Origin: Oscillospiraceae bacterium
Lineage (GTDB): Bacteria > Bacillota > Clostridia > Oscillospirales > Oscillospiraceae
Direction: 5' to 3'
Assembly (NCBI GenBank): GCA_902787755.1
Contig: CADAHL010000029.1
Span: 22,867 to 70,737 of the forward strand
DNA: 47,871 nucleotides
The notes beneath the pieces were generated by a model, which was given only the letters and a program-made list of their open reading frames with translations, was not told the DNA's origin and made no database searches. Below are positions 1-47,871 of the stretch, one piece after another. A program made the position numbers and the translations under genes. How positions within the stretch are numbered: position 1 is the stretch's first letter; each line of letters opens with the position of its first letter.

Positions 1-157
1 TTTGATGCAGCTGGGCTGACGCCCAGCAAAGAAAAAAGGGCAAAAAGCGCCGAAAAGGGGCGCTCACAGGCGGTAAGTGTTCGACTCCCTTCGCCCTACC
101 CCCAAGCCCCCGGAGAGAGGCGCTGCGGGGCCGGGACCCGGGCCTGCAGCCCCGGTT
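1..157. other. Window edge, no gene; several hairpins
   Basis: No open reading frame here looks coding. Short GC-rich stem-loops are visible: CTGGGC/GCCCAG near 11-26, GCGCC/GGGCGC near 47-63, and a long GC-rich inverted repeat at about 122-154 that begins just past the stop codon of the leftward pseudouridine synthase gene. That last one may end its transcription. Read rightward, it is followed by TTTTATT. A T-arm-like stretch (TTCGACT loop near 79-85) does not fold into a tRNA. Confidence 0.4.
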
Positions 158-784
158 TTATTCGAGGCCGGTTTCAAACAGATTCCAGGGCCACCGGTCG
201 GGCGGAGGGACGCCTCGGTCCACACTGCCCTTCCCATCGGGGCGGGGGAAACGCAGGCGGCAGGACCATAGGGCCAGATCGCCCCGGACGGGGCTGCCGT
301 AGCGGCTGTCCCCCAGCAGGGGAAAGCCCCGGGAGGCAAACTGGACCCGGATCTGGTGACTCCGGCCGGTCTCCAGCCGGATCCGGACCAGACTCAGTCC
401 CTCCCGCCGCGCCAGGGTTTCATACCGCAGCACCGCCTCCCGGACGCCCTTGCGCATCCGGTCCACCACGTAGGACTTGTTCTTCGCACTGTCCCGGAAC
501 AGCAGATCCCGCATTTCGCCCCGGTTGCCCGGATCTCCGGACACCACGGCCAGGTATTCCTTTTCCAGGCGTCCCTCGGTTATGGCCCGGGACAGAAAGG
601 CGGCGCCCCTCTGGCTGGCCGCGTAGACCATAAGTCCGGCGGTCTCCCGATCCAGACGGTGGACGCACCAGACCTGACGGCAGCCGGCTTCCCGCAGCAG
701 TCCGGGCATTCCCGGCTCCTCGGAGATCACGCCCGCCGGCTTCAGGCAGAGAATATAGTCCGCATTTTGCTCCAGAATATCCAT
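158..784 (-). CDS. RluA-family 23S rRNA/tRNA pseudouridine synthase
   Basis: This 208-residue protein should isomerise uridine to pseudouridine in structured RNA. The family signature HRLDRETAG is present at about residues 42-50, with the catalytic aspartate at D45. Further conserved blocks follow: a KEY motif, and RLETGRSHQIRVQFA with GDSRYG near the C-terminus. There is no N-terminal S4 domain, so it resembles the short RluA/RluC-like catalytic unit (usually 220-300 residues) and the RNA target cannot be named. The ATG at 784 is chosen because the family core begins only a few residues later and a GGTGAT sequence lies just upstream; the frame stays open to 850 but without family sequence. 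It stands alone, divergent from the cotransporter gene. Family assignment is secure; substrate is not. Confidence 0.9.
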   Translation of the reverse strand: MDILEQNADYILCLKPAGVISEEPGMPGLLREAGCRQVWCVHRLDRETAGLMVYAASQRGAAFLSRAITEGRLEKEYLAVVSGDPGNRGEMRDLLFRDSAKNKSYVVDRMRKGVREAVLRYETLARREGLSLVRIRLETGRSHQIRVQFASRGFPLLGDSRYGSPVRGDLALWSCRLRFPRPDGKGSVDRGVPPPDRWPWNLFETGLE

Positions 785-889
785 AGCATCACCGCCGATA
801 TTGTAGCGCATGAAATGGGTTAATGCAAGAACAACAAAGCGGCGGCGCAAAAGCGAGGCTTTTTTGCCGGACTTTGTGGGAACTGTGTA

Positions 890-918
890 TTGCGAAGAAA
901 TTTAAGATATGATAATAT
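890..918 (+). promoter_or_regulatory. Sigma-70-type promoter of the Na/Pi cotransporter gene
   Basis: TTGCGA at 890-895 and TAATAT at 913-918 are separated by 17 bp. The predicted start of transcription lies near 925, at the edge of a perfect inverted repeat. Confidence 0.55.
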
Positions 919-924
919 GACCAT

Positions 925-944
925 AAGAAAAATTTATTTTTCTT
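925..944. promoter_or_regulatory. Perfect 9-bp inverted repeat at the transcript start
   Basis: AAGAAAAAT and ATTTTTCTT are separated by two bases, between the -10 box and the AGGAG ribosome site (about 947-952). It could be an operator or a weak 5' hairpin. The repressor is unknown. Confidence 0.4.
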
Positions 945-959
945 CCTGAGGAGATCAAT

Positions 960-2714
960 ATGAGTTTAGCTAATATTATCAGTCTTCTGGGCGGCGTGGC
1001 CCTGTTCCTGTTCGGTATGAGCCTGATGGGAGACGGCCTGAAAAAGGTCGCCGGGAGCAAGATGGAGATGGTGCTGTACCGCCTGTCCGGCACGCCTCTG
1101 CGGGGCCTCCTGCTGGGCATGGGCGTGACCGCGGTGATCCAGTCCTCCTCCGCCACCTCTGTGATGGTGGTGGGCTTTGTCAACTCCGGGATGATGAAGC
1201 TCAGTCAGGCCATCTCGGTGATCCAGGGCGCCCTGGTGGGCACCAGCATCACCGGCTGGATCATCGCCATGTCCTCCCTGGAGGGCACCGGCTGGACCGC
1301 TCTGTTTTCCACCTCCACGCTGTCGGCCATGGTGGCCATTGTGGGTATCGCCCTGCGGATGTTCTCCAAGAAGCAGATCCATCACCATACCGGGGACATT
1401 CTGCTGGGCTTTGCGGTGCTGATGTTCGGCATGCACTCCATGAGCGGAGCGGTGGAGCCGCTGAAGAGCGACCCCGCCTTCCTGTCCATTCTGACCACCT
1501 TCTCCAACCCCATTCTGGGTATTCTGGTAGGCGCTCTGTTTACCGCGGTGCTGCAGAGTTCCTCTGCGGCTGTCGGTATTCTCCAGGCCCTGTCCCTGAC
1601 CGGGGCGGTGTCCTTCGCCACCGCGTACCCCCTGATCCTCGGCATTGCCATCGGCTCTTCCTTCCCTGTGCTGGTATCCGCCGTGGGAGCCAAGGCCGAC
1701 GGACGGCGCACCGCGCTGTCCTATCTGGTCATCGAGGTGATCGGCGCGGCGATCTTTGCACTGGGCTATTATGTCCTGGACGCCTTCCTCCACTTCGGCG
1801 TGGACAGCATGATCGTCAATCCCGTGCTGATCGCGGCCATGAACTCCGGCTTCCGTCTGGCTGTGGCCATCCTGCTGTCGCCCTTCGATCCGCAGCTTGC
1901 CAAGCTCACCCAGACCCTGATCCATGAGAGCGAGGAGGAGAAGAGCGAGACCGGCGAGCTGGATCGGCTGGATGAGCGCTTTCTGCAGCACCCGGCTCTG
2001 GCCGTGGAACAGAGCCGTCTGACCGTCAACGCCATGGCCCGGACCGCCAAGGACAACCTGCTGCGGGCCCTGAAGCTGCTGAAGGAATTTACGGAAGAGA
2101 GCTACCGGAAGGTGGAGAAGACCGAGGATCTGGTGGACCGCTACGAGGACAAGCTGGGCACCTATCTGGTCAAGCTCAACACCCACGAGCTGACGGTGAA
2201 GCAGAATGAGAGCGCGTCCAAATATCTTCACACGCTCAGCGACTTTGAGCGGATCAGCGACCACGCCATGAACCTGGCCCAGACCGCCAGAGAGATCCAG
2301 GAGAAGAAGATCCGCTTCTCCGGTGCGGCCGCCCGGGAGCTGGATGTGCTGACCGCCGCGCTGGCGGAGATCCTGGAGCTGGCCATCGGCTGCTTCGTGG
2401 ACGAAGATCTGCAGCGGGCCTATCAGGTGGAGCCTCTGGAGGAACGCATCGACGTGCTGTGCGACGAGATGAAGCTGCGGCATGTGGAGCGGCTGCAGAC
2501 CGGCGAGTGCTCGCTGTCCCAGGGCTTCGTGTTCAACGACCTGCTGACCAACTGCGAGCGCGTGGCGGATCACTGCTCCAACCTGGCGGTGGCCATGATC
2601 GAGCTCAACAGCGACGCCTACGATACCCACGGCTACATCATCGACCTGCGGGAGATGCACTCCCACCACTTCGACGAGTACTACGAACACTACACCCAGA
2701 AATACGCGATCTGA
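960..2714 (+). CDS. Na+/phosphate cotransporter with C-terminal PhoU-like domain
   Basis: A 584-residue membrane protein of the NptA/YjbB Na/Pi-cotransporter II family, expected to move phosphate across the cytoplasmic membrane. The two hallmark QSSSA repeats are visible: QSSSATSVMVVGFVNSG near residue 61 and LQSSSAAVGILQAL near residue 198. Roughly the first 310 residues are hydrophobic with many membrane segments. Residues about 340-560 are charged and helical and match the PhoU-like double three-helix bundle, including an F-E-R-I-S-D-H-A-M-N motif near 424 and a C-E-R-V-A-D-H-C-S-N motif near 532. The start is fixed by AGGAG eight bases before the ATG. It is transcribed alone from 890-918 and ends at a strong terminator. 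Exact substrate and direction (uptake or export) are not shown by sequence. Confidence 0.92.
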   Translation: MSLANIISLLGGVALFLFGMSLMGDGLKKVAGSKMEMVLYRLSGTPLRGLLLGMGVTAVIQSSSATSVMVVGFVNSGMMKLSQAISVIQGALVGTSITGWIIAMSSLEGTGWTALFSTSTLSAMVAIVGIALRMFSKKQIHHHTGDILLGFAVLMFGMHSMSGAVEPLKSDPAFLSILTTFSNPILGILVGALFTAVLQSSSAAVGILQALSLTGAVSFATAYPLILGIAIGSSFPVLVSAVGAKADGRRTALSYLVIEVIGAAIFALGYYVLDAFLHFGVDSMIVNPVLIAAMNSGFRLAVAILLSPFDPQLAKLTQTLIHESEEEKSETGELDRLDERFLQHPALAVEQSRLTVNAMARTAKDNLLRALKLLKEFTEESYRKVEKTEDLVDRYEDKLGTYLVKLNTHELTVKQNESASKYLHTLSDFERISDHAMNLAQTAREIQEKKIRFSGAAARELDVLTAALAEILELAIGCFVDEDLQRAYQVEPLEERIDVLCDEMKLRHVERLQTGECSLSQGFVFNDLLTNCERVADHCSNLAVAMIELNSDAYDTHGYIIDLREMHSHHFDEYYEHYTQKYAI

Positions 2715-2732
2715 TTTCTTTCAACAGAATAG

Positions 2733-2780
2733 AAAAGCTGCGCAGAACCCGGAAAACATGCGGGAGCTGCGCAGCTTTTT
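2733..2780 (+). terminator. Rho-independent terminator
   Basis: AAAAGCTGCGCAG and CTGCGCAGCTTTTT form a 13-bp stem ending in a T run, 19 bp after the cotransporter stop codon. Confidence 0.85.
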
Positions 2781-3379
2781 GCATTCCGCGAGGGCGTGGG
2801 CCCCTACGGCATGACTGGGACCGGCGGGCGGTTTGAAAATCGCCCCTGCGGAGAACCGAAACCGTTCCGTCCCTGTGTAGGGGCAGGGCTCGTCCCCGCC
2901 CGGCGGGGAACCTGGGAGATTCAGCAGCCTCGGGCGAATGCGAACCGCCTGGGAGGTGCCCCTTCAGTCTCGCTTTGCTCGACAGCTCCCCCAGAGGGGG
3001 AGCCAATGGTCGGCCGCCCCAACGGAAACCCGGAAGCCTTCCGTCCCCATGTAGGGGCGGGGCTTGTCCCCGCCCGGCGGGGAGACCGAAAGGATGCAGG
3101 AACCTCGGGCGAACCCGTACGACCTGGGGGAGATCCAAGAGGGGATCGCCCCTCTTGGGCGTTTCCATTAGGGTAGGTCTCGGGAGGGGAAGAAATCGCA
3201 ATCTTCCCCTCCCGAGTGTCGTTTCTCTTTGGTTCTTTCTCTTTGGACAAGCAAAGAGAAAGAAGTTCCGTCCTTACCCACGATCCTTCTAAGGGACATG
3301 AAACCGTTGGATGGTCACTTCTTACTTGCTCGGTGCGCCCGTAAGAAAAATTTTGTCCAAACACTATGCAGCCAGTTAA
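2781..3379. repeat. Gene-free spacer packed with dispersed palindromic repeats
   Basis: No gene is credible here. The stretch holds two copies of a GC-rich element (about 2862-2917 and 3037-3090) that share GTAGGGGC and CCCCGCCCGGCGGGGA cores. Between them, at about 2958-3010, is another family with CTCCCCCAGAGGGGGAG. Two perfect hairpins follow: CCAAGAGGGG/CCCCTCTTGG (3135-3158) and CTCGGGAGGGGAAGA/TCTTCCCCTCCCGAG (3179-3216). An AT-richer inverted repeat with TTTCTCTTTG/CAAAGAGAAA arms lies at about 3238-3264. These look like non-autonomous interspersed elements; long open frames through them are artefacts of high GC. Confidence 0.7.
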
Positions 3380-3408
3380 TTGTTTTGAATTCTGAGGTTT
3401 GGTAAAAT
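3380..3408 (+). promoter_or_regulatory. Promoter of the 3494-6625 two-gene unit
   Basis: TTGTTT (3380-3385) and TAAAAT (3403-3408) with a 17-bp spacer. Confidence 0.6.
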
Positions 3409-3429
3409 GAACAACATAATAAGTTGTTC
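3409..3429. promoter_or_regulatory. Operator-like inverted repeat at the transcript start
   Basis: GAACAAC-N7-GTTGTTC with perfect 7-bp arms starts directly after the -10 box, where a repressor would block initiation. It differs from the Gram-positive LexA box (CGAAC-N4-GTTCG) in spacing. The regulator is unknown. Confidence 0.45.
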
Positions 3430-3493
3430 TTGGGAAGAAAGCGTTTACACAGCATCTTCAGAAGCTGCAAATAACGAGGCGGAGGGATGAAGC

Positions 3494-4330
3494 ATGTCCA
3501 TACAAAGTCAGCTGAATGATCTGAAAAGGAGCGCATTTAATCTTGGAAAGCTGCAGCATAAGAACGATACCGATGAGCAGTTGAAGGAAATCTTCGTTCG
3601 GAACTCCGGCGCCATTGCCAGAATGCCCCAGACCGAGTCAGGGATTCTCGAGAGTTACAAGCTGATGGGTGAAATGGAAGCGTGCAGCCAGATTCTCTCG
3701 GAGAGGCAGGCCAAAAAGAACCGAATCAAGGGTGCGGCGGATGCCTGGCAGGCGGGCCGAAAAGGAAAAGAGAAAGAACGTTTTCTGTATATGAAAAACG
3801 CCGCCTCTCCCAACGGTCAGTTGGTTACGGCCATCCTGGAGGACGAGGACGGAAAGACGGCAGAGGAACTGGCCACTTGGTGCGACGAGTTGGAGGAATT
3901 GCCGGAGGAGGATTTTAAGAGCCTTCTGGATGGTCTGGTAGAGGAAGGCTTTGTGGAGCGGGACGATGAGGAACGCTACCATCTCCTCGGCATCTGTACC
4001 GAGGACCCGGTGCTCTCGCCGGAGATGGCGGAGCGGCGTTCGGACCGCCACTACAGCTATGATGAAGAAGAGCGGGATAACGCGAGGCGGATCCTGTATG
4101 TCCTTCGGAAGACAAACAAGCCCATGAATCCTCAGGAGTGTCTGGACCGGTTTCCGGAATACCCGGAGCTGCGGACGGATCCCCGGTATGCCCACGCGGA
4201 GCCGTCTCCCAGCGAATTCGATGTAAGATGGACCATGAAGACCCTTGCGGAGCAGGGGATCCTGTCCAAGGAGTATTCAGTGGAGGACACAGACTATTAC
4301 TGGTTCGCCACACTCGGAAAAAGGGGGTAA
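3494..4330 (+). CDS. Unknown protein, possible double winged-helix
   Basis: A soluble, acidic 278-residue protein that I do not recognise. Residues 1-75 look helical and could be a coiled coil. Two later stretches resemble winged-helix folds: about 105-165 (ending SLLDGLVEEGFVERDDEERYHLLG) and about 195-275 (ending MKTLAEQGILSKEYSVEDTDYYWFATLG). Both have the helix plus two-strand wing pattern with an aromatic end. No signal peptide or membrane segment is seen. A GGAGGGATGAAGC sequence precedes the ATG. The stop is six bases before the next start codon, so it is co-transcribed with the zinc-ribbon/RCC1 gene. It may regulate or assist that protein; this is inference only. Confidence 0.75.
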   Translation: MSIQSQLNDLKRSAFNLGKLQHKNDTDEQLKEIFVRNSGAIARMPQTESGILESYKLMGEMEACSQILSERQAKKNRIKGAADAWQAGRKGKEKERFLYMKNAASPNGQLVTAILEDEDGKTAEELATWCDELEELPEEDFKSLLDGLVEEGFVERDDEERYHLLGICTEDPVLSPEMAERRSDRHYSYDEEERDNARRILYVLRKTNKPMNPQECLDRFPEYPELRTDPRYAHAEPSPSEFDVRWTMKTLAEQGILSKEYSVEDTDYYWFATLGKRG

Positions 4331-4336
4331 GAGAAG

Positions 4337-6625
4337 ATGCGCTGTAAATTCTGCGGGAGTACATCCCTGCATCCCGATACACAGCACAAGACCTTCAGCA
4401 CTGGTAAAGCGGTGGCAGGCGCTGTGATGTTCGGCGCGGTCGGCGCGGCGGCGGGATTCATCGGCAAGGATCAGAACGGCTATCGCTGCGGCGCCTGCGG
4501 CGCGTTTATGGACTCGCCCATGGACAGCTTTACGGAGATCCAGGTGAACGGCGCCATCCGGGAAGCCGAATCCGGAGGCAGACGCGCCCTCTACGATTAC
4601 TACAAGGGGCAGTATCCCAACATCCAGGCCTCGCTTCCCGCGCAGCCTGCGGGGGCGTCAGTACAGGCGGAGGCGCTTCCGTCCCCGTTGCCGGCGCTGC
4701 TCCCAGCGATGGAGGATGGGGACACGATCAAGCGCAGCTACCGCTATGGCGTGTGGGAGCCGGACTGCCCGATTTATGTGGAGAGCGTCGTCCTCTACAC
4801 CGGGGACCGGGAGGATCGCCTGTCCCTGATCGCCTGGAACCAGAGCGGAAAAACTCTCCGCTCGGTCTATTATACAGTCCGGGTCCTGGATGATACTGGG
4901 GACGAGGTGGCCAATCTGCGCTGTGTCTATCAGAACCTGTCTGTCCCCGGTGATCCGGAAGAGCGGGACAAGACCATGCTCCCTGCCGGAAAGCAATTCC
5001 CCCTGGGGACCGACCTGGCCTATCGGGTGGAACTGACTTGCGAGAAGGTGGCCTTTGAAGGAGATGAGGTCTGGCGTCGGCGTGAGGATGAGAAGCAGAT
5101 CACCCTGCCGGATCAGCCTCTGCTCACCTCGGAGAATTTTCCTCGGATCCAGTATGTGCAGACCCTGTTTACGTATCTGCAGAGAGCGAACGCGCTGCGG
5201 GATGGGATCCCCTGTTCGCCGCGGTATTACATGCCCATGGAGGGGGAGGACTACTGGCTGTGCTGCTGCGGACACCCGGCAAAGAAAGGCGAAGCCTGCC
5301 CCTATTGCGGGGATTTCCAGTTCAATATGGAAACGGCGTTTTCTCAGAAGGAGCTCCGGGAGAGACAGCAGACGGCGGTAAAGGAGCGGGCTGCCGGCCG
5401 CGCGGAAAAGACCTGGCCTCTCTATGAAGCGGCTGTGGCGGAGAAAGCCAGGAAAGAGGAAGAAGCAAACAGCAGTGTGTATGCCAAGGCGGAAAAAGCG
5501 TGGAAGGAGAATACCATTGCTTCCGTCCAACAGGCCCAAGAGCTTTTTCTGTCCCTCGGTACATACAGAGATGCCGCTGACCGGGCGGAGGCCTGCGAAA
5601 AGCGTGTCCAGGAGTTGGAAGAGGAGAAACGCCTGGCCGAGGAGAAACGCCTGGCCGAGGAAAAGCGCCTGGCCGAGGAGAAGCGCCTGGCCAGAGAGCT
5701 GGCCGCAAAAAAGAGGAAAAAGCTTGCCGTCATCTTGAGCTCAGCCGCAGCGGCCTGCTTGGCTGTGGTGCTGTTGGCCGTCTATGTCATTGTTCCCACT
5801 ATCAATTACAACAAGGCCAAAGCGCTCTTGGAAGCAGGCCAATATGAGGAAGCCATACTCACATTTGAAGCTCTGGACGGGTATAAAGATAGCGAGGAAC
5901 AGATTTATAATATTGCTGAATATTACAAAGAAAACGGAAAGCTCTCCGAGGCTGCAATGGCTTTCTATATAGCTAAAGACTATAAGGATTCCTGGCAGTG
6001 TTCTTTTGAACTCTGGGGAGAGCTTGCAGCACGAGATACCATTGCAGCCGGGGGCTTCCACACGATCGGGCTGAAGTCAGATGGCACCGTGGTCGCTGCA
6101 GGATATAACGAAGACGGCCGGCGCGATGTGAGCGACTGGAAAGATATTATCGCCGTTGCAGCCAGTGATAGTCACTCGGTGGGACTGAAGGCGGACGGGA
6201 CTGTGGTCGCTGTGGGCTCTAACTATTATGGCCAATGCAATGTGAGCGACTGGAAAGATATTATCGCCGTTGCAGCCGGTGATATTCACTCGGTGGGACT
6301 GAAGGCGGACGGGACTGTGGTCGCCGTGGGTTCTGACAATTATGGTCGATGCAATGTGAGCGGCTGGAAGGATATCATCGCCATTGCCGCTGGTGGCTCG
6401 CACACGGTGGGACTGAAGGCGGACGGGACTGTAGTCGCTGTAGGATATAACGACGATGGCCAGTGCAATGTGAGCGGTTGGAGAGAAATCATTGCCATTA
6501 CTGCCGGAGGCTTCCAAACGATGGGGCTGAAGGCGGACGGGACGGTGGTCATCGTGGGAAGAAATAACCATGGCCAGTTCGATGTGTCTGGCTGGAAGAA
6601 CATCATGCTTCCAAAGGAAAGATAA
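4337..6625 (+). CDS. Zinc-ribbon, coiled-coil, TM, RCC1-repeat protein (unknown role)
   Basis: A 762-residue multidomain protein. An N-terminal CxxC...CxxC zinc ribbon (residues 3-58) encloses a Gly/Ala-rich hydrophobic stretch. A beta-rich region covers about 125-290. A second zinc ribbon (CCCGHP...CPYCG) is near 307-325. A charged helical region ends in four exact EEKRLA repeats (429-452), followed by one membrane helix (about 463-487). A TPR-like helical segment spans about 490-560. Residues about 566-762 hold five RCC1-type repeats of 38 residues (for example VGLKADGTVVAVGS...). The topology suggests the zinc ribbons are inside the cell and the RCC1 repeats outside, unless the orientation is reversed. 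RCC1-like propellers usually bind proteins and normally have seven blades, so five may be incomplete or oligomerise. Function unknown. Confidence 0.8.
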   Translation: MRCKFCGSTSLHPDTQHKTFSTGKAVAGAVMFGAVGAAAGFIGKDQNGYRCGACGAFMDSPMDSFTEIQVNGAIREAESGGRRALYDYYKGQYPNIQASLPAQPAGASVQAEALPSPLPALLPAMEDGDTIKRSYRYGVWEPDCPIYVESVVLYTGDREDRLSLIAWNQSGKTLRSVYYTVRVLDDTGDEVANLRCVYQNLSVPGDPEERDKTMLPAGKQFPLGTDLAYRVELTCEKVAFEGDEVWRRREDEKQITLPDQPLLTSENFPRIQYVQTLFTYLQRANALRDGIPCSPRYYMPMEGEDYWLCCCGHPAKKGEACPYCGDFQFNMETAFSQKELRERQQTAVKERAAGRAEKTWPLYEAAVAEKARKEEEANSSVYAKAEKAWKENTIASVQQAQELFLSLGTYRDAADRAEACEKRVQELEEEKRLAEEKRLAEEKRLAEEKRLARELAAKKRKKLAVILSSAAAACLAVVLLAVYVIVPTINYNKAKALLEAGQYEEAILTFEALDGYKDSEEQIYNIAEYYKENGKLSEAAMAFYIAKDYKDSWQCSFELWGELAARDTIAAGGFHTIGLKSDGTVVAAGYNEDGRRDVSDWKDIIAVAASDSHSVGLKADGTVVAVGSNYYGQCNVSDWKDIIAVAAGDIHSVGLKADGTVVAVGSDNYGRCNVSGWKDIIAIAAGGSHTVGLKADGTVVAVGYNDDGQCNVSGWREIIAITAGGFQTMGLKADGTVVIVGRNNHGQFDVSGWKNIMLPKER
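5621..5692 (+). repeat. Four 18-bp tandem repeats encoding EEKRLA
   Basis: Four near-identical units (5621, 5639, 5657, 5675) encode a heptad-free charged helix just before the membrane segment. Copy number could change by slippage without breaking the frame. Confidence 0.8.
6040..6600 (+). repeat. 114-bp tandem repeats encoding RCC1-like blades
   Basis: Five tandem units of 114 bp, highly alike at DNA level. For example, the block beginning GGGACTGAAGGCGGACGGGA recurs near 6181, 6295 and 6409. This indicates recent duplication or gene conversion inside the reading frame. Confidence 0.8.
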
Positions 6626-6745
6626 AAAGGCCTGCATCGAAAACCGACCGGGCGGGGAGCGTAAAGAACTCTCCGCCCGGCTCGTTATGCGCCTGTTTCC
6701 CAATCTTCGGGGTATTGTATTCTTCCGCCGCCAAACCACAGGAAA

Positions 6746-6788
6746 CACAGCAGCCCCGGACATCGAATCGATGCCCGAGGCTGCTGTG
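6746..6788 (-). terminator. Hairpin terminator, probably of the leftward peroxidase transcript
   Basis: CACAGCAGCC (6746-6755) pairs with GGCTGCTGTG (6779-6788). Read leftward it is followed by TTTCC. The rightward gene ending at 6625 has a weaker hairpin at about 6648-6680 (CCGGGCGG/CCGCCCGG), so the two may close the convergent pair together. Confidence 0.5.
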
Positions 6789-6801
6789 CTGTTTGAGCGC
6801 T

Positions 6802-6895
6802 TTATTCTCTGCTCGGCAGGAAGGACAGGAGCTTGTTGAAAACGACGCGGTAGGCGTCGGCGTACATGTGCACGCCCTCCACGGTGTAATCCGCC
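6802..6895 (-). pseudogene. C-terminal remnant of a GDSL/SGNH hydrolase
   Basis: In one leftward frame, about 30 codons ending at a TAA (6802-6804) read DYTVEGVHMYADAYRVVFNK and then LLSFLPSRE. This is the C-terminal block of SGNH/GDSL esterases, usually D-G-V-H followed by a G-Y-R-x-W-F-x-x-L-L-P-x-L helix. Nothing of the rest of such an enzyme is present: upstream it runs straight into the end of the glutathione peroxidase gene. It appears to be the relic of a deletion joining two genes. The fragment is short, so the call is moderate. Confidence 0.5.
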
Positions 6896-7435
6896 CTACA
6901 GCACGGCCTGGACCTTTTCCCGGACCTTGTCCATGGACAGGGTGGGCTCCATGCGGCAGACGATGTTGCCCTCCCGGTCGATCAGGAACTTGGTGAAGTT
7001 CCACTTGATGGCGCCGTTGTTCTTGTAGTCCTTGTCCATCTTCTTCACCACGCCGCTGAGGACCAGACCCATGGGCCCGTTGAAGCCCTCGAAGCTGGTG
7101 CTGCTGGTCAGCCACTGATACAGGGGGATGGCGTTCTCGCCGTTGACCTCGATCTTGGCAAACTGGGGGAAGGTGATGCCGAAGCGGCCGGTGCAGAAGG
7201 TGTGGATCTCCTCATCGGTGCCGGGGGCCTGATCGGCGAACTGGTTGCAGGGGAAGTCCAGAATCTCCAGACCCTGATCCTTGAAGGCCTCGTAGATCTC
7301 CTGCAGCTCCTTGTACTGGGGGGTGAAGCCGCAGCCGGTGGCGGTGTTGACGATCAGCAGGGGACGGCCCTTGTACTGGGCCAGATCCACATCCTGGCCC
7401 TTCCGGGTCTTTACCGTGAAATCATATATGTTCAT
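6896..7435 (-). CDS. Glutathione peroxidase family (thiol peroxidase)
   Basis: A 179-residue cytoplasmic peroxidase of the GPx/BsaA family, reducing hydrogen peroxide or organic hydroperoxides. The peroxidatic residue is a cysteine, not selenocysteine (C35 in NTATGCGFTPQY). The catalytic partners are present: Q65 in FPCNQF, and W145-N146 in KWNFTKF. C63 in the FPCNQF motif is at a usual resolving-cysteine position, so the bacterial enzyme probably uses thioredoxin rather than glutathione. Length is normal for the family. The ATG has a strong GGGGGAG site. The gene has its own consensus promoter in the 70-bp gap after the dihydrouridine synthase gene. Name BsaA/Gpo is possible; the family call is firm. 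Confidence 0.93.
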   Translation of the reverse strand: MNIYDFTVKTRKGQDVDLAQYKGRPLLIVNTATGCGFTPQYKELQEIYEAFKDQGLEILDFPCNQFADQAPGTDEEIHTFCTGRFGITFPQFAKIEVNGENAIPLYQWLTSSTSFEGFNGPMGLVLSGVVKKMDKDYKNNGAIKWNFTKFLIDREGNIVCRMEPTLSMDKVREKVQAVL

Positions 7436-7469
7436 ACTTGCTCCCCCTAAATAGATTTAACACAATTGA

Positions 7470-7498
7470 ATAATACACAACTAACCGTTCCCTGTCAA
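7470..7498 (-). promoter_or_regulatory. Consensus promoter of the glutathione peroxidase gene
   Basis: On the minus strand TTGACA (7498-7493) and TATTAT (7475-7470) are separated by 17 bp, about 35 bp before the start codon. Confidence 0.75.
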
Positions 7499-7505
7499 GG
7501 ACTTT

Positions 7506-8471
7506 TTATCCCAGCTCCCCGGGAAAATGGGCGGAGGGATCGAAGAGGCCCTGGGCGAACAGCCCCTGAACGGCAGCCCGGTAATCGCCCAGATTCTGGG
7601 ATTTCAGGATCCGCTTCCGGCCTTTTTCTCCTCCGGGGAACAGGCAGCCCAGATAGTACCACAGCTCCTTCAGCCGGGCCAGGGTGAAATGCTCACTCAG
7701 GCCCCAGGTCAGGAAGCCTTCTTCCAGCCGGGCAAGATAGTTCTCCAGCTCCTCCGAAGAGAGCGGGGCGCCGCCCCTCAGCTGACGAAACAGACTGGGA
7801 TCCGCAGCGGCGCCGCGGCCGAGCATGAAGCGCTCCAGACCGGGGACCTTCTCCCGAATCAGGGTCAGCGAGGCTCTGTCCACCAGATCCCCGTTATAGC
7901 ACAGGGGCAGGTGGGCGGCCTCAGCGGCCCGGACGAAGGCGTCCAAGTCCGGGCGGCTGCGGTACATGCCCTGTCGGTCGCGGGCGTGGACGATCAGAAG
8001 CTGAATGGGGTAATGCTCATAGACCTGCAGCAGACGCTCAAATTCCGCCGTGCTTTCCAGCCCCAGACGGGTTTTGACGGATACCGAGATGGGGCATTGA
8101 GAGAAGACGCGGTCCAGAAAAGCGTCCAGAGCGTCGGGATCCGCCAGCATTCCGGCCCCCTTGTGCTTGGGCACCACGGTCCCCGAAGGGCAGCCGGCGT
8201 TCAGATTCACCTCTTCATAGCCCATGGCGACCAGCTCCCGGGACAGGTTCACAAAGGCCTCCGGACTGTTGGTGAGAATCTGGGGCGTGAGCCTCAGATC
8301 CCGGTTGTTCTCCGGAAGCAGTTCCCGAAGGGCGGAGGCCTTGCACCGCCCCTGCCCGTCCGGAGCCAGGAAGGGGGCGTAATAACCGTCGACGCCGGGG
8401 AAGCATCGGGCGTGGACCTGACGAAACACGCAGGAGGTGATCCCCTCCATCGGCGCGAAGTACAGGATCAA
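7506..8471 (-). CDS. tRNA-dihydrouridine synthase
   Basis: A 321-residue FMN/NADPH-dependent enzyme that reduces uridine to dihydrouridine in the tRNA D-loop. The start LILYFAPMEGITSCVFR is the typical beta-1 region of the TIM barrel. The NLNAGCPSGTV motif carries the catalytic Cys (C94), followed by KHKGAGML. SVKTRLG, IVHARDR, YNGDL and FMLGRGAAADP match the flavin and phosphate-binding blocks. I choose the TTG at 8471 as start: AGGAGG lies eight bases upstream and the family sequence begins immediately. The frame is open to 8639, but those extra 56 codons are not family-like. The DusB-type subfamily is likely but not certain. Confidence 0.92.
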   Translation of the reverse strand: MILYFAPMEGITSCVFRQVHARCFPGVDGYYAPFLAPDGQGRCKASALRELLPENNRDLRLTPQILTNSPEAFVNLSRELVAMGYEEVNLNAGCPSGTVVPKHKGAGMLADPDALDAFLDRVFSQCPISVSVKTRLGLESTAEFERLLQVYEHYPIQLLIVHARDRQGMYRSRPDLDAFVRAAEAAHLPLCYNGDLVDRASLTLIREKVPGLERFMLGRGAAADPSLFRQLRGGAPLSSEELENYLARLEEGFLTWGLSEHFTLARLKELWYYLGCLFPGGEKGRKRILKSQNLGDYRAAVQGLFAQGLFDPSAHFPGELG

Positions 8472-8686
8472 TCCGGCTCCTCCTCTCGCAAAATTTCCTG
8501 TATCCAAAATATCACAGATCCGGCCGGAGTCAAGAGCGGAGCGCCGCAGGAGGAGGGGGGTGCCGCTTGGAGAGGAGAAAAAAGGAGCATTTGCGCTGCG
8601 GGATCGGAAAAAAGCTTCCAATAGACATAGATTTTTCACAATTATCCTGTATACTATACATCAATTACAGGAAAGGGGGAGGAGCC

Positions 8687-10375
8687 GTGAAGCATCCGGC
8701 ATTGACAAGGGCCATGGCCGTGGTTTTGGCGGTGCTGAGTCTGGTGATGCTGTTGGCCGGCTTTGGCAGCCTGAGAGGCGCCCGGCGGGACCGGGATCGG
8801 GGCCAGGGCGACTGGCAGCGTCTGAGCGGACGGATCGATGAATACGAGCTTGCGCTGGCACAGCTTGGCAGCTCCGAACCCTATGACGACCAGAAGAAGG
8901 AACTGGACCGGGAGCAGGCGGAGCATGACCAACAGGCTACGGAGCATCGGATGAGCCTGGCCACGTACACAGCCACCCGCAGCGGCGTCCAGACCGGCCT
9001 GGAGGCCATGAACGAGGCCACGTACGCTTTCTACAAGGGGAAAGAACAGTACGAGGACGGGGTCAGCGCGCTGGAGGCCCAGGCCGCGGCCTTCGAGGAG
9101 GGCTACCGCCAGTTCCAGGAGGGACAGAAGCAGCTGGAGAGCGGCAGACAGATGCTGAACCTGATCTCCCAGCTGCTGGGAGGCCTGCGGGCCCAGAGCG
9201 ACAACGCCCGGGCCATGGCCGGGATCCTGGACAGCGACGACCCGGAGGCTGCCCGGGAGCTGAGCCTGGCCGCCTATGACGGGATCCTTCAGAGTCTGGA
9301 CAGTATGCTCTCTCTGCTGGACACCCTGAAGGCCCAGAACGGCATCAGTCCCGATCAGATCGCCATGCTGACCCAGCTGCTCTCTGAGCAGACGGAAGTG
9401 GAGCTGGATCTGAGCCAGCTGGAGCTGCGGGGCGTCACCGGAGAGGAGATCTCCCGGATCGAGGACGCCGTGGCCGCCGCCACCGGCATGACCCTGCCGG
9501 AGCTGCGGCAGAGGATCCAGCAGGAGAGGGATCGGGTCGCCGCTCAGAATCCGGAGGAAGGACTGAGCGAGGAGCAGCTTGCCCTCATCCGCCAGATCTA
9601 CGATCAGAACCGGGAGGCCATACAGGCCGCCATGGATCAGGTGGCCGGGCAGCTGCCGGCCTATGAACAGCAGGTGGCCGAGGCCCTGGAGCAGATGAAT
9701 CTGGCCCAGGAACAGCTGGACGCCATGGCCCCCATGATGGAGGCGGGCCGGGAGGGCATCGAACAGGCCCGCCAGATGCTGGCCGCCGCCGGAGAGGGCA
9801 TCCGCCAGGGCGAAAAAGCGCTGTATCAGGGCAAGCTTGAGCTTCAGGAGCAGCAGCAGAAGCTGATCGAACAGGAGAAAGAACTGCGGAGGGAGAAGCG
9901 GGAGCTGGACAAGAGCTCTGTCCGACTGACTCACCGGGGAGAGCTGGCAGAGGAGCAGAAAGAAAAAGAGCAGAGAGAGACCTCTCTGCGGCTGATGCTT
10001 CTGGACCGGCAGGAGATCCGTGACCGGGTGGACGCCGGGGAGGAGCTGCTGCCCGCCGCCAGAGCGGTGGCGCAGGAGCTTCGGGAACGCACGGACCACG
10101 CCTATACCTGGCGTGTACGGATCGCGGTGCTGATGCTCCTGGGCGCTGTCCTGGGCTTCTCCGCCATCCCCGCCGCTTTCGAGCGGATCCGGAGCCGTCT
10201 GGGGCTGCTGATCCCGGGCCTGGGCTGCGCGCTGTGCGCCGCCGGGGCCGAGGTCCTCTGCCGTCTGGAGGGCAGGGGAGACGCCTATTCCGCCCTGGCC
10301 TGCGGGGTCGCCGCCCTGCTGGTCCTGCTGGCGGGAATGCCCAGGATCAAAAGAAAAGCGAAGAGCGAAAATTGA
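8687..10375 (+). CDS. Coiled-coil membrane protein of unknown function
   Basis: A 562-residue protein starting at GTG 8687 with a GGGGGAGGAG site; the open frame from 8567 is not preceded by a ribosome site. Residues about 8-28 form an N-terminal membrane helix. Residues 30-490 are almost entirely Gln/Glu/Ala-rich coiled coil (for example LYQGKLELQEQQQKLIEQEK). Three further membrane helices follow at about 495-555. The layout (TM, long extracytoplasmic coiled coil, C-terminal TM cluster) resembles YhgE/Pip-type proteins or a membrane-tethered spacer. I see no catalytic motif. It is flanked by its own strong terminator and appears monocistronic. A weak promoter may lie around 8633-8660. Confidence 0.75.
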   Translation: MKHPALTRAMAVVLAVLSLVMLLAGFGSLRGARRDRDRGQGDWQRLSGRIDEYELALAQLGSSEPYDDQKKELDREQAEHDQQATEHRMSLATYTATRSGVQTGLEAMNEATYAFYKGKEQYEDGVSALEAQAAAFEEGYRQFQEGQKQLESGRQMLNLISQLLGGLRAQSDNARAMAGILDSDDPEAARELSLAAYDGILQSLDSMLSLLDTLKAQNGISPDQIAMLTQLLSEQTEVELDLSQLELRGVTGEEISRIEDAVAAATGMTLPELRQRIQQERDRVAAQNPEEGLSEEQLALIRQIYDQNREAIQAAMDQVAGQLPAYEQQVAEALEQMNLAQEQLDAMAPMMEAGREGIEQARQMLAAAGEGIRQGEKALYQGKLELQEQQQKLIEQEKELRREKRELDKSSVRLTHRGELAEEQKEKEQRETSLRLMLLDRQEIRDRVDAGEELLPAARAVAQELRERTDHAYTWRVRIAVLMLLGAVLGFSAIPAAFERIRSRLGLLIPGLGCALCAAGAEVLCRLEGRGDAYSALACGVAALLVLLAGMPRIKRKAKSEN

Positions 10376-10380
10376 AAAAG

Positions 10381-10424
10381 AATACCGGCTGTGAGAGACA
10401 GAAGCCTTCACAGCCGGTATTTTT
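10381..10424. terminator. Bidirectional terminator
   Basis: AATACCGGCTGTGA (10381-10394) pairs with TCACAGCCGGTATT, with T5 rightward and T-rich sequence leftward. It separates the convergent coiled-coil and acetyltransferase genes. Confidence 0.85.
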
Positions 10425-10458
10425 CATGTGGGCGATGGATGAAAGCGGGAAGCGGGAC

Positions 10459-11397
10459 TCAGCCCAGGCACCGGTACCAGAAGCCGATGCGGTCCTCCAC
10501 GGTGAAGCCGGCGGCGGTATAGAAGTCCTTCCGCCAGCCGAAGCAGTCCACGTAGCATTTCCCGAGGCCCAGCTCCCGGCAGCGCAGAACTGCGCCGCGG
10601 ATCAGAGCGGTGCCCAGACCGCGCCCCTGCCAGGCCTCCCGGACGCTGAGCGGCTCGATCATCGCGGTACCGGACCGGGAGTCCACGTAAACAAAACAGT
10701 AGGCGCAGACCGGGTTCCCCTCCCGGACCCCTTCGTCCAGAATCAGACATTCAAAGCTGTCCGGATACATGGAGGACTGCTTCCTCGCCTCATAGGGACC
10801 CATGTCTACCCGGGGATCTGTCTCTTCCCAGTCGGGGTGGAAGCCCAGACGCAGGGCGGTCCACTTATTCCGTTCGTCCGGGTAGTCCTCTCCGAACACC
10901 AGCCGGAAGCCCTGCGGCAGTTGCGGCGGGAGCGAAGCGGAGCCGGGAGCGAGAGAACAGGTATATTCCTCCTCGGCGTATTTCTGATAGCCGAGTCCGG
11001 CCAGATGCTGTTTGGCATGCTCCAAACTGTCGCTGACCGCCGCCCAGAACTTTATGCTTCCGTCCGCCCCGGGGGAGAACAGGGGCAGGCAGTGCTCCTC
11101 ACTGAAGCTCAGCAGGGCGGGAAAGAGCGCATCCCGGCCGGTTGTCAGGCCGAAGTACACGTTTTCCCCGTCCGGCAGGATGCAGCCGAGGATCCGGCTG
11201 TCCTCCTCCGCCAGGAAGATATAATCCCGGGAGCGCGTCCCGCCCTCGGCGGCTTCCTGGCCGTCCACCCGGTAAAGCAGATCGTGCAGCCGCTCCGGCA
11301 GCCAGAAGACGGGCTTTCCACACTCCTGATACCGACCCCGCAGCCAGGTCTCCAGCCGCGTAAAATCAGCCGCCGGGTCAAATTTGCGGATGTTCAT
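10459..11397 (-). CDS. GNAT-family N-acetyltransferase
   Basis: A 312-residue acetyl-CoA-dependent transferase. The C-terminal GNAT domain is clear: IEPLSVREAWQGRGLGTALI at about 247-266 contains the Q-x-x-G-x-G/A pyrophosphate loop, followed by the helix that ends in GLGKCYVDC and the last strand FYTAAGFTVEDRIGFWYR. The N-terminal half (about 1-150) is itself GNAT-like in spacing (YIFLAEEDSRILGCI), so this may be a tandem GNAT with a degenerate first domain. The substrate cannot be deduced. A GGGAGG site precedes the ATG at 11397. It sits downstream of the four-helix-bundle gene, 30 bp away, and may share its transcript. Confidence 0.85.
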   Translation of the reverse strand: MNIRKFDPAADFTRLETWLRGRYQECGKPVFWLPERLHDLLYRVDGQEAAEGGTRSRDYIFLAEEDSRILGCILPDGENVYFGLTTGRDALFPALLSFSEEHCLPLFSPGADGSIKFWAAVSDSLEHAKQHLAGLGYQKYAEEEYTCSLAPGSASLPPQLPQGFRLVFGEDYPDERNKWTALRLGFHPDWEETDPRVDMGPYEARKQSSMYPDSFECLILDEGVREGNPVCAYCFVYVDSRSGTAMIEPLSVREAWQGRGLGTALIRGAVLRCRELGLGKCYVDCFGWRKDFYTAAGFTVEDRIGFWYRCLG

Positions 11398-11427
11398 GGG
11401 GAAAGCCTCCCTCTGTCTCCATATTTG

Positions 11428-11781
11428 TCAATCTGCGCTTTGATCCTTTTTCGCTGTATTGACCGAGGAAACAAGCATTCTGCGAAGGGAACCGCAAATA
11501 TGTATGATCGGGAATACAGTATCCGAGGATACGAGCTCTGCCTTCTGCAGAAGCTCCAACCAGTATTCTGTTTCATAGCACTCTTTCAGAGCAATCTGCA
11601 ATTTCGCAATGAAATCCGCTCTGCTGTGCGCGTAGTTCGCTTCCCGGATATTTGCGCCGATGCTCGTCGCCGATCGCTCCAACTGATTGACCAGGGAATA
11701 GTGCCCTTTGATCTGCTCGCACAGTTTCAAAACCTTGACTGCAAAATCGATTGAAAGGTCGGAAAGATTACTGTCCGCCAT
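11428..11781 (-). CDS. Four-helix-bundle protein (23S rRNA IVS / S23 family)
   Basis: A 117-residue helical protein of the family first found encoded in 23S rRNA intervening sequences. Diagnostic segments are SLVNQLERSATSIGANIREA, followed by FIAKLQIALKECYETEYWLELL. Members form pentameric four-helix bundles; DGR accessory protein Avd is a relative. Function is not established for the stand-alone forms. No reverse transcriptase, variable repeat or rRNA gene is nearby, so neither a DGR nor an IVS context applies. The ATG at 11781 with GAGGTGG eight bases upstream is preferred over the in-frame GTG three codons earlier. A 24-bp repeat array starts about 50 bp upstream. Confidence 0.88.
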   Translation of the reverse strand: MADSNLSDLSIDFAVKVLKLCEQIKGHYSLVNQLERSATSIGANIREANYAHSRADFIAKLQIALKECYETEYWLELLQKAELVSSDTVFPIIHICGSLRRMLVSSVNTAKKDQSAD

Positions 11782-11829
11782 GGCAACCACCTCAAAGGCA
11801 TCTTAACATATAACAGAGAGTGACACAAT

Positions 11830-11997
11830 GGTGAAATCGTTCGCTTTGCTCACGGTGAAGTCGTTCGCTTTGCTCACGGTGAAATCGTTCGCTTTGCTCA
11901 CGGTGAAGTCGTTCGCTTCGCTCGCGGTGAAGTCGTTTGCTTCGCTCGCGGTGAAATCGTTCGCATTGCTCACGGTGAAATCGTTCGCTTCGCTCAC
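11830..11997. repeat. Seven tandem 24-bp repeats
   Basis: Seven contiguous units begin GGTGAA(A/G)TCGTT and end GCT(C)(A/G)C, with few substitutions and no spacers, so this is not a CRISPR. Each unit has GTGA/TCAC ends and an internal CGTTCG, giving nested palindromes. One frame is open and would encode an 8-residue repeat, but there is no start context and I do not call a gene. Confidence 0.9.
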
Positions 11998-12103
11998 GGT
12001 GAAATGAAATCCGTCTGTCACCCCGCGAAGCGGGATTTCACCGCGCAGCGATTTCACCCGCCGTCAGGCGGATTTCACCCGTCCGCAAGGACGGATTTCA
12101 ATG
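11998..12103. repeat. Modular hairpin array joined by ATTTCAC linkers
   Basis: Directly after the 24-bp repeats come four small perfect hairpins: CCCGC-GAA-GCGGG, CGC-GCA-GCG, CCGCC-GTCA-GGCGG and CCGTCC-GCAA-GGACGG. They are separated by ATTTCAC(C), the complement of the GGTGAAAT that opens each tandem unit. The array ends just before the tRNA terminator. Confidence 0.8.
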
Positions 12104-12140
12104 AAAAAGCAGTGATTTGACAAGCAAATCACTGCTTTTT
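12104..12140 (-). terminator. Terminator of tRNA-Leu
   Basis: AAAAAGCAGTGATTTG and CAAATCACTGCTTTTT form a perfect stem two bases after the encoded CCA, with T5 in the leftward direction. Confidence 0.9.
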
Positions 12141-12142
12141 CC

Positions 12143-12231
12143 TGGTGCGGGAGAAGGGACTTGAACCCTCACGTCTATGGTGGGACACAGGCACCTCAAG
12201 CCTGCCTGTCTACCTATTCCAGCACTCCCGC
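12143..12231 (-). tRNA. tRNA-Leu (anticodon GAG)
   Basis: An 89-nt class II tRNA with encoded CCA (12145-12143). The acceptor GCGGGAG pairs with CUCCCGC. The anticodon stem CAGGC/GCCUG encloses the loop UUGAGGU, giving anticodon GAG (reads CUC/CUU). The long variable arm contains GUCCCACCAUAGAC and the T-loop is UUCAAGU. It is transcribed alone from a consensus promoter and closed by its own terminator. Confidence 0.95.
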
Positions 12232-12302
12232 TTATAGCCGGTGCTCCGACTGCATTGAAAGCCGCTTGCACCATTTGGCATGCCACATTTAAGGCACGAG
12301 CT

Positions 12303-12330
12303 ATTATACCAGACAATCCCTCTTTGTCAA
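12303..12330 (-). promoter_or_regulatory. Consensus promoter of tRNA-Leu
   Basis: Leftward TTGACA (12330-12325) and TATAAT (12308-12303) with a 16-bp spacer. The -35 box overlaps the last codons of the mannosyltransferase-like gene. A leader of about 70 nt precedes the mature tRNA. Confidence 0.85.
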
Positions 12331-13562
12331 GACTTTTTTCTGGCGGGCTGCTTTTTCCCCGGCGCGTCGCTGGTCCGGAAGCACCACAGCAGGCAGCCGA
12401 GGGTCAGGGCCAGGGCCCCGATCAGCGCTCCGGCGCCGTAGTTCATGGTCAGAAGGTACCGCATTCTGAGATAGGCGTGGTAGCCCAGCAGGGAGGCATA
12501 TTCACACAGCAGCGCCGCCGGGATCAGCAGGGGAACGGCAAAGGCGGCGACCAGGGACAGAATGTCCGCCCCGAAGAAATACCGGTCGTGCATGTGGGGC
12601 AGCAGAAACGGAATACCCACAGCCAGCAGCAGGGCCGCCAGCAGCACCGCCCGGTCGCTGAGCCGGTCCCGGTTGGCCCAGCACAGGATCAGCACGTTGG
12701 CCATCAGCAGGAAGGCGGCCAGAATGCCCAGGGTGGAAGCCGTGGCCGGATCCTGCACCCGGGTGAAGATGGCGAAGACGGAGGGGGAGTTGTAGTTGAG
12801 CCCGTCGCCGATGGAGCCGGTCTGGCCGGCGTAGAGGGTCAGGGTATCCAGGAAGGGCCGACCGGCGATCACAGCCGGCAGCACCAGGAGAACGTAGGTC
12901 AGGGGAAAAACAAGGAAATGCTTCCAGTCGTACTTTTTATACATCCACAGGACCGCGCACACGGGCAGCAGGAACACCGCCTGGAGCTTGAAGCCAAAGG
13001 ACAGGGCCCACATCACCATACTCAGCGCCGGCCGATCCTCCAGGGCAAAGGCCAGGCCCAGCAGCGCCAGGGCCACGTAGATGCTGTCGCACTGGCCCCA
13101 GACCGCGCCGTTGAGAAAGACTGTGGGCCAGTACAGCACCGCGAAGAACAGACCCAGCAGGCGCAGAGGACTGTCGCTCAGCCGCCGGAGGAGCCGCAGG
13201 GAGGCCCAGGCCAGCAGCACGTCGAAGAGAATGCTGGTCAGCTTGATGAGATACAGGTCCCGGATGGGGAGATAGGAAAAGATCGCCAGCAGATAGAGGT
13301 AGGGGATGTTGTAGTTGCCCACCGGGGTATCCAGGGCCTTCAGCCCTCCGTTCTGACGGTAGAAGGCCGCCCATTTGGCCAGAAAGTTCTGATAGTCCAG
13401 CGTTTCGTAATCCAGCACCCACCAGCGCAGCGCGAAAGCCAGCAGTATCAGAAGCAGGCAGAGAAGGGTGGTCCGCAGCTGATCCAGCAGTCCCTCCCGC
13501 CACAGGAGAAACAGAGCCAGCGCCGCCTCCAGCAGAAGCAGAAGAATCGTCCAGAGATCCAT
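12327..13562 (-). CDS. GT-C glycosyltransferase, Gpi18 mannosyltransferase-like
   Basis: A 411-residue polytopic membrane protein resembling the Gpi18/PIG-V-related mannosyltransferases that use polyprenyl-phosphate sugars outside the membrane. The N-terminal loop DYETLDYQNFLAKWAAFY has the acidic residues expected for catalysis. NGAVWGQCDSIY and LPHMHDRYFFGADI are hallmark motifs of this family. I count about 10 membrane helices. The ATG at 13562 (MDLWTILLLLLE) begins the first helix. The open frame to 13703 reads through the rpoB promoter and is not coding. An AAAGG site lies about 11 bases upstream. Lipid donor and acceptor are unknown. It ends with a basic tail (GKKQPARKKS). Confidence 0.85.
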   Translation of the reverse strand: MDLWTILLLLLEAALALFLLWREGLLDQLRTTLLCLLLILLAFALRWWVLDYETLDYQNFLAKWAAFYRQNGGLKALDTPVGNYNIPYLYLLAIFSYLPIRDLYLIKLTSILFDVLLAWASLRLLRRLSDSPLRLLGLFFAVLYWPTVFLNGAVWGQCDSIYVALALLGLAFALEDRPALSMVMWALSFGFKLQAVFLLPVCAVLWMYKKYDWKHFLVFPLTYVLLVLPAVIAGRPFLDTLTLYAGQTGSIGDGLNYNSPSVFAIFTRVQDPATASTLGILAAFLLMANVLILCWANRDRLSDRAVLLAALLLAVGIPFLLPHMHDRYFFGADILSLVAAFAVPLLIPAALLCEYASLLGYHAYLRMRYLLTMNYGAGALIGALALTLGCLLWCFRTSDAPGKKQPARKKS

Positions 13563-13641
13563 GGTCTTGTACCTTTCCCACAAAAAAGAAAACGGGAGCT
13601 TGTCACCCCCGCCAAACCTTGTAAATTTAACAACTTTACCC

Positions 13642-13671
13642 TTGACAAACGCAAAACCAGCGTGGTAAAAT
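13642..13671 (+). promoter_or_regulatory. Promoter of rpoBC
   Basis: TTGACA (13642-13647) and TAAAAT (13666-13671) with an 18-bp spacer. The predicted leader to the rpoB ATG is about 160 nt and contains a small CTGCT/AGCAG stem near 13720. This shows that rpoBC is transcribed here without rplJL upstream. Confidence 0.75.
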
Positions 13672-13836
13672 ATCTCGCTGACTATGTTGGGGAGTGGGGA
13701 CATACCACCCTCACTCTGCTGAGAGTATAGCAGGGAACCCCCAGAAAATCAATGCCACGGCTGAAAAACGTGACAACTCGGCCGGGCGTTCGCGAATTTG
13801 AATCAAGTTTGGATTTTGAATAAGGAGAGTGCGCCA

Positions 13837-21317
<7,481 letters not shown>

Positions 21318-21337
21318 TCCCGGACCCCATAACAAGA

Positions 21338-21381
21338 TGCAAAACGATCCCCCGGGCTGTGACTCGGGGGATCATTTTGCA
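21338..21381 (+). terminator. Terminator after rpoC
   Basis: TGCAAAACGATCCCCC pairs with GGGGGATCATTTTGCA around a short loop, 20 bp beyond the rpoC stop. The T-rich tract is within the stem, so it may be a partial terminator. Confidence 0.55.
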
Positions 21382-21396
21382 GGAAAGGAACGTGCA

Positions 21397-22284
21397 ATGG
21401 AAAAAAGGGAAAACAGAGGACTCATCGGGACGATCTTCGGCGGACTGTCCATGGGCTGGGGCAGGGTGCTTCTGCTTGCAGTTGCCGCAGCGGCCCTGAC
21501 GGCGGTTTTCCTGATCCTTCCGATTTTCAGGAACAGCTCCTTTGAGCGGATGGGGGTCTACCTGGAGGCCTGGATCTTCTTCGCCGTGCTCATCATGTCC
21601 AATTGCAAAAAACCTCTGGAATCGGCCGGGAAGACCTTCGTTTTCTTTCTGATCAGCCAGCCGCTGATCTATCTGTTCCAGGTGCCCTTCTCCGCCCTGG
21701 GCTGGGGCCTGTTTCAGTTTTACAGGTATTGGTTCATCCTGACTCTGCTGACCTTCCCCGGCGCCTTCCTGGGCTGGTACGTCACCAAACGGAACTGGTG
21801 GAGCGTGTTGATCCTGGCTCCGGTGCTGGCGTATCTGGGGATCGTTGCCTGGGACTGCGGTCAGAGCTGCCTGCGGCAGTTTCCCAGGCTGCTGGTCACG
21901 GTGCTGTTCTGCCTGCTGCAGATCGGCCTGTATCTGGCGGCCTTCTGCCCCGGAAGAAAGAGATGGGCGGCGCTGGCCGTTCCGGTGCTTGCGGCGGCGG
22001 TATTTGCGCTGAGCGTTCCCGCGGTGAACGTAGACTCCGCGCTGTTTCTGCCCGGGGATCCGATCCTGACGGAAGCTGCCGCGGTGGAACTGGAAGACGA
22101 GGTTTTCCAGGTAACGATCGAGAGGACCGGGGAGGACAGCATGGTGCGCGTCAAGGCCCAGAGCTTTGGCGGGACGGATTTCACCATCCGGGACGGGGAA
22201 ACGGAGTACCGCTACGCCCTCAAGGTCTATGAGGATGAGACCGGGCACACCCAGATCCGGATCACAGAGGCCGACGGAGACTAA
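21397..22284 (+). CDS. Unknown polytopic membrane protein
   Basis: A 295-residue protein I do not recognise. A short basic N-terminus (MEKRENRG) is followed by about six or seven membrane helices (roughly 20-220). A C-terminal soluble tail of about 75 residues (EVFQVTIERTGEDSMVRVKA, FTIRDGETEYRYALKVYEDE) looks like a small beta domain outside the cell. The ATG at 21397 has an AGGAAAGGAA site just after the rpoC terminator stem; the 20 extra codons to 21337 lie in that stem. It may be expressed by read-through from rpoBC, since no good promoter is seen between them. Confidence 0.7.
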   Translation: MEKRENRGLIGTIFGGLSMGWGRVLLLAVAAAALTAVFLILPIFRNSSFERMGVYLEAWIFFAVLIMSNCKKPLESAGKTFVFFLISQPLIYLFQVPFSALGWGLFQFYRYWFILTLLTFPGAFLGWYVTKRNWWSVLILAPVLAYLGIVAWDCGQSCLRQFPRLLVTVLFCLLQIGLYLAAFCPGRKRWAALAVPVLAAAVFALSVPAVNVDSALFLPGDPILTEAAAVELEDEVFQVTIERTGEDSMVRVKAQSFGGTDFTIRDGETEYRYALKVYEDETGHTQIRITEADGD

Positions 22285-22288
22285 AAAA

Positions 22289-22315
22289 TTGGCACTCAAA
22301 GCGCGAGAGTGCTAA
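22289..22315. promoter_or_regulatory. CIRCE element (HrcA operator)
   Basis: TTGGCACTC-N9-GAGTGCTAA matches the CIRCE consensus TTAGCACTC-N9-GAGTGCTAA with one change. TTGGCA (22289-22294) and TAAATT (22313-22318), 18 bp apart, may serve as -35 and -10, so that HrcA bound to CIRCE would cover the promoter. It controls the following hsp20. Confidence 0.92.
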
Positions 22316-22450
22316 ATTCATAGTCTGTTCATAATATCTGCTATATTTATTCATAATCGTTTGGTATTTTATATATGCAAGTGAACGAGAGACATGAAAA
22401 GCGTATCAAGAATAACAGATGAGTTGATTAAATTTAGGAGGTAATAGATT

Positions 22451-22873
22451 ATGTTCGAACTGATTCCTTTTGGCCGCCGTGTTTCTGTGTACGATCCCTT
22501 CCGCGCCCTGGACGAAATGGAGCGCAGCCTCTTTAACAACCAGCCCGCGATGGGCTTCCGCACCGACGTGATCGACACCGGTGACGCCTACAAGCTGGAC
22601 GCCGAGCTGCCCGGTTTCCGGAAAGAGGACATCCACATCGATGTGGAGAACGATTGCCTGACCATCAGCGTGGAGCGCAAGCACGAAGACGAGCAGAACC
22701 GGCCCAACTTCGTCAAGCGCGAGCGGGCCTACGGCTCCTTCAGCCGCAGCTTCGACGTTTCCGGCGTAGAGGTGGACCAGATCACCGCCGCTTATCAGGA
22801 CGGCATTCTGACTCTGACGATGCCCAAGAAGGCGGAGATCAAGCCTGTCAGCCGCAAGCTGGAGATCCAGTAA
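22451..22873 (+). CDS. Small heat-shock protein Hsp20 (alpha-crystallin family)
   Basis: A 140-residue ATP-independent chaperone that holds unfolding proteins. The N-terminal arm (MFELIPFGRRVSVYDPFRALDEME) precedes the alpha-crystallin domain at about 38-130. Within it are ELPGFRKEDIHIDVENDCLT and the closing AAYQDGILTLTMPK strand block with the G-x-L motif. The C-terminal tail ends KLEIQ. The start has a perfect AGGAGG. It stands alone behind a CIRCE element, so it should be induced by heat through loss of HrcA repression. A GC hairpin follows the stop. Confidence 0.95.
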   Translation: MFELIPFGRRVSVYDPFRALDEMERSLFNNQPAMGFRTDVIDTGDAYKLDAELPGFRKEDIHIDVENDCLTISVERKHEDEQNRPNFVKRERAYGSFSRSFDVSGVEVDQITAAYQDGILTLTMPKKAEIKPVSRKLEIQ

Positions 22874-22893
22874 GCAGGAGTGAATATGGAATG

Positions 22894-23136
22894 AGCGGGG
22901 CGCTTCGGCGCCCCGTTCTGACTGTCGACAAACCCAAGAAGGGAAAAGAAACGTGGACAGAGCAGCGGGGGAGCTCGAGGGGGCAAGGCCCGCCTCGAAT
23001 ACAATAAACCGCCAGCGAAGCGAGATTTTTCGCGAACATACGGTTTCACGAAAAATGTGGCGGCTGAAGCGTGTGACAAAGTCCTTCCGGGACTTTGTCT
23101 ACACGCTAAGCGGGGCGCTTCGGCGCCCCGTTTTTT
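22894..23136 (+). repeat. Duplicated terminator hairpin bracketing a palindrome-rich insert
   Basis: A 24-bp sequence containing the CGGGGCGC-TTCG-GCGCCCCG hairpin occurs twice: at about 22894-22917 right after hsp20 and at 23109-23132. The second copy is followed by T6 and is the better terminator. The roughly 190 bp between them hold two more inverted repeats. One has ATTTTTCG and CGAAAAAT arms inside CCGCC/GGCGG (about 23010-23062). The other is GACAAAGTCC/GGACTTTGTC (about 23077-23101). No coding frame is evident. It looks like a non-autonomous element inserted in, or duplicating, the hsp20 terminator. Confidence 0.75.
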
Positions 23137-23166
23137 GTGTGCCTTGCAGCCCCAATTTACAGGGGA

Positions 23167-23195
23167 TTGACAGGGCCTTTCTTTTGCGATATAAA
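23167..23195 (+). promoter_or_regulatory. Consensus promoter of the MOSC-mnmA operon
   Basis: TTGACA (23167-23172), 17-bp spacer, TATAAA (23190-23195), 40 bp before the first start codon. Confidence 0.8.
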
Positions 23196-23235
23196 CATAC
23201 TAAACGAGTGGGTAATAAGAAAGGGGAGAGTAAGT

Positions 23236-23697
23236 ATGGAGGCGTACGGCATCATTGAGGCGGTGTGCGTCAGCGAGAGAAAGGGACAGCAGAAGCATCC
23301 GGCGGCGGAGCTGCTGCTCCGGCCCCATTGGGGAGCGGAGGGCGACGCCCATGCCGGCAACTGGCACCGACAGCTAAGCCTGCTGGGGGCAGAGAGCGTG
23401 GACCGGCTGCGGGAGAAGATCTCGATCCCGCTGCCCCCGGGAGCCTTTGCGGAGAACGTCCTTTGCCGGGGCCTGTGTCTGTATGAGCTGCCGGTGGGGA
23501 CGCTGCTGCGGGTGGGCTCCGCCCTGTGCCGGGTGACCCAGATCGGCAAGGAGTGCCATGCCGACTGCGCCATCCGTCAGCAGGCCGGGGACTGCGTCAT
23601 GCCCCGGGAGGGGATCTTCGCGGAGGTGCTGGAGGGCGGCGTGGCCCGGGCCGGGGATAGAGTGATCGTGCTCAGCGACCGGGAGGCCGACCGGTGA
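23236..23697 (+). CDS. MOSC-domain protein
   Basis: A 153-residue single-domain MOSC (molybdenum cofactor sulfurase C-terminal) protein. MOSC proteins bind or pass on sulfur to metal-sulfur cofactors. The conserved beta-strand blocks are present: EGDAHAGNWHRQLSLLG, PGAFAENVLCRGL, and GKECHADCAI followed by GDCVMPREGIFAEVL. The conserved cysteine is in the GKECH/GDC region. Free-standing clostridial MOSC proteins often sit with molybdenum-cofactor genes, but here the stop overlaps the start of mnmA by four bases (GTGA), so the two are translationally coupled. The ATG at 23236 lies after an AGGGGAGAG site. Precise role unknown. Confidence 0.88.
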   Translation: MEAYGIIEAVCVSERKGQQKHPAAELLLRPHWGAEGDAHAGNWHRQLSLLGAESVDRLREKISIPLPPGAFAENVLCRGLCLYELPVGTLLRVGSALCRVTQIGKECHADCAIRQQAGDCVMPREGIFAEVLEGGVARAGDRVIVLSDREADR

Positions 23698-24818
23698 AGG
23701 AGAGAGCCCGGGGAATGATCGCCATGAGCGGAGGCGTGGACAGCTCGGTGGCTGCCCTGCTGCTCCGCCGGGAGGGCTATGACTGCCTGGGCGTCAATCT
23801 GCGGCTGTATCGGAATACGGATCTGGGGCTGGCCTGTCACAAGAGCTGCTGCAGCCAGGAGGACGCGGATGACGCGGCCTCCGTGGCCTTCCAGCTGGGG
23901 ATGGATTTCGAGACCCTGGACTACACCAATCTCTTTCGTCTCCGGGTCATGGGACCCTTTGTTCAGGCGTATCTGAAAGGGCTTACTCCCAATCCCTGTC
24001 TGGAATGCAACCGGCACATGAAGTTCGACCTGCTGCTGCATACCGCTCTGGACCGGGGCTTTGACGTGCTGGCCACGGGACACTACGCCAGAGTGGGCCG
24101 GGATCCGGCCTCGGGCCGCTGGCAGCTGCGGAAGGCCAGGGATCTCAATAAGGACCAGAGCTATGTGCTGTATATGCTCACGCAGGACCAGCTGGCCCAT
24201 CTGCGCCTGCCGCTGGGGGAGTACGAGAAGCCCCAGGTCCGTCAGCTTGCCCGGGAAGAGGGCCTGGTCACGGCCCGGAAGGGGGAGAGCCAGGATATCT
24301 GCTTCATCCCCGACGGGGACTACGGCGCTTTTCTGGAACGCTGGATCGGCTGCGATCTGCTCGAGGGCCCGATCCTGGATCAGCAAGGCAGCGTTTTGGG
24401 ACGACACCGCGGCGCGGCCCGCTATACCATCGGCCAGAGAAGGGGACTTGATCTGCCCATGGGGGAGAAGGTCTACGTGATCGGGAAGGACATGGAGCGG
24501 AATGCCGTGACCATCGGCCCGGAGTCCGCGCTGTATCGGAGCCGGGTATTGGTGGAGGGGGTCAACTGGCTCTCTGTCCCCGAACCCGCAAATGCCTTTC
24601 GGGCCGGAGCGAAGCTCCGCTATCGGCAGGCCGAGCAGCCCTGCACGGTGGAGCCTCTGGACGGCCACAGGCTCTGCCTCCTGTTTGACGAGCCCCAGCG
24701 GGCGCCCACGCCCGGTCAGGCGGCAGTGGTGTATCAGGGAGATCTGGTCCTCTGCGGAGGGCGGATCTGCAAAGAAGAGAGACCGTCCCCGCCCCAGGGA
24801 AGGGGCGACGGAATATAA
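23694..24818 (+). CDS. mnmA: tRNA-uridine 2-sulfurtransferase MnmA
   Basis: A 374-residue cytoplasmic enzyme that adenylates U34 of Lys, Glu and Gln tRNAs and replaces its 2-oxygen with sulfur. The PP-loop SGGVDSS is at 12-18. The nucleophile C102 lies in TPNPCLECNRHMKF, and the second catalytic Cys, C203, in GESQDICFIPDG. YTIGQRRGL and the C-terminal beta-barrel follow. The sequence HKSCCSQEDADDA near 49-61 is a clostridial variant of the region that usually reads CCS-x-x-D. Start is the GTG at 23694 with GGGAGG eight bases before, overlapping the MOSC gene. Length is normal. The sulfur donor (usually a cysteine desulfurase relay) is not in the window. Confidence 0.96.
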   Translation: MKERARGMIAMSGGVDSSVAALLLRREGYDCLGVNLRLYRNTDLGLACHKSCCSQEDADDAASVAFQLGMDFETLDYTNLFRLRVMGPFVQAYLKGLTPNPCLECNRHMKFDLLLHTALDRGFDVLATGHYARVGRDPASGRWQLRKARDLNKDQSYVLYMLTQDQLAHLRLPLGEYEKPQVRQLAREEGLVTARKGESQDICFIPDGDYGAFLERWIGCDLLEGPILDQQGSVLGRHRGAARYTIGQRRGLDLPMGEKVYVIGKDMERNAVTIGPESALYRSRVLVEGVNWLSVPEPANAFRAGAKLRYRQAEQPCTVEPLDGHRLCLLFDEPQRAPTPGQAAVVYQGDLVLCGGRICKEERPSPPQGRGDGI

Positions 24819-24826
24819 AAATATGT

Positions 24827-24875
24827 ACGTCCCGGGAAAAGACGCAACTGTCATTTCCCGGGACGTGTTTTTATT
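24827..24875. terminator. Bidirectional terminator between mnmA and the LacI gene
   Basis: ACGTCCCGGGAAA (24827-24839) pairs with TTTCCCGGGACGT (24854-24866), followed rightward by GTTTTTATTTT. Leftward it begins next to the regulator's stop codon and ends in ATTTTTA. Confidence 0.85.
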
Positions 24876-25884
24876 TTGTGCTTTTGCCCCAGACCGGTGT
24901 GGTCTGTACGTAGGTCCAGCGGAAGGGCAGCTCCGGAGACCGGATCCGCTCTGCCAGCAGGGAGGCGGCCAAACGGCCGATCTCAGAGCTGGGGATCCGG
25001 GCTGTGGACAGGCTGGGTTCTACGACAGAGGCCTCCAGCGATCCGTCGAAGCCGGTGAGCATCACGTCGTCCGGAACGCTGAAGCCCAGCTGCTTGAGCG
25101 CGCTCATCAGATGAATAGCCAGGTAATCGTTGGCACAGGCGAAGCCGTCGGGGATCCCCGGCATGGCGGAAAGCCGCTCCAGCAGCCAGGCCGTATTCCC
25201 GTAGGACTCGCTGTCCTTCTCCAGAATGCACAGCCTCCGGTCGACCGTGAGTCCTGCATCGCCCAGGGCCGAGCAATAGCCGGCCCACCGTTCATAGAAG
25301 CTGTTGCAGTGGGCGATATCTCCCACAAAGCCGATGCGGCGCGCTCCGGCGTCGATCATGCGCCGAACAAGCTGTGTCTCGCTGGCGAAATTCTCCATGG
25401 TGATCAGATCGCAGCACAGCAGCGATCGACCCGCCCGGGCGAAACCGTCCACAAAGACGGTGGGCTTGCCGAGTCCGCAGACCATTTCCAGATAGGCCCG
25501 GTCGAACAGCTCGATGCACAGGATGCCGACGGTCTGCTTCAGGTCAAGATGAGAGGGGAGAAGCCCCGCGGCGATCTCTCCGTCCGATATCTCAAACATC
25601 CGGATATTGTAGCCGAAGCGGCAGATCTGATCGGTGAAGCTGGTGATAAAGAAAGCACCGAAGTTGTGGCTGAGCAGCTTGTGCCTTGTCAGCAGGGCGA
25701 TGCTCCCCCGGGGCGGCTCCGGACGGAGCGCCTGAGAATAGCCCAGCTCCCGGGCCTTGGAGAGCACCAGACTCCGGGTCGCCTCCGGCACCGAACCCCG
25801 GCCGTTGAAGATCTTGGAGACGGTGTTTCGGGACAGCCCGCAGGCGTCGGCGATATCCTGCATCGTTATTCGTTTCAGCGCCAT
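24871..25884 (-). CDS. LacI-family transcriptional regulator (copy 1)
   Basis: A 337-residue repressor. The helix-turn-helix ITMQDIADACGLSRNTVSKI is at about 6-25, followed by the periplasmic-binding-protein-like sugar-sensing core (60-337) with VFVDGF, GFVGDIAHCNSFYERW, CANDYLAIHLM and LTGFDGSLEASVVEPSLST. The hinge after LGY lacks the usual N-P-x-A-R-x-L pattern. The recognition helix SRNTVSK is identical to that of the second LacI protein at 33754. It is divergent from the nine-repeat lipoprotein gene and probably senses a fructose-containing sugar. The ATG at 25884 has only a weak ribosome site (AGGCAG). An inverted repeat TTTAC-N5-GTAAA (25952-25966), just upstream of its own promoter, may be its operator. 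Confidence 0.9.
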   Translation of the reverse strand: MALKRITMQDIADACGLSRNTVSKIFNGRGSVPEATRSLVLSKARELGYSQALRPEPPRGSIALLTRHKLLSHNFGAFFITSFTDQICRFGYNIRMFEISDGEIAAGLLPSHLDLKQTVGILCIELFDRAYLEMVCGLGKPTVFVDGFARAGRSLLCCDLITMENFASETQLVRRMIDAGARRIGFVGDIAHCNSFYERWAGYCSALGDAGLTVDRRLCILEKDSESYGNTAWLLERLSAMPGIPDGFACANDYLAIHLMSALKQLGFSVPDDVMLTGFDGSLEASVVEPSLSTARIPSSEIGRLAASLLAERIRSPELPFRWTYVQTTPVWGKSTK

Positions 25885-25920
25885 AAGAGATCAACTGCCT
25901 TTAATATATAGGTTAGCTTC

Positions 25921-25949
25921 ATCATAGCATAGCCGCGCACGGAATACAA
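25921..25949 (-). promoter_or_regulatory. Promoter of LacI copy 1
   Basis: Leftward TTGTAT (25949-25944), 17-bp spacer, TATGAT (25926-25921). The palindrome TTTAC-N5-GTAAA at 25952-25966 abuts the -35 box. Confidence 0.65.
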
Positions 25950-26036
25950 GCTTTACGAAATGTAAACTTGTTATCTCAGCTTCTATGAAAGATCGACAGA
26001 AAAAGGTGCTTTTGCCTGTGTAGAATCTCCAAAAAG

Positions 26037-26048
26037 GTGCAAATGCAC
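26037..26048. promoter_or_regulatory. Putative shared operator GTGCAAATGCAC (site A)
   Basis: GTGCA-AA-TGCAC, an inverted repeat with a 2-bp centre, lies 10 bp upstream of the -35 box of the lipoprotein promoter. An AAAAAGGTGC direct repeat occurs at 26000-26009 and 26031-26040, 31 bp apart (about three helical turns). The identical 12-mer lies in the ABC-operon leader at 35035-35046. Confidence 0.6.
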
Positions 26049-26058
26049 AATAAATAGA

Positions 26059-26087
26059 TTGACTATATGTAAAATATGCACTATCAT
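26059..26087 (+). promoter_or_regulatory. Promoter of the lipoprotein-GH32 operon
   Basis: TTGACT (26059-26064), 17-bp spacer, TATCAT (26082-26087). The leader to the start codon is about 100 nt. Confidence 0.7.
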
Positions 26088-26190
26088 GAAAGTGACATAT
26101 TGGGCTGTTATGCAAAGTCCGTATGTACGAAATCGGGATGGCCGGCGCGGGAGACTGCGTATCGGCAGGAACGACAAGGAGGACACAGCT

Positions 26191-29100
26191 ATGAGATCGG
26201 TTAAGCTTAGGCTTCTGGCCCTGGTGCTGGCAGCGCTGCTTCTGGCCGGCTGCGGTCAGAGCGGCCCCAGCGTCCAAAGCGATGCGGCGACGCCGGAGCG
26301 CACGGCGCAGAGCACGGGAGGGGGACTCTTCTCTTTCCTGAACTTGGGAGCCAGACATGAGAAGAGCGAAGCGACCATCGTGAAGAACACGGGCTTCCAG
26401 ATCAAGTTTGAGGGCGACAAGGTCGCGGGTACCGGCGAGGATGCCGACGGCGTGTATCGGGTCACCGCCACCAAGACCGACGGTGAGGCCTGGCATGTGA
26501 AGCTGGAGTGCAACTACCCCACCGTCCCCGGACGGGAGTACCATGTGACCTATCGTTTTCACTCCAATGTGGCCGGCTCCGTCAAGTTCGGCGACAACCA
26601 GGAGTTCAAGATCAAGGCCGGTGACAACACCGTGACCGGCAAGCTGGTGGCTACCGGCGATCCCAGCTATTTGGATCTTCAACTGGGCATGCTCTCTCCC
26701 TTTACCATGGAGTTCCAGGAGATCGAGGTAGAGGAATACGTCGACAATCTCAGCTATGAGAACGCGCTGCCCAAGCCCCTGGACTTTGAGGACAACAACG
26801 TGCTCTCCGAGCGCCATGATGATGGATATTCCCCGGATTTCAAGCGCACTCATGACCAGGTCACCATCAATTATTACAGCACCGCCTGGGAGAACGATAT
26901 CTGGAAGGCAAGACTGTACATTTTTACCGGAATGGTTCCCCAGGAAGGCAACCGTTATCGTATCCGGGCGGACGTGCAGTGCGAGAAGGATCTGGACTTT
27001 GAGGTGCTGTTCAACCGCGGCGAGCAGGAGAAGGGCTACGGCGCGCTGTATGCCCAGCACGTGGATGCCGGTCAGGTCAAGACCATCGAACAGATCCTGA
27101 ATATCCCGTCCTCCAACTATAAGGGAGACGAGATCGTGCTGCAGTTCTCTCTGGGCAAGGCCCCGGAGGGGACCGACATCACCGTGAGCAAGGTCTGCGT
27201 GGAAAAGATCGTGGACGACTACACCAACGTGCTTCCCAAGGATTATGCCCTGGATAAGCAGGTGCTCACCGGCAAGACGCTGCACGACACTGTGCCGGTG
27301 GCCTATACCGACATTCCGCTGAAGGGCTTCAGCTACAGCGGCACCGACACCGTGTTCTCCCAGAATGACGACGGCTACGAGGTGAGCCTGTCGGAGAGCA
27401 AGGACAGTGCCACGCTGAAGATCACCAAGGCCCCCGAGAATGCGGAGGACCGGGGCGTGTGGAAGGCCAAGCTCTTTGCCGCCACCGGCGTGACCCCGGA
27501 GGCCGGCACCACTTATAAAGTGAAGTTCGACCTGAAGTCCGAGAAGGATCAGGCGGAATATGAGGTCTGCTTTGACGGCAGCTCCGAGAACGCTTACGGC
27601 GCGCCGCTTTACGGCCGCAGCCTGACCGCCGGCGGCACCGACCATGTGGAATTCAGCTTCACCCCCGCCGAATCCAAGGGAGAACTGAAGCTGCGCCTGC
27701 AGATGGGCAAGACCGATACCGCCCAGGGCAACACGGTCACCATCAGCAACCTGAGCGTGGAGTCGATGAAGGTGGAGACCACGGAAGTGGCCAGCGTCTC
27801 CTACCAGACCGGCAGGAACGTGAGAGAAGAGCACGGCGACGGTATCGAACAGACGGTTTCCGCCTCCGGCAATTCCGCTTCCCTGAACGTGACCCAGGCC
27901 CGCTCCGGCGGCGGACTGTGGAGCTCCCGCCTGTTCGTGAACACGGGCGTTACGCCCGAGGCCGGTCAGCGCTACCGGGTGACGGCGGACATGTCCACCA
28001 ATCAGGCCTTTGACGGCGCGGAGATCGTCTGCGACAACGGCAGCGCCGAGGCCGGTTACGGCAAGCAGCCCGGACTGAGCCTCAGCGGCTCCGGCACCTA
28101 TACCGCCGACTTCATCGCTCCCGACTCCGGCTGCGGCGAGCTGGTGCTGCGCTTCCAGCTGGGCAACAGCCCGGCGGGCAATACCGTCACCGTCAGCAAT
28201 ATCCGGGTGCAGAAGATCACCACCGAGACTACCAACGTGGATCTGGGCGGCTTTGCCTATCCTGTGACCACCGAGCCTCAGACCACCACCGTTCCTGCCG
28301 GTTGGGCCGCCCAGAGCGTGAGCCTGTCGGCCACTTCTGTGGCCTACGACGGCTTTGAACAGAACGCCTACATTGACGGCGGCGAGGCGGTCCTGGATAT
28401 CACCAAGGGCCGGGAGGGCGGCGGCATCTGGAGCTCCCGTCTGAATGTGGGCACCGGCGTGGTGCTGGAGCCGGGTCAGAAGTACGCGGTCAGCGCCGTG
28501 CTTCATTCCAAAGCCGCCATCGGTGAGTTCCAGTGCCTGTACTCCAACGGCGTGGAGGAGAATGACGATTATAACCTCGGCGGCAAGGGCTACCAGGACG
28601 GCAGCTACGGTCTGAGTGTTGGCGCCGGCGAGAGCACCACCGTCTATCAGGAGTTTGTGGCCCCCGAGCGGAGCCAGTACAATCCTCTGGTGCTTCGCTT
28701 CCAGCTGGGCGACAGCCCCGCCCCCAACACCGTCACGGTCAGCAACGTGGTTGTGTCCAAGTGGGTGGAGGAGCATGAGGAGACCACCGGCGGCAGCACC
28801 CAGAACAATTCCTTCTTCATGGACCTGCGCGGCGGCGCCCAGGCTGAGATCACCGGCAACGGCGGCAGCGCCTCCGCCCGGATCATTACCCCCGGCGACG
28901 ATTGGCAGGTGAAGCTCTATGCCGACACCGGCGTGACCCTGCAGAGCGGCAAGAGCTATGAGATCAGCTTCAGCGTGAACGCCCCCGCGGCCTGCAGCGC
29001 CGTCTTCAAGCGGGATGGCGGCGAGGAGACCGATTTCGGCTCCGAGAGCATTGCCGCCGGCAGCCAGACCATCACCCACTATGTCACGCCCGAGACCGCC

Positions 29101-30585
29101 GGCAAGCTGCAGATCATCCTGAAGATCGGCAACCTGCCCGCCGGCAGCACCGTTACCATCAGCGGTATCGCGATCAAGGAGACCAGCGAGACTCTGGACA
29201 CCAACCTGATGACCGATTCTCTGTCCGCCTGGGCGCCCGTGAATTTCTGGGCCCATGAGGATTACAGCGCCAGCATCTCCAACGACGGCTCCTCGGCTAC
29301 CCTGAACATCAATTCCGCCGCCAACCAGGAGGTCTGGAAGGTCAAGCTCTTTGTGGAGACCGGCGCCAGCCTCCAGGCCGGAAAGAACTACCGCATCAGC
29401 GCCGACGTGCAGTCCAGTGCCGACACCGGCTATGAGATCTGCTACAACAACGGCGAGGTGGAGAAGGGCGTAGGCGCCCAATACGGCCTGAACGCCAACA
29501 GCACCAAGCAGACCGTGATCTACGAGGTGACGCCCGAGAGCGCGGCCAACCTGATCCTGCAGTTTTCTCTGGGCAACGCCCCGGCCCCCTGCGCCTTTAC
29601 CGTGAGCAATGTGAAGGTGGAAGAGGTCACCGAGACCAGTTCCTCCAACGTGCTGCCCAGCTTCAGCTATGACAGCGTTGGCAGCATCGACAACAACGCC
29701 GATCCCGGCTACATCTGCTCCATGGAAAAGAGCGCCAGCTCCGTCAACTTCCATATCCAGCAGGCTCCCGCCGAGGGACGCAACCCCTGGAACGTGAAGC
29801 TGAACCTGCACACCGGCTTCACCCCCGAGGCCGGCAAGGGCTACCAGATCAGCTTTGATATCGACTCCAAGAAGAGCCAGGATCTGGTGGAGTTCTTCTA
29901 CGACGGCAGCTCCGAGCATGCCTACGGCGCTCTGTACGAGCAGAGCCTTCCCGCGGGCAAGAAGACCGTCTCCTACACCATCATGCCCGGCGGCAGCAAC
30001 GGCGAGCTTACGGTTCAGATCCGTCTCGGCAAGACGGACAGCGCCAGCGGCAACGACTACACCATCAGCAACGTGAAGCTCCAGGAGGTCACCTTCACCA
30101 CCCGGTCCACCCCGGAGAAGAAGGACGCGGCCGAGCTCTACGTCCACGAGACCTACAAGGCCACCCTGGAGAAGACGGAGAAGACCGCCACCGTCAAGGT
30201 GACCAAGGTTCCCGAAAAGGATCAGGAGCCCTGGAAGATCAAGCTCTTCATCGATACCGGCGTGACGCTGAAGGCCGACCAGAAGTACCGCATCAGCTTT
30301 GAGGCTGTGGCGGGCGAGGGGATGGAGATCCCCTTCGAGGTCTGCTACAACAAGGACGGCGAGGAGAAGGCTCTGGGCGCCAAATACGGCTTGACCGCCA
30401 CTCAGGAGGCCCAGGTGGTGGAATACATCGTCTTCGCTCCGGCGGACGCTCACCTGGTGATCCAGTGCTCCCTGGGCAACGCCAAGGCCGACACCGCCTT
30501 TACCATCAGCAACGTGAAGGTAGAGAAGGCCGGCAAGACCGAGCTCGTCTCCGATACCATCTACGTGTTCAAGGAAGTATCCTGA
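26191..30585 (+). CDS. Giant lipoprotein with about nine tandem CBM-like repeats
   Basis: A 1464-residue surface lipoprotein: signal MRSVKLRLLALVLAALLLAG with lipobox LAGC (C21), then a Ser/Thr/Gly linker. The rest is about nine repeats of 125-185 residues (starting near 61, 185, 346, 533, 686, 869, 1006, 1154 and 1308). Each has a core of W-x-x-K-L-x-x-x-T-G-V-T, then a G-K-x-Y-x-I-S-F-D strand and an E-V-C-Y-N-N-G/G-Y-G-A block. Each ends with L-x-L-Q-F-S-L-G-N-A-P-A and T-V-T-I-S-N-V-K-V-E. This jelly-roll pattern is that of CBM4/CBM9-type carbohydrate-binding modules. No catalytic domain is seen. With a GH32 lipoprotein 30 bp downstream, I infer a fructan-capturing scaffold. ATG 26191 has AAGGAGG. 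The sugar bound is not proven. Confidence 0.85.
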   Translation: MRSVKLRLLALVLAALLLAGCGQSGPSVQSDAATPERTAQSTGGGLFSFLNLGARHEKSEATIVKNTGFQIKFEGDKVAGTGEDADGVYRVTATKTDGEAWHVKLECNYPTVPGREYHVTYRFHSNVAGSVKFGDNQEFKIKAGDNTVTGKLVATGDPSYLDLQLGMLSPFTMEFQEIEVEEYVDNLSYENALPKPLDFEDNNVLSERHDDGYSPDFKRTHDQVTINYYSTAWENDIWKARLYIFTGMVPQEGNRYRIRADVQCEKDLDFEVLFNRGEQEKGYGALYAQHVDAGQVKTIEQILNIPSSNYKGDEIVLQFSLGKAPEGTDITVSKVCVEKIVDDYTNVLPKDYALDKQVLTGKTLHDTVPVAYTDIPLKGFSYSGTDTVFSQNDDGYEVSLSESKDSATLKITKAPENAEDRGVWKAKLFAATGVTPEAGTTYKVKFDLKSEKDQAEYEVCFDGSSENAYGAPLYGRSLTAGGTDHVEFSFTPAESKGELKLRLQMGKTDTAQGNTVTISNLSVESMKVETTEVASVSYQTGRNVREEHGDGIEQTVSASGNSASLNVTQARSGGGLWSSRLFVNTGVTPEAGQRYRVTADMSTNQAFDGAEIVCDNGSAEAGYGKQPGLSLSGSGTYTADFIAPDSGCGELVLRFQLGNSPAGNTVTVSNIRVQKITTETTNVDLGGFAYPVTTEPQTTTVPAGWAAQSVSLSATSVAYDGFEQNAYIDGGEAVLDITKGREGGGIWSSRLNVGTGVVLEPGQKYAVSAVLHSKAAIGEFQCLYSNGVEENDDYNLGGKGYQDGSYGLSVGAGESTTVYQEFVAPERSQYNPLVLRFQLGDSPAPNTVTVSNVVVSKWVEEHEETTGGSTQNNSFFMDLRGGAQAEITGNGGSASARIITPGDDWQVKLYADTGVTLQSGKSYEISFSVNAPAACSAVFKRDGGEETDFGSESIAAGSQTITHYVTPETAGKLQIILKIGNLPAGSTVTISGIAIKETSETLDTNLMTDSLSAWAPVNFWAHEDYSASISNDGSSATLNINSAANQEVWKVKLFVETGASLQAGKNYRISADVQSSADTGYEICYNNGEVEKGVGAQYGLNANSTKQTVIYEVTPESAANLILQFSLGNAPAPCAFTVSNVKVEEVTETSSSNVLPSFSYDSVGSIDNNADPGYICSMEKSASSVNFHIQQAPAEGRNPWNVKLNLHTGFTPEAGKGYQISFDIDSKKSQDLVEFFYDGSSEHAYGALYEQSLPAGKKTVSYTIMPGGSNGELTVQIRLGKTDSASGNDYTISNVKLQEVTFTTRSTPEKKDAAELYVHETYKATLEKTEKTATVKVTKVPEKDQEPWKIKLFIDTGVTLKADQKYRISFEAVAGEGMEIPFEVCYNKDGEEKALGAKYGLTATQEAQVVEYIVFAPADAHLVIQCSLGNAKADTAFTISNVKVEKAGKTELVSDTIYVFKEVS

Positions 30586-30615
30586 AATCCGATTGATTGA
30601 AAGGTGAGTGGACGA

Positions 30616-32196
30616 ATGAAACTGAGAAAACTGCTGATCCCTCTGCTTCTGGTTCTGGCCATGCTGCTGGCTGCCTGCGGCGGCGCTCCGGCCCAGGAGA
30701 ACAACGTGGCCGATTCCCAGGAATACCAGGACAATCTGTCCGAGAGCATCCCCGATGAACCCTACGAGGCGGTGGACTACACCCTGTATCCCGTCCCCGA
30801 GGGCGGTTACGTGGGCGACACGATGCCCTTCGTCACCGAGGATGGCACCCTGGAGCTGTACTACCTGTACGACACGGACCACAACGGCCAGGGCTATCAC
30901 CCCATCTACAAGTACTCCACCAAGGACCTCTGCGGCTATGAGGATCACGGCCTGGAGCTGAATTATGGCCAGATGTCCGAGCCCGACCCCGCCCTGGGCA
31001 CCGGCTCCGTCATGCAGGACGCCGACGGGGTGTACCACCTGTTCTACACCGGCCATAACGACACCGGCAACGGCGGTCTGGGCAAGGAATGCGTCATGGT
31101 GGCCACCAGCACCGACCGGGAGAACTGGGAAAAGAACCCCGAACCCCTGTTCTTCCCGCCGGAGAACTACTCCCACGACGATTTCCGGGATCCCGAGGTC
31201 TTCTGGGTGGAAGACGATCAGTGCTACTGGCTGCTGATCGCCGGCCGTGACAACGAGCTGGGCGGCGTGGTGGCCAAGTACACCTCCACCGACCTGGAAA
31301 ACTGGGAATTCCAGGGACACATCTACGCCCCCAACGCCCAGTTCATGCTGGAGTGCCCGGACCTGTTCGAGATCAACGGCACCTGGTATCTGACCTACAG
31401 CTGGGACTGCGTGACCTACTACGCCATCGGCGAATCCATGAACGGCCCCTTCACCGCCCCTGAGGACAACATCCTGGACGGCCAGGGCACCACTCCGGGC
31501 AACAGCTTCATCTTCTACGCTGCCAAGACTGCTCGGATCGGCGATGACGTCTACCTCTGCGGCTGGCTGGGCCGGGCGGGCCTGAGCGGCGACTCCGGCA
31601 TCTATCAGTGGGCCGGCAATCTGCTGAACCATCAGCTGGTGCAGCATGAGGACAAGACTCTGGGCCTGAAGGCTCCCGATACCTTCGAGAACTATTTTAC
31701 CCAGGACAAGAACTTCCAGGCCGTGGCCGTGGAGGGCGAGGCGGACATCAGCGGCAACAATATCGCGCTGAAGGCCGAGGCTGACAGCTACGCCCTGGCG
31801 GACATGGGCACCCGGGCTCCCACCATGACGCTGGAGTGCGACGTGACCATGGACCCCAACAGCCGCGTGGGCTTCGCCTTCGGCGGCAGCGAGAAGGATC
31901 CCATCTACACCGCGCTGTGCCTGGACGGCCCCCGGAACGTGATCCGGTATGAGGGCTATGAGATCAGCGAGATGGAGCAGTACGACCCTGCCGCCTTTAC
32001 CCGCTTCGACTTCTCCGCCAACACGACCCATCATGTAAAACTGGTCTGCGAGAACGAGATCGTGGTCCTCTACATCGACAATGTGAAGGCCCTGTCCTCC
32101 CGCATTTTCCATTCCACGGAAGGCGCCCACATCGGCGTGTTTGCCGACGGCTGCGAGGCCTCCTTCGACAACATCAGCATGAAGATCCCCGGCTGA
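30616..32196 (+). CDS. Extracellular GH32-like lipoprotein (fructan hydrolase candidate)
   Basis: A 526-residue lipoprotein with signal and lipobox LAAC (C21). The five-bladed propeller of clan GH-J is recognisable. D68 in VGDTMPF takes the place of the nucleophile in the usual WMNDPNG. DFRDP carries the transition-state Asp (D192). LECPDLF carries the acid/base Glu (E246). A C-terminal beta-sandwich of about 180 residues follows. The VGDTMPF variant belongs to a divergent GH32 branch, so activity on fructan, inulin or levan is likely but the linkage is unknown. The ATG at 30616 has AAGGTGAG. It is transcribed with the nine-repeat lipoprotein and closed by a strong terminator. Confidence 0.82.
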   Translation: MKLRKLLIPLLLVLAMLLAACGGAPAQENNVADSQEYQDNLSESIPDEPYEAVDYTLYPVPEGGYVGDTMPFVTEDGTLELYYLYDTDHNGQGYHPIYKYSTKDLCGYEDHGLELNYGQMSEPDPALGTGSVMQDADGVYHLFYTGHNDTGNGGLGKECVMVATSTDRENWEKNPEPLFFPPENYSHDDFRDPEVFWVEDDQCYWLLIAGRDNELGGVVAKYTSTDLENWEFQGHIYAPNAQFMLECPDLFEINGTWYLTYSWDCVTYYAIGESMNGPFTAPEDNILDGQGTTPGNSFIFYAAKTARIGDDVYLCGWLGRAGLSGDSGIYQWAGNLLNHQLVQHEDKTLGLKAPDTFENYFTQDKNFQAVAVEGEADISGNNIALKAEADSYALADMGTRAPTMTLECDVTMDPNSRVGFAFGGSEKDPIYTALCLDGPRNVIRYEGYEISEMEQYDPAAFTRFDFSANTTHHVKLVCENEIVVLYIDNVKALSSRIFHSTEGAHIGVFADGCEASFDNISMKIPG

Positions 32197-32210
32197 TCGC
32201 CGGACAACAG

Positions 32211-32255
32211 AAAAGCGGATACCCGAGCTCTCAAGGGAGCGGGTATCCGCTTTTT
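32211..32255 (+). terminator. Terminator of the lipoprotein-GH32 operon
   Basis: AAAAGCGGATACCCG and CGGGTATCCGCTTTTT form a long stem with T5. Confidence 0.9.
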
Positions 32256-32265
32256 AATATACAGA

Positions 32266-32356
32266 TAAAAGTGAAAACGGAAGAGATGCAGTATCCCGCA
32301 AAGCGGGACGGATTCGTATCCGTCGGCTCCGTCCACACCATAATGTTTCACTTTTC
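32266..32356. repeat. Palindromic small element with internal hairpins
   Basis: AAAGTGAAAAC near 32268 is mirrored by GTTTCACTTT near 32345. Between the arms are perfect mini-hairpins TCCCGC-AAA-GCGGGA (about 32294-32308) and ACGGAT-TCGT-ATCCGT (about 32309-32324). The linker and hairpin style matches the array at 11998-12103. Its right end runs into the stop codon of the leftward gene. Confidence 0.55.
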
Positions 32357-33077
32357 ACTCTTCACTGATCAGGTAGCTCAGATAATCCAGACAGGCTGCC
32401 GTCCGGGGACTGTTGGCGACGAGGCCCAAATACACCGGCTCCGGGAATCCGGCGGAGGCAAAGACCGGGAAGGCCGCGACCTCCAGCGCGTTGGCTGCGG
32501 TCCGGATCTCAACGATCTGCTCGCTGGCTTCCCCCAGCTGATACTCGATGCTGTTGTCGGACAGGATCACCTCGTTTTCCCGCAGGAAGGGGAGAAGCGC
32601 TTCGGAGAGACCGGCGCTGTCCAGCTCCAGCAGGTAGCCGCCCCGGGACAGCAGATCCCAGGCCTCCCGGTTCATCAGTACCAGATCCAGCTTCTGGGCG
32701 CTGACGGCTCCCATCAGCTTCATTTTAGAGGCGTAGGCATACTCGTGGTTCAGGGTATCCGCGTTGTCCGACAGGTACAGATCCAGGTACAGATAGACCT
32801 CCTGCCGCTTTTCGTCCAGGCCGGCCTCAAGCAGATAGCCCTCGGTCAGATCCCGCTGCAGATCCTCGCCCAGCGCCACGTTGGCCATGGCCAGGTACAG
32901 CACCGGCTCCTTCTTCGTCAGATTCCGATGCAGCGCCGAGCCGAGCACCAGCAGCGCGACCAGCCCCAGCAGAATGGGCCACTTGTAATATTCCCAGACG
33001 TAGCCCAGCTTCTCGCCGGGCCCCATAGCGCGAAAAGCCGCCTTTCGGGCGGCTTTTTCCTTTTCCGAGAGCTTCAC
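32355..33077 (-). CDS. Unknown membrane-anchored protein next to the YesL homologue
   Basis: A 240-residue protein with a basic cytoplasmic start (VKLSEKEKAARKAAFRAMGP), one membrane helix at about 33-50 and an extracytoplasmic domain. That domain contains DLVLMNREAWDLLSRGGYLLELD, which recalls the lobe of a periplasmic binding protein, but I cannot assign a family. The start is GTG 33077, whose GTGA overlaps the stop of the YesL-like gene; GGAGGAAC lies just before. It is thus the last gene of a LacI - YesL-like - this gene transcript. A role in sugar uptake or sensing is inferred from context only. Its stop codon lies in the arm of a palindromic element. Confidence 0.7.
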   Translation of the reverse strand: MKLSEKEKAARKAAFRAMGPGEKLGYVWEYYKWPILLGLVALLVLGSALHRNLTKKEPVLYLAMANVALGEDLQRDLTEGYLLEAGLDEKRQEVYLYLDLYLSDNADTLNHEYAYASKMKLMGAVSAQKLDLVLMNREAWDLLSRGGYLLELDSAGLSEALLPFLRENEVILSDNSIEYQLGEASEQIVEIRTAANALEVAAFPVFASAGFPEPVYLGLVANSPRTAACLDYLSYLISEE

Positions 33078-33739
33078 GGCTGTTCCTCCTCTCCGGCGGC
33101 GGCCTCCCGGTCCTCCGGAGTACCGGAGCTGGCGATCAGGATGCTGTTGAGGAGCCAGGCGCTGATCATGGCGCACAGGCCCTCGCCGAAGATGATCAGA
33201 GGGGTGAACCAGGCCACCACCACGAAGAACATGGCAAAGTGGACCGCGAAGACCAGAATGGTGGCGAAGAGGTAGTGGGTGCCGATGAGGAAGGCGTTTT
33301 TCAGCATGGCGGTGTTGGTGTTCTCCACGCTGGCCACCAGGGGAAACACGTAGGTCAGCACGATCACATAGATGACCGAAACGGCGATGACGACGGCCAG
33401 GATCAGGGTCCACAGCACTGCCGCGGGGCCCTGGGAGCTAAGACGCAGGTGGTAGAGGATGTACCCGTCTCCGGCCAGGAACAGGCCCGCCGCCAGCAGG
33501 ATCAGCCACAGCACGGTGGCCTGCTTGAAGTTCTGCCGGAAGGCCCGGAAGAAGGTGGCGGCCACATGGCTCTCCTCATCCCGAACGACCTTCAGGCAGC
33601 TGTAATACAGCGCCGTGGTGGAGGCCCCGATGGTGAAGATCGGGATGGAGCAGAGGAACCACAGCAGGTTCAGGTAACAGGCGTAGCACAGCTTGAGCAG
33701 CAGCTGGCTGAACTTGCTCTCATAGGAGAAAAACTTCAT
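33074..33739 (-). CDS. YesL/DUF624-family membrane protein
   Basis: A 221-residue integral membrane protein with about six helices. The N-terminal pattern F-x-Y-E-S-K-F-S-Q-L-L-x-K-L and LNLLWFLCSIPIFTIGASTTALYY is diagnostic of the DUF624/YesL family. Such proteins almost always accompany LplB/LplC-type sugar ABC transporters and LacI or AraC regulators; their function is not established. The ATG at 33739 is preceded by AGAAGGGAT, 14 bp after the LacI stop. The C-terminal tail is acidic (GTPEDREAAAGEEEQP) and its stop overlaps the next gene's start. Confidence 0.88.
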   Translation of the reverse strand: MKFFSYESKFSQLLLKLCYACYLNLLWFLCSIPIFTIGASTTALYYSCLKVVRDEESHVAATFFRAFRQNFKQATVLWLILLAAGLFLAGDGYILYHLRLSSQGPAAVLWTLILAVVIAVSVIYVIVLTYVFPLVASVENTNTAMLKNAFLIGTHYLFATILVFAVHFAMFFVVVAWFTPLIIFGEGLCAMISAWLLNSILIASSGTPEDREAAAGEEEQP

Positions 33740-33753
33740 GGAGATCCCTTCTT

Positions 33754-34800
33754 TTATTTCCGGGCGGTGGTTTCCCGTTCGATCAGATCGGTTTGAGTGT
33801 GGACGATGCGGAAGTCCAGGGAGGGCTCACGGATGCGGCTCATGAGCAGATGCACCGCTTCATAAGCCATGATCTGCGTGTGGATGTGGATGGTGCTCAG
33901 GGCGGGGCGGCTGCGCCGGGACTCCGCCGAGTCGTCAAAGCCCAGGATGCGCACGTCCTCCGGGACGGTCTTGCCGATGGAGAAAAGCAAGCACATCGCG
34001 TCGCCCGCCACGAAGTCGTTGGCACAGATGAAGATGTCCGGCAGCTCTTCCAGCGAATACAGCTTCTCAGCGATCTCGTCCGGGTGGTTGTATCGGATGC
34101 AGTATTTCTCCTCCAGCGGCAGGCCTGCCATGTGCAGCGCAAGGGAGAAGGCCATATACCGCTCGTAGAAGGACTGGCAGTGCTCCGGGTTCCCGATGAA
34201 GCCGAAGCGCCGATCGCCTGCGCGCAGGGCGTCGCCCATAAAGCGCGAGATTTCCGTCTTGTTGTCCATATAGAGCTGATCGGCGGGGAGACTGTACAAG
34301 TCGCATCCTGCCGGCCCGTCCACGAACAGGATCGGGATCCCCAGCTCGCAGAGCATATTGTCGTAGGCCAGGTCAAACATCTCAATGCAGACGATGGCCT
34401 TGACCTGATCCTGGCGGAAAGTGAAGGGCAGCGTTTTCTCCCGCAGATTCTGTTCGGTCACACGGTGCGTGTTCATGGTGTAGCCCAGCTGGGTAATCTC
34501 CCGCTGGAATTTGTCCAGCATCAGCGAGGCAAAGTGCGACTGGTCGAGGAAGACTGTGGTGAAAAGCGCGATCCCGCCCTGAAAGCTCGGGGACTCCGGC
34601 GCGTCGTTCTCGACGGGGGAGAGAGAGGCGGCGGCCATCACATAGGAAAACTGCTTGTAGCCCATCTCCACGGCTTTCTGCAGGATCCTCTCCCGGGTGG
34701 CCTCCGCCAGACCGTCGGAGTTGTTGATCGCCTTGGAAACGGTATTGCGGGAGATCCCCAGGGCATCTGCAATGTCCTGAATGGTGACCTTCTTTTTCAT
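33754..34800 (-). CDS. LacI-family transcriptional regulator (copy 2)
   Basis: A 348-residue regulator. The helix-turn-helix VTIQDIADALGISRNTVSKA is at about 5-24, followed by a sugar-binding core with FVDGPAGCDLY, GFIGNPEHCQSFYERY, CANDFVAGDAMCLL and LGFDDSAESRRSRPALSTI. It is clearly related to copy 1 over its whole length and shares the recognition helix SRNTVSK. It also lacks the canonical hinge motif and has a longer linker (about 55-75). The ATG at 34800 (GGAAGTG upstream) is chosen over the in-frame TTG one codon earlier. It is divergent from the ABC operon and probably represses it through the GTGCA-type palindromes in the shared intergenic region. Confidence 0.92.
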   Translation of the reverse strand: MKKKVTIQDIADALGISRNTVSKAINNSDGLAEATRERILQKAVEMGYKQFSYVMAAASLSPVENDAPESPSFQGGIALFTTVFLDQSHFASLMLDKFQREITQLGYTMNTHRVTEQNLREKTLPFTFRQDQVKAIVCIEMFDLAYDNMLCELGIPILFVDGPAGCDLYSLPADQLYMDNKTEISRFMGDALRAGDRRFGFIGNPEHCQSFYERYMAFSLALHMAGLPLEEKYCIRYNHPDEIAEKLYSLEELPDIFICANDFVAGDAMCLLFSIGKTVPEDVRILGFDDSAESRRSRPALSTIHIHTQIMAYEAVHLLMSRIREPSLDFRIVHTQTDLIERETTARK

Positions 34801-34831
34801 CAAAACACTTCCATTTCATACGATATTTATA

Positions 34832-34860
34832 AGATAACATAGAGAAAGGGTGCCTGTCAA
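34832..34860 (-). promoter_or_regulatory. Promoter of LacI copy 2
   Basis: Leftward TTGACA-type box (34860-34855 on the minus strand), 17-bp spacer, TTATCT (34837-34832). Confidence 0.65.
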
Positions 34861-34881
34861 ATCAAAGAGAAATCAATTATG

Positions 34882-34919
34882 GTGCAAATGTAAAAATGAG
34901 AGCACCTGTGCAAAATGAC
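34882..34919. promoter_or_regulatory. Cluster of operator-like half sites
   Basis: GTGCAAATGTAA (34882-34893), the inverted repeat GCAC-CT-GTGC (34902-34911) and GTGCAAAATGAC (34908-34919) lie between the two divergent promoters. They resemble the GTGCAAATGCAC motif. Confidence 0.45.
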
Positions 34920-34978
34920 AATTCCTGGCGGCGCATTTTGATCAAAGCGCCAAAAATAGGGCATATGTGAATTGCTTG

Positions 34979-35008
34979 TTGACAGTGCTCCGGGGCGAAT
35001 GCTAAAAT
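34979..35008 (+). promoter_or_regulatory. Promoter of the sugar ABC operon (extended -10)
   Basis: TTGACA (34979-34984), 18-bp spacer, TAAAAT (35003-35008), with TG one base upstream of the -10 box (35000-35001). Confidence 0.8.
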
Positions 35009-35034
35009 ACTATCGCAAAAATCTGTCCGGAAGT

Positions 35035-35046
35035 GTGCAAATGCAC
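35035..35046. promoter_or_regulatory. Putative shared operator GTGCAAATGCAC (site B)
   Basis: Identical to site A at 26037-26048. It lies about 20 bp beyond the expected transcription start, where a bound LacI-type repressor would act as a road-block. Confidence 0.6.
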
Positions 35047-35098
35047 GATATACCAGAGAAAGTATTTGCGTGCTGAAAGAGAGAAAAGGAGGAATTCT

Positions 35099-36040
35099 AT
35101 GAGAAAGGCCATGGCAAATGCTCCTGCCGAAAAGGGCGGAAGCAAAATGCACAACTTACTGGTCTATCTCCGTCAGCACTGGCAGCTGTATGTGCTGTTC
35201 ATGCTGCCCGCCTTTGCGCTGACGGTGATTTTCCGGTACATCCCCATGGGCGGCATCATGATCGCCTTTACGGAGTACAACCCGATCCGCGGCATTCTCG
35301 GCAGCGAATGGGTGGGCTTCGCGCATTTCAAGCGCTTCCTGTCATCCCCGGACTTCATGCGTTACCTGATGAACACCCTGAAGCTGAGTGTCTACGGACT
35401 GCTCTGGGGCTTCCCGGCTCCCATCCTGCTGGCCTTCCTGCTTAACCGGATCCTCAGCTCCAAGACCAAGCAGAAGATCCAGCTGGTGCTGTACATGCCC
35501 AACTTCATCTCTGTCATCGTGCTCTGCGGTATCGTGCGTATCCTGCTGGCCCCCACCGGCATGATCAACATGCTCCTGGGCACCAGCACCAACTTCATGA
35601 CGATGCCCTCCGCATTCCGCACCATCTACATCGCCTCCGGCATCTGGCAGGGCGCAGGCTGGGCCTCCATCATCTACACGGCGGCTCTGTCCAACGCCAG
35701 CAAGGAGCTGAAGGAAGCTGCCGTCATTGACGGCGCCAACATCATCCAGCAGATCAAGGCCGTGGAATGGCCCGCCATCAAGGACACCGTTCTGATCCAG
35801 TTCATCATGTCCGTGGGCAACATCATGTCCGTCGGCTTTGAGAAGGCCTACGCTCTGCAGACCGACCTGAACCTGAACGCGTCGGAGATCATCTCCACCT
35901 ACGTGTACAAGAAGGGTCTTCTGGACGGCGACTACGGCTTCTCCACCGCCGTCGGCCTGTTCAACACGGTCATTAATGTCATTCTGCTGATCTCCATGAA
36001 CGCCCTCGTCAAGAAGATGAACGACGGCAAGGGAATTTAA
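35099..36040 (+). CDS. Sugar ABC transporter permease, LplB-type
   Basis: A 313-residue inner-membrane subunit of a CUT1-type sugar importer. It has about six helices. FRYIPMGGIMIAFTEYNPIR and VGFAHFKRFLSSPDF are typical of the LplB (COG4209) branch. The cytoplasmic EAA loop, KELKEAAVIDGANIIQQIKAVEWPAI, contacts the ATPase. The ATG at 35099 has a perfect AGGAGG six bases away; the open frame to 35033 lies in the leader. It is the first gene of a six-gene operon (two permeases, binding protein, GH32, fructokinase, ATPase). Relatives handle complex oligosaccharides. Confidence 0.93.
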   Translation: MRKAMANAPAEKGGSKMHNLLVYLRQHWQLYVLFMLPAFALTVIFRYIPMGGIMIAFTEYNPIRGILGSEWVGFAHFKRFLSSPDFMRYLMNTLKLSVYGLLWGFPAPILLAFLLNRILSSKTKQKIQLVLYMPNFISVIVLCGIVRILLAPTGMINMLLGTSTNFMTMPSAFRTIYIASGIWQGAGWASIIYTAALSNASKELKEAAVIDGANIIQQIKAVEWPAIKDTVLIQFIMSVGNIMSVGFEKAYALQTDLNLNASEIISTYVYKKGLLDGDYGFSTAVGLFNTVINVILLISMNALVKKMNDGKGI

Positions 36041-36057
36041 GGAAGGGGGAACTGACT

Positions 36058-36966
36058 ATGAAACCGAAAAAGAAAAAGAGTGAGTTCGCCAAACAGCCCC
36101 TGGAGGATAAGATTCTTCTGATCATCGGATATACCATCCTGGGCCTGTTCCTGGTTGCCATCATCCTGCCCGTCATCTACATCATCCTGGCTTCCTTTGT
36201 CGATCCGGTCACGCTGCAGAACAGCGGCCTTTCCTTCGACTTCAGCAAGTGGACGCTCACCGCGTATGAGCGCGTGCTGTCTAACTCCCAGATCTGGGTC
36301 GGCTTCAAAAACGCCCTGCTCTACTCTGTCCTCTTCACCGTCATCTCCGTTGTGGTGACCCTGCTGGCCGCCTACCCCATGTCCCGCGCGGACTTCAAGG
36401 GCAAGGGCTTCTTCAACACCATCTTCGTCATCACCATGTTCTTCGGCGGCGGCCTGATCCCCACCTACCTGCTGATCGCAAACCTGGGCATGCTGGATAC
36501 CATCTGGGCCATCCTGATCCCCGGCGCCTTCAGTGTGTGGAACATGATCATCGCCCGCACCTACTACATGGGCATCCCCAGAGATCTGCAGGAGGCCGCC
36601 GAGATCGACGGCGCTACTGAGATGATCTATTTCTTCCGGATCCTGCTGCCCGTCTGCACTCCCATCATCGCTACCATTTCCATGTGGCAGTTCGTGGGTA
36701 TGTGGAACAGCTACTTCGACGCGATGATCTACCTGAACAGCGCCTCCAAGCAGCCCCTGCAGCTGGTCCTGCGCGCCATCCTGATTCAGAGCCAGCCCCA
36801 GCCCGGTATGGTGTCCGATATGCAGTCCACCGCGGCCCGTGCTCAGCTGGCTGAGCTTCTGAAGTACGCTACGATCATCATCTCCTCTCTGCCGCTGATG
36901 ATCATGTACCCCTTCTTCCAGAAGTACTTTGACAACGGCATCATGGCCGGCGCTGTCAAGGGCTAA
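36058..36966 (+). CDS. Sugar ABC transporter permease, LplC/YtcP-type
   Basis: A 302-residue partner permease with about six helices after a very basic start (MKPKKKKSEF). It carries VTLLAAYPMSRADFKGKGFF and the EAA loop DLQEAAEIDGATEMIYFFRILLP. MYPFFQKYFDNGIMAGAVKG is the typical C-terminus of the LplC/YtcP branch of MalG-like permeases. It starts 17 bp after the first permease with GGAAGGGGG upstream. It should dimerise with the LplB-type protein to form the import channel. Confidence 0.93.
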   Translation: MKPKKKKSEFAKQPLEDKILLIIGYTILGLFLVAIILPVIYIILASFVDPVTLQNSGLSFDFSKWTLTAYERVLSNSQIWVGFKNALLYSVLFTVISVVVTLLAAYPMSRADFKGKGFFNTIFVITMFFGGGLIPTYLLIANLGMLDTIWAILIPGAFSVWNMIIARTYYMGIPRDLQEAAEIDGATEMIYFFRILLPVCTPIIATISMWQFVGMWNSYFDAMIYLNSASKQPLQLVLRAILIQSQPQPGMVSDMQSTAARAQLAELLKYATIIISSLPLMIMYPFFQKYFDNGIMAGAVKG

Positions 36967-37023
36967 GAAGAGCTTCCGCAGGCACAAGCCTGTTTAAGCA
37001 ACAAAATGAAAAGGAGAAACGAA

Positions 37024-38742
37024 ATGAGCAAAATGAGCAAAACCCTGGCCCTGGTCATGGCTCTGGTCATGATCATGGCTCTGCTGGCCGGCTGCGGCGG
37101 CTCCGGCAACGCGGGCGGCGGCGCTGCTTCCGCTCCTGTCGAGGTTCCCGAGGGCGGCTACACCTTCCCCCTGGCTGAGAAGGCTGAGATCTCCGGCCTG
37201 ACCAGATTCCCTGCCAATACCGAATCTGATCCCAACAACCGCACCATCTACAAGCGTCTTGAGGAACAGACCAATGTTCACGTCAACTGGAAGGCCATTC
37301 AGGGCGACCAGTGGGGCGACAAGATCGCGCTGGAGATGGCCAACATCAAGACCCTGCCCGAGTTCATTAACCCGGCCGGTCTGGGTGACGCCGATATCCT
37401 GAAGTATGCCAAGCAGGGCGTCATCATCCCCCTGGAGGATTACATCGTTCCCGAAATCATGCCGAACCTCTGCAAGGTCTTTGAGCAGGCTCCCGAATAC
37501 AAGGACATGTGCACCGACGAGAACGGCCACATCTGGACCCTGCCCTGGATCGAGCAGCTGGGCGTTGGCAAGACTGCTATCCAGACCATCGGCAATATGC
37601 CCTTCATCAACACCGCGTGGCTTGACTTCCTGGGACTTGAGATGCCCACCACCGTCGATGAGTTCGAGGCTGTCCTGATCGCTTTCCGCGACAATGCCGA
37701 CGCTCTGAAGAAGGAATTCAACATTGACGGCGACATCATCCCCCTGGCCTGCATCGTGAACGGCGGCAATGAGGACTGCCGTGTTCTCTGCAACGGCTTC
37801 GGCGAGGGCTACGGCGATCCTGACGACTGGCGCCACATCGTCATCACCGATGACAAGCAGGTCATCTGCGCTGCCACCACTCAGGGCTGGCGCGACGGCG
37901 TGGAATGGCTCCACAAGCTCTACACCGAGAACCTGTTCGACCCCGACGCCTTCACCCAGGAGTGGTCCACCTACGTGGCCAAGGGCAAGTCCGGCCGCTA
38001 CGGCGTCTGCTTCTCTTGGGACGTGGCCAACATTGTTGGTCTGACCATGGCTGACATCCAGAACGGCACCGCAGGCTGGGCTCCGCTGCCCATGCTGAAG
38101 GCTGACACCGTGAACCTCACCCCCAACACCGGCTCCCTCACCTCCGGCTTTGACCGCGGCCGCGGCGCTGTTCTGACCGCCAACGCCAAGAACCCCGCCC
38201 TGATTTGCGCCTGGCTCGACCAGATGTACGCTCCTCTGCAGTCTCCTCAGAACAACTGGGGCACCTACGGCGAAGATGACGGCTTCGATATCTTCGTGAT
38301 GGGCACCAACGCCGAGGGCGAGCCCATGCTCCAGCATGCCGACCTGGGCGACCACTCTCCCGTTGAGGTCCGTGAGGCCGAGATGGTCGACGGCTGCCTG
38401 GCCGTGCTCGACAGCTACTACGGCAAGTATGTCACCTGCCCGGACGACGCTCTGTATCGTCTGAACTGGATCAAGGACATCTACACCCCCGACATGCACA
38501 CCAAGTATGTCTTCCCCAACGTGCTGCTGTCCGCTGAAGACACCAAGGAGATCTCCAACCTGCTTGCCGATATCGACAAGTGCATCGAGACTGCCCGCGC
38601 CAACGCGATCATGAACGGCTTCTCCGATGCTGACTGGAATCAGCTCCAGAACGATCTGCAGGCTTACAAGCTGGATCAGCTCCTGGCGATCTTCCAGAAG
38701 TACGTGGACGCCTCCTCTGAGGCTGCCCTGCTCGCCAAGTAA
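37024..38742 (+). CDS. Extracellular sugar-binding lipoprotein of the ABC transporter
   Basis: A 572-residue lipoprotein: signal with lipobox LAGC (C24), a Gly/Ser linker, then a large two-lobe binding protein of the LplA/family-1 type. Features include PNNRTIYKRLEEQTNVHVNW, then DKIALEMANIKTLPEFI, and the hinge-crossing blocks YGVCFSWDVANIVG and NTGSLTSGFDRGRGAVLTAN. It should deliver fructo-oligosaccharides to the permeases. The ATG at 37024 (AAGGAG seven bases upstream) is preferred over 37006, which lies within the ribosome site region. A pair of strong hairpins follows its stop codon and may raise its mRNA level above that of the downstream genes. Confidence 0.92.
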   Translation: MSKMSKTLALVMALVMIMALLAGCGGSGNAGGGAASAPVEVPEGGYTFPLAEKAEISGLTRFPANTESDPNNRTIYKRLEEQTNVHVNWKAIQGDQWGDKIALEMANIKTLPEFINPAGLGDADILKYAKQGVIIPLEDYIVPEIMPNLCKVFEQAPEYKDMCTDENGHIWTLPWIEQLGVGKTAIQTIGNMPFINTAWLDFLGLEMPTTVDEFEAVLIAFRDNADALKKEFNIDGDIIPLACIVNGGNEDCRVLCNGFGEGYGDPDDWRHIVITDDKQVICAATTQGWRDGVEWLHKLYTENLFDPDAFTQEWSTYVAKGKSGRYGVCFSWDVANIVGLTMADIQNGTAGWAPLPMLKADTVNLTPNTGSLTSGFDRGRGAVLTANAKNPALICAWLDQMYAPLQSPQNNWGTYGEDDGFDIFVMGTNAEGEPMLQHADLGDHSPVEVREAEMVDGCLAVLDSYYGKYVTCPDDALYRLNWIKDIYTPDMHTKYVFPNVLLSAEDTKEISNLLADIDKCIETARANAIMNGFSDADWNQLQNDLQAYKLDQLLAIFQKYVDASSEAALLAK

Positions 38743-38753
38743 CATCCCATTCT

Positions 38754-38824
38754 CCCATCCGCACCCTTCGGGGTGCGGATGGGCAGAGAGAAGGGCTCTC
38801 CTCCCGAGAACCTTTCTCTCTGCC
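38754..38824 (+). other. Two consecutive mRNA hairpins after the binding-protein gene
   Basis: A perfect 13-bp stem (CCCATCCGCACCC/GGGTGCGGATGGG, 38754-38783) with a UUCG tetraloop is followed by a second stem (GGCAGAGAGAAGG/CCTTTCTCTCTGCC, 38782-38824). There is no T run, so this is probably a 3'-end stabiliser or attenuator within the operon rather than a terminator. Confidence 0.7.
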
Positions 38825-38849
38825 TCAAAACAGGACAGGAGGACGCGAA

Positions 38850-40334
38850 ATGACCAGCAAAATGCTGCAGAAGGCCAGAGACTTCGAAAAGAAGTATCTC
38901 CCTTATACCATATCCGAATTACCCAAATTCCACGTGACCGGCGGGATCGGCTGGATCAACGACCCCAACGGCTTTGCTCCCTACAAGGGCGAGTATCATC
39001 TGTTTTTCCAGTATTACCCCTACGATACCAAATGGGGTCCCATGCACTGGGGTCACGTCAAGACCAAGGACTTTATCCGCTGGGAGAGACTTCCCGCGGC
39101 TCTTGCTCCTGACTCCGATTATGACCGGGACGGCTGCTTCTCCGGCGGCGCGGTTGAGATGCCCGACGGACGGCATCTGCTGATGTACACCGGCGTGCGG
39201 AACATACGCCGCCGCAACGGCAGTATCGTGGCTTTTCAGACCCAGTGCATCGCTATCGGCGACGGGTTGGATTATGAGAAGCTGGAGGGCAATCCCGTCA
39301 TTACGGCAAAGCTTCTGCCCGAGGGCGGCAGCAGTGAGGACTTCCGGGATCCGAAGATCTGGAGGGAAGGGAACACCTATTACGCTGCCATCGGCAATCG
39401 CTGCGCCGACGGAAGCGGCACGATCCTCCTGTATCAGAGCAAGGACGCCAGAAATTGGGAGTATGTGAGCGTCCTGTCCGCCTGCCACAATCAGTACGGG
39501 CGGATGTGGGAATGCCCGGACTTCTTCCAGCTGGACGGAGAACATGTGCTGCTGGTCTCGCCTCAGGAGATGGCGGCCATTGGTCTGGAGTTTCATCCCG
39601 GCAATGCCAATGTATGCCTGATCGGCAGCTACGATAAAAAAGCCCATCATCTGAACCGGAAGAATGTCCATGCCATCGATTACGGTCTGGATTTCTATGC
39701 GCCTCAAACCTTGTTGACAGAAGATGGACGGCGGGTTATGATAGGATGGATGCAGAACTGGGAGACCTCCTCCTGCAAGCCCTCCGAGCTGCGCTTTATG
39801 GGTCAGATGACGCTGCCCAGAGAGCTGGCGATCCGCAACGGCCGCCTGTACCAGAACCCGGTGCGCGAGCTGGAGGCCTATCGGGGCGTGATGATCGACT
39901 ACCATAACGTGCTCATCAACGGCGAGACCAGCCTGCGGGGGATCAACGGACGGTACATCGACATGACCGTGATCGTACGCCCCGGCAACGAGAACAGCAT
40001 GTATAAGTGGTTCCGCCTGTATGTGGCCAGAGACGGCGAGCATTTCACCTTTATCCGTTTCCGGCCAGAGACCGGCACCATCAAGGTGGACCGGACCCAC
40101 AGCGGCTTCCCCCACGATATCGTGAATGTCCGCGAGTTTCCGGTGAGCCTGAAGGACGGCGTGCTGAAAATGCGGGTCGTCATGGACCGCTACAGTCTGG
40201 AGCTGTTCGTCAACGACGGCGAGCAGGCCGCATCCTTCGTGCTTTATACTCCGCTGGAGGCCAGCGCGGTCAGCTTCTCTTCTGACGGCAGCGTACTGGT
40301 GGACGTGGAGAAATATGAATTGCTGATGGAGTGA
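38850..40334 (+). CDS. Cytoplasmic GH32 beta-fructosidase (sucrose-6-P hydrolase-like)
   Basis: A 494-residue glycoside hydrolase family 32 enzyme without signal peptide. All three catalytic motifs are complete: WINDPNG (nucleophile D38), FRDPK (D167) and WECPDFF (acid/base E221). HYGHW-like PMHWGH and FSGGAV are also present, and a C-terminal beta-sandwich follows (about 330-494). It should hydrolyse imported fructo-oligosaccharides or sucrose to fructose and glucose; there is no PTS in the operon, so the substrate is probably not phosphorylated. An AGGAGG site is present. It overlaps the fructokinase ribosome-site region, and the genes are tightly coupled. Confidence 0.93.
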   Translation: MTSKMLQKARDFEKKYLPYTISELPKFHVTGGIGWINDPNGFAPYKGEYHLFFQYYPYDTKWGPMHWGHVKTKDFIRWERLPAALAPDSDYDRDGCFSGGAVEMPDGRHLLMYTGVRNIRRRNGSIVAFQTQCIAIGDGLDYEKLEGNPVITAKLLPEGGSSEDFRDPKIWREGNTYYAAIGNRCADGSGTILLYQSKDARNWEYVSVLSACHNQYGRMWECPDFFQLDGEHVLLVSPQEMAAIGLEFHPGNANVCLIGSYDKKAHHLNRKNVHAIDYGLDFYAPQTLLTEDGRRVMIGWMQNWETSSCKPSELRFMGQMTLPRELAIRNGRLYQNPVRELEAYRGVMIDYHNVLINGETSLRGINGRYIDMTVIVRPGNENSMYKWFRLYVARDGEHFTFIRFRPETGTIKVDRTHSGFPHDIVNVREFPVSLKDGVLKMRVVMDRYSLELFVNDGEQAASFVLYTPLEASAVSFSSDGSVLVDVEKYELLME

Positions 40335-40339
40335 TAGCG

Positions 40340-41308
40340 ATGGCGAAGAGCTTTGACGTGGTCGCGCTTGGCGAATTGCTCATTGATTTTACCGAGAATG
40401 GATCGAGCGCGCAGGGGAACCCCCTCCTGGAGGCCAATCCCGGCGGCGCACCCTGCAACGTGCTGGCCATGCTGCAGAAGCTGGACAAACGCACCGCCTT
40501 TATCGGCAAGGTGGGCAAGGACATGTTCGGCACCCAGCTTCGCCAGGCGGCTCTGGAGGCGGGGATCTGCATGGACTACCTGCAGATGGACGAGACCGTT
40601 CATACCACGCTGGCCTTTGTCAAGACCTTCCCCAACGGGGACCGGGATTTTTCCTTCTATCGGAATCCGGGCGCGGATATGATGCTCCGGGCCGAGGAGC
40701 TTCCGCTGAACGTGCTGAAGGATGTGAGGATCTTCCACTTCGGTACCCTGTCCATGACCCATGAGGAGGTTCGCTTTGCCACCCGCAAGGCGGTCACTCT
40801 GGCCAAAAACGCCGGGGCGCTGATTTCCTTCGATCCCAACCTGCGTCCTCCGCTGTGGTACAGCCTGGAAGAGGCAAAGGAACAGATCGCCTGGGGCCTC
40901 GGCCGCTGCGATATTCTGAAGATCGCCGACAACGAACTGGAGTTCATGACCGGCGAGACGGATTTCGACAAGGGCGCCAGACTTTTGCAGAAGGAATATC
41001 CCAATATCCGGGTCCTGAACGTGACCGCCGGCGCTGACGGAAGCTACAGCTTCTGCGGCGAGAAACGCGTCTTCGTTCCCAGCTTCCGCCTGGGCGGTAC
41101 CATTGAGACCACCGGCGCCGGAGATACCTTCTGCGCCTGCGTGCTCAACTACCTGCTGGAGCATGAGATCGACAAGATGAATGAAGCGCGCATGACCGAA
41201 ATGCTGCGTTTCGCCAATGCGGCGGCCTATCTGGTCACCACCAAGAAGGGCGCCATCCGCTCCATGCCGGAGCGGGCGGAAGTCCAGGAGATCCTGGACA
41301 ACAACTGA
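40340..41308 (+). CDS. PfkB-family fructokinase
   Basis: A 322-residue sugar kinase, expected to convert the fructose released by the GH32 enzyme to fructose-6-phosphate with ATP. MAKSFDVVALGELLIDFTEN is the usual fructokinase start. NPGGAPCNVLAML is the first PfkB signature region and ETTGAGDTFCACV the second, with catalytic base D262. ISFDPNLRPPLW and IADNELEFMTG are typical of bacterial fructokinases. The ATG at 40340 follows GGAG by eight bases, only five bases after the GH32 stop; an in-frame GTG at 40331 overlaps that stop but is less likely. Confidence 0.94.
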   Translation: MAKSFDVVALGELLIDFTENGSSAQGNPLLEANPGGAPCNVLAMLQKLDKRTAFIGKVGKDMFGTQLRQAALEAGICMDYLQMDETVHTTLAFVKTFPNGDRDFSFYRNPGADMMLRAEELPLNVLKDVRIFHFGTLSMTHEEVRFATRKAVTLAKNAGALISFDPNLRPPLWYSLEEAKEQIAWGLGRCDILKIADNELEFMTGETDFDKGARLLQKEYPNIRVLNVTAGADGSYSFCGEKRVFVPSFRLGGTIETTGAGDTFCACVLNYLLEHEIDKMNEARMTEMLRFANAAAYLVTTKKGAIRSMPERAEVQEILDNN

Positions 41309-41481
41309 GTAATTTCCACGGCCCCGGCCACTCCACACCAATGGTCGGCAAGCTGTGAAAAAAAGGAGGAAAAAACGCCCCGGCTCGGGCTGCGGCAGTG
41401 TGGAGACCTGTCGTAACGCCGGATGCGCAAGCACCGGCGAGGGCACATCAGGCGGAGGCCGTGTGTCCGGAGTCGAAAACT

Positions 41482-42663
41482 ATGGCAACTGTACAGCTCA
41501 AGAACATCAAGAAAGTCTACCCCTTCGTCAGCGGCGAACAGAAGAAGTCCAAGAAGAAAAAGGACGACGAACCCGAGAAGAAGAAAGCCAACCTCCAGAT
41601 CACCGATGAAGGCGTCGTTGCAGTGCAGGCGTTCAACCTGGACATCAAGGACAAGGAATTCATCGTACTGGTCGGCCCCTCCGGCTGCGGCAAGTCCACC
41701 ACCCTGCGTATGGTGGCCGGTCTGGAGGAGATCTCTGATGGCGAGCTCATCATCGACGGCAAGGTCATGAACGACGTGGCCCCCAAGGACCGCGACATCG
41801 CCATGGTTTTCCAGAACTACGCTCTGTATCCCCATATGACCGTGTATGACAACATGGCCTTCTCCCTGAAGCTGCGCAAGGAGCCCAAGGACGTGATTGA
41901 CAAGAAGGTCCGTGAGGCTGCTGAAATCCTGGACATCACCCAGTACCTGGAGCGTAAGCCCAAGGCGCTGTCCGGCGGCCAGCGCCAGCGTGTGGCCATC
42001 GGCCGCGCCATCGTCCGTGACCCCAAGGTCATGCTGATGGACGAGCCCCTCTCCAACCTGGACGCCAAGCTGCGTAACGAGATGCGCGCTGAGATCATCA
42101 AGCTGCGTCAGCGCATCAACACCACCTTCATGTACGTCACCCATGACCAGACCGAGGCTATGACTCTGGGCGACCGGATCGTCATCATGAAGGACGGCTA
42201 CATCCAGCAGATCGGCACTCCCCAGGACGTGTTCAATCATCCCTCCAACCTGTTCGTGGCCGGCTTCATCGGCATGCCCGTCATGAACTTCTTCGACGCC
42301 GAGCTCAAGCGCGAGGGCAATAAGTTCTTCGTGGAAGTGGGCGGCATCAAGGTCGAGCTGTCCGCCGACAAGGAAGAGCGCCTGCTGAAGAACGACGTGC
42401 AGAGCCAGCCCATTACCCTGGGCGTGCGTCCCGAGCACACCGACGTGGCCGAGAAGGGCATCAAGGCTACTGTGGAAGTGGCTGAGATGATGGGCTCCAG
42501 CGTCCACCTGCATGTCAATGCCAACGGCCGCGACGTCATTATCATCGTCCCCACCATCGACATGACCGGCAACTACAACCTGGGCGACACGGTCCACTTC
42601 ACCTTCGACGGCAAGGTGGCCCACGTCTTCTCCAAGGAGACCGACAAGAACCTGGAGTTCTGA
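41482..42663 (+). CDS. MsmX/UgpC-type sugar ABC ATPase with Lys-rich insertion
   Basis: A 393-residue ATPase that should energise the two permeases. Walker A GPSGCGKST is at 65-73, Q-loop in VFQNYALYPHM, signature LSGGQRQRVAIGR from 163, Walker B VMLMDEP (D187-E188), and the H-loop in YVTHDQTEAMTLGD. A C-terminal OB-like TOBE domain spans about 270-390. Unusually, a charged insert (about residues 15-42, including KKSKKKKDDEPEKKK) sits between the first strand KNIKKVYP and GVVAVQAFNLDIKD. The ATG at 41482 is nine bases after GGAG. Most Firmicutes use one shared MsmX elsewhere; here it is placed at the operon's end. The terminator at 42702 closes the operon. Confidence 0.94.
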   Translation: MATVQLKNIKKVYPFVSGEQKKSKKKKDDEPEKKKANLQITDEGVVAVQAFNLDIKDKEFIVLVGPSGCGKSTTLRMVAGLEEISDGELIIDGKVMNDVAPKDRDIAMVFQNYALYPHMTVYDNMAFSLKLRKEPKDVIDKKVREAAEILDITQYLERKPKALSGGQRQRVAIGRAIVRDPKVMLMDEPLSNLDAKLRNEMRAEIIKLRQRINTTFMYVTHDQTEAMTLGDRIVIMKDGYIQQIGTPQDVFNHPSNLFVAGFIGMPVMNFFDAELKREGNKFFVEVGGIKVELSADKEERLLKNDVQSQPITLGVRPEHTDVAEKGIKATVEVAEMMGSSVHLHVNANGRDVIIIVPTIDMTGNYNLGDTVHFTFDGKVAHVFSKETDKNLEF

Positions 42664-42701
42664 GTTTCAACTTCCTGACTTATCCCAAAAAGAATCTGCC
42701 C

Positions 42702-42743
42702 CCGGGGCACCCTCCGCAAGGAAGGTGTCCCGGCTTTTGTTTT
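42702..42743 (+). terminator. Terminator of the sugar ABC operon
   Basis: CCGGGGCACCCTCC (42702-42715) pairs with GGAAGGTGTCCCGG (42720-42733), followed by CTTTTGTTTT. Confidence 0.85.
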
Positions 42744-43166
42744 GGGCTGGTTTTTGGCTTAAGGAGGTCGCCTCAAAAGAGCATATTGCGGGTAATGAAC
42801 AACCCTGCCATTCCGAGGAACCAGTGCTCACACAGCTGGCGCAAAAGTTTGTGCAGCCAAATCAAAGATTTGGACAATCACTTATGGTGACGTGGAAATC
42901 TGTTTTCCACCTCATCCGCCTCGCTAACGCTCGGCACCTTCCCCTCAAGGGGAAGGCTTGATAGATGCACCACCAAAGGCTTCCCCTCGAGGGGAAGCTG
43001 TCAGCCGGCAGGCTGACTGATGAGGTGTCAAAAGATACGGATTGCCGCGTCGCTTCGCTCCTCGCAATGACAGGGCTAAAAGCATTATCTTCTATTGTGC
43101 TCTGGATTTTGTGGGGGCAAAATCCGATGCTCGTTATGACAGTGGACAAAAAGTTCCCCCCCCCAA
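42744..43166. repeat. Gene-free island of interspersed repeats
   Basis: No gene seen. It contains CTTCCCCTCAAGGGGAAGG (about 42940-42958) and a related CTTCCCCTCGAGGGGAAG (about 42978-42997), joined to a GTCAGCCGGCAGGCTGAC palindrome. Next come GATTGCCGCGTCGCTTCGCT and CTCGCAATGACA (about 43039-43073), and a GAGGAACCAGTGCTCACACA piece near 42816. All are of the small dispersed types seen repeatedly in clostridial genomes. A run of nine C lies at about 43156-43164. Confidence 0.65.
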
Positions 43167-43195
43167 TTGAGATATGCCTGGTCGTATGATATACT
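43167..43195 (+). promoter_or_regulatory. Promoter of the nuclease-like gene
   Basis: TTGAGA (43167-43172), 17-bp spacer, TATACT (43190-43195). Confidence 0.65.
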
Positions 43196-43231
43196 ATTGA
43201 CAAAAGAAACGGAGAAAGGCGGAAAAGTGAA

Positions 43232-44299
43232 ATGGTTACCTCTTTGTTGGCACATCTATATTCGCATATCAAGGGCTCGCAGGAAGACGTGGCGACTCTA
43301 TCTCTGCAATACATCGTCTCGCGCTCGGCGGCGCTGAACCGTGAATTCAGCCGGCTTCTTTGCCGCGCTCTACACGGAGATATAGGCACGGAGCTGAACT
43401 ACGTATGTCAGTCTGTGGGGGAAAACCTGGAGCGGCCGGATATCGCCGGTATTGATCCAAACGGCAAGGAACAGATCCTTTGTGAGGCCAAATTCTATGC
43501 CGGCCTGACAGACAACCAGCCAAACGGATACCTGGACCGGCTACAGAAGGAAGGGGCGTATGGCCTAGTGTTCATTTGCCCGGCTGCGCGCAAAGTGACG
43601 CTGTGGAGCAAGCTGCTGGAACTGTGCAGAGAACGGAGTGTCGTGGACCTTGACGAATACTGTGTGGTAATCGGCGGCGTGCGGATGTCGATCCTTACAT
43701 GGGGCGATATCGTGGAATCCCTGCGACACGTGGCATCCTCCGAAGCGACAGACGCGTTGCCAGATATCTACCAGTTAGATGGATTCTGTAGACTGATGGA
43801 TAGCGAGGCGTTTGTACCGCTTTCACCGGAGGACCTCGGTCCGGAAGTCGCCAGAAAAGAAGAGCGGTTTTACCACATTCTCGACGCACTGATAGATTAC
43901 CTAAAGGCAGATAAATCTCTTTCTCCGAGCACAAAAGGCGTAAAAGCAACGGCTTACCGACAAGGGTATGCACGAGCTATCAAAATTCGTGGATACTGGC
44001 TCTCTATAAACTATGACCGCGATTTATGGATGAATCCAGCATCGAAAGAGACTCCGTTTTGGGTTGCCATTCGCTCGGGAGAAGATTGGAAGCAGACCGA
44101 TTATATCTTACGCGCTTTGCAGCGATTCCCTGCTGCTGAACACGATTCAAAGTGGGATTTGACTTATCTGGCGCTGTATCCTATACTTTATGGAACGCTG
44201 GATGAAATTGTAGCGTCAATGAAGGCCCAAATAATTGATTATATTGACACTGTTGAGGAAACAAGGGTAAAGGGCAATATTCCTCTGGGGAACGGCTAA
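43232..44299 (+). CDS. PD-(D/E)XK nuclease-like protein
   Basis: A 355-residue soluble protein, not firmly assigned. An N-terminal helical part (HIKGSQEDVATLSLQYIVSR) precedes a restriction-enzyme-like core: PDI (D70), a strand ILCEAKF with E85-x-K87, and NQPNGYL (Q96), the spacing of a PD-(D/E)XK active site. The C-terminal half (about 200-345) has SPSTKGVKATAYRQGYARAI and IKIRGYWLSINYDRDLW, possibly a recognition domain. Codon choice is visibly less GC-biased than in neighbours and the flanks are full of repeats, so recent transfer is likely. A role in defence against foreign DNA is plausible but unproven; no methylase or helicase partner is present. AAAGGCGG precedes the ATG. Confidence 0.75.
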   Translation: MVTSLLAHLYSHIKGSQEDVATLSLQYIVSRSAALNREFSRLLCRALHGDIGTELNYVCQSVGENLERPDIAGIDPNGKEQILCEAKFYAGLTDNQPNGYLDRLQKEGAYGLVFICPAARKVTLWSKLLELCRERSVVDLDEYCVVIGGVRMSILTWGDIVESLRHVASSEATDALPDIYQLDGFCRLMDSEAFVPLSPEDLGPEVARKEERFYHILDALIDYLKADKSLSPSTKGVKATAYRQGYARAIKIRGYWLSINYDRDLWMNPASKETPFWVAIRSGEDWKQTDYILRALQRFPAAEHDSKWDLTYLALYPILYGTLDEIVASMKAQIIDYIDTVEETRVKGNIPLGNG

Positions 44300-44313
44300 T
44301 ACCGGAGGACAAA

Positions 44314-44649
44314 ATGACGCACCTGGATTTTTAACAGTTCATTGCCCGGCATAAGTGGATTTTTGCGAAGACATACGCCGCGTTTTGCCCGCATGAGTAT
44401 GTGGTCAAGGATCGGCTGACAGAAGAGGAAAAGCGCATCTTTGAGCAGATCGTAGTATTCATTCGGGAGAACGGCTTTGCCGCCGTGTATGGACGCAAGG
44501 GCCCGAATTGCTATTACACCGTGGATGAGCATTACTACTGGACGATGGGGGCTCCGATAGAGGAGACGACGATCCTCAACCGTGCCAGACTGTCGGATTA
44601 CACTTTCACGGAAACCAAGCGGGGACTTGTTGTGCAGTATAAGCGATAA
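44314..44649 (+). pseudogene. Small conserved unknown protein with stop at codon 7
   Basis: A strong GGAGGAC site is followed by ATG ACG CAC CTG GAT TTT, then TAA (44332-44334). Past the stop the same frame continues for about 105 codons: QFIARHKWIFAKTYAAFCPH, EYVVKDRLTEEEKRIFEQIV, and so on to the TAA at 44647-44649. The continuation is plainly protein-like (YYTVDEHYYWTMGAPIEETT), so a single substitution (for example GAA or CAA to TAA) probably broke the gene. Translation could restart at GTG 44401 to give an 82-residue product, but no good site is seen. Family and function unknown. It follows the nuclease-like gene by 14 bp. Confidence 0.7.
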
Positions 44650-44654
44650 GTATT

Positions 44655-44690
44655 ATGGCCGCTGGCAAACACCAGCGGCCATTTGATTTC
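44655..44690 (+). terminator. Terminator after the small broken gene
   Basis: ATGGCCGCTGG (44655-44665) pairs with CCAGCGGCCAT (44672-44682), followed by TTGATTTC. Confidence 0.65.
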
Positions 44691-44713
44691 GTATCTGCTA
44701 GAATAAAACCCGA

Positions 44714-44760
44714 AGGAGGCAACTTCCTTACGAAGTGCCTCCCCCGGGCAGGTCCTTTTT
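44714..44760. repeat. Palindromic element upstream of feoAB
   Basis: GGAGGCAACTTC and GAAGTGCCTCC pair around CTTAC (about 44714-44742), with a single unpaired base, followed by CCCGGGCAGG and T6. It could act as a rightward terminator or be a dispersed element. It lies just upstream of the feoAB promoter. Confidence 0.5.
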
Positions 44761-44782
44761 TGATGGGAAGAGGAGGCTCTCG

Positions 44783-44811
44783 TTGCAAATGGAACACTCC
44801 TGTGCTACAAT
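44783..44811 (+). promoter_or_regulatory. Promoter of the feoAB operon
   Basis: TTGCAA (44783-44788), 17-bp spacer, TACAAT (44806-44811). The leader of about 50 nt has no recognisable Fur box. Confidence 0.7.
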
Positions 44812-44866
44812 GACTCTGCTTTGACTAAGAAATGATTCCCGAAGAGAGAAAGAGGAAAAATCGGAT

Positions 44867-47221
44867 ATGACGATACGAGATCTGAAGGTGGGCCAGTCTG
44901 CCCGGATCGAAAAGGTCGGCGGGGAAGGCTCGCTGCGCCAGCACTTTCTGGATATGGGCGTGATCCCCGGCGCGGTGGTCACGCTGGTCAAACTGGCTCC
45001 CATGGGCGACCCCATGGAGCTGAGGCTGCACGGCTACGAGCTGACCCTTCGTCTGGCAGACGCCGAGCAGATCCAGGTGACCGCGCTGGATACGGCAGGG
45101 GAGGAGAACCGGAGCCGGCGGGGGGAGCGCCGCCGTGCGGAGCATCCCGGTCTGGGCGAAGAGGGCAAATTCCACCCCAAGGGCAGCGGCGACCCGCTGC
45201 CGGAGGGCACGCCCCTGACCTTTGCTCTGGTGGGCAATCAAAACTGCGGCAAGACCACGCTGTTCAATCAGCTCACCGGCGCCAACCAGCATGTGGGCAA
45301 TTTCCCCGGCGTCACCGTGGACCGGAAGGACGGCGCGATCCGCGGCCAGAAGAACAGCTCCGTCACCGACCTGCCGGGCATCTATTCCATGTCGCCCTAC
45401 TCCAGCGAGGAGCTGGTCAGCCGGAATTTTGTCCTCCGGGAGAAGCCCCGGGCCATCATCAATATCGTGGACGCCACCAACATCGAGAGGAACCTGTATC
45501 TGACCATGCAGCTGCTGGAGATGAACGTGCCCATGGTGGTGGCGCTGAACATGATGGACGAGCTGCACGGCAACGGCGGCTCCATCGACGTCAACGCCAT
45601 GGAGCAGATGCTGGGAGTACCGGTGGTGCCGATCTCGGCGGTGCGCAACGAGGGCGTGGACGAGCTGGTGCGCCATGCGGTCCACGTGGCCTATTACCAG
45701 GAGCGGCCTCTGCGCCAGGACTTCTGCGGCGCCTCCGATCATGGCGGGGCGGTGCACCGCTGCCTGCACGCGGTAAGCCATCTGATCGAGGACCATGCCC
45801 AGGCCGCCGGTCTGCCGGTGCGATTCTCGGCCAGCAAGCTCATTGAAGGCGACACGCTGATCCTGAACCAGCTGAGCCTGGACCAGAACGAAAAGGAAAT
45901 GCTGGAGCACATTGTGCTGCAGATGGAGACCGAGAGGGGCCTGGACCGGAGCGCGGCCATCGCGGATATGCGCTTTGCCTATATTGAGAAGGTCTGTCAG
46001 GCCTGCGTGACCAAGCCCCACGAGAGCCGGGAGCACAAGCGCAGCGAACAGCTGGACCGGATCCTGACCGGCAAGTACACCGCGATCCCGGTGTTCGTAG
46101 CGGTGATGGCCCTGATCTTCTACCTGACCTTCAGCGTCATCGGCGCCTGGCTCCAGGACCTGCTGGCCGCAGGGATCGAGGCGCTGACCGCCGTGGTGGA
46201 TACGGCCCTGAGCAGCGCCGGGGTAAACCAGGCGATCCACAGCCTGATCGTGGACGGCATCTTTGAGGGTGTGGGCAGCGTACTGAGCTTCCTGCCCATC
46301 ATCGTGACCATGTTCTTCTTCCTGTCCCTGCTGGAGGACAGCGGGTATATCGCCCGGGTGGCCTTCTTCATGGACAAGCTGCTGCGAAAGATCGGCCTGT
46401 CCGGCCGGAGCATCGTGCCCATGCTCATCGGCTTCGGCTGCACGGTGCCGGCGGTCATGTCCACCCGGACCCTGCCCAGCGACCGGGACCGGCGCATGAC
46501 CATCCTGCTGACTCCCTTCATGAGCTGCACGGCCAAGCTGCCCATCTACGCCTTCTTTGTGGCGGCATTCTTCCCGAACCATGGCTGGCTGGTGATCACC
46601 GCGCTGTATCTGCTGGGGATCCTGCTGGGGATCCTGGCGGCGCTGCTGTATAAGAAGACCCTGTTTACCGGCGAGGCGGTGCCCTTCGTCATGGAGCTGC
46701 CCAATTACCGCCTGCCCGGCCTGCGCAACGTGCTGCAGCTTCTCTGGGAAAAGGCCAAGGACTTCCTGCAGAAAGCCTTCTCTGTGATCCTGATCGCCAC
46801 GGTTGCGGTCTGGTTCCTGCAGAGCTTTGACTTCACCCTTAATCTGGTGGAGAACGCCCACGACAGTATGCTGGCTGCCATCGCCGGCGTCCTGGTGCCC
46901 GTTTTCCAGCCTCTGGGGCTGGGGGATTGGCGGATCTGCACCTCCCTGATCTCCGGCTTTATGGCCAAGGAGAGCGTGGTCTCGGTGCTGGAGGTGCTCT
47001 TCGGCGGCGAGGGCGGGGTGAACGCGGCGCTGACCACCCTGTCCGCCGCGGCCCTGCTGGTGTTCAGCCTGCTCTATACCCCCTGCGTGGCGGCGGTGGC
47101 TTCCATCAAGCGGGAGCTTGGCGGCAGGTGGGCCGCTGCGGTGGTCCTGTGGCAGTGCGTGGTGGCCTGGGCGGCTGCGCTGATCGTGCGCCTGGTGGGC
47201 CTGCTGCTCGGCCTTGCGTGA
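44867..47221 (+). CDS. feoB: FeoA-FeoB fusion, ferrous iron transporter
   Basis: A 784-residue membrane protein for GTP-driven Fe2+ uptake. Residues 1-75 are a FeoA-type SH3-like domain (RIEKVGGEGSLRQHFLDMGV), usually a separate protein. A basic linker (about 78-115) leads to the cytoplasmic G domain with G1 GNQNCGKT (123-130), G3 DLPG (168-171) and G4 NMMD (228-231). The membrane part (from about 405) contains the two gate regions: FFLSLLEDSGYIARVAFFMD with PMLIGFGCTVPAVM, and the second with ISGFMAKESVVSVLEVLF and LYTPCVAAVA. The conserved Cys in GFGC and TPC are present. The ATG at 44867 has an AGAGGAA site about 10 bases away. It is followed within 10 bp by a Cys-rich partner. Confidence 0.96.
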   Translation: MTIRDLKVGQSARIEKVGGEGSLRQHFLDMGVIPGAVVTLVKLAPMGDPMELRLHGYELTLRLADAEQIQVTALDTAGEENRSRRGERRRAEHPGLGEEGKFHPKGSGDPLPEGTPLTFALVGNQNCGKTTLFNQLTGANQHVGNFPGVTVDRKDGAIRGQKNSSVTDLPGIYSMSPYSSEELVSRNFVLREKPRAIINIVDATNIERNLYLTMQLLEMNVPMVVALNMMDELHGNGGSIDVNAMEQMLGVPVVPISAVRNEGVDELVRHAVHVAYYQERPLRQDFCGASDHGGAVHRCLHAVSHLIEDHAQAAGLPVRFSASKLIEGDTLILNQLSLDQNEKEMLEHIVLQMETERGLDRSAAIADMRFAYIEKVCQACVTKPHESREHKRSEQLDRILTGKYTAIPVFVAVMALIFYLTFSVIGAWLQDLLAAGIEALTAVVDTALSSAGVNQAIHSLIVDGIFEGVGSVLSFLPIIVTMFFFLSLLEDSGYIARVAFFMDKLLRKIGLSGRSIVPMLIGFGCTVPAVMSTRTLPSDRDRRMTILLTPFMSCTAKLPIYAFFVAAFFPNHGWLVITALYLLGILLGILAALLYKKTLFTGEAVPFVMELPNYRLPGLRNVLQLLWEKAKDFLQKAFSVILIATVAVWFLQSFDFTLNLVENAHDSMLAAIAGVLVPVFQPLGLGDWRICTSLISGFMAKESVVSVLEVLFGGEGGVNAALTTLSAAALLVFSLLYTPCVAAVASIKRELGGRWAAAVVLWQCVVAWAAALIVRLVGLLLGLA

Positions 47222-47231
47222 GGAGGCGGCC

Positions 47232-47372
47232 ATGAGTATTCTGGATATTTTGCTGCTGCTTCTGGTGGCCGCGGTGCTGGCTCTGGCCTTCCTCAGCCTG
47301 AGGAAGGGCCGAAAAAAGGGCGGCTGCGGCGGAAACTGCGAGGGCTGCCCCGGCTGCAGCGACAGGAGGTAG
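47232..47372 (+). CDS. FeoB-associated Cys-rich membrane protein (46 residues)
   Basis: A short gene: MSILDILLLLLVAAVLALAF, then a basic stretch LSLRKGRKKGG and a Cys-rich tail CGGNCEGCPGCSDRR with four cysteines. One membrane helix and C-x3-C-x2-C-x2-C spacing are typical of the small proteins that follow feoB in Firmicutes (FeoB-associated Cys-rich membrane protein), thought to help iron transfer. AGGAGG lies five bases before the ATG, immediately behind feoB. The next gene starts three bases after its stop, with its ribosome site inside this gene's end. Confidence 0.9.
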   Translation: MSILDILLLLLVAAVLALAFLSLRKGRKKGGCGGNCEGCPGCSDRR

Positions 47373-47375
47373 CGG

Positions 47376-47744
47376 ATGCAGAACCTTCTTCTTGGCCTGG
47401 CCCTGGCCGCGGTCCTGGCCTGGGCTGTGTGGCACAGCGTGAAAAAAGCGAAAAAAGGCGGCGGTTGCTGCGGAGAGCATGAGACCGTCGCTCTGGACCC
47501 GGTGAAGGACAGAAACCCTGCCCATTATCCCTACCTGGTGAGCCTGGAGCTCGGGGGCATGAGCTGCGAAAACTGCGCCCGCCGGGTGGCCAATGCGCTC
47601 AATGCTCTGGAGGGCGTTTGGGCCACGGTGGACCTGAACTCCCACCGCGCCGCGGTGCGCTGCAAAGAGCGGCCTGACGAGGAGAGCCTCCGAAGAGCCG
47701 TATCCCTGGCCGGCTACGCGGTCATGGACTATCGGGAGAACTGA
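47376..47744 (+). CDS. Membrane-anchored heavy-metal-associated (HMA) domain protein
   Basis: A 122-residue protein with an N-terminal membrane helix (about 3-20), a basic and Cys-containing linker KKAKKGGGCCGEHE, and a C-terminal ferredoxin-like HMA domain (about 52-120). The metal-binding motif GMSCENCARRV (CxxC, C64/C67) is followed by the usual V-N-x-x-x-x-A-V pattern. HMA domains normally carry Cu+ or similar soft metals, so its place as third gene behind feoB is unusual. It might handle iron or copper delivered at the same membrane site. AGGAGG precedes the ATG by six bases. It shares its first half's layout with the Cys-rich protein, perhaps a fusion of such a protein with an HMA domain. 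Confidence 0.85.
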   Translation: MQNLLLGLALAAVLAWAVWHSVKKAKKGGGCCGEHETVALDPVKDRNPAHYPYLVSLELGGMSCENCARRVANALNALEGVWATVDLNSHRAAVRCKERPDEESLRRAVSLAGYAVMDYREN

Positions 47745-47777
47745 GCGTTCCCCGGTTCGGCCCGTAAAACAGAAAAA

Positions 47778-47801
47778 GGGGCTGTCTCAAAAGGCAGCCC
47801 C
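47778..47801 (-). terminator. Hairpin at the right edge, probably for a leftward gene outside the window
   Basis: GGGGCTG/CAGCCCC stem. Read leftward it ends in T5; read rightward it is followed by GA6, so it may also stop feoAB transcription weakly. A second, imperfect GC hairpin (GGCAGCCGTCCCTT and GGGGCGGCTGTCGG) lies at about 47820-47856. Confidence 0.55.
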
Positions 47802-47871
47802 GAAAAAAGAGTAAAATAACGGCAGCCGTCCCTTGAAAGAGGGGCGGCTGTCGGCATATAATTTGGTTGTG

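Follow-up and report, generated by a model that had tools for sequence, protein, structure and literature searches.

What is the role of a long lipoprotein built of repeated carbohydrate-binding-like modules and encoded directly ahead of a GH32 lipoprotein in a Gram-positive bacterium? The DNA analysed here, referred to as the window, is a 47,871-nt stretch of contig CADAHL010000029.1 (22,867-70,737 forward) of the Oscillospiraceae bacterium assembly GCA_902787755.1. Results of our analysis make it highly likely that the window contains a Gram-positive fructan utilisation locus. We propose, with a probability of about 0.65, that the two proteins are the surface part of a fructan gpPUL, in which the array holds and the GH32 protein cuts a polymer that is probably a levan-type grass fructan. 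The two-gene unit comprises the following features:

26191..30585, + strand: CBM-array lipoprotein, nine CBM4-type repeats (1464 aa ORF, Pfam, related arrays elsewhere)
30604..32196, + strand: GH32 lipoprotein, BT1760-like (Pfam and structure-chain matches; likely start ATG 30616)
32210..32255, + strand: predicted intrinsic terminator of the unit

The array ORF starts with ATG, preceded by AAGGAGG at 26176-26182, and the gap between the two genes, which lie on the same strand, is 18 nt (GTG start of the GH32 gene) or 30 nt (ATG start). The terminator 3' of the GH32 gene is strong (MFE -32 kcal/mol over a 75-nt stretch, z -7.0). The ORFs, the gap, nine HMM domains and Pfam matches bear out the preliminary description of a 1464-residue protein of about nine repeats paired with a GH32 lipoprotein. 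Its claim that the array is anchored by a lipid holds for the window, where inspection by eye shows a lipobox, LLLAGC, whose cysteine is Cys21, but not for several relatives, whose arrays have no lipobox Cys; N-termini missed by the lipobox rule were judged by eye. A long antisense ORF (25891-32130) was rejected as the real gene, as it sits opposite both the array and GH32 genes. As to a plasmid origin, megablast of the gene pair, a method that finds near matches only, gave no match among 72,556 plasmid records.

The repeats of the array, as delimited by HMM, are located as follows:

26362..26748, + strand: repeat 1 (at most 22% identity to the others in the array; 68-73% between species)
26788..27219, + strand: repeat 2
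27337..27777, + strand: repeat 3
27805..28227, + strand: repeat 4
28309..28773, + strand: repeat 5
28798..29193, + strand: repeat 6
29224..29637, + strand: repeat 7 (AlphaFold2 model over 29212-29643)
29671..30099, + strand: repeat 8
30115..30540, + strand: repeat 9, followed by the C-terminal tail

Nine W.[AVSI][KR]L anchors (aa 101, 238, 424, 577, 747, 905, 1049, 1200 and 1348) accompany the nine domains found by the HMM search. The Pfam profile PF02018 (CBM_4_9) matches the protein in four stretches (E=1.3e-17, 64.9 bits, cut-off 25.9), and the array is the sole place of such a match among the genome matches listed at E<=0.001. The nine-repeat pattern is not due to chance, since the array-family profile, built including these repeats, gives 5.1e-54 for one repeat, and since the repeat order is kept in 13 other arrays. 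Chance low-complexity repeats were likewise rejected: no tandem array in the array DNA passes in TRF, and the fold and profile are specific. Diverged repeat copies are also detectable at the DNA level. The best match of a repeat within its own array has 22-44% identity, while among 145 repeats (repeat-7 numbering) K45 is kept in 81%, F/Y47 in about 80%, E75 in 74%, E84 in 89% and Q117 in 62%, in agreement with the earlier view of an old and maintained expansion of divergent repeats. Repeat 1 is the most conserved between species, yet the most unlike the other eight, and the E75/E84 positions, kept by most other repeats, are absent from it. The C-terminal tail reads SDTIYVF here and SDT[IV]YTF in relatives. 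Repeat 1 and the tail (the latter judged by eye) are more conserved than the middle of the array.

The preliminary description considered the repeats to be CBM-like jelly rolls, and structure prediction for a single repeat specifies their type. The AlphaFold2 model of repeat 7 (pLDDT 94.3) is a CBM4-type jelly roll, for which Foldseek returned CBM4 1gui first, followed by SGBP-B and the CelK CBM4, with query TM of 0.60-0.73 for the CBM4 entries and 132 rows at E<=0.001. The sequence profile search agrees that CBM4 is nearest, and by the Pfam criterion, namely a CBM_4_9 profile match over the cut-off together with the jelly-roll fold, the repeats belong to CBM4. CBM66 was rejected as the module type, as the Pfam model that we take to cover it gave no match in the array up to E=1 and the fold is nearest to CBM4; CBM66 is not named among the Foldseek matches listed (50 of the 132 at E<=0.001). 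The known CBM4 modules among the structural matches bind beta-glucans or xylan and are not known to bind fructans. Two GH16 enzymes give weak, distant matches to the array-family profile. In a three-repeat model the domains are well formed, but the linkers are weak (pTM 0.42, only 17 sequences); such a model, with no fixed repeat arrangement, is in keeping with the flexible arm suggested earlier.

The partner enzyme matches PF00251 (E=2.1e-32), and GH32C only weakly, below the cut-off. It has the lipobox LLAAC, and ATG 30616 is a better start. Its motifs D72, RDP 195-197 and E250-C251, with the catalytic residues D72, D196 and E250 (counted from GTG 30604), place it in the GH32 family. The nearest solved structures are chains of BT1760 (E=3e-51 to 1e-49; 32% identity over 437 aligned residues), whereas the next GH32 structure reaches only 1e-15. 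The nucleophile, stabiliser and acid/base of BT1760 are kept, as are the motifs D, T, RD and EC and the active-site aromatics Y70 and W318, although only 55 of 81 alignment rows show the exact WAGN string round W318. At the positions of BT1760 Q239, R244, W217, F243 and Y437 the alignment shows either another residue or a gap. BT1760 is the surface endo-levanase of the Bacteroides thetaiotaomicron levan utilisome (PMC7618045), and timothy-grass levan is a substrate of it (PMC5245892). This kinship suggests that the GH32 lipoprotein may be an endo-acting enzyme cleaving the beta-2,6 linkage.

The regulatory, import and intracellular parts of the locus are as follows:

24871..25884, - strand: LacI-type regulator 1, divergent from the array-GH32 pair
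26037..26048: palindrome GTGCAAATGCAC, putative LacI operator upstream of the pair
33754..34803, - strand: LacI-type regulator 2, divergent from the ABC operon; recurrent neighbour
35033..36966, + strand: two ABC permeases (start of the first probably ATG 35099)
35035..35046: second GTGCAAATGCAC, upstream of the ABC operon
37006..38742, + strand: solute-binding lipoprotein, FusA-like (fructo-oligosaccharide binding, by homology)
38850..40334, + strand: cytoplasmic GH32 (scrB family)
40331..41308, + strand: PfkB-family kinase (fructokinase is its best NCBIfam match, though under the cut-off)
41398..42663, + strand: MalK/UgpC-type ABC ATPase

In the 2.54-Mb genome the exact palindrome occurs just twice, ahead of the array-GH32 pair and ahead of the ABC operon. 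Among 20 divergons of regulator 2 and the permeases (18, plus two in the other orientation), it is exact in 11 and has at most one mismatch in 19. In the case of regulator 1, it is exact in one of 15 divergons (the window only) and within two mismatches in eight; these 15 include a locus without an array (L039). The background for these counts included the sites themselves, and approximate array starts were used. Binding of the LacI proteins to the palindrome may be assumed from this placement. The solute-binding lipoprotein matches FusA 5g5y over residues 72-569 (E=6.2e-105), and FusA has been solved in complex with nystose (PMC5287374).

With two LacI regulators, two GH32 proteins, ABC permeases, a solute-binding protein and an ATPase, the locus has the content of a gpPUL (Gram-positive polysaccharide utilisation locus) as defined in PMC10318527. 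It is thus of a named kind, contrary to the earlier remark that no named system has this layout, and its unusual part is the separate candidate glycan-binding array. No homologues of SusC or SusD were found among the scanned neighbourhood proteins, which speaks against a Sus-type PUL or utilisome. The proposed parallel to Sus capture is nevertheless closer than claimed, since the GH32 lipoprotein is related to BT1760, the hydrolase of the Bacteroides levan utilisome. In the proposed mechanism, the array lipoprotein would act as a flexible CBM4-type chain that grips the polymer in many places at the cell surface, and the BT1760-like lipoprotein would cut it to oligosaccharides. These may be imported by the FusA-like protein and the ABC transporter and broken down completely by the cytoplasmic GH32 and the PfkB-type (fructo)kinase, with the LacI regulators presumably switching both operons through one common operator.

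A search for the same gene pair in other genomes shows that it recurs. In the best 80 of 360 relatives of the GH32 lipoprotein, an array lies directly upstream in 24 loci and across regulator 1 in a 25th. The array is accessory, as 55 of these 80 carry none, some contigs being cut (L044, L051, L057, L094 and L100 end inside or before the array); loci counted as having an array include three with one split over frames (L031, L103, L105) and one with two repeats only (L049). A regulator 1 homologue adjoins 13 of the 25 array loci. Full arrays (n=14) comprise 8-20 repeats. In two loci (L034, L075), the pair stands behind regulator 2, the permeases, the solute-binding protein and the cytoplasmic GH32, and two Actinomycetota loci (L094, L105) carry it. 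In two relatives (G077, G152), the array and a GH32 of the BT1760-like lipoprotein type are fused in one polypeptide, so the physical coupling of array and hydrolase supposed earlier exists in nature. All four array genomes among 394 of the order have such an enzyme beside the array or fused to it, and in the phylum sample a further 397 genomes gave no array-profile match at E<=1e-12. In 14 array genomes, strong repeats are confined to the GH32 locus; the one exception, a fragment at a contig edge in G567, is the sole strong array found away from such an enzyme in the searched genomes. The fructan context proposed earlier is strengthened by the palindrome common to both operons, the BT1760 kinship, the fusions and the recurrent linkage. 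On balance, the array probably binds fructan.

The B. thetaiotaomicron levan utilisome (BT1760, the SGBP BT1761 and SusCD) likewise has a related surface GH32 lipoprotein beside a separate surface levan-binding protein and an oligosaccharide transporter (PMC7618045). Our locus differs in its Gram-positive host and in having an ABC transporter instead of SusCD, and its putative binder is a CBM4-type chain, while BT1761 comprises two Ig-like domains and one globular levan-binding domain. The fructan gpPULs Eub-3 and Eub-4 of Roseburia/Eubacterium rectale also unite LacI, an ABC transporter and GH32; the passages that describe them mention no CBM array as a protein of its own, and the Eub-4 GH32 of two strains bears CBM66 (PMC5320581). 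The mixed-linkage glucan gpPUL of Blautia producta likewise combines a multi-CBM4 surface protein (BpGH16-MLG, with four CBM4) with an ABC transporter, but its CBMs sit on the enzyme and the substrate is a beta-glucan; according to the same study, this locus lacks a surface glycan-binding protein, a role that enzyme CBMs often fill (PMC10318527). CBM66 (SacC), CBM38 and DUF4960 are the reported levan- or inulin-binding modules (PMC10076258), from which the array differs by the lack of a CBM66-type Pfam match and by its CBM4-nearest fold. In the titles, abstract starts and passages covered, we found neither anything recognisable as the array-GH32 pair nor a fructan-binding CBM4-type module.

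The CBM4 kinship suggests that the array may bind another grass polymer, such as mixed-linkage beta-glucan or xylan, the usual ligands of CBM4 modules, and serve as an adhesin on plant fragments that leak vacuolar fructan, with the GH32 acting nearby. The nearest structures are indeed glucan- or xylan-related CBM4s, and the two GH16 enzymes match the profile weakly; however, no strong array accompanies another enzyme in the four array genomes of the order, and the 397 further genomes had no match, which makes this role unlikely. It is very doubtful that the array hardly binds glycans, if at all, and serves chiefly as a spacer or as a scaffold on which the GH32 or other surface proteins dock. 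Repeat 1 and the C-terminal tail, more conserved than the middle, and the missing E75/E84 positions of repeat 1 would suit a scaffold, but a spacer need not keep the polar and aromatic set found in most of the 145 repeats.

A system for inulin or mixed fructans, with an exo-acting GH32 lipoprotein whose likeness to BT1760 reflects subfamily ancestry only, is a somewhat improbable alternative. That the protein does not keep several BT1760 residues of the pocket and the secondary sites agrees with it, and inulin gpPULs that have GH32 and an ABC transporter are on record (PMC5320581), yet all other solved relatives are far more distant than BT1760 and the equivalents of Y70 and W318 are kept. Levan appears a likelier substrate than inulin.

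Tentatively, at slightly less than even odds, the holding-and-cutting pair may be extended to a broader view: the array would be a Gram-positive levan SGBP of tandem CBM4-type modules that re-creates the Bacteroides levan utilisome without an outer membrane, the pair having been passed among gut Oscillospiraceae, Erysipelotrichaceae and Coriobacteriales, largely of ruminants. Should the array prove to bind fructan, this would be a fructan-binding branch of the CBM4-type fold, of which we found no report in the literature passages covered. The locus offers a candidate separate glycan-binding protein with a clear partner enzyme and one testable ligand. Natural variants are many and include arrays of 8-20 repeats, arrays that have or lack a lipobox, and fused forms. 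A new class of fructan-binding module could come from the locus and be used to label or capture levan. Ruminants take up grass fructans as a sugar of their feed. A rumen study reports that in low-methane-intensity cows transcripts of fructan-active GH32, mainly from Atopobiaceae and Ruminococcus MAGs, tend to be higher (PMC13431278). Many of the relatives that carry the pair come from ruminants.

The locus is of a known kind and carries a distinctive, recurrent part, for which no description was found in the available portions of the literature searched. The preliminary description of the array as a multivalent arm holding polymer near the GH32 hydrolase is retained as the best reading, with fructan as a putative ligand of the arm. 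The genome (2.54 Mb in 86 contigs) encodes the two components as follows:

26191–30585, + strand: array ORF, 1464 aa, intact, preceded by a good ribosome-binding site and encoding a lipobox
3' of the array ORF, same strand: GH32 lipoprotein gene, after a gap of 18 nt (GTG start) or 30 nt (ATG at 30616)

The ATG is the more likely start of the GH32 lipoprotein, and a strong terminator ends the unit. The array comprises nine repeats of about 140 aa each. In the window (30540–30585) and in relatives, the last repeat is followed by a conserved C-terminal tail (SDTIYVF in the window, SDT[IV]YTF in relatives) of low pLDDT and left unmodelled, a possible docking motif.

The structure model of repeat 7, built on 145 repeats from the window and related loci, is beta nearly throughout (mean pLDDT 94.3, pTM 0.88). 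Its comparison with PDB by Foldseek placed CBM4 modules on top (1gui, E=1.3e-8; CelK CBM4, query TM 0.73), alongside SGBP-B of Bacteroides thetaiotaomicron, and a sequence profile search retrieved the same proteins. A non-CBM fold, named in the preliminary description as a finding that would refute it, was thus not borne out by the prediction. The conserved polar and aromatic positions K45, F/Y47, E75, E84, and Q117 lie on strands and may form a groove. A tandem model of three repeats (pTM 0.42, weak linkers) is in keeping with a flexible chain.

Among solved structures, the GH32 lipoprotein is most similar to BT1760, the surface endo-levanase of B. thetaiotaomicron (E=3e-51; 140 of 437 aligned residues identical). 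With residue roles taken from the available text of PMC6560043 and PMC7618045, the catalytic residues and two active-site aromatics of BT1760 are retained and several others are not. Among 81 rows, the motifs VGDxMP, YHP, and FRDP are invariant (81/81), while EC[PS]D occurs in 80, GTGS in 70, and WAGN in 55. By a simple lipobox rule, 71 of 84 GH32 ORFs are lipoproteins (68 of 81 without three duplicates). The same rule, replaced by inspection by eye for L054, assigns a lipobox to the window's array and to those of ten relatives (L030, L036, L046, L054, L061, L080, L089, L096, L103, and L105) and none to those of L033, L034, L043, L047, L053, L055, and L075. In L034 (LLLSGYG), L055 (LLSSYG), and L075 (LLLSGYT), Tyr occupies the position expected for the lipidated Cys, which may mean that the protein is released or uses another mode of anchoring.

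The solute-binding protein of the ABC operon is similar (E=6.2e-105) to FusA, described in the available text of PMC5287374 as a fructo-oligosaccharide protein of Streptococcus pneumoniae. The operon also encodes a cytoplasmic GH32 (PF00251, 7.5e-94; scrB family, above the cut-off), a PfkB-family kinase with fructokinase as best match, below the cut-off, and a MalK/UgpC-type ATPase. A DUF624/MusI-type membrane protein (33074–33739, − strand) and a protein without assignment (32355–33413, − strand) are encoded near LacI2, the LacI gene divergent from this operon; their homologues recur beside LacI2 in many loci.

The palindrome GTGCAAATGCAC lies upstream of both the array–GH32 pair and the ABC operon. 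The pattern GTGCANNTGCAC occurs at three places in the genome, and exact GTGCAAATGCAC at only these two. In the LacI2–permease intergenic stretches of the window and relatives, it is exact in 11 of 20 and has at most one mismatch in 19 of 20 (background: among 4615 tiles, each 330 nt long and the sites themselves included, 47 have a best match that good). In 15 stretches adjoining LacI1, the LacI gene divergent from the pair, including those of L039 (without array) and L033 (with another gene in between), it is exact in the window only and has at most two mismatches in 8 (background: 150 of 4615 tiles); conservation is thus weaker on the LacI1 side of the putative regulon. Two other palindromes, resembling CTTCCCCTC(A/G)AGGGGAAG, are located in an intergenic region at 42940–43000 and perhaps represent a dispersed repeat element.

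A search with the array protein matched 6 of 200 family genomes, the window's own included; all five others carry a GH32 of the same type, either adjacent to the array, joined with it in one protein, or separated from it by the LacI gene. In G077 and G152, array and C-terminal GH32 form one polypeptide (2887 aa with 14 repeats and 2729 aa with 13). The repeat profile had matches in 8 of 394 genomes of the order, four of them (own included) with at least six repeats and the other four with one or two weak matches each, located in GH16–CBM4 enzymes (two), an Ig-like-domain protein resembling a 628-aa lipoprotein of G080 (one), and a protein that by eye joins a solute-binding-like stretch to such modules (one). 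Among 398 genomes sampled across the phylum, the window's own was the single match at E<=1e-12. Architectures seen in relatives are:

L026 6128–14791 and L028 6157–14346: giant secreted fusions of 14 and 13 CBM repeats, a middle stretch, and a BT1760-like GH32
L027 4941–6827 (628 aa) and L113 568–2409: CBM-like lipoprotein with an Ig-like domain
L116 1000–3411, − strand: solute-binding-like stretch joined to CBM-like modules, one ORF, by eye

By eye, the middle stretch of the fusions resembles copper amine oxidase N-terminal repeats arranged in pairs; Pfam gave just one weak match of this kind, in the related L027 protein (E=0.08). The Ig-like-domain lipoprotein adjoins the array in G080 and occurs also in another genome without a strong array match. 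For the L116 protein, no Pfam match at E<=0.001 was found.

A scan of species genomes with the GH32 lipoprotein gave 360 relatives. Among the best 80, a ruminant is named in 18 titles and 40 bear the label RUG, which we take to denote rumen genomes; the array is directly upstream in 24, nearby in one more, and absent from 55. In 14 array genomes, strong repeats are confined to the array beside GH32, the exception being three contig-edge matches in G567, which seem to be the beginning that this array gene lacks. At L024/L103 and L025/L049, the array is in broken frames or cut to two repeats next to an open GH32 frame, reflecting either ongoing array loss or assembly errors.

Across 13 other full arrays (8–20 repeats), the array ends are fixed and the middle lengthens and shortens. 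Window repeats 1, 2, and 3 have their best match at the equivalent place counted from the start, and repeat 8 at the last-but-one place, in 13/13; repeat 9 matches the final repeat best in 10/13, and middle repeats match loosely. On the tree of 81 GH32 lipoproteins, array presence is clustered (22/33 rows vs. 4/48 across the weakly supported midpoint split) but requires about ten changes, at least five. Array-bearing rows of Erysipelotrichaceae and Actinomycetota nest within a well-supported 29-row set in which Oscillospiraceae or other Clostridia predominate. This placement argues for transfer of the pair, although most genomes are metagenome bins and single rows are possibly misbinned. Since an mnmA-like gene, the direct neighbour of LacI1 in the window, is about 1.3 kb or less from LacI1 in L043 and L047, the chromosomal position of the locus may be partly conserved.
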